The translations under genes were made by a program, and so were the position numbers. A DNA stretch of 64,000 nt from Lacinutrix jangbogonensis (GTDB lineage: Bacteria > Bacteroidota > Bacteroidia > Flavobacteriales > Flavobacteriaceae), in NCBI RefSeq assembly GCF_000797445.1, contig NZ_JSWF01000025.1, positions 62,001-126,000 of the forward strand. Direction: 5' to 3'. Below, in pieces: positions 1-64,000 of this stretch (position 1 is its first letter; the number at the start of each line of letters is the position of its first letter). The notes under the pieces are model-generated. The model was not told the origin of the DNA, ran no database searches, and saw nothing but the letters and a program-made list of their open reading frames with translations.

Positions 1-78
1 AGCTCTTGGCTCATTGAGCACTGCTTGTTGCTCTATCGTTAAGTCCGTAATAACTGGAAGTCTAAAAAAATATGCCAT
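1..78 (-). CDS. Partial CDS: N-terminus of a possible superfamily I helicase in the BREX operon
   Basis: Only the first 26 codons lie in the window. They start with ATG at 78 and run off the left edge with no stop. The peptide begins MAYFFRLPVITDL and continues with TIEQQAVLNEP. A phrase of the form LTxEQxxxL just after the start resembles the Q-motif region of UvrD/Rep-type helicases, and a Walker A would be expected a few residues beyond the edge. The start is 2 bp after the stop of the AlkB-like gene, so it belongs to the same transcript. Helicase is an inference from very little sequence; pglZ or another BREX accessory gene cannot be excluded. Confidence 0.45.
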   Translation of the reverse strand, partial: MAYFFRLPVITDLTIEQQAVLNEPRA

Positions 79-80
79 AT

Positions 81-695
81 CTATTTTATCACTCTAAAGG
101 TTAAATTAACACGTTCTCCTAATGGTTTTTTAGTCTTTGGTATTTGATGTTTCCAATAATGTTGCAGTTCGCCTTGCATAATAAGAAGACTTCCATGTTG
201 CAATACAATATCTATACGTTCACCAGTATCTTTATGCTTTAATTGAAACTTACGTTCTTCCCCAAAGTTTACAGAAGCTATAACAGGATTTTTTCCTAAT
301 TCTTTTTCTGCGTCCGTATGCCACGAGATAGAATCACTACCATCTCGATAACGGTTAAGCAACACACTATTAAAAACAACATTTGCTTTAGGCTCTATAT
401 CGTTTTTAATTTTTGACAATCCTGGACTCCAAAGATGTGGCTGTAAGGTAATCCCAGAAAAACTATACGGTTTATCATTATCGCCATACCAAGATGTTAA
501 TCTCGGAAATGGTATTTGTTTCCCATACATATTCATAGATTCTTGTTTCCAATGTATATCTTCAATTAAGCGTTTTAAATATTTATCGGCAGTTGACTTG
601 TCGTAAAAATTTGGAATATAAATATATTCCCCATTTTCTATTTTAATAGGCTTACCGTGTTCTAGTGGTGTTGAAAACATATCTAGTGTATCCAT
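81..695 (-). CDS. AlkB-type Fe(II)/2-oxoglutarate-dependent dioxygenase within the BREX operon
   Basis: A 204-residue protein of AlkB size and layout. The metal-binding triad is visible as H126-x-D128 (in SISWHTDAEKELG) and H183. The 2-oxoglutarate-binding signature RVNLTFR gives R195 and R201, spaced as in E. coli AlkB. Proteins of this family oxidatively remove alkyl groups from N1-methyladenine or N3-methylcytosine, or act on RNA or protein. The gene starts 4 bp after pglX and ends 2 bp before the next gene, so it is an integral operon member. A role in repairing or editing methylated bases during BREX defence is inference; a plain repair enzyme carried along is the alternative. Confidence 0.88.
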   Translation of the reverse strand: MDTLDMFSTPLEHGKPIKIENGEYIYIPNFYDKSTADKYLKRLIEDIHWKQESMNMYGKQIPFPRLTSWYGDNDKPYSFSGITLQPHLWSPGLSKIKNDIEPKANVVFNSVLLNRYRDGSDSISWHTDAEKELGKNPVIASVNFGEERKFQLKHKDTGERIDIVLQHGSLLIMQGELQHYWKHQIPKTKKPLGERVNLTFRVIK

Positions 696-699
696 ATCT

Positions 700-3600
700 C
701 TACTGTATTTCCGTTACATCAATCCAATCAAACTTTCTAACTTTATCCTTGGCTTTTTCATCATTTAAACCTGAAACAGATTTAATAACAGTACCAAACT
801 TATTATAGTTAACCAACACACCATCATCTAGATCTATAGCAATACGCTCTGTAGCTATTTTAAATAACTCACGGTCGTATTCTTGTAGTTCTAAGAGTAC
901 TTTGTTTAAACGTGCTTGTTCTTTTTCTGCACTTACTTTCTCTCTATCTGTACCTACATTTTTAACGTGATCTAATTGTTGGTTTTGCGCTTTTAACTTT
1001 TCTTGGTATTGTTTAAGATAACCATTAAGCACTGTGTTAAGCGTATCTGGTGTGTAGCGATGCATATAAATTAATGCATTAAACGCACCAGAAGGCGAAG
1101 AAAACAGCCAGTAAATAGGACGTTTTTTATAACGTTTTACATGATCTGTGTAAAAGGTCTTTAAAAAGTATTTACGTATATCCCCTACAGCATCTTCTAA
1201 GAACGCCAAGTTTTTATCAAAGTTAGGCTTACCAAATGTTGCTTTTAAGAAGGCGTAAAAACGACCAACAATATCATCCTCAAACCACTCGTTGTCTAGC
1301 ACTGGAATCACGTTATCATCATCTGGTACAAACGTGAGATCTTCTAATGTTTTAAATTTAGAATTAGACGCTTGTAAGTTCTCAAGATAAGTTTCTAAAG
1401 TTTCGCCTTGATTAGCAAGTATTAAACCTAGTTTATCTATACTATAGCGCCCAAACATACAACCTACTGCGTAGCTTATAAACTGCGCCATAATTTCGCT
1501 TTCGCGGAATACTAAATTACCATCCTCAATTTTAGTTTCTTCTTTAAGAATGGTAATGTCTTTTAGCGGCACTTCTGGTGTTAACTCGTCTTGTAAACCA
1601 TAGATATCTATAAACTGACGATTGAGCTCTTCTTCATTTTTATGTAACTTAATGAATTTATTTTGCCAGTTTTGGCAAAAGTTGTTGTAGACCGCTTCTA
1701 AATCATGACCAGAAATACGAATAAGTTCATTCTGTTTAAAGTTCCAAGAATTTTCTCTCGAATTCCATTCAGTTTTACTTATATCTACATTCTCCGAACT
1801 GAAGTTAAAAACGTTTTCGTTGTAAAAATCTTCTAAATAAGGTAATTTATTAAAATATCCTACGTGGAAGTGCATTGTTGGATTCAATAGTTGAGCAAGC
1901 TCTGTAGTTATCTTTAAGTTCGCAAATGCCATCATACAATACTTCCATTTCATATCCATACCAAATGCAGAATGTGCGCAAGCATCATTTATAAAACCTT
2001 CTTCATAAAATCTGAACGCATTTTTTGAAGAAGTAATGTCGCTCCAACTTATCGACTCGTTAAAATGATACTTTGGATTCCTAATTACAGATAGTTGCTT
2101 ACCGCTTTCATTAGTGAAATCTCTTATTTCTTTACCGTTATTTTCCCAATTGAGATAGTAAATTTGATTTCCATACCATTTTCGGTATGCACCACCTTTA
2201 TTGTATTTATACCAAACACTATTAAACCTTTCCTGTCCAACTTCAGACCAGATTCTTAAAAATCTTTGATTATAAGCAGTAGCAAGTCCTTGTTTAGCCT
2301 CAGCAAAATCTCCAAGGCTTGGGTTTTCGTCAATCAAGTTATATATGACCTCGTTTAACCAATAACCAATTGGATTACCTGGTATTTTTTTAAAATCTTG
2401 TTGATTTGTAGTATAGAACCATCCACAATTTGGATTCACTATGGCTTCTAAAGTTTTTGGCTTTTGGCTTTCTACTCCCTTAAAATCAGAAAGTCTAATA
2501 TAATTACCAAAGTAGCTCTTGTTAAATGAATTTCTGAGTACAAAAGAACAAATTGGGACTACAGCAGGCCCAAATGCATTGTATTCCAATTGTACTAAAT
2601 TGGTAATTGTTTTTTTATTAATTACAAAATCTCGTAACGAAACATATGATGTCAGGAACATCCATACGTATGGACAAATAAAACCAACGAGTCCTTCATC
2701 TTTTGTGAAATTTGTAACTTGAACTAAAAAACAAGCAAATAAATCAGATTTTGTTTCTTTATATTCTTTTTCAACAAATTGCTTTAAAGTACCTTCCATA
2801 TAGGAAGAATTTAAATATGGTGGATTGGTAACTACTATATCATACTTACCTGATAAAAGGTCAGCCTGTCTTTTTAGTTGAATTTGTTCTTGTACAAAAA
2901 GCGATGTTTCGTCAACTATTATTTTATCAGCCTCTTCCTTTGTGATTTTTATTAAAGAACCTAAAACTTTAGCATTATCAAACTTAGGGTTAGACGAAAT
3001 ATTTTGGAATGATGTAATATTAGGCACTATTGCTTTTTTAAACAAACGTCTATAAGCTTTCCTACCTTTCATCATTAAAGCAAACCCAGCTATTTGTGCA
3101 GCACGATCATCTATATCAATTCCGTAAAGATTTTTTGTAATTATTAATTCAGGTATTTCAATTGGGTTATAACCCTCTTCTTCGTATATTTTATAAAAAA
3201 TATCAAAAGCATAACAAAGTACGTGAGCTGAACCAACACAAGGATCAAAAAAGGTTATATCTTCGATTGAATTAACGTTTCGTGAAAGGATTAATTCTGG
3301 ATTATTGGGTTTTATATAAAATTCTAAGTCATTTATAATTGCCGTAGATGGTCTCGCTTCTTTCCATAATTGCCCTAAAGTATTGTCAACCATATATTGC
3401 ACAATCCACTTAGGCGTGAACAACTGTGTTACTGGTGCAATTTCTTCAGCCTTATATCTCTTTTTAGCATTAATTAATTCATCTTTCCTTTCAGAAATAT
3501 AAAACTGATATAGCCATCCTAAAATTTCAACTTCTATGCAATCTTCAGGTTGCATCCCAATTCTAATATCTTCTATAATAGAAAAACTAGAAATAAGATC

Positions 3601-4110
3601 GTCTGGCAATAACAGTTCTGTATAATCATCAATCTTTTCAAATAGAAAAGGAAATACTTCATTAAGATGATTACAAGCACCCACTAATAAGGCTGCGTAG
3701 GCTTCATTTTGAGCATCTGTACTTGGTATCTTACCATCTAGCAAATCGTAAATATGCTGTTGTTGCACAGGTAATTCTTCAGGAATAGTACCTTGTTTTG
3801 CTTCTTGTAAAATAACAGGTAAGGTACCGCCTTCCATTGGGCTTACCACAGAAACACCAATAGGCTCATAACCATTAACATCCATAAAGCGTAAGGCCAC
3901 AAAGCGGTTAAACCAGGTATAAGCAACCGTATCAATCACATCACTTTTAGATGTTTTATTAATAGCTTCTTGTAGCTTTTTTAAATGGCCTGCTTTTTCA
4001 CGTAGTTCCGCACTATCTGTAGTCAATACTTTTTCAAGTTTTGCACCTATTTGGTCTATCAGTTTTATGCGTGCGTCTTGCGCAAAGCGTTTAAGTTGGT
4101 TGGTATTCAT
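700..4110 (-). CDS. pglX: BREX adenine-specific DNA methyltransferase PglX
   Basis: About 1136 residues, the usual size of PglX. The SAM-binding motif I region reads DPCVGSAH near residue 288 and the amino-methyltransferase motif IV reads NPPY near residue 428, in DIVVTNPPYLNSS. The family methylates adenine in an asymmetric site to mark host DNA and is needed for exclusion of phage. I chose ATG 4110 (MNTNQLKRFAQDAR) because it forms a TAATG overlap with the preceding stop and matches the usual PglX N-terminus; an in-frame ATG at 4131 would add seven residues. No frameshift is seen, so the specificity gene appears intact. Confidence 0.93.
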   Translation of the reverse strand: MNTNQLKRFAQDARIKLIDQIGAKLEKVLTTDSAELREKAGHLKKLQEAINKTSKSDVIDTVAYTWFNRFVALRFMDVNGYEPIGVSVVSPMEGGTLPVILQEAKQGTIPEELPVQQQHIYDLLDGKIPSTDAQNEAYAALLVGACNHLNEVFPFLFEKIDDYTELLLPDDLISSFSIIEDIRIGMQPEDCIEVEILGWLYQFYISERKDELINAKKRYKAEEIAPVTQLFTPKWIVQYMVDNTLGQLWKEARPSTAIINDLEFYIKPNNPELILSRNVNSIEDITFFDPCVGSAHVLCYAFDIFYKIYEEEGYNPIEIPELIITKNLYGIDIDDRAAQIAGFALMMKGRKAYRRLFKKAIVPNITSFQNISSNPKFDNAKVLGSLIKITKEEADKIIVDETSLFVQEQIQLKRQADLLSGKYDIVVTNPPYLNSSYMEGTLKQFVEKEYKETKSDLFACFLVQVTNFTKDEGLVGFICPYVWMFLTSYVSLRDFVINKKTITNLVQLEYNAFGPAVVPICSFVLRNSFNKSYFGNYIRLSDFKGVESQKPKTLEAIVNPNCGWFYTTNQQDFKKIPGNPIGYWLNEVIYNLIDENPSLGDFAEAKQGLATAYNQRFLRIWSEVGQERFNSVWYKYNKGGAYRKWYGNQIYYLNWENNGKEIRDFTNESGKQLSVIRNPKYHFNESISWSDITSSKNAFRFYEEGFINDACAHSAFGMDMKWKYCMMAFANLKITTELAQLLNPTMHFHVGYFNKLPYLEDFYNENVFNFSSENVDISKTEWNSRENSWNFKQNELIRISGHDLEAVYNNFCQNWQNKFIKLHKNEEELNRQFIDIYGLQDELTPEVPLKDITILKEETKIEDGNLVFRESEIMAQFISYAVGCMFGRYSIDKLGLILANQGETLETYLENLQASNSKFKTLEDLTFVPDDDNVIPVLDNEWFEDDIVGRFYAFLKATFGKPNFDKNLAFLEDAVGDIRKYFLKTFYTDHVKRYKKRPIYWLFSSPSGAFNALIYMHRYTPDTLNTVLNGYLKQYQEKLKAQNQQLDHVKNVGTDREKVSAEKEQARLNKVLLELQEYDRELFKIATERIAIDLDDGVLVNYNKFGTVIKSVSGLNDEKAKDKVRKFDWIDVTEIQ

Positions 4111-5711
4111 TAATTTTTTTCTATTAGCCATGTCCCTAGTTTATCTGAGCCTTGGCGTTTTATAATGTTTAGTTCTTTTAATTTAGCTATATAGGTTTCT
4201 ACGGTGCGAGAAGACACCTCTAAAACAGCACTAGCCTTTTCTGCCGAGATACTGCCATCGCTTATTATTAACATTAATAATTGAATTATATTTTTACTGC
4301 TTCCTCTCCGAAGCTTCTCCGAAGTTTCTCCAAAGTTACTCCGAAGCTTCTCCGAAGCTTTTGAAAAATTAGTTTCTAAATATTGTAAAAACTCGTCAAA
4401 ACTTATATTTAAAATACTTACAATCAACTCTTTATTTACTTCTTGATTTAAAAGTGCTCTCCGAAGTTTTTCTGTTGTTACTCCGAAGTTATTTTTAGTT
4501 TCGTCCGACGTTTTAGTTGTTTCTTCTTCTGTGTGCGTGTATAATTTAAGAATAGTCGCATCAAAACTAACATCATATTCTGGTACAGTATTGTTGTACG
4601 TTTTCCAATTCGCTTCTATACGATCAAAACCATAACCTGCATTTTCTGCAAGACGCACCATTCTAAATAATTTTGTAATGAGTGGATTACGCGGTAAGGA
4701 TAAATCCTTAGCTTTTAACTCTTCTAATGGTTTAGGCAATCCTCCAGGGTTATAAAACTCGATATGATTAGTAAAAACACGAATGCGTGAGCAGGAAGGC
4801 GCAAAATAATCGGCATGCATTAACATATTTACCAAGGCTTCACGTATGGCTTTTAAACCTGGTGAAAGCTCTTGACCGAAACCTTGGTCTGTTAATTGAA
4901 AAGCGACATCTACCTCTGGTTTTAAGCGTTTAAAACATTCAAAATAATAATCCCAAAGATTTTCAAACTCCCCCAATCTAAAGCTATAATTTGAAGTCGT
5001 CTCTGCTATAGAATTACCCGCTATTTCTAACAAGTCAATTCTAAAATCAGGAAAATGCTTTTCAATAGCATCTCGTTTTCCTAAAAATAATAAGCCTGCG
5101 TAGGTTAATTGGTTATTGTCTAGAATACGTAATTTGGTTAAAAACGTAGCTTCATCAAAACGGTTATAACTCACATCTGGATTAAAACGTGCCATATAGT
5201 CTCGGTACTGTTTTAATGAGGTGGCATCTATATCTTCTCTAGACGTGTTTGGCGCTAGTTCTGATGTTTTTGTACCAAAAGTCTGGTCTCTATAAAAAGC
5301 ATCTATTTCATTTTTACGTGCTTTTTGATCGCTACTAGACCTGCGTATAAAAGTATTTGACTGTGTGTTATAGTACACTGGTTTTTGAGCAGATACTGGA
5401 ATATAAAACGCCAGTACTGTTTTACCATCTATACTATAGCGTTGTTGTCTTGTGGCTACAAAGACATTAAATTTTTCGCCTCTTAAGGTGTTTAAAAAAT
5501 CTTGTTCTACCTTTTCGGCATTAGTAACGCCCTGTATTTCATAACTCTTGCCCGTTTCTTTAATACCAAACACAAGCCAACCTCCAGAAGTGTTAGAAAA
5601 AGCACTCACAGTTTCCCAGCAAGATTTGGGCACCGCAGCTTTGGCTTCTTTCACCTCAAAATCTTCCCACTCCAGGTCGTTTAATTTTGCTATGAGTTCT
5701 TTTTTTGTCAT
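4110..5711 (-). CDS. AlbA_2/Schlafen-type ATP-binding protein with C-terminal winged helix, BREX accessory
   Basis: A 533-residue protein. The N-terminal ~130 residues look like the AlbA_2 (divergent AAA-4/Schlafen) domain, with the EVKEAK and SGGWLVFGIKE region. A GHKL-like ATPase segment (LVNMLMHADY, then NPGGLP) follows around residues 290-380. The C-terminus holds several NFGxTSEKLR-type phrases and then a winged helix (residues ~465-533, SAEKASAVLEVSSRTVETY). It starts right after the brxC stop and its own stop overlaps the pglX start. Relatives are often called putative transcriptional regulators. Here it may control the operon or act as an accessory effector; its function is not established. 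Confidence 0.8.
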   Translation of the reverse strand: MTKKELIAKLNDLEWEDFEVKEAKAAVPKSCWETVSAFSNTSGGWLVFGIKETGKSYEIQGVTNAEKVEQDFLNTLRGEKFNVFVATRQQRYSIDGKTVLAFYIPVSAQKPVYYNTQSNTFIRRSSSDQKARKNEIDAFYRDQTFGTKTSELAPNTSREDIDATSLKQYRDYMARFNPDVSYNRFDEATFLTKLRILDNNQLTYAGLLFLGKRDAIEKHFPDFRIDLLEIAGNSIAETTSNYSFRLGEFENLWDYYFECFKRLKPEVDVAFQLTDQGFGQELSPGLKAIREALVNMLMHADYFAPSCSRIRVFTNHIEFYNPGGLPKPLEELKAKDLSLPRNPLITKLFRMVRLAENAGYGFDRIEANWKTYNNTVPEYDVSFDATILKLYTHTEEETTKTSDETKNNFGVTTEKLRRALLNQEVNKELIVSILNISFDEFLQYLETNFSKASEKLRSNFGETSEKLRRGSSKNIIQLLMLIISDGSISAEKASAVLEVSSRTVETYIAKLKELNIIKRQGSDKLGTWLIEKN

Positions 5712-8700
5712 TTACTTTAAGTTGATCTTAATGTTTTCGTTTATGCGCTTTAAAAAAGCTTGGCGTAACGCCTCTACATAATCGTTTACGTCTTCTTCAG
5801 TTACTAGTTCGTTCTTGTTATAATCGACGTGTATTTGAGAACGCCTCATGTATTTTGCAACAGGCTCTGCTGCTTTACCATCTTTTACTTTTGGCGCAGA
5901 CAAATTTGCCATAAGGTTTAAGGCATCTGTATGAATCTGTGATAATTGCTGTTTAGACTGGCGAATGTTTGCTATAAAACGTTCGTTTGTAATGGCACTC
6001 TTTTTCAGACTTAAAACACCTATAACATTAAGCTGTTGTTCTGTATCTAGAGCTTTAAACGCTTTACGTTTTGTAATGTCTTCAATATATTCTTCTACTG
6101 CTGCAGTAAATGTCTTTTTTTCATCTTCAATAAGTTCAATTACTTTTTTAGACAGTTCATCTTTTGCAGCTTTAGCTAATTGCACACCACTTCCTTTATA
6201 AGGTGTACTACTAGATACTAGCGTATTAAGCGTATCTAACTCATCACTTTGTATAAAATCGAAGTTTGCGGTATTGCCTTCTAATAATGTTTTAACGTCG
6301 TCGTAGATATTACGTTGCTCTCCATTCATAAAACGCTGAATAGGCGACAAGAGATCTTCTTTTGTATCTAATAAATCGTCTTCAAAATCAGATAGACTTG
6401 TAATAAAGTAACTGTAGTCTTTTTTGGATAAGCGGTCTAATTTTTCTGAGAACGGTTCTAAACTTTTTAGAAAAGGATACGACTGTTTGCGCGCCAATAG
6501 TTGATCTACATCAATACGCATTTGTGTAAGCTTATCCTTAAAAGCAACCGCCACATCTTTTGCTTCACGCAACGAACAACTTTCATCGAAAGCATCTTTA
6601 AACGCGTCTTTTAATTTTTTAATAGCGCTTGCATCAAAGGTTGCTTGCGGATCTAGGATTGTATTACCATGATAGGAACTATTGAGCAATGCGTTTAAAA
6701 AAGAGGCGTCTTCTAACAGATTAGAATCTTGCTTTGCTTCAATTTTACCACGCTTATAAAGCTTTGCAGTTACTGTCCAGATTGCATTAGGATACCAACC
6801 GTAAGGCTTTTTAATAAATGTGTTTTTAAGATCGTTAAGGGTGGTACGATCGCTGCGCTTTTTTCGTTTTAAAATCTCACTCAAAATTTCGCCTTCTGCT
6901 TCAGACATTGTAGTGTCGTCGTCAGTAAATAAAGTCTCTGGCGCAGTATGAACTGTGTTTTTAATAGTGTCTTCAGTAAAAGAAACAGACTTTAACATAC
7001 GTAGGTTAGGATATACTACAGCTACCAATTTTTGAAACGCATTGATAACTCGTGTTTTTCCGTCGCTAGAATTTGATAGTTCTAATTTACCGCCATTAAG
7101 GTACACTTTAGATTCCGCTAAACCTTTATTAGCCATTACTATTAAATTCTTCTTACGCGTTACATTTTGCATCGACTTTTCTTGAAGAATACGTGCGACT
7201 TGAGGTCTAATTCCAGAACCTCTATTTTGCATTTCGAATTTAGCAGTTTTAATATACATTCTAACATCACGCATAAAAGTTGCGTTAGATGCCAACACAA
7301 GTTTCATACCTGTACTTCCCATAGTTTGGGATTGTATGAAGGTTTCTTTATCGTAATCTTGGTAATTATCTGTAATAATTTCTATTTCTAGTTCTTTTTC
7401 TCGACCAAAGAAACTGCCATCTATTTTATTAGTAAAATCATAATCTTGTTTGTTCTCTAAGTACTTGATTTTACTGTCTCCTATAATTTCATCAAAGAAG
7501 ATATCTTTAAGCAACTGCGTGACTGCTTGTTCGTCAATATCTGTATTCTTAATTTCTTCTTCTACATCTTTTTCATCATCTGTTAAAAACTCGTAGATGT
7601 CTCCATTACGCTGTACATAACTTTGATTTTCTAAAATCGTTAATGCGGCATCAATTTTTGTTTCGTGCGCCTTAAGATCTACATTAATATCGTCTATTAA
7701 TAATACCGAAATATTACGTTTTGTTGTTTTAAAATTAGCGAAGTACTTTACTAAAAACAAGGCTTTAAGTACTTTGATAGCAAAACGATCCTCTAATTGC
7801 TTTTCTGCAAGAATGATGGATTGTTGTATTTCACCACGTAACTCGTTACGAATACCTTCGAACATTAAATCGAAGCTTACCAAGGCGTTATTATCGCGTT
7901 CTTCTATAGCGCGAATAACCTGTTGAAATACACCAAGCATAGAACGCTCGCCTACAGAAGCGTGTTTTCCTTGAAAAGCATTATGGTTTGATAATGCGAT
8001 TCTACATTGTTGAAACAAATCGAATTGATACGGAACAAAAGGAAATTTATTTGCATAATCTGCATTATCCTTATAGCCCTTAAATTGAACACCAGCTTCA
8101 GAAAAAGATAATAGCGATTCTAAATGCGGTCCATTTTTTTTGTGCGCTTTAGCTAAGTCGTCTTGTGATTTATCATTTTTGCTAAGCAAACGTTTTTCAA
8201 TCACTTCATCTACGTTTGCAGACGTCAATGGGATTTTTATTTTGAAACGTGCTTGAATACGAGAAAAGTCATTTTGCTGACTTTTATTCATATCACCAAC
8301 AACGGTTTCCATATCTTCTTGCGAGGTTACTAAAATCCAAGAATTACCTTTTGTTTTAGTCGCTAAAGTTTCTGCTATGGTTTGCAGATTCAACATCAGT
8401 TTGGTGTTATCGCTAATGTATTGCCCAACTTCATCTACAAAGAAATTTAGTCTAAAACCTTTTGGTTTAGAGTCCACATATTTTTTAACACGATTGCAGA
8501 AGTCCTCAATGGACTGTTTGTTTTTATCTTCTAGTTCGTCAAGGATATTTGCGTACTTCTCAGGACTTTCATTAAAAATAGTTGCTAAAATATCTTTAAC
8601 TTCGACAACAAAATACTCTAAACGATCAACTTCCCAAGTTGTATCATTTACCTTTTCATATTCAGTTTTAAAGGCCTCATATTTTCCTTTGCCATCTAAC

Positions 8701-9194
8701 CACATTTCAAACTCTGCAACGTGAGGTTGAAAACCGTAATATCCTAAATGGTCATAGAACACTTTATAGAACACAGATAGAATAGCATTTGCATCTTCTT
8801 TACTTGTAATCTGAGCTTGTTGATCGATGTTAAACAATACAGACTCTGAAGGTATGCGCGTCGCCTTTAAAATATCAGCTTTTAATGCGTCGTCGTTATC
8901 TACTTTTTCTGCAAATAACTCTCCAGATTTCCAACCATCGTGCTCTTTGTTTTCAAGAACATACGATATGATTTTTAACAAGTGAGATTTACCACTTCCA
9001 AAAAAACCAGAAATCCAAACACCATTGGCACCAGAATAATCATTATAAGCCTGAAAAAAGTCTTTTATCTTTTTTCCTATTTCATTAGTAATGACATACT
9101 CGGTAACTTCAGTTGAAATGTTATCACGGTCATCTGCTTTAATAACTGTTTCAATTTCACGATCTATTGGTTTTTCAAAATATTGTTTAATCAT
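5712..9194 (-). CDS. brxC: BREX system P-loop ATPase BrxC
   Basis: 1160 residues, typical for BrxC. A Walker A motif GFFGSGKS sits at residues 63-70, and an acidic FFVDEVGQYI segment gives a Walker B-like site. The rest is the long helical body of this family. BrxC is a large AAA-type ATPase and a core part of BREX, needed for defence and, in type 1 systems, for efficient host methylation. Its ATG overlaps the end of brxB by 4 bp. No internal disruption is seen. Confidence 0.93.
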   Translation of the reverse strand: MIKQYFEKPIDREIETVIKADDRDNISTEVTEYVITNEIGKKIKDFFQAYNDYSGANGVWISGFFGSGKSHLLKIISYVLENKEHDGWKSGELFAEKVDNDDALKADILKATRIPSESVLFNIDQQAQITSKEDANAILSVFYKVFYDHLGYYGFQPHVAEFEMWLDGKGKYEAFKTEYEKVNDTTWEVDRLEYFVVEVKDILATIFNESPEKYANILDELEDKNKQSIEDFCNRVKKYVDSKPKGFRLNFFVDEVGQYISDNTKLMLNLQTIAETLATKTKGNSWILVTSQEDMETVVGDMNKSQQNDFSRIQARFKIKIPLTSANVDEVIEKRLLSKNDKSQDDLAKAHKKNGPHLESLLSFSEAGVQFKGYKDNADYANKFPFVPYQFDLFQQCRIALSNHNAFQGKHASVGERSMLGVFQQVIRAIEERDNNALVSFDLMFEGIRNELRGEIQQSIILAEKQLEDRFAIKVLKALFLVKYFANFKTTKRNISVLLIDDINVDLKAHETKIDAALTILENQSYVQRNGDIYEFLTDDEKDVEEEIKNTDIDEQAVTQLLKDIFFDEIIGDSKIKYLENKQDYDFTNKIDGSFFGREKELEIEIITDNYQDYDKETFIQSQTMGSTGMKLVLASNATFMRDVRMYIKTAKFEMQNRGSGIRPQVARILQEKSMQNVTRKKNLIVMANKGLAESKVYLNGGKLELSNSSDGKTRVINAFQKLVAVVYPNLRMLKSVSFTEDTIKNTVHTAPETLFTDDDTTMSEAEGEILSEILKRKKRSDRTTLNDLKNTFIKKPYGWYPNAIWTVTAKLYKRGKIEAKQDSNLLEDASFLNALLNSSYHGNTILDPQATFDASAIKKLKDAFKDAFDESCSLREAKDVAVAFKDKLTQMRIDVDQLLARKQSYPFLKSLEPFSEKLDRLSKKDYSYFITSLSDFEDDLLDTKEDLLSPIQRFMNGEQRNIYDDVKTLLEGNTANFDFIQSDELDTLNTLVSSSTPYKGSGVQLAKAAKDELSKKVIELIEDEKKTFTAAVEEYIEDITKRKAFKALDTEQQLNVIGVLSLKKSAITNERFIANIRQSKQQLSQIHTDALNLMANLSAPKVKDGKAAEPVAKYMRRSQIHVDYNKNELVTEEDVNDYVEALRQAFLKRINENIKINLK

Positions 9195-9775
9195 AGCTTA
9201 GCTTCTATTTTATCCATGTTAAATGCGCGGTAGTAATTGTCATCTTTTAATAAACCGAAAAGATTTAAAGTGTGTCCGTTATAATCTCCAGGGAAGAAAG
9301 CAACTGTTGGTGCTTCTTTTGCTATGTTTTGAAGATTGTTAAGTACGTTATGAGAACGTATAAATGGAAATACTAAACCTATTCCTGTTAAGAAATACAC
9401 CTTTGCATTGTTAGATTCTATTTTTTGTTTTATTAATGGCATCAACACTTGATGCATATTTAGAGAAGACTGTAATGCGCTTAAAAATTTATCCTTAGAT
9501 TTTATTTTTTCAACCTTGAACATGCGCTCCATACCACCTTTAGATTCTAAAATCTCGCATACGAGTTCGTAAAGATTTAGTTCTAAAATGGGTACGCCTT
9601 TGTTTTCTAGTTTCTTTTTCAGCAAACCTATTTCTTCTCTGCACGCTAATTCTTCTTCAGCTTTATAAGATGAAATGAAAAATGGTATCTCGCCTCCTAA
9701 TGATTCTTTATTCTGAAAATTAGATGTAGAAATCACATTAAATAAATGCTCGAATTTTTGTGTAAGATTACCCAT
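9191..9775 (-). CDS. brxB: BREX protein BrxB (DUF1788 family)
   Basis: A 194-residue soluble protein beginning MGNLTQKFEHLFNVIS. It fits the DUF1788/BrxB family in length, in the NLYELVCEIL and FLTGIGLVFPFIRSH segments, and in its place between brxA and brxC. BrxB is a core component whose biochemical activity is not settled. It starts 2 bp after brxA and overlaps brxC by 4 bp. Confidence 0.9.
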   Translation of the reverse strand: MGNLTQKFEHLFNVISTSNFQNKESLGGEIPFFISSYKAEEELACREEIGLLKKKLENKGVPILELNLYELVCEILESKGGMERMFKVEKIKSKDKFLSALQSSLNMHQVLMPLIKQKIESNNAKVYFLTGIGLVFPFIRSHNVLNNLQNIAKEAPTVAFFPGDYNGHTLNLFGLLKDDNYYRAFNMDKIEAKL

Positions 9776-9777
9776 GT

Positions 9778-10380
9778 TTATGATTTCAAAGTTTGAATAT
9801 CAAAATCACTTAATAAGAAAATTTTGAACAATTCTGAATTATCATTGAGAATCGCTTTCCTAGTTTCAGGCTCTATCATTTGAGGTTGTATCATTTTTGA
9901 TTTTATGTTATTTATCAATCCTGCTTGTTCTAATATTTTAAAGGTGACTTGTTTTACCTTTTTTTGAGTGACTTCAGTTAGTTGCTCCATTTCTGGATGC
10001 TGTTCTGCCTTTCGACGGAAAAAAGAAAGGTAATCACCTTCTGTGATCTCATAATCATATACTAAATACTTTTCACGGATTACTTCGATAATAAAATCAC
10101 GTATAAAAGCGAAATTTTTACATGCTGCAATGAATGTCATTTCATTCTGAACTTTATAACTACCTTCTAGTAGCATCATTTTTTGATTTTCTGTTAGCGT
10201 ATTAAGCCATTTACACATCTCTTTATAATACCGATTTCCTGTTGCTCTTTTACCGTTACCCAAAACACCTTCAATGTCTTCAATTGGATGCTCTAAGACA
10301 TGCTTAGCCACGAGCACTAATTCTCTCGTGCGAAGAGAAGCAGCAGTAAATGAAAACTTATATTTCTTTATTGCAACCAT
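9778..10380 (-). CDS. brxA: BREX protein BrxA (DUF1819 family)
   Basis: A 200-residue protein beginning MVAIKKYKFSFTAASL, with a helical NusB-like build (RTRELVLVAKHVLE, then NRYYKEMCKWLNTLT). This is the DUF1819/BrxA family, a small DNA-binding core component and usually the first structural BREX gene. Its ATG shares one base with the stop of the small upstream regulator (TAATG), which suggests translational coupling. Confidence 0.92.
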   Translation of the reverse strand: MVAIKKYKFSFTAASLRTRELVLVAKHVLEHPIEDIEGVLGNGKRATGNRYYKEMCKWLNTLTENQKMMLLEGSYKVQNEMTFIAACKNFAFIRDFIIEVIREKYLVYDYEITEGDYLSFFRRKAEQHPEMEQLTEVTQKKVKQVTFKILEQAGLINNIKSKMIQPQMIEPETRKAILNDNSELFKIFLLSDFDIQTLKS

Positions 10381-10556
10381 TAACTCGTTAATTCTGTTAA
10401 TGGAATATTTAAAATCTCACTTATTTTCTGACAGTTTTTTAAGGTTGGTTCACTTTTACCTTTCACCCAATTACTAACAGAAACTTCGCTAACACCTATT
10501 TTATTTGCAAGCCATTTTTGTTTAACTCCTTTCGATTTCAAAAATTCTTTAAGCAT
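10380..10556 (-). CDS. Small Cro/C1-type HTH regulator heading the BREX operon
   Basis: A 58-codon gene that a 60-residue cut-off would miss. It begins MLKEFLKSKGVKQKWLANKI and contains GVSEVSVSNWVKGKSEPTL, a clear XRE/Cro-C1 helix-turn-helix in which residues ~12-34 form the DNA-binding helices. The ATG is at 10556 and the TAA shares its last A with the ATG of brxA. The protein is only a DNA-binding domain with no sensor part, so dimeric autoregulation of the operon is likely. Known BREX regulators such as BrxR are larger WYL-domain proteins, so this is a different type. Confidence 0.85.
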   Translation of the reverse strand: MLKEFLKSKGVKQKWLANKIGVSEVSVSNWVKGKSEPTLKNCQKISEILNIPLTELTS

Positions 10557-10592
10557 ATCTAGTTTAATAAAAATTAAAGTTTGTCTTCATAT

Positions 10593-10600
10593 CAAAGTTA
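10593..10600 (-). promoter_or_regulatory. Candidate -7 element (TAACTTTG) of the BREX operon
   Basis: On the minus strand TAACTTTG matches the Bacteroidota TAnnTTTG element and lies 36 bp before the regulator ATG. No convincing -33 TTTG is visible at the right distance, so only the -7 half is supported. Confidence 0.45.
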
Positions 10601-10731
10601 AGAAAAATGTTTAATAGAAAACATGATTTTTATTAGTTATTGCTTTTTTTTAAAACAAACCGATAATCTACTCAAGACTTGCCCATTAAGGTGTTATTCA
10701 ATTTTATGCCAGTAAAATATTTAATAACTAT

Positions 10732-10917
10732 TTACTTCCTGTACATTACATCATATAATATAAGTGCCATTCCAACACATAACATTGGAAATCCAATCCA
10801 TAATAACATTCTACTGCCATTAATTGCGGAATGCATAAAGCCTATTCCAAAGCACTGTACCACAAATCCAATTATAGATAAAGTATGTTTTTTTACGTTT
10901 GAAATTTTAATCTTCAT
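10732..10917 (-). CDS. Small two-helix membrane protein of unknown function
   Basis: 61 residues from ATG 10917 (MKIKISNVKKHTL). Two hydrophobic segments are seen, SIIGFVVQCFGIGFM and MLLWIGFPMLCVGMALILY, with a positively charged N-terminus. The start lies inside the last 11 bp of the upstream secreted-protein gene, in another frame, which suggests coupled expression. An in-frame ATG at 10968 would add 17 residues but overlaps the neighbour more. No family recognised. Confidence 0.55.
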   Translation of the reverse strand: MKIKISNVKKHTLSIIGFVVQCFGIGFMHSAINGSRMLLWIGFPMLCVGMALILYDVMYRK

Positions 10918-11629
10918 CAAAAAAGAATTCATGGATTTCGATAATATTGCCTCTTTTAATTTGCACAAGATCTTTAGTATCTTTTATAAAAATCCCTAGA
11001 GATCTTTCGTTGTAAAGTAATTTCATTTTAGATGAATAATCTGTAACCACGTACATATCGCCAGAAAGCTTAAAAAACGGAATCACTAATTTACTTTTCA
11101 CTTTCACACCTTTGTTAACCACCTTACCTTCTCTTAATGTTGCTTCTAAGGTTTCTTTATTTTTTTCTTCTGAAGACACTTGAACATAAGCAACCATCAT
11201 GTTCATCCATTCTGTATCCTCTATTAAATACCAATTCACTTTCTCGAAATCTATACCGTATTCACTAATCCAACCACGACTGGTAAACCCAAAGAGTATT
11301 TGTTTTTTACCATCTAATTCTGGCTTATTGCTTGGTGTAAATTCTTGAATTTTAAAGGTTATTACGGAAGCTGAAGACATATCTTTTAGTTTTTTTCCAT
11401 TAAAATCGAGTGTTTTTAAGGAAAAACTAGCAAGACTTGGTTCGTTTGTTAACACCCATTGTGTAGCGGTTAGCTCTGCGCGTTCTTTCATTTGCTCCAC
11501 TGCTGCAATACCTATTCCAATGGCTAAAATCCCGCCTACTACAGCTGCAGCAGCTTTGTTTTGGGTGTATGATTGTTTTGGAATTAAGACCATTGCCAAT
11601 AGACTTAAAATTAGAATTAGTTTTTTCAT
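10907..11629 (-). CDS. Secreted protein of unknown function
   Basis: 240 residues with an N-terminal signal peptide (MKKLILILSLLAMVLIPKQS, ending near YTQ). A short glycine/alanine-rich hydrophobic stretch follows (AAAAVVGGILAIGIGIAAVE, residues ~27-45) that may be a second membrane segment. The rest is mixed beta/alpha with an acidic C-terminus (EFFFDED). I recognise no family. It overlaps the small membrane protein downstream and is separated by a terminator from the two-component genes upstream. Confidence 0.6.
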   Translation of the reverse strand: MKKLILILSLLAMVLIPKQSYTQNKAAAAVVGGILAIGIGIAAVEQMKERAELTATQWVLTNEPSLASFSLKTLDFNGKKLKDMSSASVITFKIQEFTPSNKPELDGKKQILFGFTSRGWISEYGIDFEKVNWYLIEDTEWMNMMVAYVQVSSEEKNKETLEATLREGKVVNKGVKVKSKLVIPFFKLSGDMYVVTDYSSKMKLLYNERSLGIFIKDTKDLVQIKRGNIIEIHEFFFDED

Positions 11630-11689
11630 TTATACGTTTTTTGAGCTTGTTTTTAAATATGATGCTAACCTAAATCTTTTAAAGAAAAA

Positions 11690-11713
11690 ACCCTTACGGG
11701 AAACCGTAAGGGT
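11690..11713 (-). terminator. Rho-independent terminator after the response regulator
   Basis: A perfect 10-bp stem (ACCCTTACGG / CCGTAAGGGT) with a 4-base loop. On the minus strand it is followed by TTTTTTCTTT, so it terminates the transcript of the two-component operon, 32 bp after the regulator stop. Confidence 0.85.
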
Positions 11714-11744
11714 GAAGAATATTTAATAAAAACAACTAAAAAAA

Positions 11745-12409
11745 TTAAATGAGCCCAATATCTTTAGCAATTGAAACCAAATGAATAGTATTATTAGCAG
11801 CAAACTGTATTTTTAGTTTATTGATTTTCTTTTCTATAGAACTTAAACCAAAAGGTGCCATATTATTACTTTTAAGAAATTGAGAGATTTCATCTTGAGA
11901 TAAACCTAATGATAGCCGACGAAGTAGCTCTACATCGAAATCATCAATCTCTAAATCCGTTTTTGGGTTTAATGCCGATGTCACTTGATGAGATAAATAC
12001 CTATCATTCTTATACACAGCATTAATTGCAGCATTTAGTTCTGTTAAACCTCTTCTGCCTTTGCAAACGTATGCATTTGCCTTATGTTGATTAATTAGTG
12101 TTCTTACTTTTTGCAATCGATCTTCAACAGAATACACTATTATTTTTAAATCTGGATATTCTTTTTTCAACACAGCAACCAAGGCTTCTCCTGAAGTTAT
12201 TTTTTGATTGCGGTGGTCTTTTTTATACGATAGATCGGTAATAAGTAACTCTATTGGTTCTCCATCTAAAGCTGCTTTTTAATTTTTAAGTACGCATCAT
12301 CGCAATACTGGACGTCTTGTACATCTTTAATGTCAAGTGTATCTAAAACGGATAAGACACCTTGATTAACACTCAACAAATCGTCTGAAACTAAAACTTT
12401 TTTAAACAT
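11745..12409 (-). pseudogene. NarL/LuxR-type response regulator, frameshifted as read
   Basis: From ATG 12409 the frame encodes a receiver N-terminus (MFKKVLVSDDLLSVNQG) and meets a stop after KIKKQL. The following frame supplies the rest: ALDGEPIELLITDLSYKK with the phospho-acceptor Asp, the conserved Lys in AYVCKGRRG, and a C-terminal HTH (SLGLSQDEISQFL). Adding one A to the A5 run at 12276-12280 joins both parts into a 221-residue protein of normal length. The start is 2 bp after the kinase gene, so the two form a pair. Either a sequencing error or a recent real frameshift; the coding remainder shows no decay. The later ATG at 12182 would leave a truncated protein. Confidence 0.8.
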
Positions 12410-12411
12410 AC

Positions 12412-14046
12412 CTATACTTTAATTATAGCTTTAAAACCTTTATTGGTTTCAGTTTCAAAAGTAACAGTTCCTTTTATTGTAGAAATACGGTTTTCCACAT
12501 TCTCCAATCCATTTGCCTTTTTTAAAGTGCTACCTACACCATTATCACTATAACTTATAATTAGTTTATCTGTTGATTTTTCAAAATTTATAATAACGAA
12601 TGACGCTTCGCTATGCTTCCTCATATTCACCATTAATTCTTGTAAAACCCTGTAAATGGTCATTTTTTTTAACTTTGAATACGATTGCCAGTCTATTTTA
12701 GTCAAGTTTTTAGTTATCACATTTGTAGTACCGCTTTTATAATTAAGCAATAAATCTGTTAATACCTCTTCAAAATTTTCGGTGACAACAATTGCGTTAT
12801 TTTCTCTTGAAATATCTCTAGTCTTTGTATAAATTGACTCTAGATCATCTAAAACAGACTCATTAGTGGTGGAATCAATTTGAAGTTTGGTCATAACATG
12901 ATAGACATCGTTAGCAACCTCATCATGTATTTTTTCAGAGATACGCGCTTCAGTTTTGTAAACTTCTTCTAATTTTTGCTTTTTGTGTCTAGATTTTAGT
13001 ATTAGAATAAAAGAGATCCCAGAAATAAATATAAGTACTGCTATAAGTTTATATAATTGACTTTTCGCTTTTTCCTCTTGAGATTTAAACTCACTAGTTG
13101 TTAAATCATATTTTAATAAGGCAAACTTATTTTGGTTTTGCTTTCTAGCCAATGCTAAACTATCACTAAACTTTCTGTATTCTTTAATTACCGAATAGTC
13201 TTCCAAGTCTAAACGCAATTTTAAAGCATCTTCTCTATACGAAGGTCTGTTAACAAAATCTGCAATATTATAAGCCTTTAAAGCATAAGTAATCGCTTGT
13301 AAAGAATCTTCTTTGCTCGTGTAATATTGAGATAGATTTGTATAACTAGAATACAAATCGGAACTGTCTTTTAGCTGTTTTCTTAATTCTAAAGCTTGCA
13401 ATAGGTAGGATAAAGATCCTTCTTTATTCAAATTTAATTTAATGAGCCCTAAATTATTTAAAACTCTCGCTTTTTCGGAAGTATTAGTAACTCTGTCGAA
13501 GATATCAACAGCATCGAGCAATACTATTTCTGCTGCTTTAAATTTATTTTGATCTTTTAAAATATTGGATATATTATTATAAATAACTAAAGTATCTTTA
13601 GACTTCTTGGTTAAACCTAGTGCTTCATTATACTTATTAATAGCTTCTGAATATATTTTTTGTTCATGGTATAGTTTCCCTAAGTGGTTCCATAGAATCT
13701 TTCTTAACCAGGTATTATAATCACTATTTTCTAGTTTATCTAATATTGCTATTGCTCTTACCGCAAAAGTTTCACTTTCACCATAAAAACCAGTCTTAAA
13801 ATCTATTATTGAAATAAAATACAAATCATAAGCCGCTCCAATTTTATAATTTATTTTCTCATTATTAGCTAAATGCCTTTTAAAAAATTGGTATGCTTTG
13901 GAAAGATCATGTCCAGATTGCCCTAAATTAATTCTTTTTGAATGGTAATCTAAACTGTCTACAGGGTGTTGGGCAAACCCAACATTAAAGCATAATAATG
14001 TAAAGACTGGCAAAAAAAAGAGGAATGAATTTCTTAATGATTTCAT
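12412..14046 (-). CDS. TPR-containing sensor histidine kinase
   Basis: 544 residues: signal peptide (FLPVFTLLCFNVGFAQ), a periplasmic region of tetratricopeptide-like repeats (~residues 60-300, e.g. SEAINKYNEALGL), one transmembrane helix (LIAVLIFISGISFILIL), then a HisKA_3-like dimerisation segment with H374 in SEKIHDEVANDVYHV and a HATPase domain (ELMVNMRKHSEA, SDNGVG, GLENVENRI). It phosphorylates the adjacent NarL-type regulator. Proteins of this layout are common in Flavobacteriia; the signal sensed is unknown. Confidence 0.88.
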   Translation of the reverse strand: MKSLRNSFLFFLPVFTLLCFNVGFAQHPVDSLDYHSKRINLGQSGHDLSKAYQFFKRHLANNEKINYKIGAAYDLYFISIIDFKTGFYGESETFAVRAIAILDKLENSDYNTWLRKILWNHLGKLYHEQKIYSEAINKYNEALGLTKKSKDTLVIYNNISNILKDQNKFKAAEIVLLDAVDIFDRVTNTSEKARVLNNLGLIKLNLNKEGSLSYLLQALELRKQLKDSSDLYSSYTNLSQYYTSKEDSLQAITYALKAYNIADFVNRPSYREDALKLRLDLEDYSVIKEYRKFSDSLALARKQNQNKFALLKYDLTTSEFKSQEEKAKSQLYKLIAVLIFISGISFILILKSRHKKQKLEEVYKTEARISEKIHDEVANDVYHVMTKLQIDSTTNESVLDDLESIYTKTRDISRENNAIVVTENFEEVLTDLLLNYKSGTTNVITKNLTKIDWQSYSKLKKMTIYRVLQELMVNMRKHSEASFVIINFEKSTDKLIISYSDNGVGSTLKKANGLENVENRISTIKGTVTFETETNKGFKAIIKV

Positions 14047-14829
14047 TCCTCTAAAATAGAAACAAAATTTTAGTTATTTACTACCTTGACTCGTTTTTCA
14101 TCATATGTTGATTATCGTATTGAATCTATAAAAACACGACTGTAGAACTTATATAAAATATTTATTAATTACATGAAAATTTTACTAAATTGCAGTTCAA
14201 TTTATTTTTTTAACCCAAGGTTAAACTGCATACGATTGCATACGATTTAGAAAAACACAAAGCTTGGTAATCCCTATAAACAGGCGTTTTTGAATTTATT
14301 TTAATAATTCATAACTCGGAGGTCATGGGATAAATTGTCGCTCTCTATATAGGCTGAATTCATTGCAATACTATTTTATATCTAAAGCTTATCACACGCA
14401 AATATTAAGTATAAATAAACTGTCTACACAAAAAAACTACAGCTCTAAAAAACTTTTGTAATACCTAATAAAATAAACTTGCCATTAGAAATAATATCGT
14501 AAAGTTAAAAGCGCTTTCAACTATAAAGAGACTTACAATAAATAACATGCTAATAATACATTAGTAAGCTATTCATTTTATAATGTTGATATCATAAGTG
14601 TTGATTAGCTATATACTTTTAAGATTATTGATATTAACACCATTGGGTTAATGCTATTTTTATATGACATAATAAACAATTTGAAACCTAGTAAAGCTTA
14701 AAAGGAAATGGAGTTAACAGTGTAAATTCAATTATAACCGGTAGTTGTATTTCAGGATAAAACATTAAAAAAAATAATTTGTAACATTTTGACATTCTTT
14801 GTCTCTAAATAAAAAGTAAAAGAAACAAA
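14047..14829. other. 783-bp intergenic region between divergent operons
   Basis: No gene could be supported. It holds a 7-bp inverted repeat just upstream of the kinase start (CTAAAAT/ATTTTAG, 14051-14073), a perfect tandem copy of TGCATACGAT at 14227-14246, and at its right end an ECF-type promoter. The rest is A+T-rich with stops in all frames examined. Confidence 0.6.
14780..14808 (+). promoter_or_regulatory. Candidate ECF sigma promoter of the hydrolase-sigma operon
   Basis: TGTAAC at 14780-14785 and GTCTCTAA at 14801-14808 are spaced like the -35 and -10 elements of ECF-sigma promoters in Bacteroidota (TGTAAC ... GTCT). The ATG of the first gene follows 21 bp later. Because the operon encodes an ECF sigma factor, autoregulation is the simplest reading. 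Motif knowledge plus position only. Confidence 0.5.
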
Positions 14830-15762
14830 ATGAAAAAAACAATCACATTACTAGTATTTATCTTAGCCTCTTTAACATTAAGTTCTCAAACAATTTATTC
14901 AAAAGCATTTGGAGACCCAAACAATAAACCAATAATTTACCTTCACGGTGGACCTGGATACAACGCTATAGGTTTTGAATTAACAACAGCAAAAAAACTT
15001 GCCGATAATGGTTTTTATGTCATTGTCTATGATAGACGTGGCGAAGGCAGATCTCCAGATCAAAATGCGAAATTCACTTTTCAAGAAACCTATGATGACT
15101 TAGACGCCATTTATAAAAAATTCAATTTAAAAAGTGCTAACATAATAGGACATAGTTTTGGAGGTATAATTGGAACGCTATATGCAGAACACTATCCAGA
15201 AAAAATAAAATCGCTAATAGTGGTAGCGGCACCATTATCTATGCAAGACACCTTTTCTACTATTATAAAAACGTCGAAAAGCATGTACGAAAAGAATAAA
15301 GACAGTACTAATTTAAAGTACATTGGCATGCTTGAGAACATGGATAAAAAGTCCTTAGAATATAGCTCATACAGTTTTGGACATGCCATGCAAAATGGTT
15401 TTTATACTCCAAAAGCGCCCTCTGAAGAAGCCTTAGCAATTTACACAACATTGAAAACAAATTCTACATTTATAACTGATGGCGCTACAATGACCTATGA
15501 AGCACCAAAAGGGTTTTGGAAAAATGAAAATTATACTTCAATAGACCTCACGCAAAACTTAAAGAGTGTCCTAGAAAAGAAAATTCAAATTTTTGGGCTA
15601 TATGGAACTGAAGATGGTTTATATTCAGAAGCACAAATAATGAAACTTAAAAAAATAATACCTTTAAATAATTTTATGTATTTGAAGAACTGTTCTCACA
15701 ACGTTTTTATTGATCAACAAGATCAATTTATAACAGCTTTAAAAACTTGGATCAAGTCATGA
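14830..15762 (+). CDS. Secreted alpha/beta hydrolase (proline iminopeptidase-like)
   Basis: 310 residues with a signal peptide (MKKTITLLVFILASLTLSSQ). The oxyanion-hole motif HGGPG lies near residue 40, the nucleophile elbow is GHSFGG, an EDG near residue 257 may supply the acid, and SHN near residue 289 supplies His. This is the alpha/beta hydrolase superfamily, with HGGPG typical of proline iminopeptidases and related esterases; the substrate is unknown. The gene's TGA overlaps the ATG of the sigma factor (ATGA), so the enzyme and sigma factor are translated from one mRNA. Confidence 0.85.
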   Translation: MKKTITLLVFILASLTLSSQTIYSKAFGDPNNKPIIYLHGGPGYNAIGFELTTAKKLADNGFYVIVYDRRGEGRSPDQNAKFTFQETYDDLDAIYKKFNLKSANIIGHSFGGIIGTLYAEHYPEKIKSLIVVAAPLSMQDTFSTIIKTSKSMYEKNKDSTNLKYIGMLENMDKKSLEYSSYSFGHAMQNGFYTPKAPSEEALAIYTTLKTNSTFITDGATMTYEAPKGFWKNENYTSIDLTQNLKSVLEKKIQIFGLYGTEDGLYSEAQIMKLKKIIPLNNFMYLKNCSHNVFIDQQDQFITALKTWIKS

Positions 15763-16229
15763 CATTTGAAGACATTCATAAAACGTATTGGCCAAAGGTA
15801 TATCGCCAGTGCATAGGATATATTAACGATCCTGATGCCGCGAAAGACCTTACTCAAGAAACGTTTATAAAAGTTTGGCAACAGTTGCCCAAATTCCGCA
15901 ATGAATCTTCGATAGGAACTTGGATTTTTAGAATTGCTGTAAATACCTGCTTAGGACAAATTAGGAAAGATAAAAAGATGCCAAAATCTGAATTACCAAT
16001 GGGATTGGTCGCCGAAGTATTAGAAGACAAAGAGCCAGAAATGCAGTTTTTATACCAATGTATTTCGGAACTTCCTGAAATTGAACGTATCATAATAGCA
16101 CTAGAATTGGAAGATTTAAAACAGAAAGAAATAGCAAAAATTGTTGGTCTTTCTGAAATTAATGTTAGAGTAAGAATACATCGAATAAAAGAAAAATTAA
16201 CCAAAAAATTCCAGAAAAATGAAAGATAA
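15759..16229 (+). CDS. ECF-family RNA polymerase sigma factor
   Basis: 156 residues from ATG 15759. Region 2 is clear (DPDAAKDLTQETFIKVWQQL, then SSIGTWIFRIAVN), and region 4 ends with an HTH (LKQKEIAKIVGLSEINVRVR). An ATG at 15747 would add four residues, but the ATGA overlap with the hydrolase stop favours 15759. The downstream membrane gene overlaps by 11 bp and is the likely anti-sigma partner. The operon probably responds to an envelope signal. Confidence 0.9.
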   Translation: MTFEDIHKTYWPKVYRQCIGYINDPDAAKDLTQETFIKVWQQLPKFRNESSIGTWIFRIAVNTCLGQIRKDKKMPKSELPMGLVAEVLEDKEPEMQFLYQCISELPEIERIIIALELEDLKQKEIAKIVGLSEINVRVRIHRIKEKLTKKFQKNER

Positions 16230-16809
16230 TATAGACTTTAAACAGTACTGGAATAAACAAAAAATTGAAACTCCAGCACCAAAAGAACTCATAAAAAAAG
16301 CCAATGAGTTTAAAAGAAAAACGCGCTTTAAACTAATTGCTGCCAACCTTGTATTACTAGCTACTTGTATGGGCATTAGTTTTATTTGGTTTTATTATCA
16401 ACCTGAGTTCTTGACTACCAAAATTGGAATTGTATTATGTATAATAGCCATGTTAATATACCTAGCATTCCATAATACATTAGCTCCGCTCCTTTTAAAT
16501 CACAGCCTTGAGTTAGACACTAAAACGCAACTAAAACAGTTGATAACACTTAAAGAAAAGCAACGTTTTCAGCAAACAACGCTATTAAACGGCTATTTTA
16601 TTTTACTCTCTTTAGGATTAGGACTTTATATGTATGAGTATGTGGTTAGAATGCGTTTGCCTTGGGCTATTTTTTCTTATGGCAGCGTCCTTTTCTGGAT
16701 TGCTATAAATGCATTCTATTTTAGACCAAAAATCATAAAAAAACAACAAACTCAATTGGATAAACTGATAACTCAATTAAAAGATTTCAAAGCACAACTA
16801 ACTGATTAA
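16219..16809 (+). CDS. Membrane protein, probable anti-sigma partner
   Basis: 196 residues. A soluble N-terminus of about 35 residues is followed by four hydrophobic helices (LIAANLVLLATCMGISFIWF; IGIVLCIIAMLIYLAF; LLNGYFILLSLGLGLYMY; AIFSYGSVLFWIAINAFY) and a charged cytoplasmic tail. It overlaps the ECF sigma gene by 11 bp, the usual arrangement for sigma/anti-sigma pairs. No named anti-sigma domain is recognised, so the role rests on context. Confidence 0.6.
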   Translation: MKDNIDFKQYWNKQKIETPAPKELIKKANEFKRKTRFKLIAANLVLLATCMGISFIWFYYQPEFLTTKIGIVLCIIAMLIYLAFHNTLAPLLLNHSLELDTKTQLKQLITLKEKQRFQQTTLLNGYFILLSLGLGLYMYEYVVRMRLPWAIFSYGSVLFWIAINAFYFRPKIIKKQQTQLDKLITQLKDFKAQLTD

Positions 16810-16819
16810 AAAATAAATT

Positions 16820-17206
16820 ATGAACACAAAAATAGTAATGACCTCAAGTGCCATATTCTTGGCGATTATTGGTATCCTTCTATCTTTTTTACCGCATGAA
16901 ATAGCAACTCATTTAACGATTGAACCAAATGCTATTACACTACTCTTTTTTAATATCATGAGCGCGTTATACTTAGGTTTTGGAATTGTAAATTGGATGG
17001 CAAAAGGAACGCTAATAGGCGGTATCTATAATAGACCAATTGCCATTGGAAATCTAATGCATTTTGGAGTCGGTACAATTGCATTAATTAAAGTTGTATC
17101 TCATATCCAAACACATTCAGAAATTATTATTTCGCTCACAATAATGTATTTGATTTTCGCTCTACTTTTTGCTTATATTTTTAGAACAAACCCTACGCAG
17201 TCCTAG
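16820..17206 (+). CDS. Four-helix membrane protein of unknown function
   Basis: 128 residues with four hydrophobic segments (IFLAIIGILLSFLP; LLFFNIMSALYLGFGIVNW; LMHFGVGTIALIKVV; ISLTIMYLIFALLFAYIF). It lies 10 bp after the putative anti-sigma gene in the same orientation and so is probably the last gene of the sigma operon. No family assignment. Confidence 0.55.
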   Translation: MNTKIVMTSSAIFLAIIGILLSFLPHEIATHLTIEPNAITLLFFNIMSALYLGFGIVNWMAKGTLIGGIYNRPIAIGNLMHFGVGTIALIKVVSHIQTHSEIIISLTIMYLIFALLFAYIFRTNPTQS

Positions 17207-17526
17207 ATATAAAATTATAACGAATAGCCTTGAGGAATTTAGAGACGTTGTAGTAATACCAAATATGAGTTACCAAATATCATTATAAACATAAAAAAAG
17301 TGTAAAATCCAGCTCCTTTAAATTTATCAATAATAATTCATGTATCTGCTTTACATTGTATTATGAGATTAAAAATAGAAAAGCTTCAAGTATTTATTAT
17401 TGCAAATAAGTTTAAGCAGTAATTAGCTAAAATTTACGTTACAGTTTTGGTTTGAAAACCTATTTCTATTGTTTAATTCTTTCGTTTTAAGATACGTTGT
17501 GCTTTTTGCTTTTTGCTTAACAAGTT
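17207..17526. other. 320-bp convergent intergenic region
   Basis: It lies between the convergent ends of the sigma operon and the GH101 gene. No gene is supported. It contains two copies of TACCAAATAT (17257-17266 and 17271-17280). No clear terminator hairpin was found. Confidence 0.5.
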
Positions 17527-20500
17527 CTACTCTGTAACGCCTACTTCTGCTAAATGTGTAAAAAACACATCTTCTCCTGAATGATCATCATAAACACTTG
17601 TAATTATAATTTTAAAATATTTGATAGTTAGTGGAGTTGGCCATTGTATTACTTGTTTTTTACTACCATCTCCCAATTTAAAATTACCAAGGCTTTGAAA
17701 AATTGAACCATCTGCACTTGTTTCAATAGTAATGTCTTTTGGTCTGCCGTTATATTTAGCTTTTCTATTCAAAAAAGTAAACCCTTTAATGACTTGCTCT
17801 TTATTTAAATTAACCTCCAAATAATGCGGATAGCTTGGCTGAGAATCATTCCAAGCTGAGTGCCAATAAGTGTCACTATTAAAATCGATGGCGTGTTTTG
17901 CATGCCCGTTGTTCGGGCCTTCTCCAGAAGCTTCTTCAGAAGAAGATTCCGTAATTGTCCAGTTATTGGTTTTGTGTTCTTTTATTTCAATATTATCAAT
18001 AATAAGATCCGATTCCTTTTTATTATTCTTAACAAAACCAATCCATGTATTACCAGATTTAGAACCCATAAAAGTAACCGAGTAAGTTTGCGTTTCTAAC
18101 TGAGCCGCAATAACATTTTCTGATATTATTTCAGTATTATCCCCTATCGCAAATGAATAATCATTGGATTCTGTTTGATATTTAAAAGTAACGGTATATT
18201 TTTTCCCTGCTTCGAAACCCACATTTTGAGGAATAGTTTGAACTACAAGTCCGTTTACATTTTCGTGCAATTTCAACGACCATTTTCCCTCGATTACATC
18301 GTCCACTTTTTTTCCACTCCAACCTTTTTGGGTGTAAGGCGCATGCAATTCTGCTAAATGAATTCTTGGGTCATTTGCTCCTCCAGCAGGGCCTTTAACA
18401 AATGGAAAAATTCCTGATGGCACATGTTCAAAATTTTCTACAAAATAGAGGCTGTCTGCTTTTTTTGTTTGGGCAATAGCTTTTACTCTAATATTATCAA
18501 ACAACACTTTACCACTACCTTTATCTGCCTTTAAAACTAATTCAACATCTTCATGATGCGCTTCTACATCAAAGTGCACATACATTCTTTGCATGTTTGC
18601 ACCATGTTTACTATCGGCTGCAATATAGTTTTCCCATAAAGAATTGAGTGCATATTTTGATGTTGATTTATTTTTTGTTTTCACCTCTAGAGTTGCTTTT
18701 CTATTTTGTGTATTTACATAAACAGAAGCATAATAATGTCCTTTAGGTAACCTTTTAAGTGTTTGACTTACACTAACTTTTTCTCCTTTATCTATTGACA
18801 ATTCGTATTGTCCATTTTCATTTCTTTTAACTGCGGTATTTGCTCCATTTAGCTTCCATCTGTCTAAATCACCACTATTAAAGCCCATGTTTTTAACCAA
18901 CGAACCTTCTCCCCAAACCATGGTTTCTTTTTGCTGTTTCTTTTTATAAATAACATAAGGGATTTTAGGTTTCGCTGAAAGTTCAACTTGATTGTTAACC
19001 ACAGAAATTTCTTCCTCATTCATCTTTCCTAAATCTGTTAATTGATATACATAAACAGTAGATACGCTTTTCCAGGAAGTAGGTAATTGCCAAGAAGAAC
19101 TTCCACCATTATCATTCCAATGGTATAATTTTTCTTCCGTTCTAGGATTCCACGGCAACAAATACATATTTCCTTTTAATAACACATTATTATTCTTTGT
19201 TATGATTCTTTCTCCTGAATCTATAGATACTTTAATTCCATCAGTAAAAATGATGCTTTTTTCTTCCCATTTTTTAATAGGAAAATGCTGTAAATATTTG
19301 GTAGGCAAATTAATATCAAATGTTACATTTATGCAATCATCATAATTAATTCTTCCTTGCCAACCTTCAAAATCCACCATTTCTGTACCGCCTAATAAAG
19401 GATGTTTTGCTATCCAAGTGTCTTTTTGGTGATTTCTAATAAAACGAACAATTTTACTATTGTATCCTTTAATCGTTTTTCCGCCGTATTTATAATCTAC
19501 TGCCCAATGATTCCAAATTGCATCGTATTCATGATCTTGAGGAAACTCTGTTGTATAATACAATCCTAAAGAGTGAATTTCTCTTCCTAATTGTCTACTA
19601 TCCCAACTTCCTTTTGCATACCACACATCTACATACAAAAAGTCTAAAGCTGGTACTTGATCTTTCAATGCCTTTATTCTTCGAAGTCTATTACCAGAAA
19701 CACCATCATATCTTTTATCCATATAATAAGATTGATCTAACCAGTTCCAACCTTTTCTTTTCTTATCTATTAATGTTTCATTAAACGCTTGTGCTTCTGG
19801 ATACGATTCTGTGCCGTTAATATGGACTCCTATAGATGTGTTATATTTTTTAGCTGCATTAGCCAAAACATTGAGCTCTTCTGCTCCACCTTGTCTATGT
19901 CCAATATCTGCATAGTCTGGATGTTTAGAATCATGCCCTTCCGATCCATATCCTTTCAAAATTACATATTGTCCAAGTCCGTCTGTATTTAGGAATATAC
20001 GTTTGGTTTCCTCTAAAGATTTTGAAAACGGATTGGTTGCTTGACTCGCAAAATTCATTGGTATTCTTTGTACAACCATGTTTGGAATTTTCTCAGAGCC
20101 AACAAGCGTATTTAGAATGTCTCTATAAGCGATTGCTCCATCTTGCCAATCTACTTGATTATCTTTATTTACATCATTGGTAATCACAATTTTTAGTTCT
20201 GGTAAAGGACTCGGTTTTATCATTCCTTTTGCTCTATAAATCCAAGATCCGCTCCACACTTTAGTTGTTTTAAGGCCGCTTTGTTTTATTGTTTGCTTTT
20301 GTAAACGCATACTATCAGTCTTCTCTTGTACTGCATTAGACCAGATTGCTCCCGCGAGGTTTCTTGTGTTTACAATAGCATATAAATACCCTTTTGCAAT
20401 ACTATCGACTGGTGTTTTTTTAGTTATTTTTTGAAAAATATCTCCAGTTCCTTTAACTGCAGTAAACATTTTTGAACCTGAGAACTGCCCATTTTTATCA

Positions 20501-20913
20501 GTACTTTTTACACTTAATAAACTATGGTTTGGGAATTCGATAGTATGAACTTTAAAAACACCATTTTCTATTATTGTATCAAATTTTAACGACACGATAT
20601 TTTTTAGAACAGAAATATGAAGTTTAATTTCTAAATCTAATTCGGTAATTGAAAGCGTATAAAGTATTTTATTATTTTCTGTTTTAGCCCTAACTATTGG
20701 CGAATAACTATCACCATTGATAAGCATGGAACTTAATTGATTTTTATTAGCAGACATAACTGCTCCTGAAGCCTTCCATTGATAGTTAATAATTCTAGGA
20801 AATGTTTTATCTACAGTAACACTTAATGCATTTGACTGCAATTGAGTTACTTTTTGCGCTAATGTTGTTAAAGAAATACAACAACATAAAATTGACGTAT
20901 ATAATGCTCTCAT
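17527..20913 (-). CDS. Secreted endo-alpha-N-acetylgalactosaminidase-like glycoside hydrolase (GH101 type)
   Basis: 1128 residues with a signal peptide (MRALYTSILCCCISLTTLAQ). A beta-sandwich is followed by a GH101-like catalytic barrel. D429 in LDFLYVDVWYAKG is the candidate nucleophile and E456 in LYYTTEFPQDH the candidate acid/base, with other GH101-like segments (DWQDGAIAYRDIL, WNHWAVDYKYGG, DFEGWQGRI). C-terminal galactose-binding-like domains end in an F5/8 type C module (TYWHSAWNDSQPSYPHYLEV). GH101 enzymes release Gal-beta1,3-GalNAc from mucin-type O-glycans. It diverges from a galactose catabolic operon, which fits. Exact substrate is inferred. Confidence 0.82.
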   Translation of the reverse strand: MRALYTSILCCCISLTTLAQKVTQLQSNALSVTVDKTFPRIINYQWKASGAVMSANKNQLSSMLINGDSYSPIVRAKTENNKILYTLSITELDLEIKLHISVLKNIVSLKFDTIIENGVFKVHTIEFPNHSLLSVKSTDKNGQFSGSKMFTAVKGTGDIFQKITKKTPVDSIAKGYLYAIVNTRNLAGAIWSNAVQEKTDSMRLQKQTIKQSGLKTTKVWSGSWIYRAKGMIKPSPLPELKIVITNDVNKDNQVDWQDGAIAYRDILNTLVGSEKIPNMVVQRIPMNFASQATNPFSKSLEETKRIFLNTDGLGQYVILKGYGSEGHDSKHPDYADIGHRQGGAEELNVLANAAKKYNTSIGVHINGTESYPEAQAFNETLIDKKRKGWNWLDQSYYMDKRYDGVSGNRLRRIKALKDQVPALDFLYVDVWYAKGSWDSRQLGREIHSLGLYYTTEFPQDHEYDAIWNHWAVDYKYGGKTIKGYNSKIVRFIRNHQKDTWIAKHPLLGGTEMVDFEGWQGRINYDDCINVTFDINLPTKYLQHFPIKKWEEKSIIFTDGIKVSIDSGERIITKNNNVLLKGNMYLLPWNPRTEEKLYHWNDNGGSSSWQLPTSWKSVSTVYVYQLTDLGKMNEEEISVVNNQVELSAKPKIPYVIYKKKQQKETMVWGEGSLVKNMGFNSGDLDRWKLNGANTAVKRNENGQYELSIDKGEKVSVSQTLKRLPKGHYYASVYVNTQNRKATLEVKTKNKSTSKYALNSLWENYIAADSKHGANMQRMYVHFDVEAHHEDVELVLKADKGSGKVLFDNIRVKAIAQTKKADSLYFVENFEHVPSGIFPFVKGPAGGANDPRIHLAELHAPYTQKGWSGKKVDDVIEGKWSLKLHENVNGLVVQTIPQNVGFEAGKKYTVTFKYQTESNDYSFAIGDNTEIISENVIAAQLETQTYSVTFMGSKSGNTWIGFVKNNKKESDLIIDNIEIKEHKTNNWTITESSSEEASGEGPNNGHAKHAIDFNSDTYWHSAWNDSQPSYPHYLEVNLNKEQVIKGFTFLNRKAKYNGRPKDITIETSADGSIFQSLGNFKLGDGSKKQVIQWPTPLTIKYFKIIITSVYDDHSGEDVFFTHLAEVGVTE

Positions 20914-20957
20914 CTGCTTACTTATTTAGTTTATTATTTTTTATTAAATCAATTATA

Positions 20958-20965
20958 CAAATTTA
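20958..20965 (-). promoter_or_regulatory. Candidate -7 element (TAAATTTG) of the GH101 gene
   Basis: On the minus strand TAAATTTG matches TAnnTTTG, 45 bp before the ATG at 20913. A 15-bp palindrome starts one base upstream of it, in the spacer toward -33. No good -33 TTTG was seen. Confidence 0.45.
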
Positions 20966-20966
20966 A

Positions 20967-20981
20967 TAGTTTGCTAAACTA
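20967..20981. promoter_or_regulatory. Perfect palindrome, candidate GntR operator
   Basis: TAGTTT-GCT-AAACTA has 6-bp arms matching exactly around a 3-bp centre. It sits in the divergent region between the GH101 gene and the GntR-type regulator gene, next to the GH101 -7 element. A second imperfect palindrome, ACTAGTACCTACCAGT (21005-21020), lies upstream of the regulator gene. Either could be the binding site; this is positional inference. Confidence 0.45.
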
Positions 20982-21041
20982 ATTAAATAAATCACACAAA
21001 ACATACTAGTACCTACCAGTTTAATGTTTAAATTTTTATTA

Positions 21042-21049
21042 TATATTTG
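21042..21049 (+). promoter_or_regulatory. Candidate -7 element (TATATTTG) of the galactose operon
   Basis: TATATTTG matches TAnnTTTG exactly and ends only 4 bp before the ATG at 21054. Transcription would then begin at or next to the start codon, giving a leaderless mRNA. Confidence 0.45.
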
Positions 21050-21053
21050 ACCT

Positions 21054-22052
21054 ATGGGAATTGTAACAATTAGAGATAAATCTGGCGTACCTAAATACAA
21101 ACAAATTGTAGCATCAATTGAAAAGGCTATAGTTAGTGGTGCGTTAAAAAAAGGCGATAAATTACCATCTTTAAATAGTATAAAAAACCAACATTCTCTA
21201 TCTAGAGATACTGTTCTTACTGCATTTAACGAATTAAAAACTCGCGGAATTGTTCAATCAATAGTTGGCAAAGGCTATTATGTAAATAGCGTAGATGTTG
21301 ATGTAAACCAGAAAGTATTTTTACTGTTTGACGAGCTCAACTCATTTAAAGAAGATTTGTACAATTCGTTCTTAATTGGTATGGGCGAAAACGTACAGGT
21401 AGATATTTATTTTCATCATTTTAATTATGATGTCTTTAATAGGCTAATTAGTGATAATGCTGGAAATTATAGCTATTACGTTATTATGCCTGCAAACCTA
21501 AAAGAAACGGAAAATATAATAGCGCGACTTCCTAAAGATAAAGTTTACATCTTGGACCAGACAAATAATCAATTATCAAAATACCCTTCAATTCATCAAA
21601 ATTTCAAGAAGGATATGTATTTAGGTCTTCAAGCTGGACTGGATAAAATAAAGAAGTATGAAAAGGTGATTCTTTTATACCCTGAATTAAGACAACCAAA
21701 AGGACTTTTAGATGGTTTTCAGTTGTTTTGCACTCATAATAATATAAAAAGTGAAATTATAGACACTTTAAACGGTAGAACACTATTTAACAAAGAGTTA
21801 TACATTGTTTTAGATGATAAAAATTTAATTAGAATAATAAAAAAAATTAAAGAAAAACAGCTCATTATAGCTAAAGACATTGGCATAATATCTTACAATG
21901 ATACACTTCTAAAAGAAATAGTTGAAGGTGGGATAACGACAATTTCAACCAATTTTAATCTCATGGGACAACGCTTAGCAGAAATGATTATTAATAATGA
22001 ATTCGCACAAGTAGAAAACCCGAATAGTTTAATTCTAAGAAAATCCTTATAA
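21054..22052 (+). CDS. GntR-family regulator with sugar-binding C-terminal domain
   Basis: 332 residues. The N-terminal winged helix is typical of GntR proteins (PKYKQIVASIEKAIVSGALK, then LPSLNSIKNQHSLSRDT). The C-terminal ~240 residues look like the periplasmic-binding-protein fold used by LacI-type sensors (YVIMPANLKE, DIGIISYNDTLLKEI, ISTNFNLMGQRLAEMI). It is the first gene of the galactose operon and diverges from the GH101 gene, so it probably controls both in response to galactose or a galactoside. The effector is inferred. Confidence 0.85.
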   Translation: MGIVTIRDKSGVPKYKQIVASIEKAIVSGALKKGDKLPSLNSIKNQHSLSRDTVLTAFNELKTRGIVQSIVGKGYYVNSVDVDVNQKVFLLFDELNSFKEDLYNSFLIGMGENVQVDIYFHHFNYDVFNRLISDNAGNYSYYVIMPANLKETENIIARLPKDKVYILDQTNNQLSKYPSIHQNFKKDMYLGLQAGLDKIKKYEKVILLYPELRQPKGLLDGFQLFCTHNNIKSEIIDTLNGRTLFNKELYIVLDDKNLIRIIKKIKEKQLIIAKDIGIISYNDTLLKEIVEGGITTISTNFNLMGQRLAEMIINNEFAQVENPNSLILRKSL

Positions 22053-22056
22053 AAAT

Positions 22057-22971
22057 TTGTATACAGTTACCCAAATAAAAATTAACAAACGAAGTTTTAT
22101 AGCCCTTTCAAACGCAACTAAAACTTCAAAAGCTAAAATTTGCCTTAGTCAAGGTGGGCGATTAAGCAACCTTGTATTTGAAAATATTCAAATTCTTGCA
22201 AATTTAGAGACCTCAACCTATAAAAACAATTATGCGTCTGCTATTCTATTTCCTTTTGCCAATAGAATTAAAGATGGTGAATACACTTTTAAGAATTCAA
22301 AATATAAGCTAGACTGTAACGAAAAAGACAAAAATAATGCAATACACGGCTTAGTTTACGATAAGACATTTACTTGTACTAATAAAGCAACAACATCTGA
22401 TTATGGCTCTGTAACCTTGCAATATAAGAACAAAAGTAAACTTGAAGGGTTTCCGTTTAAATTTAATATAGAACTGACTTACACATTAAGTAAATGTGGC
22501 ATTACTTTATCTATTAAGGTTGTAAACAAAAGTAAAAAACCCTTCCCTTTTACATTAGGGTGGCATCCGTATTTTAATAGTTTGAATTTGAACAATAGTT
22601 CAATAAATTTTAAGGGTAGTAAAAAGTATTTATGTGATAGTCAGCAAATTATTTCAGGTAAAACCGATTTAGATTTTGAAACACCTTTTAAACTAAATAA
22701 TGTAAAATTAGACGATGGCTATCCTCTTGAAACCAATGAAATAGATTTTTCAACACCAGAATATTGTTTTAATTTAAGGTCTTCATCAAAAGAAAATTTC
22801 TTGCAACTGTACACACCAAATCAACCCAATATTATAGCAATTGAGCCCATGACAGGTGCTGCAGATAATTTTAATAATAAAATAGGTTTACAAACGCTAG
22901 AGCCTAATCAAACTTACACTATGAAATGGAATATGGCAATTCTAACACTTGACACTAAACTAACTAACTAA
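22057..22971 (+). CDS. galM: Aldose 1-epimerase (galactose mutarotase)-like protein
   Basis: 304 residues with the aldose-epimerase fold. NRIKDGEYTF and NAIHGLVYDK carry the Arg and His expected in the sugar site, LGWHPYF the second His, and IEPMTGAADNFNN the catalytic Glu. The reaction interconverts alpha and beta galactose so that galactokinase can use it. No ATG fits: translation most likely starts at TTG 22057, 4 bp after the regulator stop. The galactose context supports galM, though other sugars are possible. Confidence 0.85.
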   Translation: MYTVTQIKINKRSFIALSNATKTSKAKICLSQGGRLSNLVFENIQILANLETSTYKNNYASAILFPFANRIKDGEYTFKNSKYKLDCNEKDKNNAIHGLVYDKTFTCTNKATTSDYGSVTLQYKNKSKLEGFPFKFNIELTYTLSKCGITLSIKVVNKSKKPFPFTLGWHPYFNSLNLNNSSINFKGSKKYLCDSQQIISGKTDLDFETPFKLNNVKLDDGYPLETNEIDFSTPEYCFNLRSSSKENFLQLYTPNQPNIIAIEPMTGAADNFNNKIGLQTLEPNQTYTMKWNMAILTLDTKLTN

Positions 22972-22986
22972 CTAATCAAATACATT

Positions 22987-24633
22987 ATGCAATTCTTAAC
23001 ATTCATTGGATTTACAGTTTTGGTAGCCGTAATATCTTATTTAAAAACAAGAAATACAGAAGAATCATCTTCAGATGGTTACTTTCTTGGTGGTCGAAGC
23101 CTAACAGCTGGTGTAATTGCTGGATCTCTATTACTTACTAACTTATCTACCGAACAAATTGTTGGACTAAACGGTTCATCGTACCAAAGTGGATTATCTG
23201 TTATGGTATGGGAAACATTAGCCGCAATTGCTATGGTTGTAACAGCGCTATTTCTATTACCTCGATATTTAAAGGGCGGCTTAACAACTGTTCCTGGGTT
23301 TTTAGCGGAACGTTTTGATATTACTACAAAAACACTAACCTCAGTATTATTTCTTTCTGGCTATGTTGTGGTTTTACTTCCTGTAATATTGTATTCTGGA
23401 TCTCTAGCCATTAGTGGCATGTTCGATGTTCCAGAACTATTAGGCGTTACACATACACAGTCTATATGGATTTGTGTTTGGGGTATTGGCATTATAGGCT
23501 CTATTTACGCTGTTTTCGGTGGTTTAAAAGCAGTAGCAGTTTCAGACTCTATTAACGCTATTGGTTTATTAGTTGGTGGTATTTTAATTCCAATATTTGG
23601 ACTAATGATGATTGGTGATGGCAACCTATTTGATGGACTACATATCCTTACAACAGAAAATCCAGATAAGTTTCAATCTATGGGTGGACCAACAGATCCT
23701 GTGCCATTTTATACCATTTTCACAGGGATGATGCTAGTACAGTTGTTTTATTGGGGAACCAACCAACAAATTATTCAAAGAGCTCTTGGTGCTAAAGATT
23801 TAAAAGAAGGACAAAAAGGATTATTATTAGCATCCTTTATAAAAATACTAGGACCAATAATTGTTGTATTACCAGGTATAATTGCTTATCATATCTTTCA
23901 AGGAAACTTAGAAAGCGCCGATAGTGCTTATCCAATGTTAGTAAAAAAGGTTTTACCAAGCGCTTGGGTAGGTTTCTTTGCTGCTGTGCTATTTGGAGCT
24001 ATTTTAAGCTCTTTTAATAGCGTGTTAAATAGTTCTGTAACTTTGTTTGGTATTGATGTTTACAAACAACATATCAATAAAGATGCAGATGAAAAAACAG
24101 TTGTAAAATACGGAAAAACCTTTGGTATCATTTTAGCCATTGCCGCTATGTTTATTGCCCCACTTATTGCAAATGCAGGAAGTTTATTTGACTATTTACA
24201 AGAGATCAACGGTATTTATAGTATTCCAATTTTTTCTATTATCATTGTCGGCTATTTAACCAAACGCGTACCTGCAATTGCTGCAAAAATCGGATTAGTA
24301 TCTGGATGTTTATTGTACATAATCAGTCAGTTTTTTCTTCAACCCTACTTTATAAATAAAGCATTAGAATCAGCTAGAGCATCAGGTATAACAGATAAAG
24401 CAGCTTTAGTTTTGGCAGAAGCAGAGGCCTACCCACACTTTTTAGATGTTATGGCAATTCTATTTGCACTAAACGTAGCCATTATGTTAATCATTGGAAA
24501 AATTAAACCTAGAAAAGAACCTTTTGTACAAGAATATACAAAACAAGTAGATATTACACCCTGGAAATATACCAAACAAGTTGGCATTACTATTTGCGTA
24601 ATTGTAATCGGTGTTTATATTTATTTTGCATAA
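22987..24633 (+). CDS. Sodium:solute symporter (SSS family), probable galactose transporter
   Basis: 548 residues with about 14 hydrophobic helices. SSS-family features are seen early (DGYFLGGRSLTAGVIAGSLL, NLSTEQIVGLNGSSYQSG) and in the FYWGTNQQIIQRALGAKDLK region, a phrase shared with SGLT-type sugar carriers such as Vibrio SglT. It should import sugar with sodium across the inner membrane. Its place between galM and galK makes galactose the likely substrate. Confidence 0.88.
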   Translation: MQFLTFIGFTVLVAVISYLKTRNTEESSSDGYFLGGRSLTAGVIAGSLLLTNLSTEQIVGLNGSSYQSGLSVMVWETLAAIAMVVTALFLLPRYLKGGLTTVPGFLAERFDITTKTLTSVLFLSGYVVVLLPVILYSGSLAISGMFDVPELLGVTHTQSIWICVWGIGIIGSIYAVFGGLKAVAVSDSINAIGLLVGGILIPIFGLMMIGDGNLFDGLHILTTENPDKFQSMGGPTDPVPFYTIFTGMMLVQLFYWGTNQQIIQRALGAKDLKEGQKGLLLASFIKILGPIIVVLPGIIAYHIFQGNLESADSAYPMLVKKVLPSAWVGFFAAVLFGAILSSFNSVLNSSVTLFGIDVYKQHINKDADEKTVVKYGKTFGIILAIAAMFIAPLIANAGSLFDYLQEINGIYSIPIFSIIIVGYLTKRVPAIAAKIGLVSGCLLYIISQFFLQPYFINKALESARASGITDKAALVLAEAEAYPHFLDVMAILFALNVAIMLIIGKIKPRKEPFVQEYTKQVDITPWKYTKQVGITICVIVIGVYIYFA

Positions 24634-24638
24634 TTATT

Positions 24639-25787
24639 ATGAATAAAAAATTAATAAAAGAAGTTAAAAGTAGTTTTAAAAAGCACTTTAAAACTAAGCC
24701 GCTTATCGTTTTTTCTCCAGGGAGAATAAACCTTATAGGTGAGCATACAGACTATAATGATGGTTTTGCTTTTCCTGCAGCCATAAATAAAGGTATTGCA
24801 CTTGCGATAAGTAAAAGTGATTCTAGCAATAGTAAAGTGTATGCGTTAAACAAAGAAGCGTTATACGAGTTCGAAACTAAAAACATAAAACCCATTGAAA
24901 ATGGAGGCTGGAGAAATTACGTTATTGGTGTTGTTGCAGAATTGCAAGTGCTAGGTAAACGCGTTGGTAATTTTAATAGTGTATTTGCAGGTAATATTCC
25001 TGGAGGCGCAGGCATGTCTTCTTCTGCAGCTCTAGAAAATAGTTTTGTTTTTGGATTGAATACATTATTTAATTTAGGCTTATCAAAACATGAAATGATT
25101 GTTATATCTCAAAAAGCAGAACATAATTACGTTGGTGTTAAATGTGGCATCATGGACCAATATGCAAGTATGTTTGGTGTTAAAAAGAGTGCCCTTTTGT
25201 TAGACTGCAGAGCCATCGCATCTGAAACTTTTAAAATAGATTTCACTTCATATAAATTGATACTTATTAACACTAATGTGAAGCATGATTTATCTGAAAG
25301 CGCTTATAATGATAGACGTGACGTTTGTGAAAAAGTATCAAAATTATTAAATATCGATGCATTAAGAGATGCTTCTAAAGCAGATTTAGATTGCATAAAA
25401 AGCGATATTTCTAATGAAGATTACCAGAAAGCGCTATTTGTTATAAATGAAAACAATCGTGTTAAATTATTTTCAGAAGCGATAAAAAAAAAGGATTTAA
25501 AACTGTTAGGAAATCTATTGTATCAATCACACGAAGGATTAAGTACTAATTATAAAGTAAGTTGTGATGAATTAGATTTTTTAGTAGACAGAGCAAAAGA
25601 AAATCCGCATATTCTAGGCGCACGAATGATGGGTGGAGGTTTTGGTGGTTGTACCATTAACTTAATACTTAAAAAAGAATTTAAAAACTTCAAAAAGGAG
25701 GTCTCTAAAAATTTTAGAGCAACATTCGAAAAGGAGTGTTCAATTTATAGCGTAAAATTATCACAAGGAACACAAATTGTTAGTTAA
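24639..25787 (+). CDS. galK: Galactokinase
   Basis: 382 residues from ATG 24639, 5 bp after the transporter stop; an upstream in-frame non-ATG start would overlap the transporter and add 15 unlikely residues. The signature PGRINLIGEHTDYND is at residues 27-41, the GHMP ATP-binding motif GGAGMSSSAALE near residue 125, and GGGFGGCTINL near residue 332. It phosphorylates alpha-D-galactose to galactose-1-phosphate, the first committed Leloir step. Confidence 0.95.
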   Translation: MNKKLIKEVKSSFKKHFKTKPLIVFSPGRINLIGEHTDYNDGFAFPAAINKGIALAISKSDSSNSKVYALNKEALYEFETKNIKPIENGGWRNYVIGVVAELQVLGKRVGNFNSVFAGNIPGGAGMSSSAALENSFVFGLNTLFNLGLSKHEMIVISQKAEHNYVGVKCGIMDQYASMFGVKKSALLLDCRAIASETFKIDFTSYKLILINTNVKHDLSESAYNDRRDVCEKVSKLLNIDALRDASKADLDCIKSDISNEDYQKALFVINENNRVKLFSEAIKKKDLKLLGNLLYQSHEGLSTNYKVSCDELDFLVDRAKENPHILGARMMGGGFGGCTINLILKKEFKNFKKEVSKNFRATFEKECSIYSVKLSQGTQIVS

Positions 25788-25806
25788 CAAACAATAGTAT
25801 TATAAA

Positions 25807-26829
25807 ATGAATTCAAATCTTCAAGACTACTCACACAAGAGGCTAAATATATTAACTGGAGAATGGGTTTTAGTATCTCCTCATAGAGCAAAACGACCAT
25901 GGCAAGGGCAGCATGAAGAAATTTATAATGAGCAACGTCCAACGCACGACCCTAGCTGTTACTTATGTGCTGGAAACACTAGAATTAATGGCGAAAAAAA
26001 TCCTGAATACAATGCTGTTTTTGTATTTACTAACGATTTTGCTGCACTGCAGACTACTTCTCCTAAATTTAATATATCTGAAGGTTTATTAAAAGCAGAA
26101 AGCGAACAAGGTATCTGTAAAGTCATTTGTTTTAGTCCAGACCACTCTAAAAGTTTAGCAGATATGGCTGTTGAAGATATTGATAAAGTTGTAAAAACCT
26201 GGCAAAAAGAATATACAGAGTTGGGCGCTAACTATAATATAAACTATGTGCAAATTTTCGAAAATAAAGGCGCTGTTATGGGCTGTAGTAATCCACATCC
26301 ACACGGACAAATATGGAGTCAATCTACACTTCCAAATGAGGTAGATAAAAAAGACAAACATCAAAATGCATATTATATCAAAAATAAGAGCAGTCTCCTT
26401 GGAGATTACTTAAAGCAAGAAATAGAAGCTCAAGAACGTATTATATACCAAAACGAACATTTTGTAATATTAACACCTTTTTGGGCTATCTGGCCTTTTG
26501 AAACGATGATTGTTTCAAAAACACAAAAACGAAATATTACGGAACTTAATAATGAAGAAAATCTTGCTTTTGCTGATGCTATCTCAAAAATTACAGTAGC
26601 CTACGATAAATTATTTGAGACTTCATTTCCATATTCTAGCGGCATTCATCAAGCTCCAACAAATGGAGAAACCAATGATCACTGGCATTTGCACATGAGT
26701 TTCTACCCGCCACTTTTAAGAAGTGCAACGGTTAAGAAGTTTATGGTAGGTTATGAAATGTTTGGTTCGCCTCAAAGAGATATTACTGCAGAACAAGCTG
26801 CAGATAAATTAAAAGCACTGCTTGAATAA
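25807..26829 (+). CDS. galT: Galactose-1-phosphate uridylyltransferase
   Basis: 340 residues, normal length. C51-x-x-C54 contributes to metal binding, and the active-site motif H164-P-H166-G-Q lies in SNPHPHGQIWS, with H166 at the same number as the nucleophile of E. coli GalT. A C-terminal HWHLHMSFYPP adds further His ligands. It swaps UMP between UDP-glucose and galactose-1-phosphate. It is the last gene of the operon; galE is not in the window. It converges on hisS with a 14-bp gap. Confidence 0.95.
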   Translation: MNSNLQDYSHKRLNILTGEWVLVSPHRAKRPWQGQHEEIYNEQRPTHDPSCYLCAGNTRINGEKNPEYNAVFVFTNDFAALQTTSPKFNISEGLLKAESEQGICKVICFSPDHSKSLADMAVEDIDKVVKTWQKEYTELGANYNINYVQIFENKGAVMGCSNPHPHGQIWSQSTLPNEVDKKDKHQNAYYIKNKSSLLGDYLKQEIEAQERIIYQNEHFVILTPFWAIWPFETMIVSKTQKRNITELNNEENLAFADAISKITVAYDKLFETSFPYSSGIHQAPTNGETNDHWHLHMSFYPPLLRSATVKKFMVGYEMFGSPQRDITAEQAADKLKALLE

Positions 26830-26843
26830 AGCCGTAATTTCTT

Positions 26844-28517
26844 TTATTTCACCTTCGCTATAACCTCATCCAACGACACCTTAGACTGCTCACCAGATTT
26901 CATATTCTTTAATGTGTAAAGGTTATTATTCATTTCCTCATCACCTACTAATACAACAAATGGAATATTACGCTTATTAGCATAATTCATTTGCTTTTTC
27001 ATGTGCTTCCCGTTGGTAATTTTATCTGGATACAATTCTGCATTAATTCCAGATTCGCGTAACGTTTTTATTGCTTGCAAACTAAACAATGCTTCTTTAT
27101 CACCAAAGTTAATAAACATAACCTCTGTGCTTTTCGCAATCGTTTCTGGGAATAAACCTAATTCTTCAAGCACCAAATAGATGCGGTCTAAACCAAAACT
27201 TATACCAACACCACTTACATTCTTCAATCCAAAAACACCTGTTAAATCGGCATATCTTCCACCTCCTCCAATCGAGCCCATTTTGACACCTTCTGGAGCG
27301 GAAACTTCAAAAATGGCTCCAGTATAGTAGTTTAGTCCACGTGCTAAAGTAACATCTAACTGTAATGTAGCTGTTTGTAAACCCAATGTGCTAATTGCGT
27401 TATTTATAAAATCTAATTCTTCAATCCCTTTATTTCCATCATCGGAAGTACTAAGAATTCCTTTTAAACTTTCTATTTGAGCTTCAAAAGTTCCTGATAA
27501 AGAAAATAAAGGTTGTAATTTATCAATTCCGTTTTGTGGAATCCCTCTGCCCAACATTTCTTCTTTAACCTTCTCCTCTCCTATTTTATCTAATTTATCT
27601 AAAGCCACAGTAAAATCGATAAGCTTATCACTTGCTCCAATGACTTCTGCAATACCAGATAATATCTTACGGTTGTTAATTTTTATGGTTGTGCCTTTTA
27701 AACCTAAAGCAGAAAACACATTATCATACAGTTGTATAAACTCTACTTCTTGCCAAAGCGAATCGCTACCAACAACATCTGCATCGCACTGGTAAAATTC
27801 TCTAAAACGGCCTTTTTGTGGTCTGTCTGCTCTCCAAACCGGTTGCATTTGGTAACGCTTGAAAGGGAAGTCTATTTCGTTTTGGTGTTGCACAACGTAG
27901 CGTGCGAATGGGACTGTGAGATCGTAGCGTAAGGCTTTTTCTGAGATTTTAGAAGTAGTTTTATTAGAAACGTTTTTAAGATACCTCTCTACAGCTTCTT
28001 TAACAAAAAGAGATTTAATTCCTTCCTGTAAACTACCATTCTCTCCTAAGTTTGACTCAAAATATACTTTAGTCAATTTATAAAGAACATAGTCCTTTCT
28101 GAATCCAAGCAAAAGAAAGTCTTCATTATGAAACCAATCAAAAGTCATGAGCTCTTTAGACATGTAATCTTCATTATCACAAGACTTTGCTATTTCAGGA
28201 TTACGCTTAAAAAATTCAACTAATGCGTCATATCCATTGTTAATTCTAACTTTTACAAGAAATATATTACGATAAAAACTATCATCAAGTCCCTTCAAAT
28301 AATCACCACTATTCAAAATCTTAAAAATCAAGCGATCACCTTCTTCACCATACTTTCCCATTAGCGTATCGCTATTTTCGAAGCTTGGTGTTTCTATAGG
28401 TTGAAAACCAAAGGTTTGAAACTGAGATTTTATAGTACTAAAAATATAGTTACGTTTTGCAACTTGTTCTGGATTAAAATCTCTTGTTCCTTTTGGTATG
28501 CTTGGTTTTTGTGCCAT
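26844..28517 (-). CDS. hisS: Histidine-tRNA ligase with an internal insertion
   Basis: 557 residues, about 100 more than usual for this clade. Class II synthetase motifs are present: motif 2 [21 protein letters not shown], histidine-binding [14 protein letters not shown], and motif 3 [16 protein letters not shown], followed by the anticodon-binding domain. Extra residues lie at about 80-186 (27960-28280), between [10 protein letters not shown] and [15 protein letters not shown]. The frame is intact and the flanks are conserved. It attaches histidine to its tRNA and is essential. Confidence 0.93.
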
Positions 28518-28841
28518 ATCTATTCCCTTTGAAAAAGGTTTTTTTTTATGTCTTGTCTATACAATTTGTTTATGCTTCACAAATTACTCGAAGTGACGTT
28601 ACTTTTAAATGGATTCCCCATCGCACTTCAATAAGCGCAGCGCAGAAATACTAAAAGACAAAAATAGTAGTTTTAATTTTAAATTGTTTCCGTCATTATG
28701 TTCTTTTTTTATTAGAAAAAAGTATAATCTAAAAGCGTCTGCTAGATTACGAAGCGTAAAGAGAACCGATAATGACTTCTCGATACAATTCCTTATACTT
28801 CGGAATCACTCGAAGTGACAAATAATGTAGTTTAGTTTAGT
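28518..28841. repeat. Intergenic region with repeated CTCGAAGTGA palindromes
   Basis: The 324-bp gap before hisS holds two copies of CTCGAAGTGAC (around 28590 and 28810). The second is part of the palindrome TCACT-CGA-AGTGA, preceded by ATACTTCGGAA. This resembles the short extragenic palindromic elements common in Flavobacteriia. The 69-codon frame at 28609-28818 lies over these elements and looks spurious. Confidence 0.5.
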
Positions 28842-29309
28842 TTAGTTTATAAGCTTAGACAAATACGCATACAATTCTCCTTTTGTAATATTTGAGCCTT
28901 GTTCAATCAATGTGAATTTATCCAAATTTTTATCTTTAGTATACTCTTTTTTAGCTTGTACAAACTCTACATTATCATGCATTAAATTATTACGCAACCA
29001 ATTAAAACCTTCTGCTGTAGTTAAATCTGCTTCGTCTTTTACTTTTACACCAATTAAATGCATGTGGTCTTCGTTTAAAGCAAATAAATGAATATCCTTT
29101 GGCGAGATATGTTCTAAATACTTCGCTTGTTTTAAAACACCTTCCCAAATTAAATCGCTAAAGATATCTAATTCCATTTCTGCCAATTCTGGTTTATTCG
29201 CTTTTAAATTGGTCCACTCATCTCCTGTAATAGATTGCGTCGCCAAAAAGTTTATAAACTCTTGTTGTAATTCTTCAAATTGTTCTTTTGTAAGTCTTGA
29301 ATATTTCAT
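28842..29309 (-). CDS. DUF6495-like protein
   Basis: 155 residues, soluble, starting MKYSRLTKEQFEELQQEFIN. It recalls a flavobacterial family (DUF6495) that commonly sits beside hisS. No catalytic motif is evident; a conserved acidic stretch ELDIFSDLIWEGVL and a histidine-rich DIHLFALNEDHMHLIGV are seen. Function unknown. The family name is from memory and not searched. Confidence 0.65.
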   Translation of the reverse strand: MKYSRLTKEQFEELQQEFINFLATQSITGDEWTNLKANKPELAEMELDIFSDLIWEGVLKQAKYLEHISPKDIHLFALNEDHMHLIGVKVKDEADLTTAEGFNWLRNNLMHDNVEFVQAKKEYTKDKNLDKFTLIEQGSNITKGELYAYLSKLIN

Positions 29310-29429
29310 TTTGTATCTTTTATTTTACTAGAAGGTAAAATGGTTTCCGTAAACGGGTTCATCTAATAATTTCTTGTCATTTCCATACTTGGACTGTGCT
29401 CAGTGTAAACTACGGAAATCTTATTATTC

Positions 29430-30329
29430 TTATTTTTTTACACCTAAAGCCTTTGCTGTGGCAAAAGGTCTATCTGTTGCAAAAACATCTATTCCTTTTT
29501 CTTGCCATACTTTATAGGGTACATCGCCTTTAGTTTCTGCTTGCTTATCTAGGTTACCTAAAGTACCTAATATCGTTTTTATACCATGAGATTGCACTTG
29601 CTTATAAAAATCGTTTTGCGATAAACGTGTCCCAGTAAAGGCTAACATGTTTTCTGTTGGTATGTTCGATTGTAATAACCAGTTTAATTCCTTTTCATTT
29701 CTAGCAGAAACAGATAGCAATAGCTCTGGAGCGTATTTATAAGCTTTCTGAGCTTGTTCCATATTATACGTTATAATGATGCAAACATCTTCTGCCCTTT
29801 CTGCTCTAATAGCATCTATAACAGTTTCTACTGCAACGCTGCGTTTAATATCTACAGTTAATACTACAGCATTCGCTTTAGCCCATTTTAAAACGTCTGT
29901 AAATAATGGGATTTTAAAAGTGGTTTCATTTCCAAAATCGTCTTCTAAATTAAAAGCATGTAGTGCTTGATAAGTAAAGTCTGTTAATTTCCCAGTTCCT
30001 GTAGTTGTACGTTCTAAACTATTATCATGTAAAAGTACTAACTGATTGTCTTTTGTTTTAGCAACATCTATTTCGTAGATAGCAGGAATACTATCATTTA
30101 CATATTGTAATGTTTCTAGACAGTTTTCTGGATGATTTTTAATACTTTTTCCTCCACGATGCACACTTATTATTGGAGTTGCGCTTGGTTTGTGTTTAAA
30201 AGACTCTAATAATACCGACTTTTTAATAGTTTGTATTCCAGCTTCAGTTGAAGTAGAATGATTAGAAACTCCTTTCTTGCAAGACACAACAAAGGTCAAT
30301 AATAGTATAAAATATAAATGCTTTTTCAT
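29430..30329 (-). CDS. Glycerophosphodiester phosphodiesterase family lipoprotein
   Basis: 299 residues with a lipoprotein signal (LLLTFVVSC, Cys17). GDPD active-site residues are visible: H57-R-G, E68 in HPEN, E86-x-D88 in YEIDVAKT, and H101-D102 in LLHDNS. Such enzymes hydrolyse glycerophosphodiesters to glycerol-3-phosphate and an alcohol, here probably in the periplasm. It is transcribed alone after the ribosomal operon terminator. Confidence 0.88.
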   Translation of the reverse strand: MKKHLYFILLLTFVVSCKKGVSNHSTSTEAGIQTIKKSVLLESFKHKPSATPIISVHRGGKSIKNHPENCLETLQYVNDSIPAIYEIDVAKTKDNQLVLLHDNSLERTTTGTGKLTDFTYQALHAFNLEDDFGNETTFKIPLFTDVLKWAKANAVVLTVDIKRSVAVETVIDAIRAERAEDVCIIITYNMEQAQKAYKYAPELLLSVSARNEKELNWLLQSNIPTENMLAFTGTRLSQNDFYKQVQSHGIKTILGTLGNLDKQAETKGDVPYKVWQEKGIDVFATDRPFATAKALGVKK

Positions 30330-30366
30330 TGGTAATTCCGCGAAAGCGTAAAAATTAAAATTAAAA

Positions 30367-30395
30367 AAACCGTTTAGAGAAGCTCCAAACGGTTT
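30367..30395 (-). terminator. Terminator of the rpsF-rpsR-rplI operon
   Basis: Inverted repeat AAACCGTTT / AAACGGTTT enclosing an inner GAG-AAG-CTC hairpin. On the minus strand it runs into a T tract (30363-30369 read as A on the plus strand). It follows the rplI stop by about 20 bp. Confidence 0.85.
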
Positions 30396-30416
30396 AGTAT
30401 TATGTGATTTAAAATC

Positions 30417-30866
30417 TTAAGCTTGCGCTACAACCTCAAACTGAATGTCTGCAGATACTGCTCTATGTAAACGTATAGCAGCATTATACTTACCTAAACG
30501 TTTAACATTTCCACCTACTACTGAGATGAATTTTTTATCTATCGTGTGACCTTCTTTTGCTAATGCTTCTGCAACGTTAATGTTGTTTACAGAACCAAAT
30601 AACTTGTCTCCTTGACCAGTTTTTGAAGCAATTTTAATCTCTAAACCTTTGATAGCGTCAGCAATTGCTGTTGCATCTCCAATTTCTTTCTTTTCTTTAT
30701 ATGCACGTTGCTTTAAGTTTTCAGCTAATACTTTCTTTGCAGAAGATGTAGCTAACACAGCGTGACCTGTAGGAATTAAAAAGTTTCTACCATAACCGTT
30801 CTTAACCGTTACAACATCGTCTTTAAATCCTAAATTTTCAACGTCTTGTTTTAATATAAGTTCCAT
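30417..30866 (-). CDS. rplI: 50S ribosomal protein L9
   Basis: 149 residues, normal length. It begins MELILKQDVENLGFKDDVVT and has the L9 signature GYGRNFLIPTGHAVLAT. It binds 23S rRNA and projects from the large subunit. It is the last gene of the rpsF-rpsR-rplI operon. Confidence 0.97.
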   Translation of the reverse strand: MELILKQDVENLGFKDDVVTVKNGYGRNFLIPTGHAVLATSSAKKVLAENLKQRAYKEKKEIGDATAIADAIKGLEIKIASKTGQGDKLFGSVNNINVAEALAKEGHTIDKKFISVVGGNVKRLGKYNAAIRLHRAVSADIQFEVVAQA

Positions 30867-30879
30867 TGTTATGATTATT

Positions 30880-31175
30880 TTATTTTAATAAATCTGTTAC
30901 ATAAGGTAATAACGCTAAGTGACGCGCTCTTTTTACTGCTACAGATACTTTTCTTTGGTACTTTAAAGAAGTTCCTGTTAAACGTCTTGGTAAAATTTTA
31001 CCTTGCTCGTTAATAAAACCAATTAACCAGTCTGGATTTTTGTAATCTACATACTTGATTCCAGATTTCTTGAAACGACAATACTTTTTCTGCTTGTTCG
31101 TGTCAATGTTTAAAGGTGTTAAATATCTAATTTCACCTTCTTTTTTCCTTTTGCTTGTTGCTCTATAGATGCCAT
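30880..31175 (-). CDS. rpsR: 30S ribosomal protein S18, with an apparent 1-bp frameshift
   Basis: The gene runs from ATG 31175 ([12 protein letters not shown]) to TAA 30880-30882 but is 296 bp long, not a multiple of three. After the A6 run at 31141-31146 (plus-strand T6) the frame needs one more A. With it, the protein reads on as [20 protein letters not shown] ... [16 protein letters not shown] ... [15 protein letters not shown], a 98-residue S18. Read as given, it stops after about 18 codons. S18 is essential and the rest is perfect, so a missed base in the assembly is most likely. It lies 2 bp after rpsF. Confidence 0.9.
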
Positions 31176-31177
31176 AA

Positions 31178-31516
31178 TTACGCTTTTACTTTTAATTTAA
31201 CTCTTCTTCTCTCTGCCCACGAAATCGCGTGCTTGTCTAAAGCTACAGTTAAGTAACGCATAAAACGCTCATCACGTCTAAACTCTACTTCTAAAGGATT
31301 AATGTGTTCACCATCTACGGTGTACTCGAATAAGTGGTAAAAACCACTTTTTTTGTTTTGAATTGGGTAAGCTAACTTTTTAAGTCCCCAATCTTCTTTG
31401 GATACCATCTTTGCTCCTCTAGACGTAAGAAATTCTTCGTACTTCTTTACTGTCTCCTTTATCTGTGTATCAGATAAAACGGGATTTAAGATGAAAACAG
31501 TTTCGTAATGATTCAT
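31178..31516 (-). CDS. rpsF: 30S ribosomal protein S6
   Basis: 112 residues, normal length. It has [16 protein letters not shown] and the S6 core [18 protein letters not shown]. It pairs with S18 on the platform of the small subunit, and the two genes are 2 bp apart. First gene of the operon. Confidence 0.97.
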
Positions 31517-31547
31517 AAAAATCTATTTATTTGTGTTAAAATGAGTG

Positions 31548-31578
31548 CAAAAATAACTCTTTTTATAGTAACACACAA
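31548..31578 (-). promoter_or_regulatory. Candidate promoter of the rpsF operon
   Basis: On the minus strand TATTTTTG (31548-31555) matches TAnnTTTG, and TTG lies 20 bp further upstream (31576-31578), the expected -33/-7 spacing. The ATG of rpsF is 32 bp downstream of the -7 element. Confidence 0.55.
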
Positions 31579-31688
31579 TTCTTTTTCAATTAAAATGAAA
31601 CACTAATAATTAGTTCCCTTTATAATTAAAAAAACATGTTAATATTTACATTTTAACGATGTTTTTAGGTTTTAATCCGCATTTTTTG

Positions 31689-31696
31689 TATGTTTG
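31689..31696 (+). promoter_or_regulatory. Candidate -7 element (TATGTTTG) of the LytTR regulator
   Basis: TATGTTTG matches TAnnTTTG exactly and lies 29 bp before the ATG at 31726. No clear -33 element. Confidence 0.45.
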
Positions 31697-31725
31697 TCGA
31701 TAATAACCCATAATATAATAACGCT

Positions 31726-32421
31726 ATGACTCTAAATTGTGTAGTGGTTGATGATTCTGCAATTCAAAGGCTTTCAATAGTTAAATTGATAGAGAACAAC
31801 AATTCACTGAACCTCATTGCAGAATACAGCAGTGCTTTAGAAACAAAAAATGGTTTGAATACACAAAAGGTAGATCTTATCTTTTTAGATATTGAAATGC
31901 CTGTACTTAATGGTTTCGAACTTTTAGATGTATTAAATAACAAGCCTCAAATTATTTTTGTTACCGGAAAAACTGAATATGCATTTAAAGCTTTTAACTA
32001 CGATGCAACAGATTACCTACAAAAACCTATTACACGTGAACGCTTTAACCAAGCAGTTAGTAAGGCTTTAGAACAAAACAAACTTAAACTAGACTTTAAC
32101 GAAACCGAAGGAGAACACATTTTTGTAAAAAGTAACCTTAAAAAACGTAAAGTGTATATTAATGATATTAAGTGGATTGAAGCTCTTGGCGATTATGTAA
32201 AATTAGTAACAGAAGACACTTCTCTTGTAATATTATCTACAATGAAAGCTTTTGAAGGCGAATTACCAGAAGGTAAGTTTTTAAGAATTCACAAATCTTA
32301 TATTGTGAATCTTGATAAAATAGATCGATTTAACAGTAAAAATGTTGAAGTTGGTTCTTACGAAATTCCTTTAAGTAGAAATAAAAAGACTACACTTGCT
32401 GATGCTTTAAGTAATCATTAA
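31726..32421 (+). CDS. LytTR-family response regulator
   Basis: 231 residues. The receiver domain has D9-D10 (VVVDDS), the phospho-acceptor in IFLDIEMPVLNGFELL, and Lys in YLQKPITRERF. The C-terminal ~100 residues form a LytTR DNA-binding domain (IKWIEALGDYVKLVTED, GKFLRIHKSYIVNLDKIDRF). No kinase gene is adjacent, so it is an orphan here, followed by its own terminator. Targets unknown. Confidence 0.92.
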   Translation: MTLNCVVVDDSAIQRLSIVKLIENNNSLNLIAEYSSALETKNGLNTQKVDLIFLDIEMPVLNGFELLDVLNNKPQIIFVTGKTEYAFKAFNYDATDYLQKPITRERFNQAVSKALEQNKLKLDFNETEGEHIFVKSNLKKRKVYINDIKWIEALGDYVKLVTEDTSLVILSTMKAFEGELPEGKFLRIHKSYIVNLDKIDRFNSKNVEVGSYEIPLSRNKKTTLADALSNH

Positions 32422-32447
32422 ACTAAAATAGTTTTAATATAATATAA

Positions 32448-32476
32448 AAATCCTACTTGAAAGCGTGGGATTTTTT
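32448..32476 (+). terminator. Terminator after the LytTR regulator
   Basis: Stem AAATCCTAC / GTGGGATTT (one G-T pair) with an 8-base loop and a following T run, 26 bp after the stop codon. Confidence 0.8.
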
Positions 32477-32489
32477 GTGCGCGCGATAT

Positions 32490-34943
32490 TTAATAATTAT
32501 CCACATTCAAAATAACCCGAACACCTTTAAAAGGACCAATGGCCTCGAAACTAGTGTTGATTTTTTTGATCGCTTCTTTTGTTTTACCTAAAGATTGTTG
32601 TTGTGGAATTTTAATAAGTATATTTTTTAAATATTGATTTCTCACGCGTGATACTCCAGGAAATTCAGGACCTAAAACATTGGCTTTAAAAACTTGTCTC
32701 AACGATTTCGCAAACCAATCGCTTGCTGTTTCTACCTTATTATAATCTCTATGTTTAAGTGTTATTTTTATAAGCCTGTAAAATGGAGGATATTTAAAAT
32801 CGCGACGTTCTTGCAACTGTTCTTTAAACATCCCAAGATAATCGTTAATGGAGACTTGCTGTAAAATTTTGTGATAAGGATTATATGTTTGTATCAAAAC
32901 TTTTCCTTGCTTTTTTGTTCTTCCTGCACGACCAGAAACCTGAAGCATCAATTGAAAACTACGCTCGTGTGCTCTAAAATCTGGAAAATTAAGTAAATTA
33001 TCAGCATTCATAACACCTACGAGCTTCACATTTCTAAAATCTAATCCTTTGGTTAGCATTTGTGTACCAACCAAAATATCTATTTCCTGTTGCTCTAAAG
33101 CAGTAATTATTTTCTCGTACCCATATTTCCCACGTGTGGTATCTAAATCCATTCGTGCCACTTTAGCCTTTGGAAATAGTGTTTTTGCTTCACTTTCTAT
33201 TTGCTCTGTACCAAAACCTTTTGTATCTAAATTAGAAGTCCCACAGGCCATGCATTTTAGCAACATGGCATTGGTATGTCCGCAATAATGACAACGCAGC
33301 TGTTTTCTAAATTGATGATACGTTAAACTCACATCGCAATTAGGACATTCTGGCGAATGCCCACAGATATTACATTCTACAATTGGCGAATAACCGCGTC
33401 TGTTTTGAAACAAAATTACTTGGTAGCCTTCGTCTAAAGCTTCGGTAATTTCTTCGATCATTCTATCGCTAAAATGACCTTTCATGCGTTTCTTTTTATA
33501 TTTCTCTGCAATATCCACCAACTCTATATCAGGCAGTTGAACATTATTATAACGTCGATTAATTTCTACTAACCCATATTTATTTTCCACGGCATTATTA
33601 TAGCTTTCTAAACTTGGCGTTGCGCTACCTAATACTGTTTTCGCTTGATGCAAATGCGCTAATACAATGGCTGCATCTCTTGCGTGATAACGTGGAGCAG
33701 GATCAAATTGCTTGAAAGATTGTTCGTGTTCTTCGTCTACTATAATCAACCCTAAATCGTGAAATGGTAAAAATATAGACGAACGTGCCCCTAAAATTAT
33801 TTTCGCTTTCGCGGAATTGCCCAACACATGATTATAAACCTCAACGCGCTCATGCGCTGAGTATTTACTATGAAACACTGCAACTTGATCTCCAAAATAG
33901 TTTTGAAGTCGTGTTACCAATTGCGTTGTTAAAGCTATTTCTGGCAACAAATACAAGACTTGTCGCCCTTCTGCTAAAACAGATTCTATAAGCTTTACAT
34001 AAACCTCAGTTTTTCCAGAAGATGTTATGCCATGTAAAAGCGTAACATTTTGTGTCTCGAAACTGGTTTTTATTTGCTTAAGCGCTTCTATTTGGTATGC
34101 GTTTAAAGCTTTCGTAGCTTCATTATCTTCTCCTTCATATTGCACACGGTCGGTTTGAATATGATAGTCCTCAAAAAAACCTTTATTTATTAAAGTCTTT
34201 ACAATTGCCGGCGAACTCCCACTCTCCTCTACCAAGTCTTTTACTTTTACCGGCTTCTTCGTTTTTGCAGCAATAGAAAACAAGGTCATGACTACTTGTT
34301 TTTGTTTTTCGGCTCTACTTAAATCGTTTAATAATTGATGCAAACCAACTTCGCTAGTATATTCTGCTTTCAATTTCACATACCTAACATATTTAGGTTT
34401 GTATTTATCGTAGATTTCTTCTTGCAGTAAAATAACTTCCTTTTCTATTAATCTTTTAATTACTGGAAGTACATTCTTTTTATCGAGAATGCTAGAAACC
34501 TCTTGAATTTTCAAGCTCGATTGATGGTGTAAAGCTTCAAAAACTAGATATTCATCATCCTTTAAATCGGTATCTTTTATTTCCTTTTTTAAGTTTCTAC
34601 TTATCAGCGTTTCACTCTCCAAAATAAACGCATTTGGTAATGCTGCTCGCATCACTTCACCAACAGTACACATATAATATTTTGCAATCCATTGCCAAAA
34701 TTCTAATTGCTTTGAAGTTACAATGGGCTTTTCATCTAAAATTTGATGGATTTCTTTAGCATCATATATTAGTGGCGGATTGGTATGTATTGCACCAACT
34801 AAACCAGTATGGATTTTGGTTTTACCAAAAGGCACAGACACGCGCATACCAACTTTTAAAAATTGAGATTCGGCTTTTGTAATGCTATAAGTAAACATGT
34901 TTTCTAGCGGAATGGCTAATATGACGTCTATGTAGTGGTTCAA
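32490..34943 (-). CDS. priA: Primosomal protein N' (replication restart helicase PriA)
   Basis: 817 residues, normal length. Walker A is GITSSGKTEVY, the DEAH-type box is IIVDEEHEQSFKQ, and there is a zinc-binding cysteine cluster (CNICGHSPECPNCDV, CHYCGHT, CMACGT). Helicase motif VI reads QVSGRAGRTKKQGK. It reloads replisomes at stalled forks. The start at 34943 (MNHYIDVILAIPLENMFTYS) fits the family N-terminus. Confidence 0.96.
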   Translation of the reverse strand: MNHYIDVILAIPLENMFTYSITKAESQFLKVGMRVSVPFGKTKIHTGLVGAIHTNPPLIYDAKEIHQILDEKPIVTSKQLEFWQWIAKYYMCTVGEVMRAALPNAFILESETLISRNLKKEIKDTDLKDDEYLVFEALHHQSSLKIQEVSSILDKKNVLPVIKRLIEKEVILLQEEIYDKYKPKYVRYVKLKAEYTSEVGLHQLLNDLSRAEKQKQVVMTLFSIAAKTKKPVKVKDLVEESGSSPAIVKTLINKGFFEDYHIQTDRVQYEGEDNEATKALNAYQIEALKQIKTSFETQNVTLLHGITSSGKTEVYVKLIESVLAEGRQVLYLLPEIALTTQLVTRLQNYFGDQVAVFHSKYSAHERVEVYNHVLGNSAKAKIILGARSSIFLPFHDLGLIIVDEEHEQSFKQFDPAPRYHARDAAIVLAHLHQAKTVLGSATPSLESYNNAVENKYGLVEINRRYNNVQLPDIELVDIAEKYKKKRMKGHFSDRMIEEITEALDEGYQVILFQNRRGYSPIVECNICGHSPECPNCDVSLTYHQFRKQLRCHYCGHTNAMLLKCMACGTSNLDTKGFGTEQIESEAKTLFPKAKVARMDLDTTRGKYGYEKIITALEQQEIDILVGTQMLTKGLDFRNVKLVGVMNADNLLNFPDFRAHERSFQLMLQVSGRAGRTKKQGKVLIQTYNPYHKILQQVSINDYLGMFKEQLQERRDFKYPPFYRLIKITLKHRDYNKVETASDWFAKSLRQVFKANVLGPEFPGVSRVRNQYLKNILIKIPQQQSLGKTKEAIKKINTSFEAIGPFKGVRVILNVDNY

Positions 34944-34950
34944 ATTTTTT

Positions 34951-34999
34951 AGTGTTCAGTGTTTAGTGTTCAGTGTTTAGTGTTTAGTGTTCAGTGTTC
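34951..34999. repeat. Heptamer tandem repeat, (AGTGTTY)7
   Basis: Seven perfect head-to-tail copies of AGTGTT followed by C or T, starting 8 bp upstream of the priA ATG. It lies in the 5' region of priA and downstream of nothing on the plus strand, so copy number could vary by slippage and affect priA expression. Confidence 0.85.
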
Positions 35000-35047
35000 A
35001 AAGTTGTCATATTTCACATTAACTGCTAACTGATGACTGAATACTGA

Positions 35048-35473
35048 TTACTCCTTTACGCGTTCCCAATATTGTGTTTGGTAGAAAAAACCAATATAAC
35101 CTCGCACTTGAAGGAGATCGTTATCATCCTCATCTAAAGCTAATCTTAGTTTGTATGTTTTTCCATTTTCGGGATCTATTACAGTTCCTTTTCTGTAATA
35201 TTCACCGTCCTCTTCCATGTTTTTTATTATTTCCAAACCTAAAATAGGCTTGTTATAATCTTCTCCTTCACAATGAATACAAGATAAATCTCTTTTTGAA
35301 ATATCAAATATCTCTATAATTTTACCAAAAATTTCACCCTCTCTTTTAAAGATTTCAACAATAGATTTTTTCTCTTTTGTTTCGTCATCTACTGTAGTCC
35401 ATTGCCCAAAAACATCTTGAGCATTTCCTGATAAGGAAAACAGAAACACTAAAACGAATAGCTGTTTATTCAT
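35048..35473 (-). CDS. DUF2147 family secreted protein
   Basis: 141 residues with a signal peptide (MNKQLFVLVFLFSLSGNAQ). DUF2147 features are visible: GQWTTVDDETKEKKSIVEIF at the N-terminus, a CIHCEG pair of cysteines, GTVIDPENGKTYKLRLALDE and LQVRGYIG. Small secreted or periplasmic protein of unknown activity. It overlaps the end of the BrkB-like gene by 8 bp. Confidence 0.85.
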   Translation of the reverse strand: MNKQLFVLVFLFSLSGNAQDVFGQWTTVDDETKEKKSIVEIFKREGEIFGKIIEIFDISKRDLSCIHCEGEDYNKPILGLEIIKNMEEDGEYYRKGTVIDPENGKTYKLRLALDEDDNDLLQVRGYIGFFYQTQYWERVKE

Positions 35474-36476
35474 TTAATTGTTGCTTTTTTAGTTTTAACA
35501 GTGACATATTTAATTCGAACCCTAGTAACAAAATATTAGCATTCAACCATAAATAAAACAGCAATATTAATAAGGCTCCAATAGAACCGTACAACTTATT
35601 ATAATTTGAAAAATTCTCAATATAAACACCAAACAAATAAGAAGTTACTATAATTAAAAATGTAGTAAACAATGCGCCAACGGAGAAAAAACTAGCTTTT
35701 CTACCTTCTCGTGTTCCCAAGTAATAGAGCGTTGCTGTTGCTAAAAATGTAATAATAACGAAGAAACCATATTGGGCAACATTAGCCCAAAAATCTGCTT
35801 TCCGTCTGGATTCGTAACCATATTCCTTAAAAAAATCTAAAGTATTATCTACCACATAAATTTGAAAATATCCCAAAACTGCAACCGTTAAAATTAAGAG
35901 GAAAGATAAAATTAATGCTACTCCCATGGCGTAAAAATACTGCCTGAAGACATTACGTGTCAATTGTTGGTGATAAGAGTGTTCAAAACCAGAGAATAAG
36001 GCATTTACACCATTGGTCATTAAAAAAATGGCTACGACTAAAACTGTAGATAATAAACCCGTATTATTATTTTTTCCTTGTAGAGTTTTAAAAATATTAT
36101 CTGAAAAAAAATCGGTTGTAGTTGGTGGTAATACCGATTCTAGAAAGATTAAAAACTCAGATTCAAACTCGGGTATTGGAATACTTGGTATAATAATTAT
36201 AATAAAAAGTAAAAATGGAAATAAGGCCGTGAAAAAGCTATAGGCAATAGCACTTGCTCGTGTTGTTAATGCACCTTTAGCAATACCAATAACATATAAC
36301 TCCAACAAATCGTAAAGCGATAAGCCTTTTAATCCTGGTAACTTTATCTTACTCAATAATTTTATTACAATATTAAGCACAGGAATTTTAAGCAATTTAT
36401 CTCTTAATTGCTGTTCTTTAAGTTGCTCTTCAACACCTTTTTCTTCTATTAACTCCTTATCTACTGCTTCTGGCAT
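35466..36476 (-). CDS. YihY/virulence factor BrkB family membrane protein
   Basis: 336 residues with about six hydrophobic helices. Family features include GALTTRASAIAYSFFTALFP near residue 78 and the C-terminal YKLYGSIGALLILLFYLWL. Homologues are integral membrane proteins of uncertain function; early claims of RNase BN activity were not upheld. It lies 11 bp after nadC. Confidence 0.9.
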   Translation of the reverse strand: MPEAVDKELIEEKGVEEQLKEQQLRDKLLKIPVLNIVIKLLSKIKLPGLKGLSLYDLLELYVIGIAKGALTTRASAIAYSFFTALFPFLLFIIIIIPSIPIPEFESEFLIFLESVLPPTTTDFFSDNIFKTLQGKNNNTGLLSTVLVVAIFLMTNGVNALFSGFEHSYHQQLTRNVFRQYFYAMGVALILSFLLILTVAVLGYFQIYVVDNTLDFFKEYGYESRRKADFWANVAQYGFFVIITFLATATLYYLGTREGRKASFFSVGALFTTFLIIVTSYLFGVYIENFSNYNKLYGSIGALLILLFYLWLNANILLLGFELNMSLLKLKKQQLNE

Positions 36477-36487
36477 TAATTTGCTAT

Positions 36488-37348
36488 TTAATCTAAAGCT
36501 TTTAAACTTAAATCTAAATTATAAACCGAATGTGTTAAGGCACCAGACGAAATATAATCTACGCCACAAAGGGCATAATCTCTAATGGTTTTTTCGTTTA
36601 TTCCTCCAGAACTTTCCGTTAAACATTGGTTTCCAATACGTTTCACTGCTTTTCTGGTGTCTTCATAATTAAAGTTATCTATTAAAATTCTATAAACGCC
36701 TTCGGTTTTAAGAATTTCTTCAATTTCATTTAAATCTCTAGCTTCGACTATAATTTTTAAATCGCGTTTTGTTTCTTTTAAATAGTGTTGTGTTTTTTCT
36801 ATGGCTTTAGTAATTCCGCCTGCGAAATCAATATGATTGTCCTTAAGCATAATCATATCGTACAAAGCAAACCTATGGTTCTCTCCTCCTCCAATTTTAA
36901 CCGCCCATTTTTCTAATGCACGAATGCCTGGAGTGGTTTTTCGAGTGTCTAGAATTTTGGTTCCTGTACCATCTAACAAATCTACAAATAGCTTCGTTTT
37001 AGTCGCAATTGCACTCATACGTTGCATAGCATTTAATACTAAACGTTCTGCTTTTAAAATAGATTGCGAAGCACCTTCTACATAAAAAACAAGGTCTCCA
37101 TAGTTTACATTACTGCCATCTTCTATTAAAGTTTCCACTTTCATTTTAGGATCTACATAAGCAAATACTTGTTTTGCAAATTCAACGCCTGCAATTATAC
37201 CATTGTCTTTAACCAATAGCTTTGCTTTACCTTGAGCAGTTGCAGGAATACAGGATAACGAACTATGGTCTCCGTCGCCAACATCTTCACGAATAGCGTT
37301 GGCTATTATTAATTCTATTTCTTTATTAAACTGTTCTTGAGAAATCAT
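36488..37348 (-). CDS. nadC: Nicotinate-nucleotide pyrophosphorylase (carboxylating)
   Basis: 286 residues, normal length. Quinolinate phosphoribosyltransferase features: EDVGDGDHSSL, LNAMQRMSAIATKT, DTRKTTPGIRALEKWAVKIG, GGENHRFALYDMIMLKDNH and the C-terminal ESSGGINEKTIRDYA. It makes nicotinate mononucleotide from quinolinate and PRPP in NAD synthesis. First gene of nadC-brkB-DUF2147. Confidence 0.96.
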   Translation of the reverse strand: MISQEQFNKEIELIIANAIREDVGDGDHSSLSCIPATAQGKAKLLVKDNGIIAGVEFAKQVFAYVDPKMKVETLIEDGSNVNYGDLVFYVEGASQSILKAERLVLNAMQRMSAIATKTKLFVDLLDGTGTKILDTRKTTPGIRALEKWAVKIGGGENHRFALYDMIMLKDNHIDFAGGITKAIEKTQHYLKETKRDLKIIVEARDLNEIEEILKTEGVYRILIDNFNYEDTRKAVKRIGNQCLTESSGGINEKTIRDYALCGVDYISSGALTHSVYNLDLSLKALD

Positions 37349-37437
37349 TGTTAAAAATTGTTTAGGCTAAAATAAGAAATTGATTTACGATTATTAAAAT
37401 TTAATTGTAGTTTAGCTTTCAAACGCTAATATTACCA

Positions 37438-38358
37438 ATGAAATTTAGTTTACTCCTCTTATTTATTCCTTTTTTTTGTTTCAGTCAAGAAATTGAAAAA
37501 ACTAAAATCTATTTTGATGAAAACTTGAAAGAAATAAGCGCAAACGAATTTAAGAAAAGAAGTCCTGGATTTATTTATCAAGACAGTCTTGAAGAAAATG
37601 ATAGTCTGCTTATTTATAAACTTCACCCATATTATAAGTTTGGTAAACTAAATGAAATAGAATTAAACCAAGTTAATATGCTCTTTAAAAGAGATTTTGA
37701 TTTTGATAATACTGAAGAAAAAAACATAATTATTACTTACAAAGACTCTTTACTAGGCTTTGAAGAAATCAACAAATCAGTTGAAGCATTAAGAATGATG
37801 GATCGAGGGCAAAAGTTTACTAAGGAAACTTTTACTAAAAAAGTAAACCAGTATGATAGAAACCAAAAAAGATGCTTAAAAAGAGTTAAGTCAAAGAAGA
37901 CCAAAGTATTTTACACTTATAGAACCAAATTAAATTACAGTATTCAACCTAAAAATTTTAAGTATGAAAAAATATCAACAACATTAAAATCAATATTATT
38001 TAAGAACAGTAAATATGGTGTCGTTATAATAAAACCAAACGGTAATTATTTTTTTTACAAATGGATGACAGAAGATTATGTAATAAAATTTTTAAAAAAA
38101 GATTGGACTCAATATATTTTGGATTATGAAATTGCTAAAGCTCAGTCATCAATTAACAAAAACGGCTTTTTTAAAAAAATGATAGACGATAGAAGAAATA
38201 ATACAAAAACATTTTACATAGAAAATGATGTAAGAAATTTTGGTTCTAATAATGTTAGAAAAAAAAGAACAGATGGCGTTATAACTGTAAGAAGTAAAAG
38301 GGAGGCTCAGGCTCACAAAGACAAAAAACTAAATTGCTATTCTTTTATCAGTTATTAA
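37438..38358 (+). CDS. Secreted protein of unknown function
   Basis: 306 residues with a signal peptide (MKFSLLLLFIPFFCFSQ). It is lysine- and asparagine-rich and has no motif I recognise. It ends with a basic segment (NNVRKKRTDGVITVRSKREA). Nine bases before rlmH in the same direction, so possibly co-transcribed. Confidence 0.6.
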   Translation: MKFSLLLLFIPFFCFSQEIEKTKIYFDENLKEISANEFKKRSPGFIYQDSLEENDSLLIYKLHPYYKFGKLNEIELNQVNMLFKRDFDFDNTEEKNIIITYKDSLLGFEEINKSVEALRMMDRGQKFTKETFTKKVNQYDRNQKRCLKRVKSKKTKVFYTYRTKLNYSIQPKNFKYEKISTTLKSILFKNSKYGVVIIKPNGNYFFYKWMTEDYVIKFLKKDWTQYILDYEIAKAQSSINKNGFFKKMIDDRRNNTKTFYIENDVRNFGSNNVRKKRTDGVITVRSKREAQAHKDKKLNCYSFISY

Positions 38359-38367
38359 TTCAATACT

Positions 38368-38841
38368 ATGACCATTAAACTCATTGCCATTGGCAAAACA
38401 GACAATACCCAACTTCAAGGGTTGATAGACGAATACCAAAAACGTTTAGGTTTTTATATTAAGTTTAATTTAGAAATTATACCTGATATTAAAAATTCTA
38501 AAAACCTAAGCGAGGCACAACAGAAACAAAAAGAAGGCGACCTTATATTAAATAAACTAAGCGCAACTGATGTTCTCATTTTGTTAGACGAAAATGGCAA
38601 ACAACACGATAGTGTTGGCTTTTCTAACTACCTACAAAAACACATGAATTCCGGCATCAAACAACTTGTATTTGTAATTGGTGGACCTTACGGCTTTAGT
38701 GAAGACGTTTACAGTAAAGCTAGAGGAAAAATATCACTCTCGAAAATGACCTTTTCTCACCAAATGGTGCGTTTATTTATAATTGAGCAACTGTATCGCG
38801 GTTTTACAATTTTAAGGAACGAACCTTATCATCACAGGTAA
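38368..38841 (+). CDS. rlmH: 23S rRNA (pseudouridine(1915)-N3)-methyltransferase RlmH
   Basis: 157 residues, normal length. SPOUT-fold signature: LIAIGKT at the N-terminus, FVIGGPYGFSEDVYSKA, SLSKMTFSHQMVRLFIIEQL and the C-terminal RNEPYHHR. It methylates pseudouridine 1915 in helix 69 of 23S rRNA. Converges with the next gene, 1 bp apart. Confidence 0.96.
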   Translation: MTIKLIAIGKTDNTQLQGLIDEYQKRLGFYIKFNLEIIPDIKNSKNLSEAQQKQKEGDLILNKLSATDVLILLDENGKQHDSVGFSNYLQKHMNSGIKQLVFVIGGPYGFSEDVYSKARGKISLSKMTFSHQMVRLFIIEQLYRGFTILRNEPYHHR

Positions 38842-38842
38842 G

Positions 38843-39577
38843 TTAGTTATTGTTAAGTATTTTCTCTAATTGTTTCTGTGCTATAATTCTATCGGCTATT
38901 TGTTTTGAACAGGACTTCACAGGAAGAATAATTTGCTTTTTATATTTAGTAACAGATAAAAGTCTAAAGTCTCCTTCACCGATTGCTCCTTTTTTAGTCA
39001 AGAAATAATTCCTTCTAAAGATTCCTTTAGGTAAATCTTTAGATACTTTCCATTTGTCATATGTATTAGTTGAATAAAAGAAAGGCAAAATATGCTCTGT
39101 ATTTGGCTGAATAATAAAGTGATGTCCAAGATGTTTACTTCTCCAGCTTCTCTTTTTCTTTTTATTGTATGCATTATATGTGTAATACTTTAATGTATCG
39201 TTTTTAATAATGGTGTCTTTTTCAATCTTAAAACTATGCCATTTAAAAGTTTTTTTATGATAAGCCATTTTAGTTTGAAAACCACATCCTAGTCTAATAG
39301 ACTCAGCAGCAAAAAACAGCTTATTATCCATTTTAGTACTAATTCTAGCAGCGTTATGATGCAAAAACCTTAAATAGCCGTGATCTCTATAATCTGTATA
39401 TGTTAGAACGAAAGAATTATCTTTTGAATTAACAAAAACGTAAGATTTAATAGAACCTGTAGAATCTATATTATTATTATTCTCATACTCCAAAACATAG
39501 TCAAAATTATATGTTTTTTCTTGAGAATAACTAAAACATGATATTATTATAATTATAAGAAAGTTGGTGGGTCTCAT
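38843..39577 (-). CDS. Secreted protein of unknown function, paralogue of the gene at 39989
   Basis: 244 residues with a signal peptide (IIIIISCFSYSQ). After it come YNFDYVLEYENN and SYVFVNSKDNSFVLTYTD, which align with YEFDYFLEYSST and HYKVINSKDNSYSIAISD in the protein at 39989-40693. The two are paralogues. The GCGFQTKMAYHKKTFKW segment matches CGYKTHIRDN in its sister. Role unknown. Confidence 0.65.
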   Translation of the reverse strand: MRPTNFLIIIIISCFSYSQEKTYNFDYVLEYENNNNIDSTGSIKSYVFVNSKDNSFVLTYTDYRDHGYLRFLHHNAARISTKMDNKLFFAAESIRLGCGFQTKMAYHKKTFKWHSFKIEKDTIIKNDTLKYYTYNAYNKKKKRSWRSKHLGHHFIIQPNTEHILPFFYSTNTYDKWKVSKDLPKGIFRRNYFLTKKGAIGEGDFRLLSVTKYKKQIILPVKSCSKQIADRIIAQKQLEKILNNN

Positions 39578-39615
39578 AAAAGCATTCTCTTAATTATTTT
39601 ATGATTTAAAATTCG

Positions 39616-39972
39616 TTACTTTTTAACTAACGTCATAACCTCCTTATTTCCAGAACGACTCATTGTAAACGCTAAAGTATCTGTAGTAAGTTTATTAATT
39701 TCTACAGCAATCTCCATTTTACCCATTGGTGTGCAGTATAATAAGCCGTTTGTTATTTTATAGTGGCCTTCTGCATTATCAGACTGGATTTTAGAAGTAT
39801 AAGTTTCATCTGCATTAAAATTGAAAGTCACATTATTATTGCAGTTGTCTTTTCCTGTTGCCACATTTATCCAACTTGAACATTCCCAATCTCCAATAAT
39901 ATTTTTTGAATGCTCGGCATCGTTACAAGACATAAATAAGACGATACATAATAGGCTAATATATTTTTTCAT
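39616..39972 (-). CDS. Lipocalin-like lipoprotein
   Basis: 118 residues. Lipoprotein signal MKKYISLLCIVLFMSC, then IIGDWECSSWINVATGK and NVTFNFNADETYTSKIQSD, the pattern of lipocalin-like small lipoproteins in Bacteroidota (GxW...F...G.Y.....). Four further Cys may form disulfides. It sits between two paralogous secreted genes. Ligand unknown. Confidence 0.7.
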   Translation of the reverse strand: MKKYISLLCIVLFMSCNDAEHSKNIIGDWECSSWINVATGKDNCNNNVTFNFNADETYTSKIQSDNAEGHYKITNGLLYCTPMGKMEIAVEINKLTTDTLAFTMSRSGNKEVMTLVKK

Positions 39973-39988
39973 GGTGGTTGGTTTTGGT

Positions 39989-40693
39989 TTAATTACAATC
40001 TAGATTTACTTTAAGCACTTTTTTGAATTTTGAATAATTCACTAATTTAACTTCCCAATCCTTAAGTTTGTATTTATTACTTTTCATTTTATGTATTTTG
40101 TAAACAACTACACCTTCTATTTTAATATTACTATTATTCCATTGTTCCAAATGAAAATAATTATTAAAATTAGGTTTCTTAAAATCCTTATTTTTCTCAA
40201 TCACTAAAAACTCTTCAACGTCTATTTTTCCTCTTTTTAATTTCCTTTCACTAATAACAGCATACTTAACAGCTGCTTTATCGTTTACTACAGTGTCCTT
40301 TAATTTATGATAATTTAGTTTAAATTTATACTGATTTTTCCTCAATGTAGTATGTAAATTATCACGAATATGGGTTTTATAACCACATTTAAAATCTAAA
40401 GTATCTGGTTTTACAAAATCGCTTTTTAGAATTTTTCCATTTGCATAAATATTCTCAAAATCATTAAAGAAAACAGATAAAGAATCCTCAGTAAGATCAC
40501 TTATCGCTATGCTATAACTGTTATCTTTAGAGTTAATTACTTTATAATGTTTGCGAGTTCCTTCTCCACCTTCTCCTCCAGTACTAGAATACTCTAAAAA
40601 ATAATCGAATTCATAAATTCTCTCTTTTTTTTCTTCTTGAGAAAAACACAGAATTGAAAAAAGAAGAACCAAAAGGCTTACTATGTGTCTCAT
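39989..40693 (-). CDS. Secreted protein of unknown function, paralogue of the gene at 38843
   Basis: 234 residues with a signal peptide (MRHIVSLLVLLFSILCFSQ). A short Gly/Glu-rich loop (GGEGGEG) follows the shared YEFDYFLEYS start. The shared INSKDNS block suggests an old duplication of the gene at 38843-39577. No family recognised. Confidence 0.65.
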   Translation of the reverse strand: MRHIVSLLVLLFSILCFSQEEKKERIYEFDYFLEYSSTGGEGGEGTRKHYKVINSKDNSYSIAISDLTEDSLSVFFNDFENIYANGKILKSDFVKPDTLDFKCGYKTHIRDNLHTTLRKNQYKFKLNYHKLKDTVVNDKAAVKYAVISERKLKRGKIDVEEFLVIEKNKDFKKPNFNNYFHLEQWNNSNIKIEGVVVYKIHKMKSNKYKLKDWEVKLVNYSKFKKVLKVNLDCN

Positions 40694-40742
40694 TAAAACT
40701 ATTTTTGTTACATAAGCTAAATTACATTAATTATACCAAACC

Positions 40743-41321
40743 ATGCACCTAGTTTTCGCCACAAATAACCTAAATAAATTAAAAGAAGTTCAGTCTTTAA
40801 TACCGTCTTCAATACAACTTATAAGCTTAAAAGATATTGGCTGTATTGAAGATGTGCCAGAAACTCAAAACACTATTAAAGGTAACGCCATCCAAAAAGC
40901 AGAATACATAAAAAACCATTATGGTTACGATTGCTTTGCAGACGACACAGGTTTAGAAGTAGAAACTTTAAATAATGAACCCGGTGTATTTAGTGCACGT
41001 TACGCGGGACCACAACGCGATGCTAACGATAACATGAATTTATTACTTAATAATTTAAAAGATAAACCAAATCGGAATGCGCAATTTAAAACGGTTGTGG
41101 CTTTGCATTTAAATGGCAAATTAGAAACGTTTACAGGCATTTGTAAAGGTGAAATTACCCAAGATAAAAAAGGTGAAAAAGGTTTTGGCTACGATCCTAT
41201 TTTTATGCCAAATGGTTATTCTCAAACGTTTGCCGAGATAGAATTAAAATTGAAGAATGACATTGGGCATCGTGGAAAAGCGATTTCGTTATTGGTTGAT
41301 TTATTGAATATTACGACTTGA
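40743..41321 (+). CDS. rdgB: Non-canonical purine NTP pyrophosphatase (RdgB/HAM1)
   Basis: 192 residues, normal length. Signatures: FATNNLNKLKEVQSL at the start, FADDTGLEVETLNNEPGVFS with catalytic acidic residues, SARYAG, GEKGFGYDPIF and the C-terminal HRGKAISLL. It hydrolyses ITP, dITP and XTP to prevent incorporation of deaminated bases. Confidence 0.96.
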   Translation: MHLVFATNNLNKLKEVQSLIPSSIQLISLKDIGCIEDVPETQNTIKGNAIQKAEYIKNHYGYDCFADDTGLEVETLNNEPGVFSARYAGPQRDANDNMNLLLNNLKDKPNRNAQFKTVVALHLNGKLETFTGICKGEITQDKKGEKGFGYDPIFMPNGYSQTFAEIELKLKNDIGHRGKAISLLVDLLNITT

Positions 41322-41380
41322 TTTTGTTCAAAAAAAATATTTATTAGTATTTAAACCAACTCCTAATATGAACACTTAAG

Positions 41381-41418
41381 GTGAGCTTGTTTCAGTCTTT
41401 AAACGATTTAATATCAGT
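41381..41418 (+). repeat. Dispersed repeat tail, copy 1
   Basis: A sequence of the form GAGCTTGTTTCAGTCTTTAA followed by ACGATTTAATATCAGT. Close variants are found at 42420-42493, 44572-44604, 46143-46167 and 53830-53874. Confidence 0.65.
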
Positions 41419-41535
41419 TAATAATTGTGACACATATCAAACTGTGTCATTAAATTCACAACAGAAAGACATTTGAACAGCAATATTATAGTTCATTTAA
41501 GAAACAAATAATACAGGAAAAATTAAACTGAAGAA

Positions 41536-42126
41536 ATGAAATTAGATTTAAACTGTAGTGCTGAGTATTTTGATTCATTTTTGACAATATCTGAATCTAT
41601 GGAATTGTATAATGATTTATTGACTTTCAGTAAACTTACTAGCAAGTTTACTATGGATTTAAGCAATGGAGAACAATATCAGGAAAATTATGGCAAGATG
41701 ATGTTCATTGATAGAAATTTATTTGAAGAAAACAGATTTCCAAAATCAATATGGGGAGCAAGCAAAATATGGTCAGATAAAATGATATTAGTAAAAAATC
41801 GTATTGAAAGTTGTACCGGGCATAAATTTGAAACATGTGTTTGCATCTACTATCCGGATGGAAATACCGGAGTTGATTATCATTCTGATGCAGTTGCATT
41901 TGGTGACACTACTCATATTGCATCGGTAAGCATTGGAGAGGAAAGAATATTCCATTTGAGAGAAAATAAAACTAGGAAAGTACATGAAACCCGTTTAAAA
42001 AATGGGAGTTTATTAATTATGGGAGAAGGATGCCAAGATAGATATGAACATGCATTGCCGCTAGATTCAAATTGTAAAAAACCAAGAATTAATTTAACTT
42101 TTAGGAAATATGGATTCGACAATTGA
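41536..42126 (+). CDS. Second AlkB-like Fe(II)/2-oxoglutarate dioxygenase
   Basis: 196 residues. H116-x-D118 (VDYHSDAVAFG), H172 (DRYEHALP) and the 2-oxoglutarate arginines R184/R190 in RINLTFR are all present, so the active site is complete. It is divergent from the BREX-linked AlkB-like protein apart from these motifs and the SxGEERxF block. It stands alone in an accessory region. DNA or RNA demethylation is the family activity; substrate unknown. Confidence 0.85.
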   Translation: MKLDLNCSAEYFDSFLTISESMELYNDLLTFSKLTSKFTMDLSNGEQYQENYGKMMFIDRNLFEENRFPKSIWGASKIWSDKMILVKNRIESCTGHKFETCVCIYYPDGNTGVDYHSDAVAFGDTTHIASVSIGEERIFHLRENKTRKVHETRLKNGSLLIMGEGCQDRYEHALPLDSNCKKPRINLTFRKYGFDN

Positions 42127-42633
42127 TCCTTAAACTATTTTGAATGAGAAAATTTTTAAAGGAAGTATAAATTTGGCTAAGTGCTAAAAGTAATTGTATT
42201 TTAAATTCCTTACTTCTCTCTTTTTGTTCTTTCTGTTTGTAGACTTAATTTTTAACTTTAATTAGAAATGCCAACTTAAGTTATACAAATCGTTAGTTTA
42301 AATTCGAAATCCTTTTTCCAAACCACTATCTTTTCTCAGTAAAAAGCTATTTTACAATTGGTTTAATTTTTGAATATTAGAACTTGACTTTCATGAAAAA
42401 ATAGGATAGATTAGCATGTACTCAACTTGTTTTAGTATGTAAACGATTACATATACTCAACTTTTTTAAGCACGTAAACGATTACATATCAGTCTTTAAC
42501 TGGCTGAAATCAAAAAAAAACGTGTGATAAAAATGAACTTAATAATTTTTAAAAATGTCAAATTATTAATTCCATAAGTTCAGAATTATAAAAATTATTT
42601 TTATAAAATGAGAAAATCACCAAATATAACAAT
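42127..42633. repeat. 507-bp intergenic region with repeat copy 2
   Basis: No gene seen. Positions 42290-42493 match the longer repeat also found at 44318-44604 and 45904-46167 (CGTTAGTTTAAATTCGAAAT, then CTTGACTTTC). The tail GTAAACGATTACATAT is present twice (about 42439 and 42474), so the element is partly duplicated here. Confidence 0.6.
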
Positions 42634-44261
42634 ATGAAAAAAACAATAATTAGAGTTCTTATAGTTCTTGTATTAATCGCTATTGCAAACAAAGGGCTGA
42701 GGTTTTGGATAAAATCTAATTTCAATGCAAGAATTAATTCAAATCTTGAAAGAGCTTATAACATTACTTATTCCGAATTAGATTTAGATGTTTTATTTAA
42801 TGGCATTACTTTAAACAAGGTTAATATTGAACCGATAAATCATAAAAAGGGAACTATAATTAGAGGACATGTTGATTATGCTAGCCTTAATGGACTGGTT
42901 TTAAAAGATTTGTTGTTTAATAAAAGATTAAATATTGATGAGATCACCTTTAAACAACCAAAATTTGAAGTAACATTAAGTGCAGACACTATTCAAAAAA
43001 CAAGCGGAAAGGGTTTGCAATCCATGTTTGGTGATATATTATCACGTGCTAATATTAACAATTTTCGTATTGAAAATGGTTCAATTGTTTTAATAGACCC
43101 TATTTCAAAAGCGGTTAAAGGTCAGATAAAAAAACTCAACATAGTTGCGAGTGAAATAGAAACCGATTCTTTGAAATTTAAATACCTAATACCTTTTGAA
43201 ATGCGTGATTTAGAGGTAACGCTTGATAGTATCTCCTTTGAACTGAACGCATATACACATTTTGGATTAGGTCGTTTTCAATATAAATTAAGAGATAAAG
43301 AGATTTTACTGAATGATATTTCATTAGGCTATTCAACAGATTGGGTTGATGTAAGTAGACGATTAGGTGTACAAAAGGATATAATTGAGCTAAATGTAAA
43401 AGAGATTGGTATTCATCAGTTTGAACCTTCAAATAATTTTTATACACAATTAGATATTGTGGCTCAGAAAATTTCTGTTGACGAACTTAACATTAAACTA
43501 CAAAGAAATAAAAATATTCCAAAGCCTCCAGATACCACTAAGTCATCATTTGATGGTATTATTAACTCAATCCCAACAAAAATTCTAATAGACTCCCTAC
43601 AAATTTCCAATTCTTCTTTAATGTATAGAGAACTTGGTGTTAAAAAACGTGAATCTGGATCGATAAATCTTCAGAATATTAATGGGACTATTACAGGTAT
43701 TACTAACATGTCTGAACAACAAAATAATATTGGTGAAATAGATGCTAATATTAAAGCGAGTCTTTTAGGTAAGGCAGGAATTAATATTGCACTAAATATT
43801 CCATATGATCGTCCTGAAGTGTTTTCATTAGATTTAGATGTTGGCGAAATGGAAATGAAAAACCTTAACACTACACTTAAACCGTTAATTGGCATGGAAA
43901 TAGTTTCTGGTCAAATGAAACAAATTCAATATCATATGAATGCCGGACGCAATCAATCCTCAAACAGACTGGTATTTGATTATGACAACTTACATTTAAA
44001 ACTAATTAATGAAAATAATAAAGGCAAAAAAAACACCTACTATCGGCCCTTGTTAACAGTGCCATTCGAAGAGATAATTTACCTGATCAAAAAAAATACA
44101 TTATTGCCGAATATCAATTTGAAAGAAACAAATATCGCTCACCTATAAATTATATTATTAAAGGGCTGTTTCAAGGTTTTACAAAAATTGTTCCTGGAAA
44201 GCTTACACAAAAAATAATAGCTAAGAAGAAGAAGAAGAAGAAGAAGAAATCTAGACAATAA
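42634..44261 (+). pseudogene. AsmA/DUF748-like envelope protein, frameshifted as read
   Basis: An N-terminal transmembrane helix (TIIRVLIVLVLIAIANKGLRF) is followed by a long AsmA-like beta-rich periplasmic part (e.g. LDVLFNGITLNKVNI, IDSLQISNSSLMYREL). The frame stops at 44148, but another frame continues from the A8 run at 44026-44033. With one more A it reads KHLLSALVNSAIRRDNLPDQ ... IIAEYQFERNK ... GLFQGFTKIVPGKL and ends at TAA 44261, giving 542 residues. That C-terminus fits the family better. It ends in nine lysines encoded by (AAG)8-AAA. Probably lipid transport or envelope maintenance; a sequencing error is likely. Confidence 0.75.
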
Positions 44262-44658
44262 TTTTTGTAAACTATAAAAACCGGTAGCCAACAAAGACAA
44301 TAATTCATTGTCGCTGATTTTTTTACTAAAATACCTAAATTTCAATAATCGCTTGGTTCTCGCTGAATGGTTCTCGTGGACAATTCTACAACGAAACTAT
44401 AGTCCAACCGTTAGATTAAATTCGATTTTTTTGTCCTAACCACTTTCTTTTCTAATTAAAAAACTGCTTTACAATTAATTGATTTCTTAAATAAGAAGTC
44501 TTGACTTTCTTAAAAAAATAGCCTAACTTCGAATTTATACTAATCTCTGATATAAAACACTTGTGCTGAACTTGTTTCAGTATTTAAACGATTTCATAGC
44601 AGTGCATAATTAGCCACCAGTAAAAAAAACAAGAATTCAATACACTAAAGAATAAACA
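44262..44658. repeat. Dispersed repeat, copy 3 (full length)
   Basis: Positions 44318-44604 are a ~287-bp copy starting TTTTTTACTAAAATACCTAA, passing CAACGAAACTATAGTCCAA and CTTGACTTTCTTAAAAAAAT, and ending with TTTAAACGATTTCATAGCAG. About 260 bp of it recur at 45904-46167 with roughly 10-15 % differences by eye. No coding frame. Confidence 0.7.
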
Positions 44659-45252
44659 ATGAAAAAATATAAGTTAATAATTTGCATCTTAATATTTGGA
44701 TACTGTAATAATATCATTGCTCAATTTATCCCTTTAGTACCGATAGATTTTGTTGTTCCTGAATCAAAAGAAAATGAACATTTTAGATTAAGAACGCTAA
44801 CAGTTAATGATGTTGTTAAAGATTATGATGCTGTTATATCAAGTTCAAAAGAATTACAGGAAATGTTCCCAACTTGGGCTGGCTGGCCAAAAGATTTGAC
44901 TTTAGAACAGGATTTAATTGATTTAGGTTGGCATCAGTCAGAATTTCAAATGAGAAGTTCTTTTACTTATACAGTAGTCAGTTTAGATGAAAGCGAAGTA
45001 ATTGGTTGCGTATATATATTACCATTTTATATGAGTGATTTTGATATTGGCACACCAAAGAAGAACAACGGGAATTTTGATGCAGTAATATATATGTGGG
45101 TAAGAACACGTTTATTAAAAAAAGGAATGGATAAAATTTTATTTGATAATGTAAAAAACTGGGTTGATAAAGAATGGCCATTTAAAAACGTAGCCTATCC
45201 AGGAAGAGAGATATCTTGGGACAAATGGACTACACTTAAAAAAATCGATTAA
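44659..45252 (+). CDS. GNAT-like acetyltransferase domain with an N-terminal signal peptide
   Basis: 197 residues. A signal-like N-terminus (MKKYKLIICILIFGYCNNII, then AQ) precedes a GNAT-like fold: FRLRTLTVNDVVKDYDAV, WPKDLTLEQDLIDLGWHQSE, TYTVVSLDESEVIGCVYILP and YMWVRTRLLKKGMDKILFD. GNAT enzymes use acetyl-CoA, which is cytosolic, so an exported copy is odd. If translation begins later, the protein would be a normal cytosolic GNAT, but no suitable ATG follows the hydrophobic part. It lies 22 bp before the next gene, and both sit between repeat copies. Confidence 0.65.
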   Translation: MKKYKLIICILIFGYCNNIIAQFIPLVPIDFVVPESKENEHFRLRTLTVNDVVKDYDAVISSSKELQEMFPTWAGWPKDLTLEQDLIDLGWHQSEFQMRSSFTYTVVSLDESEVIGCVYILPFYMSDFDIGTPKKNNGNFDAVIYMWVRTRLLKKGMDKILFDNVKNWVDKEWPFKNVAYPGREISWDKWTTLKKID

Positions 45253-45274
45253 TCATACATACAGATATAAAACA

Positions 45275-45859
45275 ATGCGTGTTAATTCATTATTATACCT
45301 GCTTATTATTTTATTTAGTAGTTGTAAAAATTCATCAAATCCAGAACCTAACGTCAATTTAGAGCAGCAACTTACTATTGCTAATAATTTTATCGATGCT
45401 TTTTATTCTTTTAATTCTAATGCATTATTGCCTATGTTAAAATATGCGGAAAATTCTAAATCCGAAATTTTATACTATCAAGGATGGGCAGAAGGTGGTA
45501 ACTACGAAATTATTAAAAAATATCCTTGTGAAGTAAAAAATGACACTTTAATTATTTGTTCTATAACCGTCAAAGATGATTTGATTAAGGCACTAGAACT
45601 AAATTTAAACGTAACCGATACTTTTCATATTGTTATAAAAAAAGATAAAATAACTGCTATTACTACTTCATCTAATGACCCACCAATTTTTTATGAGGCA
45701 GAAGAATGGATAAAGAAAAATCATCCCGAATTAATTAATGAACCTTGTAAGGGAATTTGGGAAGACGGAACTACACCAAATGAATGCGTTCGCGCTATGG
45801 TAGAGGGATATTTAAAATTTATAGCCGAGAAAAAAATTAATTCAAATATTGGAAATTAA
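45275..45859 (+). CDS. Lipoprotein, possibly NTF2/SnoaL-like
   Basis: 194 residues. Lipoprotein signal LLYLLIILFSSCKNSSN. The opening QQLTIANNFIDAFYSFN is the kind of helix that starts NTF2/SnoaL-like domains; the rest is mixed. Follows the GNAT-like gene by 22 bp and is probably co-transcribed. No firm family. Confidence 0.55.
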   Translation: MRVNSLLYLLIILFSSCKNSSNPEPNVNLEQQLTIANNFIDAFYSFNSNALLPMLKYAENSKSEILYYQGWAEGGNYEIIKKYPCEVKNDTLIICSITVKDDLIKALELNLNVTDTFHIVIKKDKITAITTSSNDPPIFYEAEEWIKKNHPELINEPCKGIWEDGTTPNECVRAMVEGYLKFIAEKKINSNIGN

Positions 45860-46429
45860 AAAATACAAGTAGTTAACGTAGTACTGTGATAAATAACACT
45901 TAATTTTTTACTAAAATACCTAAATTTAAATAATCGCTTTGTTCTCGCAGAATGGTCCCAGTTGACGATTGTACAACGAAACTATAGTCCAATCGTTAGA
46001 TTAAATTCGAAATTCTTTGTCCTAACTACTTTCTTTTCTAAGTAAAAAACTGCTTTACTATTAGTTGATTTCTTAAATATTACGACTTGACTTTCTTAAA
46101 AAAATAGTCTAACTTCGAATTTAAACTAACATCTGATATAAAACATTTAAACGATTTCATATCAGTGAGAAGTTAGTTTAAATTCGAAACCCTTTTTCCT
46201 AACTACTATTTTTTATAAGTAAAAAAGCAATTAATATTTGTTTTTAGAGCCAGAAATACCACAAAACAAGAACCAACTCAATCTCAGTCAAAAAAAAATC
46301 TAATTATAATCGCGCTAACGATAGCAACGGCATCCTTTTTTTGCTGCCACATATGGCAAAAAAAGATATAGTGGATAGCGTGTTAAAGCGCCCAAATAAA
46401 AATAAAAGTTAGGTTTCTAAATAAAAGCG

Positions 46430-46437
46430 TACCTTTG
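46430..46437 (+). promoter_or_regulatory. Candidate -7 element (TACCTTTG) of the DEAD-box helicase
   Basis: TACCTTTG matches TAnnTTTG exactly. A TTAG about 17 bp upstream may be a weak -33. It predicts an unusually long leader of roughly 130 nt. Confidence 0.55.
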
Positions 46438-46442
46438 CACCT

Positions 46443-46575
46443 TGAAAACGCGAATGCGTTAAATATTGACTCCTCAGAGTGAGGATGTGTTACTAGAAGT
46501 TTTAGGTTAAGTATGTTCAATGCACTTCTATTCGTAATACCAAAATAGATTGACATTGAAATACATAACAAAAGA
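46443..46575 (+). promoter_or_regulatory. Structured 5' leader of the DEAD-box helicase gene
   Basis: Three successive hairpins are visible: AACGC-GAAT-GCGTT (46447-46460), TCCTCA-GAG-TGAGGA (46471-46485), and TAGAAGT ... ACTTCTA (46494-46530). Long structured leaders are known for cold-shock RNA helicase genes; a temperature or autoregulatory role is inferred. Confidence 0.5.
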
Positions 46576-48450
46576 ATGAGCACATTCCAAGATTTAGGTC
46601 TTAACGAAGATTTATTAAAAGCGATTACCGATTTAGGTTTCGAAACACCATCTGAAGTACAAGAGAAAGCAATCCCAATTTTATTAGAACAAGAAACAGA
46701 TTTAGTTGCCTTAGCGCAAACTGGAACTGGAAAAACTGCCGCATTTGGTTTTCCAATGTTGCAAAAAATTGATATTGATAGTCGTACAACACAAGGATTA
46801 ATACTCTCTCCTACTCGTGAGCTTTGTTTGCAAATTGCAAACGAAATGAAAGCTTACGGTAAATACTGTAAAGGTTTAAATGTGGTTGCCATTTATGGTG
46901 GATCAAGCATTACAGACCAAGCAAGAGAAGTAAAGCGTGGCGCACAAGTTATTGTAGCTACTCCTGGTCGTATGAAAGATATGATTAAGCGTAGATTAGT
47001 TGATATCACTAAAATCCAATATTCGGTTTTAGATGAAGCTGATGAAATGCTAAACATGGGTTTCAAAGAAGATATCACAGATATTCTTTCTGGAACACCA
47101 GACGATAAAAACACATGGTTATTTTCTGCAACGATGCCTAAAGAGGTCTCTACTATTGCAAGAAAATTTATGAATGATCCACAGGAAATTACTGTCGGAC
47201 ATAAAAACCAAAGTACAAACACGGTATCGCACGAATACTATTTAGTAAATGCTCGCGATCGTTACCAAGCTTTAAAACGTTTAGCAGATGCTAATCCAGA
47301 TATATTTTCTGTTATTTTCTGTAGAACAAAACGTGATACTCAAAAAGTTGCAGAGCAATTAATCGAAGATGGTTATAGTGCTGGAGCATTACATGGTGAT
47401 TTAAGTCAGAATCAACGTGATATCGTAATGAAGCAATTTAGAAGTCGTCAAATACAAATGCTTGTTGCAACAGATGTTGCTGCACGTGGTATTGATGTAG
47501 ACGATATTACACACGTAATTAATTACCAATTAAGTGATGAAATAGAAACGTATACGCACCGTTCTGGTAGAACTGGTCGTGCTGGTAAAACAGGTATTTC
47601 TATGGTTATTGTTTCTAAAAGCGAAATCCGTAGATTAAAAAGTATCGAACGTATTATTAATAAGAAATTTGAATTAAAAGAAATTCCTAACGGAATGGCT
47701 ATTTGCGAAGTACAGTTACTGTCTTTAGCAAATAAGATTCATAATACAGAAATTAACCACGAGATTGATAAATATTTAGAAGATATTAATGCCTTATTTG
47801 AAGAGACTTCAAAAGAAGAGCTTATTAAAAAATTCTTCTCTGTAGAATTCACGCGTTTCTTTAATTACTACCAAAAATCTAAAAACCTAAATGTTGCTGC
47901 TGGAGATTCTGGACGTGATAGTGGTCGTGAATCTAGCGGAAGCGGAGCACGATATTTCATTAATGTTGGTGAGAAAGATGGTTTCGATTGGATGAAATTA
48001 AAAGATTTCTTAAAAGAAGTATTAGATTTAGGTCGTGACGATGTCTTTAAAGTAGATTGTAAAGACACATTCTCGTTCTTTAATACTGAAAAAGAACACC
48101 AAGAAAAAGTATTAGCATTCTTTACAGATTATAAACATGAAGGTCGTTTTGTAAACGTAGAAATCACTGAAGATAAACCAAGTCGTGGTGGTCGCGGTCG
48201 TGGAAACTCTGGTGGTGGAGGCGGAAGACGTCGTGATGGCGGAAGCGGTGGAGATAGAAGACGAAGTGGCGGAGGAGAAAGACGCTCTAGCGAAGGTCGT
48301 GGAAGACGTAGCGAAGGTTCTGGATCTGTAGATAGAAGACGTGGTAGCGATGACGCACCTGCACGTTCTAGAAGAAGTGATGGTGGAGGAGACAGAGATA
48401 AAGGCGAATTTAAAACAACGCACTCAAGATCTGGACGTTCTAGACGTTAA
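46576..48450 (+). CDS. deaD: DEAD-box ATP-dependent RNA helicase (DeaD/CsdA type)
   Basis: 624 residues. Helicase motifs: AQTGTGKTAAFGFP (I), SPTRELCLQI (Ia), VLDEADEMLNMGF (II), FSATMP (III) and YTHRSGRTGRAGKTG (VI). A DbpA-like RNA-binding module follows (residues ~458-535, FINVGEKDGFDWMKLKDFL), then a ~90-residue Arg/Gly/Ser-rich disordered tail. It unwinds RNA duplexes in ribosome assembly and cold adaptation. Confidence 0.94.
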   Translation: MSTFQDLGLNEDLLKAITDLGFETPSEVQEKAIPILLEQETDLVALAQTGTGKTAAFGFPMLQKIDIDSRTTQGLILSPTRELCLQIANEMKAYGKYCKGLNVVAIYGGSSITDQAREVKRGAQVIVATPGRMKDMIKRRLVDITKIQYSVLDEADEMLNMGFKEDITDILSGTPDDKNTWLFSATMPKEVSTIARKFMNDPQEITVGHKNQSTNTVSHEYYLVNARDRYQALKRLADANPDIFSVIFCRTKRDTQKVAEQLIEDGYSAGALHGDLSQNQRDIVMKQFRSRQIQMLVATDVAARGIDVDDITHVINYQLSDEIETYTHRSGRTGRAGKTGISMVIVSKSEIRRLKSIERIINKKFELKEIPNGMAICEVQLLSLANKIHNTEINHEIDKYLEDINALFEETSKEELIKKFFSVEFTRFFNYYQKSKNLNVAAGDSGRDSGRESSGSGARYFINVGEKDGFDWMKLKDFLKEVLDLGRDDVFKVDCKDTFSFFNTEKEHQEKVLAFFTDYKHEGRFVNVEITEDKPSRGGRGRGNSGGGGGRRRDGGSGGDRRRSGGGERRSSEGRGRRSEGSGSVDRRRGSDDAPARSRRSDGGGDRDKGEFKTTHSRSGRSRR

Positions 48451-48471
48451 TACGCTTATATAAAATAAAAA

Positions 48472-48507
48472 AATCCTAAACAGTTTGTGTTTAGGATTAT
48501 TTTTTTG
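48472..48507 (+). terminator. Terminator after deaD
   Basis: Perfect 11-bp stem AATCCTAAACA / TGTTTAGGATT with loop GTTTG and a following T run, 22 bp after the stop. Confidence 0.92.
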
Positions 48508-48738
48508 GCGCTTATGGTTAGATGAAGAACGAAAACATAGAAAAAAAATAAGCACCCACATTTATTCAAATTGTTCAGCACAATTATTAATGAGAAGGCA
48601 AATCAGATAATTAAATTCTTTAATTATCTTTTCTGTAGAAAGAACCGCGTATTATATTTGTTAATTTTTCGTCAAACATTTACTAAATAACACAGTTTTA
48701 GCTTTTTGTTTATTACTTTTATGGTCTATAAAAAACCA

Positions 48739-49539
48739 ATGAAGCACTTTTTAACCTTACTTTCTCTAATTTTTAGCATCACTATAGCCGTTGCTCAAGA
48801 AGAAAATGCTGAAACTACAACTCAAAAAGAAAAAGTTGAAGGTATTATTATCGACTCTCAAACCAATGCACCTATTGAAAGTGTAAACATTGTTAACCTT
48901 AATCAAGTTATTGGTACTACTACAAATATTGATGGAGCATTTAATCTAAAAGCGAAAGTTAATGATACGCTCCACTTAACATATATTGGATATAAGTCTA
49001 TTAAAGTTCGTGTGACTAACGACTGGTTAAAATTCGGAAGTTCTAAAATTACATTAACAGAACTCGCACTTGCATTAGAAGAAGTTGTTGTCAACGATTT
49101 GCAACTTACTGGATACTTAGAATTAGACATTAAACAAGTACAACTAAATACTAACTATCGTTACAGTATTTCTGGTTTAAATTCTGGATACGAAGCAGGC
49201 AACAGGTCTACAAGTAAAATTAGTAAAGTATTAGGGTCTATATTTAATCCATTAGATTTTCTCTACAATACGTTTAGCAGAAAAGGATCAGAATTGAAGA
49301 AGCTAAAACAGATGAAAAAAGATGATGAGATTAGAAATCTTCTCGCCTCAAGATTCGATAGAGAAACACTTATGGTTTTACTACAAATTAGTAAAGTAGA
49401 TTTAGACGAAATCGTGTCGCAATGCAACTATTCTAAAGATTTTATTAATAGAGCCAACGATCTTCAAATGTTGGATGCTATTAGCCAATGCTATGAAGAA
49501 TACAAGGTATTGAGTCGAAATAAGAACAAACGTGGTTAA
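48739..49539 (+). CDS. Secreted protein with a carboxypeptidase-like regulatory (CarboxypepD_reg) domain
   Basis: 266 residues from ATG 48739 (MKHFLTLLSLIFSITIAVAQ), chosen because the signal peptide starts there; 48706 would add 11 residues. An Ig-like domain follows (KVEGIIIDSQTNAPIESVNI, then GTTTNIDGAFNLKAK and LTYIGYKSIKV), the same type found at the N-terminus of SusC/TonB-linked proteins, but there is no barrel. The C-terminal part is helical and charged. Function unknown. Confidence 0.8.
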   Translation: MKHFLTLLSLIFSITIAVAQEENAETTTQKEKVEGIIIDSQTNAPIESVNIVNLNQVIGTTTNIDGAFNLKAKVNDTLHLTYIGYKSIKVRVTNDWLKFGSSKITLTELALALEEVVVNDLQLTGYLELDIKQVQLNTNYRYSISGLNSGYEAGNRSTSKISKVLGSIFNPLDFLYNTFSRKGSELKKLKQMKKDDEIRNLLASRFDRETLMVLLQISKVDLDEIVSQCNYSKDFINRANDLQMLDAISQCYEEYKVLSRNKNKRG

Positions 49540-49678
49540 AATCGTTTGCAGTAAGCATTAAATAATTAAATTCCTTTTCTGATTCTTTTCCGAAGAAAAA
49601 GGCAACTACCATGTTCTTACTCTAAATATTCTATAGAATATTATCGATTGAAATTAAGACTGAGACAGAGACTTCAAA

Positions 49679-50335
49679 CTATTTTTTATCATAATAACGC
49701 TCAATGATTTCTGCGTAGCTTTTAATGGTTTTTTTACACCAATCTACACGTTTGTCGAGCTTTTCAATTTCGGTTAATTGCCAATCAATATCTGTTTTCT
49801 TCAACTTAGTGGTGACATGTTGTAATGTTATTGCCGCAGATACCGAGATATTTAAGCTCTCTGTAAAACCAACCATAGGGATTTTCATAAAAACATCAGC
49901 TTCATTTAAAACCTCCTGAGAAAGCCCTTCGGTTTCCCTACCAAAGAAAAAACAAGACTTTTTAGTAACATCAAAATCATGCAACTCGCAATCGTCTGTG
50001 TGTGGCGTAGTTGCAACTATTTGGTAGCCTTTCTGTTTTAAATCTTTAATACACTCTTTTACAGATTGGTATCTATTTAAATCGACCCACTTTTGTGCTC
50101 CCATTGCAATTTCTCTATCAATGCGTTTGGTATTGGTCTCCTCTACAATATTAACTTCTTGTATACCAAAAACATCGCAACTACGTATAACAGCACTAGT
50201 GTTGTGTAATTGATAAACATCTTCGGTAGCTACTGTAAAATGTTTTGTACGGCCATTTAATACGTTATGAAAACGTTGTAATCTGTTTTCAGTAAGATAG
50301 GTTTCAAGGTGTTCTAATAGTTTAATATCAATCAT
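49679..50335 (-). CDS. trmH: tRNA (guanosine-2'-O)-methyltransferase, TrmH family
   Basis: 218 residues. SPOUT signatures: NGRTKHFTVATEDVYQLHN, SAVIRSCDVFGIQEVNIVEE, FFGRETEGLSQEVL and FTESLNISVSAAITLQ. These match TrmH, which methylates the 2'-OH of G18 in tRNA. Monocistronic; the exact target could be another SpoU-type site. Confidence 0.9.
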   Translation of the reverse strand: MIDIKLLEHLETYLTENRLQRFHNVLNGRTKHFTVATEDVYQLHNTSAVIRSCDVFGIQEVNIVEETNTKRIDREIAMGAQKWVDLNRYQSVKECIKDLKQKGYQIVATTPHTDDCELHDFDVTKKSCFFFGRETEGLSQEVLNEADVFMKIPMVGFTESLNISVSAAITLQHVTTKLKKTDIDWQLTEIEKLDKRVDWCKKTIKSYAEIIERYYDKK

Positions 50336-50469
50336 AATTGTAAAAATAAAAAATCCAATTACAATACTATATCATTTATTAATATTTAGGATGTATTTTT
50401 AGCTATAATTATTAATTGCGCTCTTAAAAGAAACAATACTAACTTTAGCTCTTAAATTTTTTATTAAAA

Positions 50470-51144
50470 ATGAAACACATTGTTGTACTTACAGGAGCTG
50501 GAATGAGTGCCGAAAGTGGCTTAAAAACTTTTCGCGATGCCAATGGACTCTGGGAAGGACATAATGTTATGGATGTTGCCTCTCCTGAAGGTTTTGAGGC
50601 CAATCCAGAATTAGTTTTTGATTTCTATAACCAACGTAGAAAACAACTATTAACAGTAAAACCGAATGCTGCTCATTTTGATTTAGCCACTTTAGAGAAC
50701 GATTACAAAACAACTATTATCACTCAAAATGTAGACGATTTACACGAACGCGGTGGCAGTAGTAACATAATACATTTACATGGCGAATTACTAAAAGTAC
50801 GTTCTATAGTAAATGAAGCTCATGTGAAATCTTGGACAACCGACTTAAATCTTGGTGATTTAGACGAAAACGGGCACCAATTACGCCCACATATTGTATG
50901 GTTTGGCGAAGCTGTGCCAATGATAGATAAGGCTGTAGAAATTTGTAATACTGCAGATATTTTGTTGATTATTGGCACATCTATGCAAGTGTATCCAGCG
51001 GCTAGTTTAATGCATTATGTGCCAGAAAACACGCCTACTTATTTTATAGATCCTAATCCAGCGGTTAGTAATTCTAAAAATTTAACGGTTATCGAAGACA
51101 ATGCAACCACAGGCGTTCGGAAATTTATTAACCTATTAAAATGA
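50470..51144 (+). CDS. cobB: Sirtuin-type NAD-dependent protein deacylase
   Basis: 224 residues. NAD-binding GAGMSAESGLKTFRDANGLW, catalytic His in HLHGEL and TQNVDDLHERGG are clear. FYNQRR gives the Tyr and Arg that define desuccinylase-type (SIRT5-like) sirtuins. Only one Cys is present, so the usual four-Cys zinc ribbon is missing. It removes acetyl or succinyl groups from lysines. Tightly followed by a DUF4421-like gene (1 bp gap). Confidence 0.92.
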   Translation: MKHIVVLTGAGMSAESGLKTFRDANGLWEGHNVMDVASPEGFEANPELVFDFYNQRRKQLLTVKPNAAHFDLATLENDYKTTIITQNVDDLHERGGSSNIIHLHGELLKVRSIVNEAHVKSWTTDLNLGDLDENGHQLRPHIVWFGEAVPMIDKAVEICNTADILLIIGTSMQVYPAASLMHYVPENTPTYFIDPNPAVSNSKNLTVIEDNATTGVRKFINLLK

Positions 51145-51145
51145 A

Positions 51146-52102
51146 ATGAAATATAGCGTGCTCCTGTTTTTAATGTGTTTAACGGTTTCTAGCTATAGCC
51201 AAGAAACCAAACAAAACGACTCTACTTACATTACGTCTTTTAAGCATAAAATTATGCTTAAAGCGAATATTAATACACAAACCCAATCGTATTCTATTCA
51301 AAAAAATGACACTGAGAACTTTAGCTTATCTGCAAATAATAATTTTAAATTTATACTATCTGCTAATTATGAATTTCTAGGATTGAGTATTGCATTTTCG
51401 CCAAAAGCTAGAAATCTACCTTATAAAACAGCGTTTCAAGACATTCAAGTACGCTTGTTTTTAAAGCAATGGATTCAGAATTTTCAATACAGACGTGTTC
51501 GTGGTTTTTATAGAGATGGAGAACTATTAGAAGGCGTTCAAAATGAGTTTCCTAACTTTAAAACCATAAGCTGGAATGGCGCAACGTCTTATGTTATAAA
51601 CCCTAATTTCTCTCTAAAACACGTGTTATTTAATACAGAGTGGCAACGCAAAAGCGCTGGAAGTTTAATACCAACATTACGTTATGGATACCAGCGTATT
51701 TCAGATTATGTAGATAACGAAAAAGAGGTGCAAAATTTTTATAATATTTCTATAGCTTCAGATTATTACCATACTTGGGTTTTAGAAAAAAATTGGTTTG
51801 TAACACCTTCTATTTCACCAGCCATTGGTTTGCGGTTTACCAACTCTGTTTTAGGTGAGAATAATACCCAAGATACTTTGTTTACCACGTCTCTAAACTT
51901 AGGCTTGTATTTTGGTTATACATCTTCAAACATAGTCGCTGGCGCAAATTTTAATTTTGATTCTAAAGCATCGAACGCTAAAACTAAAACCAATATTATT
52001 AGTGATAGAAGTTATGCTAAACTCTATTTTGGTTATCGTTTTAATGCACCAAATTCTCTAAAAAAGAAAGCTAATTGGATTAAAAACAAAGTAAAAGGCT
52101 AA
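51146..52102 (+). CDS. DUF4421-like outer-membrane protein
   Basis: 318 residues with a signal peptide (VLLFLMCLTVSSYS). Repeated amphipathic beta strands (FILSANYEFLGLSIAFSPKA, FNTEWQRKSAGSLIPTLRYG, AKLYFGYRF) indicate a beta-barrel. The pattern recalls DUF4421 proteins; the name is from memory. Begins 1 bp after the sirtuin stop and converges on the ABC-F gene. Confidence 0.7.
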   Translation: MKYSVLLFLMCLTVSSYSQETKQNDSTYITSFKHKIMLKANINTQTQSYSIQKNDTENFSLSANNNFKFILSANYEFLGLSIAFSPKARNLPYKTAFQDIQVRLFLKQWIQNFQYRRVRGFYRDGELLEGVQNEFPNFKTISWNGATSYVINPNFSLKHVLFNTEWQRKSAGSLIPTLRYGYQRISDYVDNEKEVQNFYNISIASDYYHTWVLEKNWFVTPSISPAIGLRFTNSVLGENNTQDTLFTTSLNLGLYFGYTSSNIVAGANFNFDSKASNAKTKTNIISDRSYAKLYFGYRFNAPNSLKKKANWIKNKVKG

Positions 52103-52106
52103 TAGA

Positions 52107-53738
52107 TTACAGATTCATTTCTTTAATACTCTTAATACGGTTTCTTTCTAAAAAGGCATCAATAGATTCAAAATGTTCGATAACGCGTTGGTCTTTAAAT
52201 TCGAATACTTTTTGAGATAAGCCTTGTAAAAAATCACGATCATGAGACACTAAAATTAATGTACCATCGAAACCAAGGAGTGCTTCTTTTAAAACATCTT
52301 TAGATTTTAAATCTAAGTGGTTTGTTGGCTCATCTAGAATAAGCAAGTTTACGGGTTCTAGTAATAGTTTCACCATTGCTAATCTGGTTTTTTCTCCGCC
52401 AGAAAGCACGCTTACTTTTTTATCTATATCGTCCCCTTTAAACATAAAACGTCCAAGAATATTTTTAATCTGCGTTCTAACATCACCTTTTGCTACAGCA
52501 TCTACAGTTTGAAAAACAGTTAATTCCGTATCCAATAAAGCGGCTTGATTTTGAGCAAAATACCCAACGTGGACATTGTGACCTAACCTACACTTCCCTT
52601 CTACTTCAATTTCGCCAAGAATGGATTTAATCATAGTTGATTTCCCTTCTCCATTTCTACCTACAAAACTCACCTTTTCTCCTCTAGCTATAGAGAAATT
52701 GGCGTTTTTAAATACAGTAAGTTCGCCATAGTTTTTGGTTAAATCTTCTACCATTACAGGATAATCTCCAGAACGTTGCGAGGATGGAAACTTTAGTTTC
52801 AACGCAGCATTATCCACCTCATCGATTTCTATAATTTGTAATTTCTCTAACATGCGTTCACGAGAAGTTACTTGATTTGTTTTAGAATATGTGCCTTTAA
52901 AACGCTCAATAAAGGTCATATTATCTGCAATAAATTTTTGCTGCTCTTGGTATGCTTTTACTTGATGCACTCTGCGCTCTTCTCTTAATTGTAAGTAATG
53001 TGAATAGTTAGCCTTGTAATCGTAAATGCGTCCCATTGTCACTTCTATGGTACGATTGGTAATATTATCTATAAAAGCGCGATCGTGAGAAATAACCATG
53101 ACTGCATTGGCTTTATTTACTAAGAAATCTTCTAACCAAATTACAGACTCTATATCGATATGGTTTGTAGGTTCATCTAATAAAATTAAATCGGGTTTTT
53201 GAAGCAGTATTTTAGCGAGTTCAATTCGCATACGCCAACCACCGGAAAATTCGTTGGTTAATCTTGTAAAATCTTCTTGTTTAAAACCTAAACCTTTTAA
53301 TGCCTTTTCAACCTCAGCATCATAATTTACATCTTCTAAAGCATAGAATTGCTCGCCTAATTCACTCACTTTTTCTATAATAGACATGTAAGCGTCGCTC
53401 TCGTAATCTGTTCTTGTTTCAAGCGCTTTGTTGAGCGCATCCATTTCGCTTTTCATTTTAAAAACGTGAGCGAATGCTTTGGAGGCTTCTTCAAAAACAG
53501 TACAATCATCTTGTGTAAGTAAATGTTGAGGAAGGTAAGCGATTACAGTATCTTTTGGATGACTAATTTTACCTCGTGTAGGATTTTGAACACCTGCAAC
53601 AATTTTCATCATTGTAGATTTTCCAGCTCCGTTTTTTCCCATAAGTGCAATCTTATCGTTTGCATTTATAACGAAATTGACATCACTAAATAAGGTTGTA
53701 CCACTAAATTCTACTGCTAAATTATCTACTGTAATCAT
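52107..53738 (-). CDS. ABC-F family ATPase
   Basis: 543 residues with two ATPase domains and no membrane segment. Walker A motifs are GKNGAGKST and GRNGEGKST; signature motifs SGGWRMR and LSGGEKTRLAM; Walker B LILLDEPTNHID and LILDEPTNHLD. The linker between them is typical of ABC-F proteins, which act on ribosomes (EttA/Uup/YbiT-like). The subgroup is not certain. Confidence 0.93.
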   Translation of the reverse strand: MITVDNLAVEFSGTTLFSDVNFVINANDKIALMGKNGAGKSTMMKIVAGVQNPTRGKISHPKDTVIAYLPQHLLTQDDCTVFEEASKAFAHVFKMKSEMDALNKALETRTDYESDAYMSIIEKVSELGEQFYALEDVNYDAEVEKALKGLGFKQEDFTRLTNEFSGGWRMRIELAKILLQKPDLILLDEPTNHIDIESVIWLEDFLVNKANAVMVISHDRAFIDNITNRTIEVTMGRIYDYKANYSHYLQLREERRVHQVKAYQEQQKFIADNMTFIERFKGTYSKTNQVTSRERMLEKLQIIEIDEVDNAALKLKFPSSQRSGDYPVMVEDLTKNYGELTVFKNANFSIARGEKVSFVGRNGEGKSTMIKSILGEIEVEGKCRLGHNVHVGYFAQNQAALLDTELTVFQTVDAVAKGDVRTQIKNILGRFMFKGDDIDKKVSVLSGGEKTRLAMVKLLLEPVNLLILDEPTNHLDLKSKDVLKEALLGFDGTLILVSHDRDFLQGLSQKVFEFKDQRVIEHFESIDAFLERNRIKSIKEMNL

Positions 53739-53829
53739 ATCTGTTTCTTTGAAAACGCGAAATTAGAAAAAAGCATAATATTATCTTTAAGAAAACTTGA
53801 TTTTATATAAAAAATACGCGAACTTGGAA

Positions 53830-53874
53830 CTTGTGCTGAACTTGTTTCAGTATTTAAACGGTTTTATATCAGTG
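53830..53874 (+). repeat. Dispersed repeat tail, copy 6
   Basis: Starts CTTGTGCTGAACTTGTTTCA and continues to TTTATATCAGTG. Nearly identical to the end of copy 3 at 44570-44604 although 9 kb away. Confidence 0.65.
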
Positions 53875-53998
53875 TTATGCTAGCCTTAATTGTGCACAAA
53901 AACACTTAATAATTAGTGCTGTCTTTTCTGGCAACACTAGGGATAAATAAATAGTTTACAATAGAAATAAAACAATAATAAACCATAAGTATCAAGAG

Positions 53999-56215
53999 AT
54001 GAAAAACGCAAAAAAATCAATATCCATCAATTTAAATACCTCTAAAATTCTCGTGTTTATTTGTTTTGTCCTTTTTAATTTTAATGGAGAAGCACAAGTA
54101 AATTGGACCAACGATGGGGATTCCTATTACAAATTAGAAAAAAACCAATTACTAACCTATACCTTACCCAACCATGATGCCAAGACAGTTATAACCAAAG
54201 AGCAACTGACTCCAACGGGTAAATCGGAACCTATAAATATAGCTCATTTTTCATTTTCTTCGGACCAACAAAAAGTGCTATTATTTACCAATACTAAAAA
54301 AGTTTGGAGACTCAATACCAAAGGAGATTATTGGGTATTTAACTTTAAAACAAATACGCTAAGGCAAATTGGAAAAAGCCTTCCTCCATCATCTTTGATG
54401 TTTGCAAAGTTTTCTCCTGACGGAAATACCATAGCTTATGTTTCAGATAACAATATATATGCTGAAGAATATGCAAGTGGCAATATTAAGCCCTTAACTA
54501 CAAATGGTACGGTTTCATTAATAAACGGAACTTTTGATTGGGCTTACGAGGAGGAATTTAGCTGTAGAGATGGATTTCGTTGGAGCCCAGATAGCAAGTC
54601 TATTGCTTATTGGCAAATCGATGCAAGCGCTATTAAGAAGTTTTATATGATTAACAATACAGATTCCATTTATTCTCAATTAGTACCCTTAGAATACCCC
54701 AAAGTAGGTGAAACTCCATCCGCTTGTAAAGTGGGAGTTGTAACCATAAAAGATGCCCAAACAAAATGGATAGATGTGCCAGGAGATGTTTCTCAAAATT
54801 ACTTGGTAAGAATGGAATTTATTCCAAGTACCAATAATCTTTTAATCCAACAATTAAACAGAAAACAAAACCAAAGCAAACTATACATAGCAGATGCTTT
54901 AAAAGGAACCGCAAATAGTATTTATGAAGAAACGGATGAAGCTTGGGTAGATTTATTTCAACTAGGCAATCCGTATGCAATTGATTATACCAATAATTTT
55001 AGTTTTTTAAACGACAACAAAAGCATTCTTTGGGCTTCTGAAAAAGATGGATGGAGGCACTTATATCAAGTTTCCCTAGAAGGAAATCCAGAGATACTCA
55101 TTACCAAAGGTGCATACGATGTCATTGATTTAAAGCACATTAATTCTAAAGAAGGTTTTGTGTATTATCTAGCTTCTCCAGATAATGCCACGCAAAAATA
55201 TTTATATAAAACGAAATTAAATGGAAAAGGGACAAACGAATTGCAAAGTCCAGAAAGTTTAAAAGGAAACCATGATTATTCTTTTTCTTCAAACGGTACG
55301 TATGCAGCACATATCTTTTCAAATCATTTTACCCCCTATTCTAAAGAGTTTATTAGCGTTGCCAATCACAAAGCTTTAACCGAAGAAGAAAGTATTCTTA
55401 AAAACATTAAAAAGCTAGAAGAAAAACCAACAACAGAGTTCTTTACCATCACCACGTCAGACAATATTGAAATGGACGGATGGATGGTAAAACCGACAAA
55501 TTTTGATCCAAATAAAAAATACCCAGTAGTATTTTATGTGTATTCTGAACCTGCTGGAACCACAGTAAGAGACATCTATAATGTGAGCAGAAACAGGAAT
55601 TACAATGGGAATATGGCTGAAGATGGATACATCTACATCTCGTTAGATAACAGAGGCACTCCTGCTCCAAAAGGACGCGCATGGAGAAAGTCCATTTACA
55701 GAAAAATTGGTGTAATTAATATTAATGATCAGGCTATGGCAGCCAAAGAAATTTTAAAATGGGATTTTGTAGATTCTGATCGAATAGCCGTTTGGGGCCA
55801 TAGCGGAGGCGGATCTGCTACATTAAATTTAATGTTTCGATATCCTAAAATTTACAAAACAGGGATTTCACTCGCCGCAGTTGCAAATCAATTAACCTAT
55901 GATAACATTTATCAAGAACGCTATATGGGCTTGCCTCAAGAAAATATGGAAGATTTTATTGAAGGTTCTCCTGTTACTCATGCAAAAAATCTAGAAGGAA
56001 ATTTACTTTATATACATGGAACCGGAGATGATAATGTCCATTATCAAAATGCAGAAATATTAGTAAATGAATTGATAAAACACAATAGGCAATTTCAATT
56101 TATGCCTTATCCAAACAGAACTCATGGCATTAGAGAAGGAGAAGGAACGTCTAAACATTTATCCACTTTATATACCAATTTCTTAAAACTACATTGTCCA
56201 CCAGGAGGAAGATAA
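53999..56215 (+). CDS. Dipeptidyl peptidase IV-like S9 peptidase
   Basis: 738 residues. Signal segment (ILVFICFVLFNFNGEAQ), DPP-IV beta-propeller with the substrate-anchoring DWAYEEEF double Glu, then a C-terminal alpha/beta hydrolase. Catalytic Ser is S602 in WGHSGGGSAT, Asp in GTGDDNVHYQ, His in NRTHGI. It cleaves X-Pro or X-Ala dipeptides from peptide N-termini in the periplasm. Confidence 0.94.
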   Translation: MKNAKKSISINLNTSKILVFICFVLFNFNGEAQVNWTNDGDSYYKLEKNQLLTYTLPNHDAKTVITKEQLTPTGKSEPINIAHFSFSSDQQKVLLFTNTKKVWRLNTKGDYWVFNFKTNTLRQIGKSLPPSSLMFAKFSPDGNTIAYVSDNNIYAEEYASGNIKPLTTNGTVSLINGTFDWAYEEEFSCRDGFRWSPDSKSIAYWQIDASAIKKFYMINNTDSIYSQLVPLEYPKVGETPSACKVGVVTIKDAQTKWIDVPGDVSQNYLVRMEFIPSTNNLLIQQLNRKQNQSKLYIADALKGTANSIYEETDEAWVDLFQLGNPYAIDYTNNFSFLNDNKSILWASEKDGWRHLYQVSLEGNPEILITKGAYDVIDLKHINSKEGFVYYLASPDNATQKYLYKTKLNGKGTNELQSPESLKGNHDYSFSSNGTYAAHIFSNHFTPYSKEFISVANHKALTEEESILKNIKKLEEKPTTEFFTITTSDNIEMDGWMVKPTNFDPNKKYPVVFYVYSEPAGTTVRDIYNVSRNRNYNGNMAEDGYIYISLDNRGTPAPKGRAWRKSIYRKIGVININDQAMAAKEILKWDFVDSDRIAVWGHSGGGSATLNLMFRYPKIYKTGISLAAVANQLTYDNIYQERYMGLPQENMEDFIEGSPVTHAKNLEGNLLYIHGTGDDNVHYQNAEILVNELIKHNRQFQFMPYPNRTHGIREGEGTSKHLSTLYTNFLKLHCPPGGR

Positions 56216-56490
56216 AATTTGATTTTAAAAGCTATATTCTTAATCAAGGAAAAACGAACTTAAAACGTGTATAACAAATTGTTATTTCAGTCTTTACTTG
56301 GGCAATACTTCAAAGTTTTGCTCTGGGTCGTTTTCTTTTTCTAATTTAGTTCTCTGAAAACGCGACTAAACATTCATAAACAAGTTCGTTCAAACTCCAA
56401 ACCGCCTCAAAACCAAAACTTCCCAAACAAATCAACTCCAAATCCAAAACAAAAGAGTACTTTCGCGCACTATTAAAAATAGCATTTATT

Positions 56491-56937
56491 ATGAAGCGCA
56501 TAAACGAGTACAGAAAATTATTTCAAGTTGAAGCACAACCAACGCTTGGAGAGCTTAAAAAGAAGTATAGAAACCTAGTAAAGGAATGGCATCCTGACAA
56601 GTTTCAAGATGAAGATGAAAAGGCTGTAGAAGCTGAAGTTATGGGCCGTAAGGTTATTGACGCTTACCACTTTTTAGTAAGTATTAACCCAGAAACTCAC
56701 ACTACTAATTTAGAAGAGTACAATACCACTATTACGTCGCCAATTATGGATTGGAAACACAAAGGTTTACTTTTAGAAGTGTCTTTTTTAGATGGTAATA
56801 CTTATGAGTACTTTGGTGTAAATAAAGCGTTATACATTAAGTTTTCTCAAAGCGATAAACAAACACGTTTTGCAAAACGTAGTATTTTTAAGTCGTTTAC
56901 CTATAGAAAAATAAAGAAAAAAGATGTTGTAGCATAA
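56491..56937 (+). CDS. J-domain protein with C-terminal KTSC-like domain
   Basis: 148 residues. J-domain with the HPD tripeptide (LVKEWHPDKFQDEDE, residues ~30-44). The second half (LLEVSFLDGNTYEYFGVNKA, then FKSFTYRKIKKK) resembles a KTSC domain. A J-domain stimulates DnaK ATPase; the KTSC part may bind RNA or a client. Own terminator. Confidence 0.85.
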   Translation: MKRINEYRKLFQVEAQPTLGELKKKYRNLVKEWHPDKFQDEDEKAVEAEVMGRKVIDAYHFLVSINPETHTTNLEEYNTTITSPIMDWKHKGLLLEVSFLDGNTYEYFGVNKALYIKFSQSDKQTRFAKRSIFKSFTYRKIKKKDVVA

Positions 56938-56964
56938 TTAGAAAAACAGAATTTAAACCAGAAT

Positions 56965-56997
56965 AAAAGCCTCAAAAATAAAATTTTTGAGGCTTTT
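56965..56997. terminator. Strong terminator after the J-domain gene
   Basis: Perfect 15-bp stem (AAAAGCCTCAAAAAT / ATTTTTGAGGCTTTT) with a 3-base loop. The T-rich ends on both strands could serve either direction. Confidence 0.9.
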
Positions 56998-57140
56998 ATT
57001 CTATTCTGTAATTCCTACGAAGGCAGCAATCTCAGATTTAAAAGTAATCCCTGCTTTTACAAGAAAGACAAATAGTTGTTTTTAACGCAAAGTCACGCAA
57101 CCTTTTAACACTAATTGCATCGTATTAATGTAACTACTCA

Positions 57141-57557
57141 TTAAAAATCACAAAAAAGACACTTTTACTTTTAGTATTATCACTTTTTATATTGTCTTGT
57201 AATAATGCTAATGATTCCAATTCTCCAGTGGAGAACCCAACGATTGTTGGCTCATGGAAATTAACAGGCATTTATTTAGATCCAGGTGATGGTAGTGGCA
57301 CTTTTGAAGATGTTACTAGTGAGAGAACTATAAATTTTAATGCCGACGGAACGTTTACTTCAAATGGAATCCTTTGTGATTTAACTGTGAGTTCAAATGT
57401 TTCAGTTTCTGGTACCTACTCTACTTCTAATACTACAATTGATGTTTCAGCTTGTAGTTTTGTACCATTAGAACTGAATTACACAATAGAAAACGCGCTT
57501 TTAATTATAAATTATCAATGTATTGAAGCTTGCCAAGCGCGTTACGAGAAACTATAA
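57141..57557 (+). pseudogene. Lipocalin-like lipoprotein lacking a normal start codon
   Basis: The frame is open from 57129 and encodes KITKKTLLLLVLSLFILSC, a good lipoprotein signal, then NPTIVGSWKLTGIYLDPGDG and INFNADGTFTSNG, a lipocalin-like lipoprotein of ~138 residues. But no ATG, GTG or TTG precedes the signal; the position where ATG is expected reads TTA (57141). The only near start is TTG 57192, which would remove the signal. Either the start was lost, a rare codon such as ATC 57147 is used, or a base is wrong. Confidence 0.6.
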
Positions 57558-57595
57558 GATTCTTGGCTATACTCTGAATGACAGAATAAACTATA

Positions 57596-59161
57596 TTATT
57601 TCTTTACACGTTGTAAATCTAAATCCTGAAAATCGAAACTAAAATCGATATTTGGTGAAATTCCTTTTAAGCTCATACTTTGTGCTTTCTTTTTATCATC
57701 TAAAGTAAAAGTAATAAAAGCATCAGCATTCATATCTTGGTATTCCCACTTTACGGCAAAAGTATTTCCTTTATAATATTGCAATGCTCCATTAAGTTTT
57801 GGAGAGCGTAAAAATTGAATCCATAGTTTACCTTTCTTTCTAAAAACTTCAGCTTTACCAAACCAATTGTCTTTATAAAAGCCTGTGAACTTTTTATGTT
57901 TAACACCTGAAGCATCTACAGCTGCGACTTCGTCCCATACTTTTTTGGTGAAATCATTACTACCAGAAGCTTTTTGCTTAAAATACGCTGCATATTTATC
58001 TACCCAATTAAAATTATCTAAGCCTAAATAGTCGTCTGTAATGGCATTAGCCACAGCTGAGAATAAACCTCCTCCATCATCACTAGTATTTGTTAAAATG
58101 ATGACGCCAAGATTAAGATCTGGAATCATAACGGTATTGGATAGCATTCCTGGCAAACCACCAGTATGTTCTACTTTCATATTTCCCTTTACATCAGATA
58201 AAAACCAACCTAAACCATAACCTGCAAAATGAGAATTGTATCTAGGATTTGGATCTGCACTCATAGCAGTATGCACTTTCCACATTTCGCGATGGTTTTG
58301 TTCTGAAAACAATTGTTTCTTTAAATCGTCTCCAAACTTCCCTTTATTTAACTGCAGCAACATCCATTGTGAGATATCATCAACATTAGAGAAAATACCA
58401 CCTGCAGCGCCATTCATCATTTCTTTAAAGGTAGGAATAACTCTAATCTCACCATTTTCAACGGCATGAGACGCAGATAAATTACTAGTATCTTTTATTT
58501 CGGCAAGTGAAGCGTAACTATTATCCATTTCTAAAGGTTCGAGAATATTAATTCTTATAAACGCTTCGTAAGTCATTCCGCTTTTTCTAGCAATAAGTTC
58601 TCCTGCTACTAAATATAATAAATTATCATAATCCCATTTGGTTCTAAAAGCAGATTCTGGCTTAAAATACTGAAAACTGGTAAGTAAATCTTCCATTTTA
58701 AAATCTGTACCATCGGGAAAAAACATAAGATCTCCTATTCCTAATCCTAAACCGCTACGATGTGTTATTAAATCTTGAATGTTAAAATTATCTTCAACGT
58801 ATTGATTATACATTCTAAATTCGGGAATATGATCTTTTACCTTATCTAACCATGTTATTTTTCCTTCTTCAACTAAAATAGCTAAAGCAGCAGTTGTAAA
58901 GGCTTTACTATTAGATGCAATGGCAAACTGTGTGTGTTCGTTTACAGGACTTTTTGTTATAACAGATTTCACACCATAACCTTTACTATGGATCACCTTC
59001 CCATCTTTTACAACAGCAACAGCACAGCCAGCAACATTAAATTTACTCATAGCATAATTAACTAATGAGTCTACTTGCTTAGCATTCATTTGTGCATTTA
59101 CGACAACCGTAAACACTAATAAAACTAAAAGTATTGATTTTTTAAATGTAGTGGATTTCAT
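57596..59161 (-). CDS. Secreted serine hydrolase of the beta-lactamase family (class C type)
   Basis: 521 residues with a signal peptide (ILLVLLVFTVVVNAQ). SxxK catalytic motif in AIASNSKAF, YxN in DYDNLLYLVAGE, and HTGG in VEHTGGLPG. A C-terminal ~130-residue DUF3471-like domain follows (FTGFYKDNWFGKAEVF). These are peptidases or esterases related to class C beta-lactamases; activity on antibiotics is not implied. Confidence 0.9.
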   Translation of the reverse strand: MKSTTFKKSILLVLLVFTVVVNAQMNAKQVDSLVNYAMSKFNVAGCAVAVVKDGKVIHSKGYGVKSVITKSPVNEHTQFAIASNSKAFTTAALAILVEEGKITWLDKVKDHIPEFRMYNQYVEDNFNIQDLITHRSGLGLGIGDLMFFPDGTDFKMEDLLTSFQYFKPESAFRTKWDYDNLLYLVAGELIARKSGMTYEAFIRINILEPLEMDNSYASLAEIKDTSNLSASHAVENGEIRVIPTFKEMMNGAAGGIFSNVDDISQWMLLQLNKGKFGDDLKKQLFSEQNHREMWKVHTAMSADPNPRYNSHFAGYGLGWFLSDVKGNMKVEHTGGLPGMLSNTVMIPDLNLGVIILTNTSDDGGGLFSAVANAITDDYLGLDNFNWVDKYAAYFKQKASGSNDFTKKVWDEVAAVDASGVKHKKFTGFYKDNWFGKAEVFRKKGKLWIQFLRSPKLNGALQYYKGNTFAVKWEYQDMNADAFITFTLDDKKKAQSMSLKGISPNIDFSFDFQDLDLQRVKK

Positions 59162-59208
59162 AAAAATAAATTTAAAAGATTAAAAGCGATTGGTATAAAT
59201 ATAAACTA

Positions 59209-60444
59209 TTATTTTTTATTCTTCTCTTCTATCCATCTACTCATAAACTTAGTACTTTGAAGCGTGTGGTGCATAAGCATGCTTCCTATAAAGTTATTTC
59301 TGCGATGGGTTTCTAAGGCGTTTTGGGTGGTTTCAACTTTAAACAAAAAGTCTTTAATGTATAATTGTTTATCGAAACGAATATTAATAATCTTCACACC
59401 TAATTTTTGCTTTCCGGCCCAGTAAATTTTACTTGTATATAATTCTACAGCTCTATCTGCAAAACTTTTAGGAACATCCTCTACAAACCCATTAGGTTCT
59501 AAATCGCCATACATACCTTCTGCTCCAATACTAGTAGTTACACAAGGAACACCATTTAGCATAGCGTCTAAAATTTTACCTTTTAAACCTGCTCCATAAC
59601 GCAATGGCACTAAACAGATTCTGTAGTTTTGCATAAGACTATTAATATCGTCCACAAAACCTTTTATTATAAAACCTTCCTTTTCATTATTTAGTTGCTT
59701 TGCTTTTTCGGTAACATAAGCACCATAAATATGAATTTCGGCTTTAGGTAGTTTTTTTCTAATTAGTGGCCAGATGTTTTGTTTTAAATGCAATAAGCCG
59801 TCTACATTTGGTTGATGTAAAAAATTACCAACAGTAACAAAGTGTTCTCTATTTTTATAATCTGGTAACTCCTTTTGGGATTTTAACGATATGGCATCTA
59901 TCAAAAATGGCAAATAGCATAGTAAATCATCATTAATAAAAAACTGTTGCTTAAGGATTTCCATTTCAACTTCCGAAATAATAAGTGTAAGATCACATCT
60001 ATAAATACTTGCAATCTCTCGTTTAGCAGTTTCATTATATAAGTAACTAACATCGAAAACGGCATTGTCTTTTAAAGCTTGGTGTCTTCCTCGTCTTAAG
60101 CAGTGTAAATCTTCTGTATCGAGAACTCTTAACGCCTTTGGACACTGCTCTGCAACTCTCCATCCAAATTGTTCTTCTATCATAAAACGATCGAACAACA
60201 CAACGTTTGGATTTAATTCCTTTACAAAAGTGTCGAAACTAGAATCGTTAAGTACTATGGTTTCTGTCTTAATATCAATGGCTTCTAAATCGAAAGCATT
60301 ATCGCTCTTTGTACAGGCAGTTGCAAAGGTAACATCGTAGTTTTCAGACTTAAATATTTCTATTAGTTGCATCATTCGACATCCAGCGGCAGAACTTTGA
60401 GGTTCTGGCCAAACGAAACCGATGATAAGAAGTTTTTTATTCAA
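59209..60444 (-). CDS. Glycosyltransferase (GT4-like)
   Basis: 411 residues. The N-terminal Rossmann half opens LLIIGFVWPEPQSSAAGCRM; the C-terminal half has FVTVGNFLHQPNVDGLLHLK, AEIHIYGAYV and LVPLRYGAGLKGKILDAMLN, the GT-B group 1 pattern with Lys and Glu-equivalent positions for nucleotide-sugar binding. Probably cell-surface glycan synthesis. No neighbours of a polysaccharide cluster are seen. Confidence 0.85.
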   Translation of the reverse strand: MNKKLLIIGFVWPEPQSSAAGCRMMQLIEIFKSENYDVTFATACTKSDNAFDLEAIDIKTETIVLNDSSFDTFVKELNPNVVLFDRFMIEEQFGWRVAEQCPKALRVLDTEDLHCLRRGRHQALKDNAVFDVSYLYNETAKREIASIYRCDLTLIISEVEMEILKQQFFINDDLLCYLPFLIDAISLKSQKELPDYKNREHFVTVGNFLHQPNVDGLLHLKQNIWPLIRKKLPKAEIHIYGAYVTEKAKQLNNEKEGFIIKGFVDDINSLMQNYRICLVPLRYGAGLKGKILDAMLNGVPCVTTSIGAEGMYGDLEPNGFVEDVPKSFADRAVELYTSKIYWAGKQKLGVKIINIRFDKQLYIKDFLFKVETTQNALETHRRNNFIGSMLMHHTLQSTKFMSRWIEEKNKK

Positions 60445-60496
60445 GTTGAAAAAATTAAAAGTGTTCCATCTAATAACGCATTTTTAGTAAAAAAAA

Positions 60497-60970
60497 TTAT
60501 TCTGGTCTTGGCGCTAAAGCATAACCAGTTCTCACTTGATTAGCCCATTTTAAAATAGCTGCAATTTGCTCATCACTTAATTTTGCTTCACCATGCGTCC
60601 AGGTGTAAGAAGGTAAAGGCATCTCTTTTGCTTCTACCATTTCTATTAATTCTTCAATTTTATGATCTTTCCTTTTTACTGAATTGTCTTCCCATGTAGA
60701 AACGTTAAAATGTTTTGTTCCATGTTTTACATGGTCTGCCATCCAATAGTTTACTGGAGTAATGTTATTATACCAAGGGTATCGGGTTGCACTACTATGG
60801 CAATCAAAACACGCTTCGGTTAGTATTGCTTTTACATGTTCTGGAGGTTTAGTATCTTCAAAAAAAGCAGTTACAGATTCCATTGAACCTTCATTTTTTT
60901 CTGGCCCAAAAAACTGAGCGATTACAAATACTATTAATAAAATTAGCAGTATCTTTTTTACAATTTTCAT
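60497..60970 (-). CDS. Membrane-anchored heme-binding domain protein
   Basis: 157 residues. N-terminal helix (ILLILLIVFVIAQFFG) then CFDCHSSATRYPWYN, a CxxCH heme site, followed by PVNYWMADHVKHGTKHFNVS, typical of the Haem_bd family. A His or Met further on (EMPLPSYTWTHGEAKLSDEQ) may be the second ligand. Periplasmic electron transfer or heme sensing is possible. Confidence 0.88.
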   Translation of the reverse strand: MKIVKKILLILLIVFVIAQFFGPEKNEGSMESVTAFFEDTKPPEHVKAILTEACFDCHSSATRYPWYNNITPVNYWMADHVKHGTKHFNVSTWEDNSVKRKDHKIEELIEMVEAKEMPLPSYTWTHGEAKLSDEQIAAILKWANQVRTGYALAPRPE

Positions 60971-61098
60971 ATATTTATATTTAATATTTTTTTAGAAATC
61001 ACATGCAGTTCGCTATTAATCATTGCCATTAATAGCGAACTTTTTAGCATGCGAGTTTCATTTTACTTAATTTTAAAGTCTAAAAGTAATAATTTCAT

Positions 61099-61662
61099 TT
61101 GACTACAGAAACCTTATACCAAGAATTAAATTATGTAAATCACTCTAGAGCGAAACGATTACACTATGCCAACTTGGTTATTGATAATCCAGATTTAATA
61201 CCTAAGCTCTTGGATATTCTTTTTATGGTAGACGATAAAATATCACCAAGAGCAGCTTGGGTTTTCGAATTTATGTGTGGCGAAAACTTAAATACTATTA
61301 TTCCGTATCTAGATCGTTTTACCGAAAACATTAATAAAGTACACTTAGATTCAGCAGTGAGACCTGTTGCCAAAGTTTGCGAATATTTGGTAAAAGCTTT
61401 ATATGGTAGAGAAAACCACAAAATTAAACAGGCTTTAAGTTCTCAACATAAAGAAAAAATTATTGAAGCTTGTTTCGATTGGATGATTAACGATGAAAAA
61501 ATAGCTCCTAAAGCCTATGCTATGAATAGTTTATTTCTTTTAGGAAGTGAGTACGAATGGATTCATCCAGAGCTTGTTTTAATTTTAGAACGCGATTACC
61601 AAATACAGAGTTCTGGCTTCAAGGCACGAGCACGACAAATTTTAAAGAAGATTAAGAAATAG
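61099..61662 (+). CDS. Helical HEAT-like protein of unknown function
   Basis: 187 residues, almost all helical (NHSRAKRLHYANLVIDN, ISPRAAWVFEFMCGENLN, DEKIAPKAYAMNSLFLLG), with a HEAT-like alternation. No ATG fits; translation probably starts at TTG 61099 (TTETLYQELNYVNHS). Located upstream of purB in the same direction. Function unknown. Confidence 0.7.
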   Translation: MTTETLYQELNYVNHSRAKRLHYANLVIDNPDLIPKLLDILFMVDDKISPRAAWVFEFMCGENLNTIIPYLDRFTENINKVHLDSAVRPVAKVCEYLVKALYGRENHKIKQALSSQHKEKIIEACFDWMINDEKIAPKAYAMNSLFLLGSEYEWIHPELVLILERDYQIQSSGFKARARQILKKIKK

Positions 61663-61803
61663 TGAATACTAATAAAAAAACTCAATCGTAATAGTTAAAA
61701 ACCCGTTAACAACTGGCAAAAACTTTTAACACTTAACTCTTAACTTCTAACTTTGTTAACTATCTTTATGCCTTTCAAAATTTGAAACAAAACAGCACAA
61801 ACT

Positions 61804-63147
61804 ATGTCATTATCTGCATTAAGTGCCATCTCCCCAATTGATGGTCGTTATAGAAATAAAATTGAAGTATTAGGTGATTATTTTTCGGAAGAAGCCCTTA
61901 TAAAATATCGCGTTTTAGTAGAAATAGAATATTTTATTGCCCTTTGCGAACAGCCTTTACCACAATTAGAAGGTGTTAACCCTTCTGTTTTTGAAGATTT
62001 ACGCAAAATTTACAAAGACTTTTCTACCGAAGATGCGCAAGCGATTAAAGACATTGAAAGTGTTACAAATCATGATGTAAAAGCCGTTGAATACTTTATA
62101 AAAAAGGAATTCGATAAGTTAGGCTTGGAAAAATTTAAGGAGTTTATCCACTTCGGGTTAACCTCTCAAGATATTAACAATACAGCAATTCCTTTAAGTA
62201 TAAAGGATGCAATGAACGACGTTTATGTGCCTCGTTATTTTGAATTATTAAAACGACTTGAAGCATTATCTAACGATTGGGCAGATATCCCAATGTTGGC
62301 AAGAACGCATGGTCAGCCAGCTTCCCCAACACGTTTAGGTAAAGAAATTGAAGTATTTGTTGTCCGTTTAAAAGCACAATTTAATTTATTAAACGATATC
62401 CCTAGTGCTTCTAAATTTGGTGGTGCAACAGGGAATTTTAATGCACATAAAGTAGCATATCCTAATATAGATTGGCGCGCTTTTGGAGCTGGTTTTGTAC
62501 AAGAAAAATTAGGCTTACAACATTCTTTTCCAACAACACAGATTGAGCATTACGACCATATGGCTGCTTTATTCGATTGCTTAAAACGTATTAACACCAT
62601 TATTATTGATTTAGATCGTGATGTTTGGACTTATGTTTCTATGGATTATTTTAAGCAAAAAATTAAAGCTGGAGAAGTAGGGAGTAGCGCAATGCCACAT
62701 AAAGTAAACCCTATAGATTTTGAAAACTCTGAAGGTAATTTAGGTTTGGCAAATGCAATTTTCGAACATTTATCTGCAAAATTACCAATCTCACGTTTAC
62801 AACGTGATTTAACAGATAGTACCGTATTACGTAATGTTGGTGTCCCTTTTGGACATACGTTAATTGGTTTTCAATCGACTTTAAAAGGCTTAAATAAATT
62901 ATTACTGAACGCACCTAAATTCGCTCAAGATTTAGAAAATAATTGGGCTGTAGTTGCTGAAGCAATTCAAACCATTTTGCGTCGTGAAGCCTATCCAAAT
63001 CCTTACGAAGCACTAAAAGGTTTAACAAGAACTAACGAAGCGATTACTAAAACGTCCATATCTAATTTTATTGATACTTTAGAAGTTAGTGATGCTATTA
63101 AAACAGAATTAAAAGCAATTTCGCCAAGTAATTATACTGGAATATAA
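61804..63147 (+). CDS. purB: Adenylosuccinate lyase
   Basis: 447 residues. Starts LSAISPIDGRYRNKIEVLG; fumarase-superfamily features HFGLTSQDINNTA, MLARTHGQPASPT and the signature GSSAMPHKVNPIDFENSEGN. It splits adenylosuccinate and SAICAR, acting twice in purine synthesis. Confidence 0.96.
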   Translation: MSLSALSAISPIDGRYRNKIEVLGDYFSEEALIKYRVLVEIEYFIALCEQPLPQLEGVNPSVFEDLRKIYKDFSTEDAQAIKDIESVTNHDVKAVEYFIKKEFDKLGLEKFKEFIHFGLTSQDINNTAIPLSIKDAMNDVYVPRYFELLKRLEALSNDWADIPMLARTHGQPASPTRLGKEIEVFVVRLKAQFNLLNDIPSASKFGGATGNFNAHKVAYPNIDWRAFGAGFVQEKLGLQHSFPTTQIEHYDHMAALFDCLKRINTIIIDLDRDVWTYVSMDYFKQKIKAGEVGSSAMPHKVNPIDFENSEGNLGLANAIFEHLSAKLPISRLQRDLTDSTVLRNVGVPFGHTLIGFQSTLKGLNKLLLNAPKFAQDLENNWAVVAEAIQTILRREAYPNPYEALKGLTRTNEAITKTSISNFIDTLEVSDAIKTELKAISPSNYTGI

Positions 63148-63165
63148 GTTACTCTTTTATTTAAA

Positions 63166-63200
63166 CAACAAAAGGCTATCTCTCGATAAGCCTTTTGTTG
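63166..63200 (+). terminator. Terminator after purB
   Basis: Stem CAACAAAAGGCTATC / GATAAGCCTTTTGTTG with one bulged base and a T-rich end, 19 bp after the purB stop; it may also serve the converging gene. Confidence 0.85.
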
Positions 63201-63241
63201 TTGTATTAACATGTAAAACTATATAAACGCTTTAAAAAAAC

Positions 63242-63784
63242 TTATTTAAAGAAACTCATAAGATCTTTAATTTGGTTGTTATCTACATCTGCACTTTGGA
63301 TGGTGTTAAATAGCTCAACCATTTTTTCTGGATTCATATCATCACCAAGAACTCGTGCAATACCAAATCCTGTACCTTTAGAACTTAATAGCACTAAAAT
63401 TTCATCGACAGTATCATCATCTCCTAACGTATTAATTCTAAATTTCATACCGTCAGAACTAAACTCCATAAGCTCGCTATACTTTTTATTTTTAAAAATT
63501 TGCTTCGCTTTTTCTAACTCTACTTTATAAGCAACCATATCACCATCATTAATTTTATAGCCTATAAAATTTATTTTTTTAAAGCTTTTAACTGTTTCTT
63601 GTTGGGCTTCTGTTAACTCTGTGTCAGAAAGATCTACAAGGTTTGCTGCTAAATCTATTTGCTTAAAGTCTGGTAAATCTTGATGTGCTACAAAGTAGTT
63701 TTGTATTGATGCTTCATCTTTACAACTTACCAAAGCAAGAGCTAATAAAAGGCTTAAACAAACGGTTTTTATAATTGATTTCAT
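63242..63784 (-). CDS. DUF4252 lipoprotein
   Basis: 180 residues from ATG 63784 (MKSIIKTVCLSLLLALALVS, then Cys), chosen because the lipoprotein signal begins there; an upstream start at 63817 lies in the repeat. The rest (FKQIDLAANLVDL, YSELMEFSSDGMKFRINTLG, VLLSSKGTGFGIARVLGDDM) fits DUF4252. Function unknown, outer-leaflet protein likely. Confidence 0.82.
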   Translation of the reverse strand: MKSIIKTVCLSLLLALALVSCKDEASIQNYFVAHQDLPDFKQIDLAANLVDLSDTELTEAQQETVKSFKKINFIGYKINDGDMVAYKVELEKAKQIFKNKKYSELMEFSSDGMKFRINTLGDDDTVDEILVLLSSKGTGFGIARVLGDDMNPEKMVELFNTIQSADVDNNQIKDLMSFFK

Positions 63785-63951
63785 GTGATTATTTATATTG
63801 TTTTTCAAAGGACACATGCTGTTCGCAATAATAATTATATTTGAATATAAAATATTAACAAGGGCGTTTCATGTGATTATTTATATTGTTTTCAATGGTC
63901 AAATGCTGTGCTATATAATAATTCTATTTTGTGATAAAATATTAACAAGAT
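63780..63951. repeat. Tandem duplication of an ~83-bp upstream region
   Basis: 63780-63861 and 63868-63951 are imperfect direct repeats: both begin TTTCATGTGATTATTTATAT and end ATAAAATATTAACAAG. On the minus strand each copy contains the start context ATGAAA, but the second gives only MKRPC and a stop. It looks like a duplicated promoter and start, perhaps the scar of a lost tandem gene. Confidence 0.8.
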
Positions 63952-64000
63952 CACAGCATTTAACTAATGATTTTAGATACTGATTACTTCCTATTTTTTT

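What the first reader, a model, noticed from the sequence alone, without database searches (positions are those of the whole stretch)
1..10556. BREX operon with an unusual accessory set
brxA, brxB, brxC and pglX are clear, and eight genes are packed with overlaps or gaps under 10 bp. To the core are added an XRE-type mini-regulator, an AlbA_2 protein between brxC and pglX, an AlkB-like enzyme after pglX, and a possible helicase. This combination is not the textbook type 1 layout (brxA-brxB-brxC-pglX-pglZ-brxL).
Basis: partly seen in the sequence, partly recalled or inferred. Interest (0 to 1): 0.75.

Follow-up and report, generated by a model that had tools for sequence, protein, structure and literature searches.

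The report
BREX operon hosting second defence cassette
A bacterial anti-phage operon of the BREX kind lacks one usual gene and carries, between two others, a four-gene cassette of probable nucleic-acid-modifying enzymes that also occurs alone in other bacteria and looks like a separate, little-known defence system.

Summary
The operon is real and reaches left past window position 1: HTH(58 aa)-brxA-brxB-brxC-SLFN/AlbA_2-pglX-AlkB-SF1 helicase-ART/ARG-methyltransferase-pglZ, all frames open, spacing from a 22-bp overlap to a 59-bp gap. brxL was not found in the genome, though it follows pglZ in 28 of 29 other same-phylum BREX loci. Unusual is the four-gene block between pglX and pglZ. The block occurs elsewhere with no BREX gene in the stretches read: helicase and ART/ARG adjacent in 14 of 14 loci (9 found through the helicase), methyltransferase next in 10 of 11 readable; AlkB can be replaced by DUF1848. 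Two stand-alone copies lie near Lamassu and CBASS genes. The pglX-pglZ position is occupied in 19 of 24 readable loci; 7 of 10 scanned occupants match catalogued defence families. I conclude that an independent, largely undescribed defence cassette is nested in a brxL-less type-1 BREX operon. Its chemistry (ADP-ribosylation and methylation, each with a possible reversing enzyme) is inferred from domains only.

The parts
10380..10556 (-). 58-aa Cro/C1-type HTH protein, first gene; conserved backbone gene of this BREX lineage, overlaps brxA by 1 bp
   Evidence: Pfam HTH_3 E 6e-15; same 58-aa ORF before brxA in G733, G220, G091, G715 = 4 of 4 examined
9778..10380 (-). brxA (200 aa)
   Evidence: Pfam PF08849 E 1e-38; PADLOC BrxA
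9191..9775 (-). brxB (194 aa)
   Evidence: Pfam PF08747 E 2e-42
5712..9194 (-). brxC ATPase (1160 aa), P-loop GSGKS visible in the translation
   Evidence: NCBIfam NF033441 1025 bits; 89 % identical to G733 BrxC
4110..5711 (-). Schlafen/AlbA_2 + HATPase_c_4 + weak wHTH protein (533 aa), cargo at the brxC-pglX junction
   Evidence: Pfam SLFN_AlbA_2 E 5e-19, HATPase_c_4 E 7e-14, HTH models below their cut-offs; known BREX companion (PMC12839542)
700..4131 (-). pglX (brxX) adenine methyltransferase (1143 aa), NPPY motif visible in the translation
   Evidence: NCBIfam NF033452 1228 bits; 85 % identical to one of two G733 PglX
81..695 (-). AlkB-like 2OG-Fe(II) oxygenase (204 aa), first gene of the nested cassette; HxD...H...R conserved, ALKBH2/3-type N-terminal stretch
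   Evidence: Pfam 2OG-FeII_Oxy_2 E 3e-34; ALKBH3 E 3e-40; PADLOC CARF_2OG, C-terminal part of that model only, 196 bits; alignment
1..78 (-). start of the SF1 (UvrD-like) helicase gene, 347 aa; the rest lies left of the window (contig C25:61035-62078 = L003:9035-10078)
   Evidence: Pfam UvrD_C E 1.5e-10, SLFN-g3_helicase E 5e-10. Further left, outside the window: ART/ARG 551 aa (L003:7320-8975; PF22546 E 3e-24, PF22545 E 3e-17), methyltransferase-like 480 aa (L003:5874-7316; own Pfam hits all below cut-off; profile of seven homologues hits SAM methyltransferase 1im8 E 3e-5), pglZ 832 aa (L003:3368-5866; TIGR02687 704 bits)

Best explanation
This is a type-1 BREX operon (HTH-brxA-brxB-brxC-pglX-pglZ) without brxL that carries two cargoes: a Schlafen-type gene between brxC and pglX, and a self-contained four-gene cassette (AlkB, SF1 helicase, ART/ARG, methyltransferase) between pglX and pglZ. 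The cassette is an independent anti-phage system that used a recurrent cargo slot of BREX operons. Proposed working (inferred, not shown): the SF1 helicase engages or unwinds invading nucleic acid and presents it to the ART domain, which transfers ADP-ribose from NAD+; the ARG domain of the same protein and the AlkB (or, in other loci, DUF1848) enzyme reverse such marks or related base lesions on host nucleic acid; the methyltransferase adds a second mark and forms a writer/eraser pair with AlkB. With brxL gone, PglZ, the Schlafen protein and this cassette would be the operon's effector arm, while BrxA-B-C, PglX and PglZ could still methylate the host. Shown here: gene content and order, no brxL found, the cassette elsewhere with no BREX gene in the stretches read, use of the same slot by proteins of catalogued defence families. 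Inferred: defence function, nucleic acid as substrate, reversal role, any replacement of BrxL.
For: Cassette as a unit (loci): helicase and ART/ARG adjacent in 14 of 14 loci with ART/ARG. Nine of these were found through the helicase, so adjacency there is partly selected; of the three non-own loci found through PF22546, 3 of 3 have it. Methyltransferase next in 10 of 11 where the contig continues (not L021). AlkB (7) or DUF1848 (4) at one end in 11 of 12 readable (not L021), no locus showing both. No BREX gene detected in the stretches of the 13 other loci. L020 has the same order (62, 46, 31, 33 % identity) and its helicase pairs with the window's in a tree (support 81/82, moderate). Neighbourhood: LmuB (Lamassu) 2 kb downstream in L024; cyclase and phospholipase effector (CBASS type) about 5 kb upstream in L025; MT+AlkB beside a reverse transcriptase in L118. 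Insertion: own DNA matches G733 at 77-81 % along brxA-C, pglX and pglZ and stops within about 15 bp of the gene borders at each cargo. Slot occupied in 19 of 24 readable loci; 7 of 10 scanned slot proteins match Septu, Shedu, HEC-01A, HEC-06, TmtA-like or GajB-like models, and G733's helicase matches PDC-M16A. AlkB and MT domains recur in the G223 slot; an SF1 helicase with an ART-like partner in G091 and L131. brxL: G733 BrxL finds nothing in the own genome but matches 3 of 3 control genomes; TIGR02688 finds nothing. BrxL dispensable for methylation, needed for restriction: PMC9122589, PMC10164562 passages.
Against: ART and ARG names rest on Pfam models alone. The ART profile does not resemble DarT above shuffles (43 of 200 reach the score), so DNA as substrate is unsupported. 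hhalign's own probabilities for the ART-like partners are low (16-22 %), and those two partner families do not match each other (136 of 200 shuffles reach the score). No ART/ARG gene was found in the stretches of 29 other BREX loci (blastp, HMM), so this exact nesting is a single case. Rare: 1 of 299 family genomes by protein, 4 of 395 phylum genomes by PF22546. Of ten neighbours of stand-alone copies scanned, three match defence families strongly, one weakly, six not at all. Cassette AlkBs fall in two groups: those of L014, L022 and L025 are only 26-28 % identical to the window's and that of L024 gave no blastp hit to it. Several stand-alone loci are on short or metagenomic contigs, and G604 has a BREX on another contig, so distant cooperation cannot be excluded. 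Related helicase cargo in G091, L131 and G223 sits beside a full-length brxL.
Confidence: 0.6

Rival explanations
1. The cassette is not an attacker but a self-protection or repair module: AlkB, ARG and the methyltransferase undo ADP-ribosylation or alkylation inflicted by phage enzymes or by neighbouring toxins, and the helicase gives access to the damaged nucleic acid.
For: AlkB is of ALKBH2/3 type, known repair enzymes (function recalled); AlkB is exchanged for DUF1848 with an invariant CX3CX2C motif (likeness to radical-SAM enzymes is recalled); MT-AlkB occurs as a pair without ART in L118 and as AlkB + MT-helicase fusion in G223.
Against: An ART writer sits in the same polypeptide as the ARG eraser in the window genome's protein, which points to a self-contained pair rather than pure repair; 7 of 10 scanned slot proteins of other loci match catalogued defence families.
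Confidence: 0.2
2. The cassette is functionally fused to BREX: its SF1 helicase replaces BrxL as the restriction factor, as other BREX types use SF2 helicases where BrxL is missing.
For: brxL not found only here and, within the roughly 3 kb read, in L147 among 30 loci; BrxL-less BREX types carry helicases (PMC12839542 section 19; PMC10164562 passages); single tightly spaced operon.
Against: G091, L131 and G223 carry helicase cargo in the same slot and still have brxL; the cassette exists with no BREX gene in the stretches read.
Confidence: 0.2
3. The BREX operon is a decaying remnant: after loss of brxL it only methylates the host, and the cassette is a passenger.
For: BrxL is needed for restriction in the Acinetobacter and Salmonella systems (passages); pglZ is followed by glycosyltransferase genes instead.
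Against: All 11 reading frames are open and the AlkB and helicase motifs are intact; brxL occurs in only 76 % of type-1 systems in print (PMC12839542 section 19).
Confidence: 0.12

Closest known systems
BREX type 1 (brxA-brxB-brxC-pglX-pglZ-brxL)
   Same: Five of six core genes in canonical order, PglZ of type A, single operon; BREX-1 PglX model
   Different: No brxL found in the genome; Schlafen gene and a four-gene cassette inserted; a 58-aa XRE protein opens the operon (the WYL regulator BrxR, known from a subset of type 1 systems, was not searched for)
BREX operons with embedded defence cargo
   Same: Same pglX-pglZ slot as Septu, Shedu, HEC-01A, HEC-06, TmtA-like and PDC-M16A-like genes in relatives
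   Different: Cargo here is AlkB + SF1 helicase + ART/ARG + methyltransferase; in PADLOC only parts match: CARF_2OG and GajB/Nhi/AbiO-like helicases for own genes, C3a159 and RTasDUF1848 for relatives' genes
Pfam '2-Component system' ART and ARG domains (PF22546, PF22545)
   Same: The 551-aa protein carries both domains in one chain
   Different: I could not find the paper that describes them; the surrounding helicase, methyltransferase and AlkB or DUF1848 are seen here as a conserved set
DarTG toxin-antitoxin
   Same: Idea of an ADP-ribosyl writer with an ADP-ribose-removing partner
   Different: No profile similarity of the ART domain to DarT above shuffles; writer and eraser are fused; extra helicase, MT and AlkB

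Membership tests
BREX type 1 | brxA, brxB, brxC, pglX, pglZ in one operon | tested here: met
   Family models for all five; co-directional with gaps of 59 bp or less
BREX type 1 | PglZ of type A or B of BREX-1 | tested here: met
   TIGR02687 704 bits, cut-off 270
BREX type 1 | brxL present | tested here: not met
   No match in own genome with G733 BrxL, while 3 of 3 control genomes match, nor with TIGR02688 (that this model is BrxL is recalled). In print brxL is in 76 % of type-1 systems, so I call it a brxL-less type-1 variant
BREX type 1 | PglX-dependent methylation of an asymmetric site and phage restriction | not testable with these tools
   Needs methylome and phage assays
DarTG | ART domain of the DarT family | tested here: not met
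   No PF14487 among the Pfam results up to E 0.1; hhalign score reached by 43 of 200 shuffles
Schlafen-type BREX companion (AlbA_2 + HATPase_c_4 + wHTH) | Domain order and close linkage to the BREX core | tested here: met
   SLFN_AlbA_2 and HATPase_c_4 above cut-off, HTH models below cut-off; between brxC and pglX
AlkB (2OG-Fe(II) nucleic-acid dealkylase) | HxD...H iron site, 2OG-binding arginine, nucleotide-recognition lid | tested here: met
   Iron site and C-terminal arginines kept in 7 of 7 copies aligned (6 cassette copies and G223); ALKBH2/3-like N-terminal stretch in 3 of 7; activity not tested
PADLOC-listed defence systems | Cassette matches a listed system | tested here: not met
   Own ART/ARG and methyltransferase have no PADLOC hit up to E 0.1; AlkB hits only the 2OG half of CARF_2OG; the helicase hits GajB, Nhi, AbiO and other helicase models

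The most novel reading that the evidence does not exclude
The cassette is a new kind of defence system built on two reversible nucleic-acid marks: an ADP-ribosyl writer and eraser in one protein, and a methyl writer with an AlkB (or radical-SAM-like DUF1848) eraser, loaded by an SF1 helicase; in this operon it has taken over the effector role of the missing BrxL.
Probability: 0.25. Interest if true: 0.85.

Novelty: new variant of a known kind. Interest (0 to 1): 0.6.

Why it matters
Cargo slots of BREX operons are a way to find unknown defence systems: 7 of 10 occupants scanned match catalogued families, so an uncatalogued occupant that also stands alone is a good candidate. AlkB, 2OG and ADP-ribos do not occur in the main text of the recent survey of BREX effectors. 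A natural brxL-less operon with an intact pglZ makes it directly testable whether PglZ plus cargo can restrict phage without BrxL.

Tried and rejected
A dead remnant without pglZ: rejected, pglZ is open and full length left of the window. The genome's other PF08665 hit (C22) looks like a PorX-type response regulator from its translation (no domain search made), not BREX. XRE regulator and Schlafen gene as the unusual parts: rejected. ART as DarT-like: tested and not supported. ART-likeness of the helicase partners in loci with a DrmB-like gene: whole-length hhalign gave only 10 % probability, and 0.2-2.5 % for three further loci; the N-terminal test beat all 200 shuffles. tblastn of the ART/ARG protein found nothing among plasmid or phage records. 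The ART/ARG profile against viral contigs gave none; the helicase profile gave one contig, DUF1848 + helicase (L017). Solved-structure searches for ART/ARG and DUF1848 gave nothing useful. TIGR02653, which I first took for BrxL, gave only two partial matches below its cut-off in other places. A vestige of brxL after pglZ: the DNA match to G733 runs about 35 bp past pglZ, too short to claim. AlkB as a cassette marker: 164 of 395 order genomes have an AlkB at E 1e-30 or better; of the five non-own hits whose surroundings I read, one has the cassette (G851), one an MT-AlkB pair (G892), three neither (G907, G816, G624), although G907's AlkB is 64 % identical. Promoter scan before the operon was no better than shuffles. 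Ten paper searches: no title or abstract start in the listings describes this cassette; most subscription papers are not held, and one that I recalled as relevant was not available. Of PMC9503650 I saw the abstract and passages: no occurrence of BREX, 2OGFeDO or AlkB.
Full report
WHAT IS THERE. The window is contig C25:62001-126000 of a 4.0-Mb genome. The minus-strand operon begins at window 10556 and continues to contig position 55368, about 6.6 kb left of the window. In order of transcription it holds: HTH protein 58 aa, BrxA, BrxB, BrxC, SLFN_AlbA_2 + HATPase_c_4 protein 533 aa, PglX, AlkB-like 204 aa, SF1 helicase 347 aa, ART + ARG protein 551 aa, methyltransferase-like 480 aa, PglZ type A 832 aa. 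Spacing runs from a 22-bp overlap to a 59-bp gap.

BREX BACKBONE AND MISSING brxL. A PglZ search of 397 family genomes gave 9 genomes with a match, own included. I fetched all 9 loci of the 8 others. BrxL directly follows PglZ in 9 of 9 (52-85 % identity to G733's BrxL, G733's own aside), and G733's copy is BrxL by Pfam (BrxL_ATPase 439 bits, BrxL_N, and a phospholipase-D-like C-terminus). A second search, of 380 phylum genomes, gave 22 with a match; I fetched the 20 loci not already in hand. BrxL is within the next two genes in 19 of 20; in L147 none is seen in the roughly 3 kb read. So 28 of 29 other loci have it. In the window's genome G733 BrxL finds nothing while it matches 3 of 3 control genomes, and TIGR02688 finds nothing. 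In published systems BrxL is dispensable for host methylation but needed for restriction (PMC9122589 and PMC10164562, passages only), yet only 76 % of type-1 systems carry it (PMC12839542 section 19).

THE CARGO SLOTS. The closest backbone found is G733 (BrxC 89 %, BrxB 92 %, PglX 85 %, PglZ 80 %, BrxA 68 %). DNA matches of 79, 81 and 77 % cover brxA-C with the HTH gene, pglX and pglZ, and stop within about 15 bp of the borders of the Schlafen gene and of the four-gene block. In that place G733 has a NERD-helicase matching PDC-M16A and a TPR-S1 protein (only weakly PDC-M16B). In 24 loci both pglX and pglZ could be read (own, 8, 15; six others are cut). The position is empty in 5 (G220, G715, both G752 loci, G228) and occupied in 19. 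Of ten slot proteins scanned, from six loci, seven match known defence families: PtuA and PtuB (Septu), HEC-06, HEC-01A, SduA (Shedu), TmtA-like, GajB-like; three match none. Schlafen-like genes sit there in L134, L135, L137. The paper on BREX effectors that I read in part (abstract, sections 19, 35 part 1, 40, term passages) reports embedded nucleases and 1017 taxa with linked Schlafen genes; its main text has no occurrence of AlkB, 2OG or ADP-ribos (supplements not seen).

THE CASSETTE ALONE. PF22546 rang in 4 of 395 phylum genomes, own included. With G310, G571, G604 and G851 this makes 14 loci with own. Gene orders: own, L020 and L116 have AlkB-helicase-ART/ARG(-MT; contig ends in L116); L014, L022, L024, L025 have helicase-ART/ARG-MT-AlkB; L018 and L019 have DUF1848-helicase-ART/ARG-MT; L016 has helicase-ART/ARG-MT-DUF1848; L015 has DUF1848-helicase-ART/ARG (contig ends); L021 has only helicase-ART/ARG; L023 and L030 are cut by contig ends; L017 (viral contig, not among the 14) has DUF1848-helicase (contig ends). 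Because nine loci were found through the helicase, its presence there is selected; the three found through PF22546 (L014, L015, L016) show the same adjacency. No BREX gene was detected in the stretches of the 13 other loci. Ten neighbours from four loci were scanned: LmuB in L024, and a cyclase and phospholipase effector (CBASS type) in L025, match strongly; one L014 gene matches an RT model weakly; six match nothing. Record titles name Bacteroides, Dysgonamonadaceae, Sphingobacterium, Mucilaginibacter, Chitinophaga and other Bacteroidetes or Bacteroidales MAGs, a Thiovulum MAG (Campylobacterota) and a Roizmanbacteria MAG.

PARTS OF THE CASSETTE INSIDE OTHER BREX OPERONS. G223 holds AlkB (69 %) and a 1502-aa protein whose N-terminus matches the methyltransferase (36 %) fused to a DEAD/Helicase_C helicase (RecQ-like by my reading), in the same slot, with brxL present. 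G091, of the same genus as the window's genome, and L131 hold an SF1 helicase (25 % in G091, with a very long tree branch) followed by a 670-673-aa protein. Its N-terminus resembles the ART profile more than any of 200 column shuffles (score 28.9, highest shuffle 22.9), though hhalign itself gives only 22 %. The same holds for a protein next to an SF1 helicase in loci with a DrmB-like gene (28.7 against 19.4; 16 %). These two partner families do not match each other above shuffles (136 of 200), and DarT does not match the ART profile (43 of 200). An MT-AlkB pair without ART stands beside a reverse transcriptase in L118.

ENZYMES. AlkB keeps the HxD...H iron site and the C-terminal arginines in 7 of 7 aligned copies; the window's copy, G223 and L020 share the ALKBH2/3-type N-terminal stretch. 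It is 69, 66 and 62 % identical to the copies in G223, G851 and L020 and 47 % to the genome's own second AlkB at C25:319464-320033, but G907 has a 64 % copy with no cassette gene beside it, and the AlkBs of L014, L022 and L025 are only 26-28 % identical. The helicase keeps Walker A, DEAQD and C-terminal motifs. The profile of seven methyltransferase homologues matches SAM-dependent methyltransferases (1im8 E 3e-5), with the glycine-rich motif. Five DUF1848 copies share an invariant CX3CX2C; calling this radical-SAM-like is from memory.

HOW IT PROBABLY WORKS. Shown: composition, order, brxL not found, the cassette apart from BREX genes, slot habit. Inferred: defence role (from slot and neighbours), a nucleic-acid target (helicase, AlkB, MT-helicase fusion), a writer/eraser logic (ART with ARG; MT with AlkB or DUF1848). 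Not supported: DarT-type DNA ADP-ribosylation. Whether the cassette stands in for BrxL is open; G091, L131 and G223 keep brxL beside related cargo, which speaks against a simple replacement.

NOVELTY. BREX with cargo is known; Schlafen cargo is known; Pfam already names the two domains of the ART/ARG protein, so someone has noticed that pair. The listings of ten searches of the open-licence library showed no paper on the helicase-ART/ARG-MT-AlkB set or its place in BREX; most subscription papers are not in that library. I rate it a new variant of a known kind (BREX with cargo), with a candidate new system as the cargo.

Noticed in passing
left of window, contig C25:49108-55249 (L004:9108-12000, L003:1-3249): Directly downstream of pglZ lies a same-strand cluster of GT2, GT2-methyltransferase fusion, a protein without Pfam hit, GT2-radical SAM fusion and QueC genes; it occupies the place where brxL is expected.
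   Followed up: partly
L118:6819-10724: A 266-aa methyltransferase and an AlkB (56 %) stand beside a reverse transcriptase (RVT_1 E 7e-20) and a 303-aa unknown gene: a possible reverse-transcriptase-linked form of the MT-AlkB pair.
   Followed up: partly
L026, L028, L043, L069 (around 5000-14300); L032: Loci with a DrmB-like gene (PADLOC scan made on L028 only; others by similarity) carry a related SF1 helicase next to a ~540-aa protein whose N-terminus resembles the ART domain (0 of 200 shuffles) and a NERD-helicase.
   Followed up: partly
L005:8063-9616 (contig C22): The genome's only other PF08665 hit reads like a receiver domain followed by a PglZ domain, as in PorX of type 9 secretion; the BREX PglZ itself weakly matches the PorX model.
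   Followed up: no
L142 and L016 (genome G604): One genome holds both a BREX PglZ-BrxL locus (contig C150) and a cassette without BREX genes beside it (contig C60).
   Followed up: no
G733 (L091:12011-18967): The closest BREX relative found has two tandem pglX genes, one 85 % and one 59 % identical to the window's PglX, suggesting exchange of recognition specificity.
   Followed up: no
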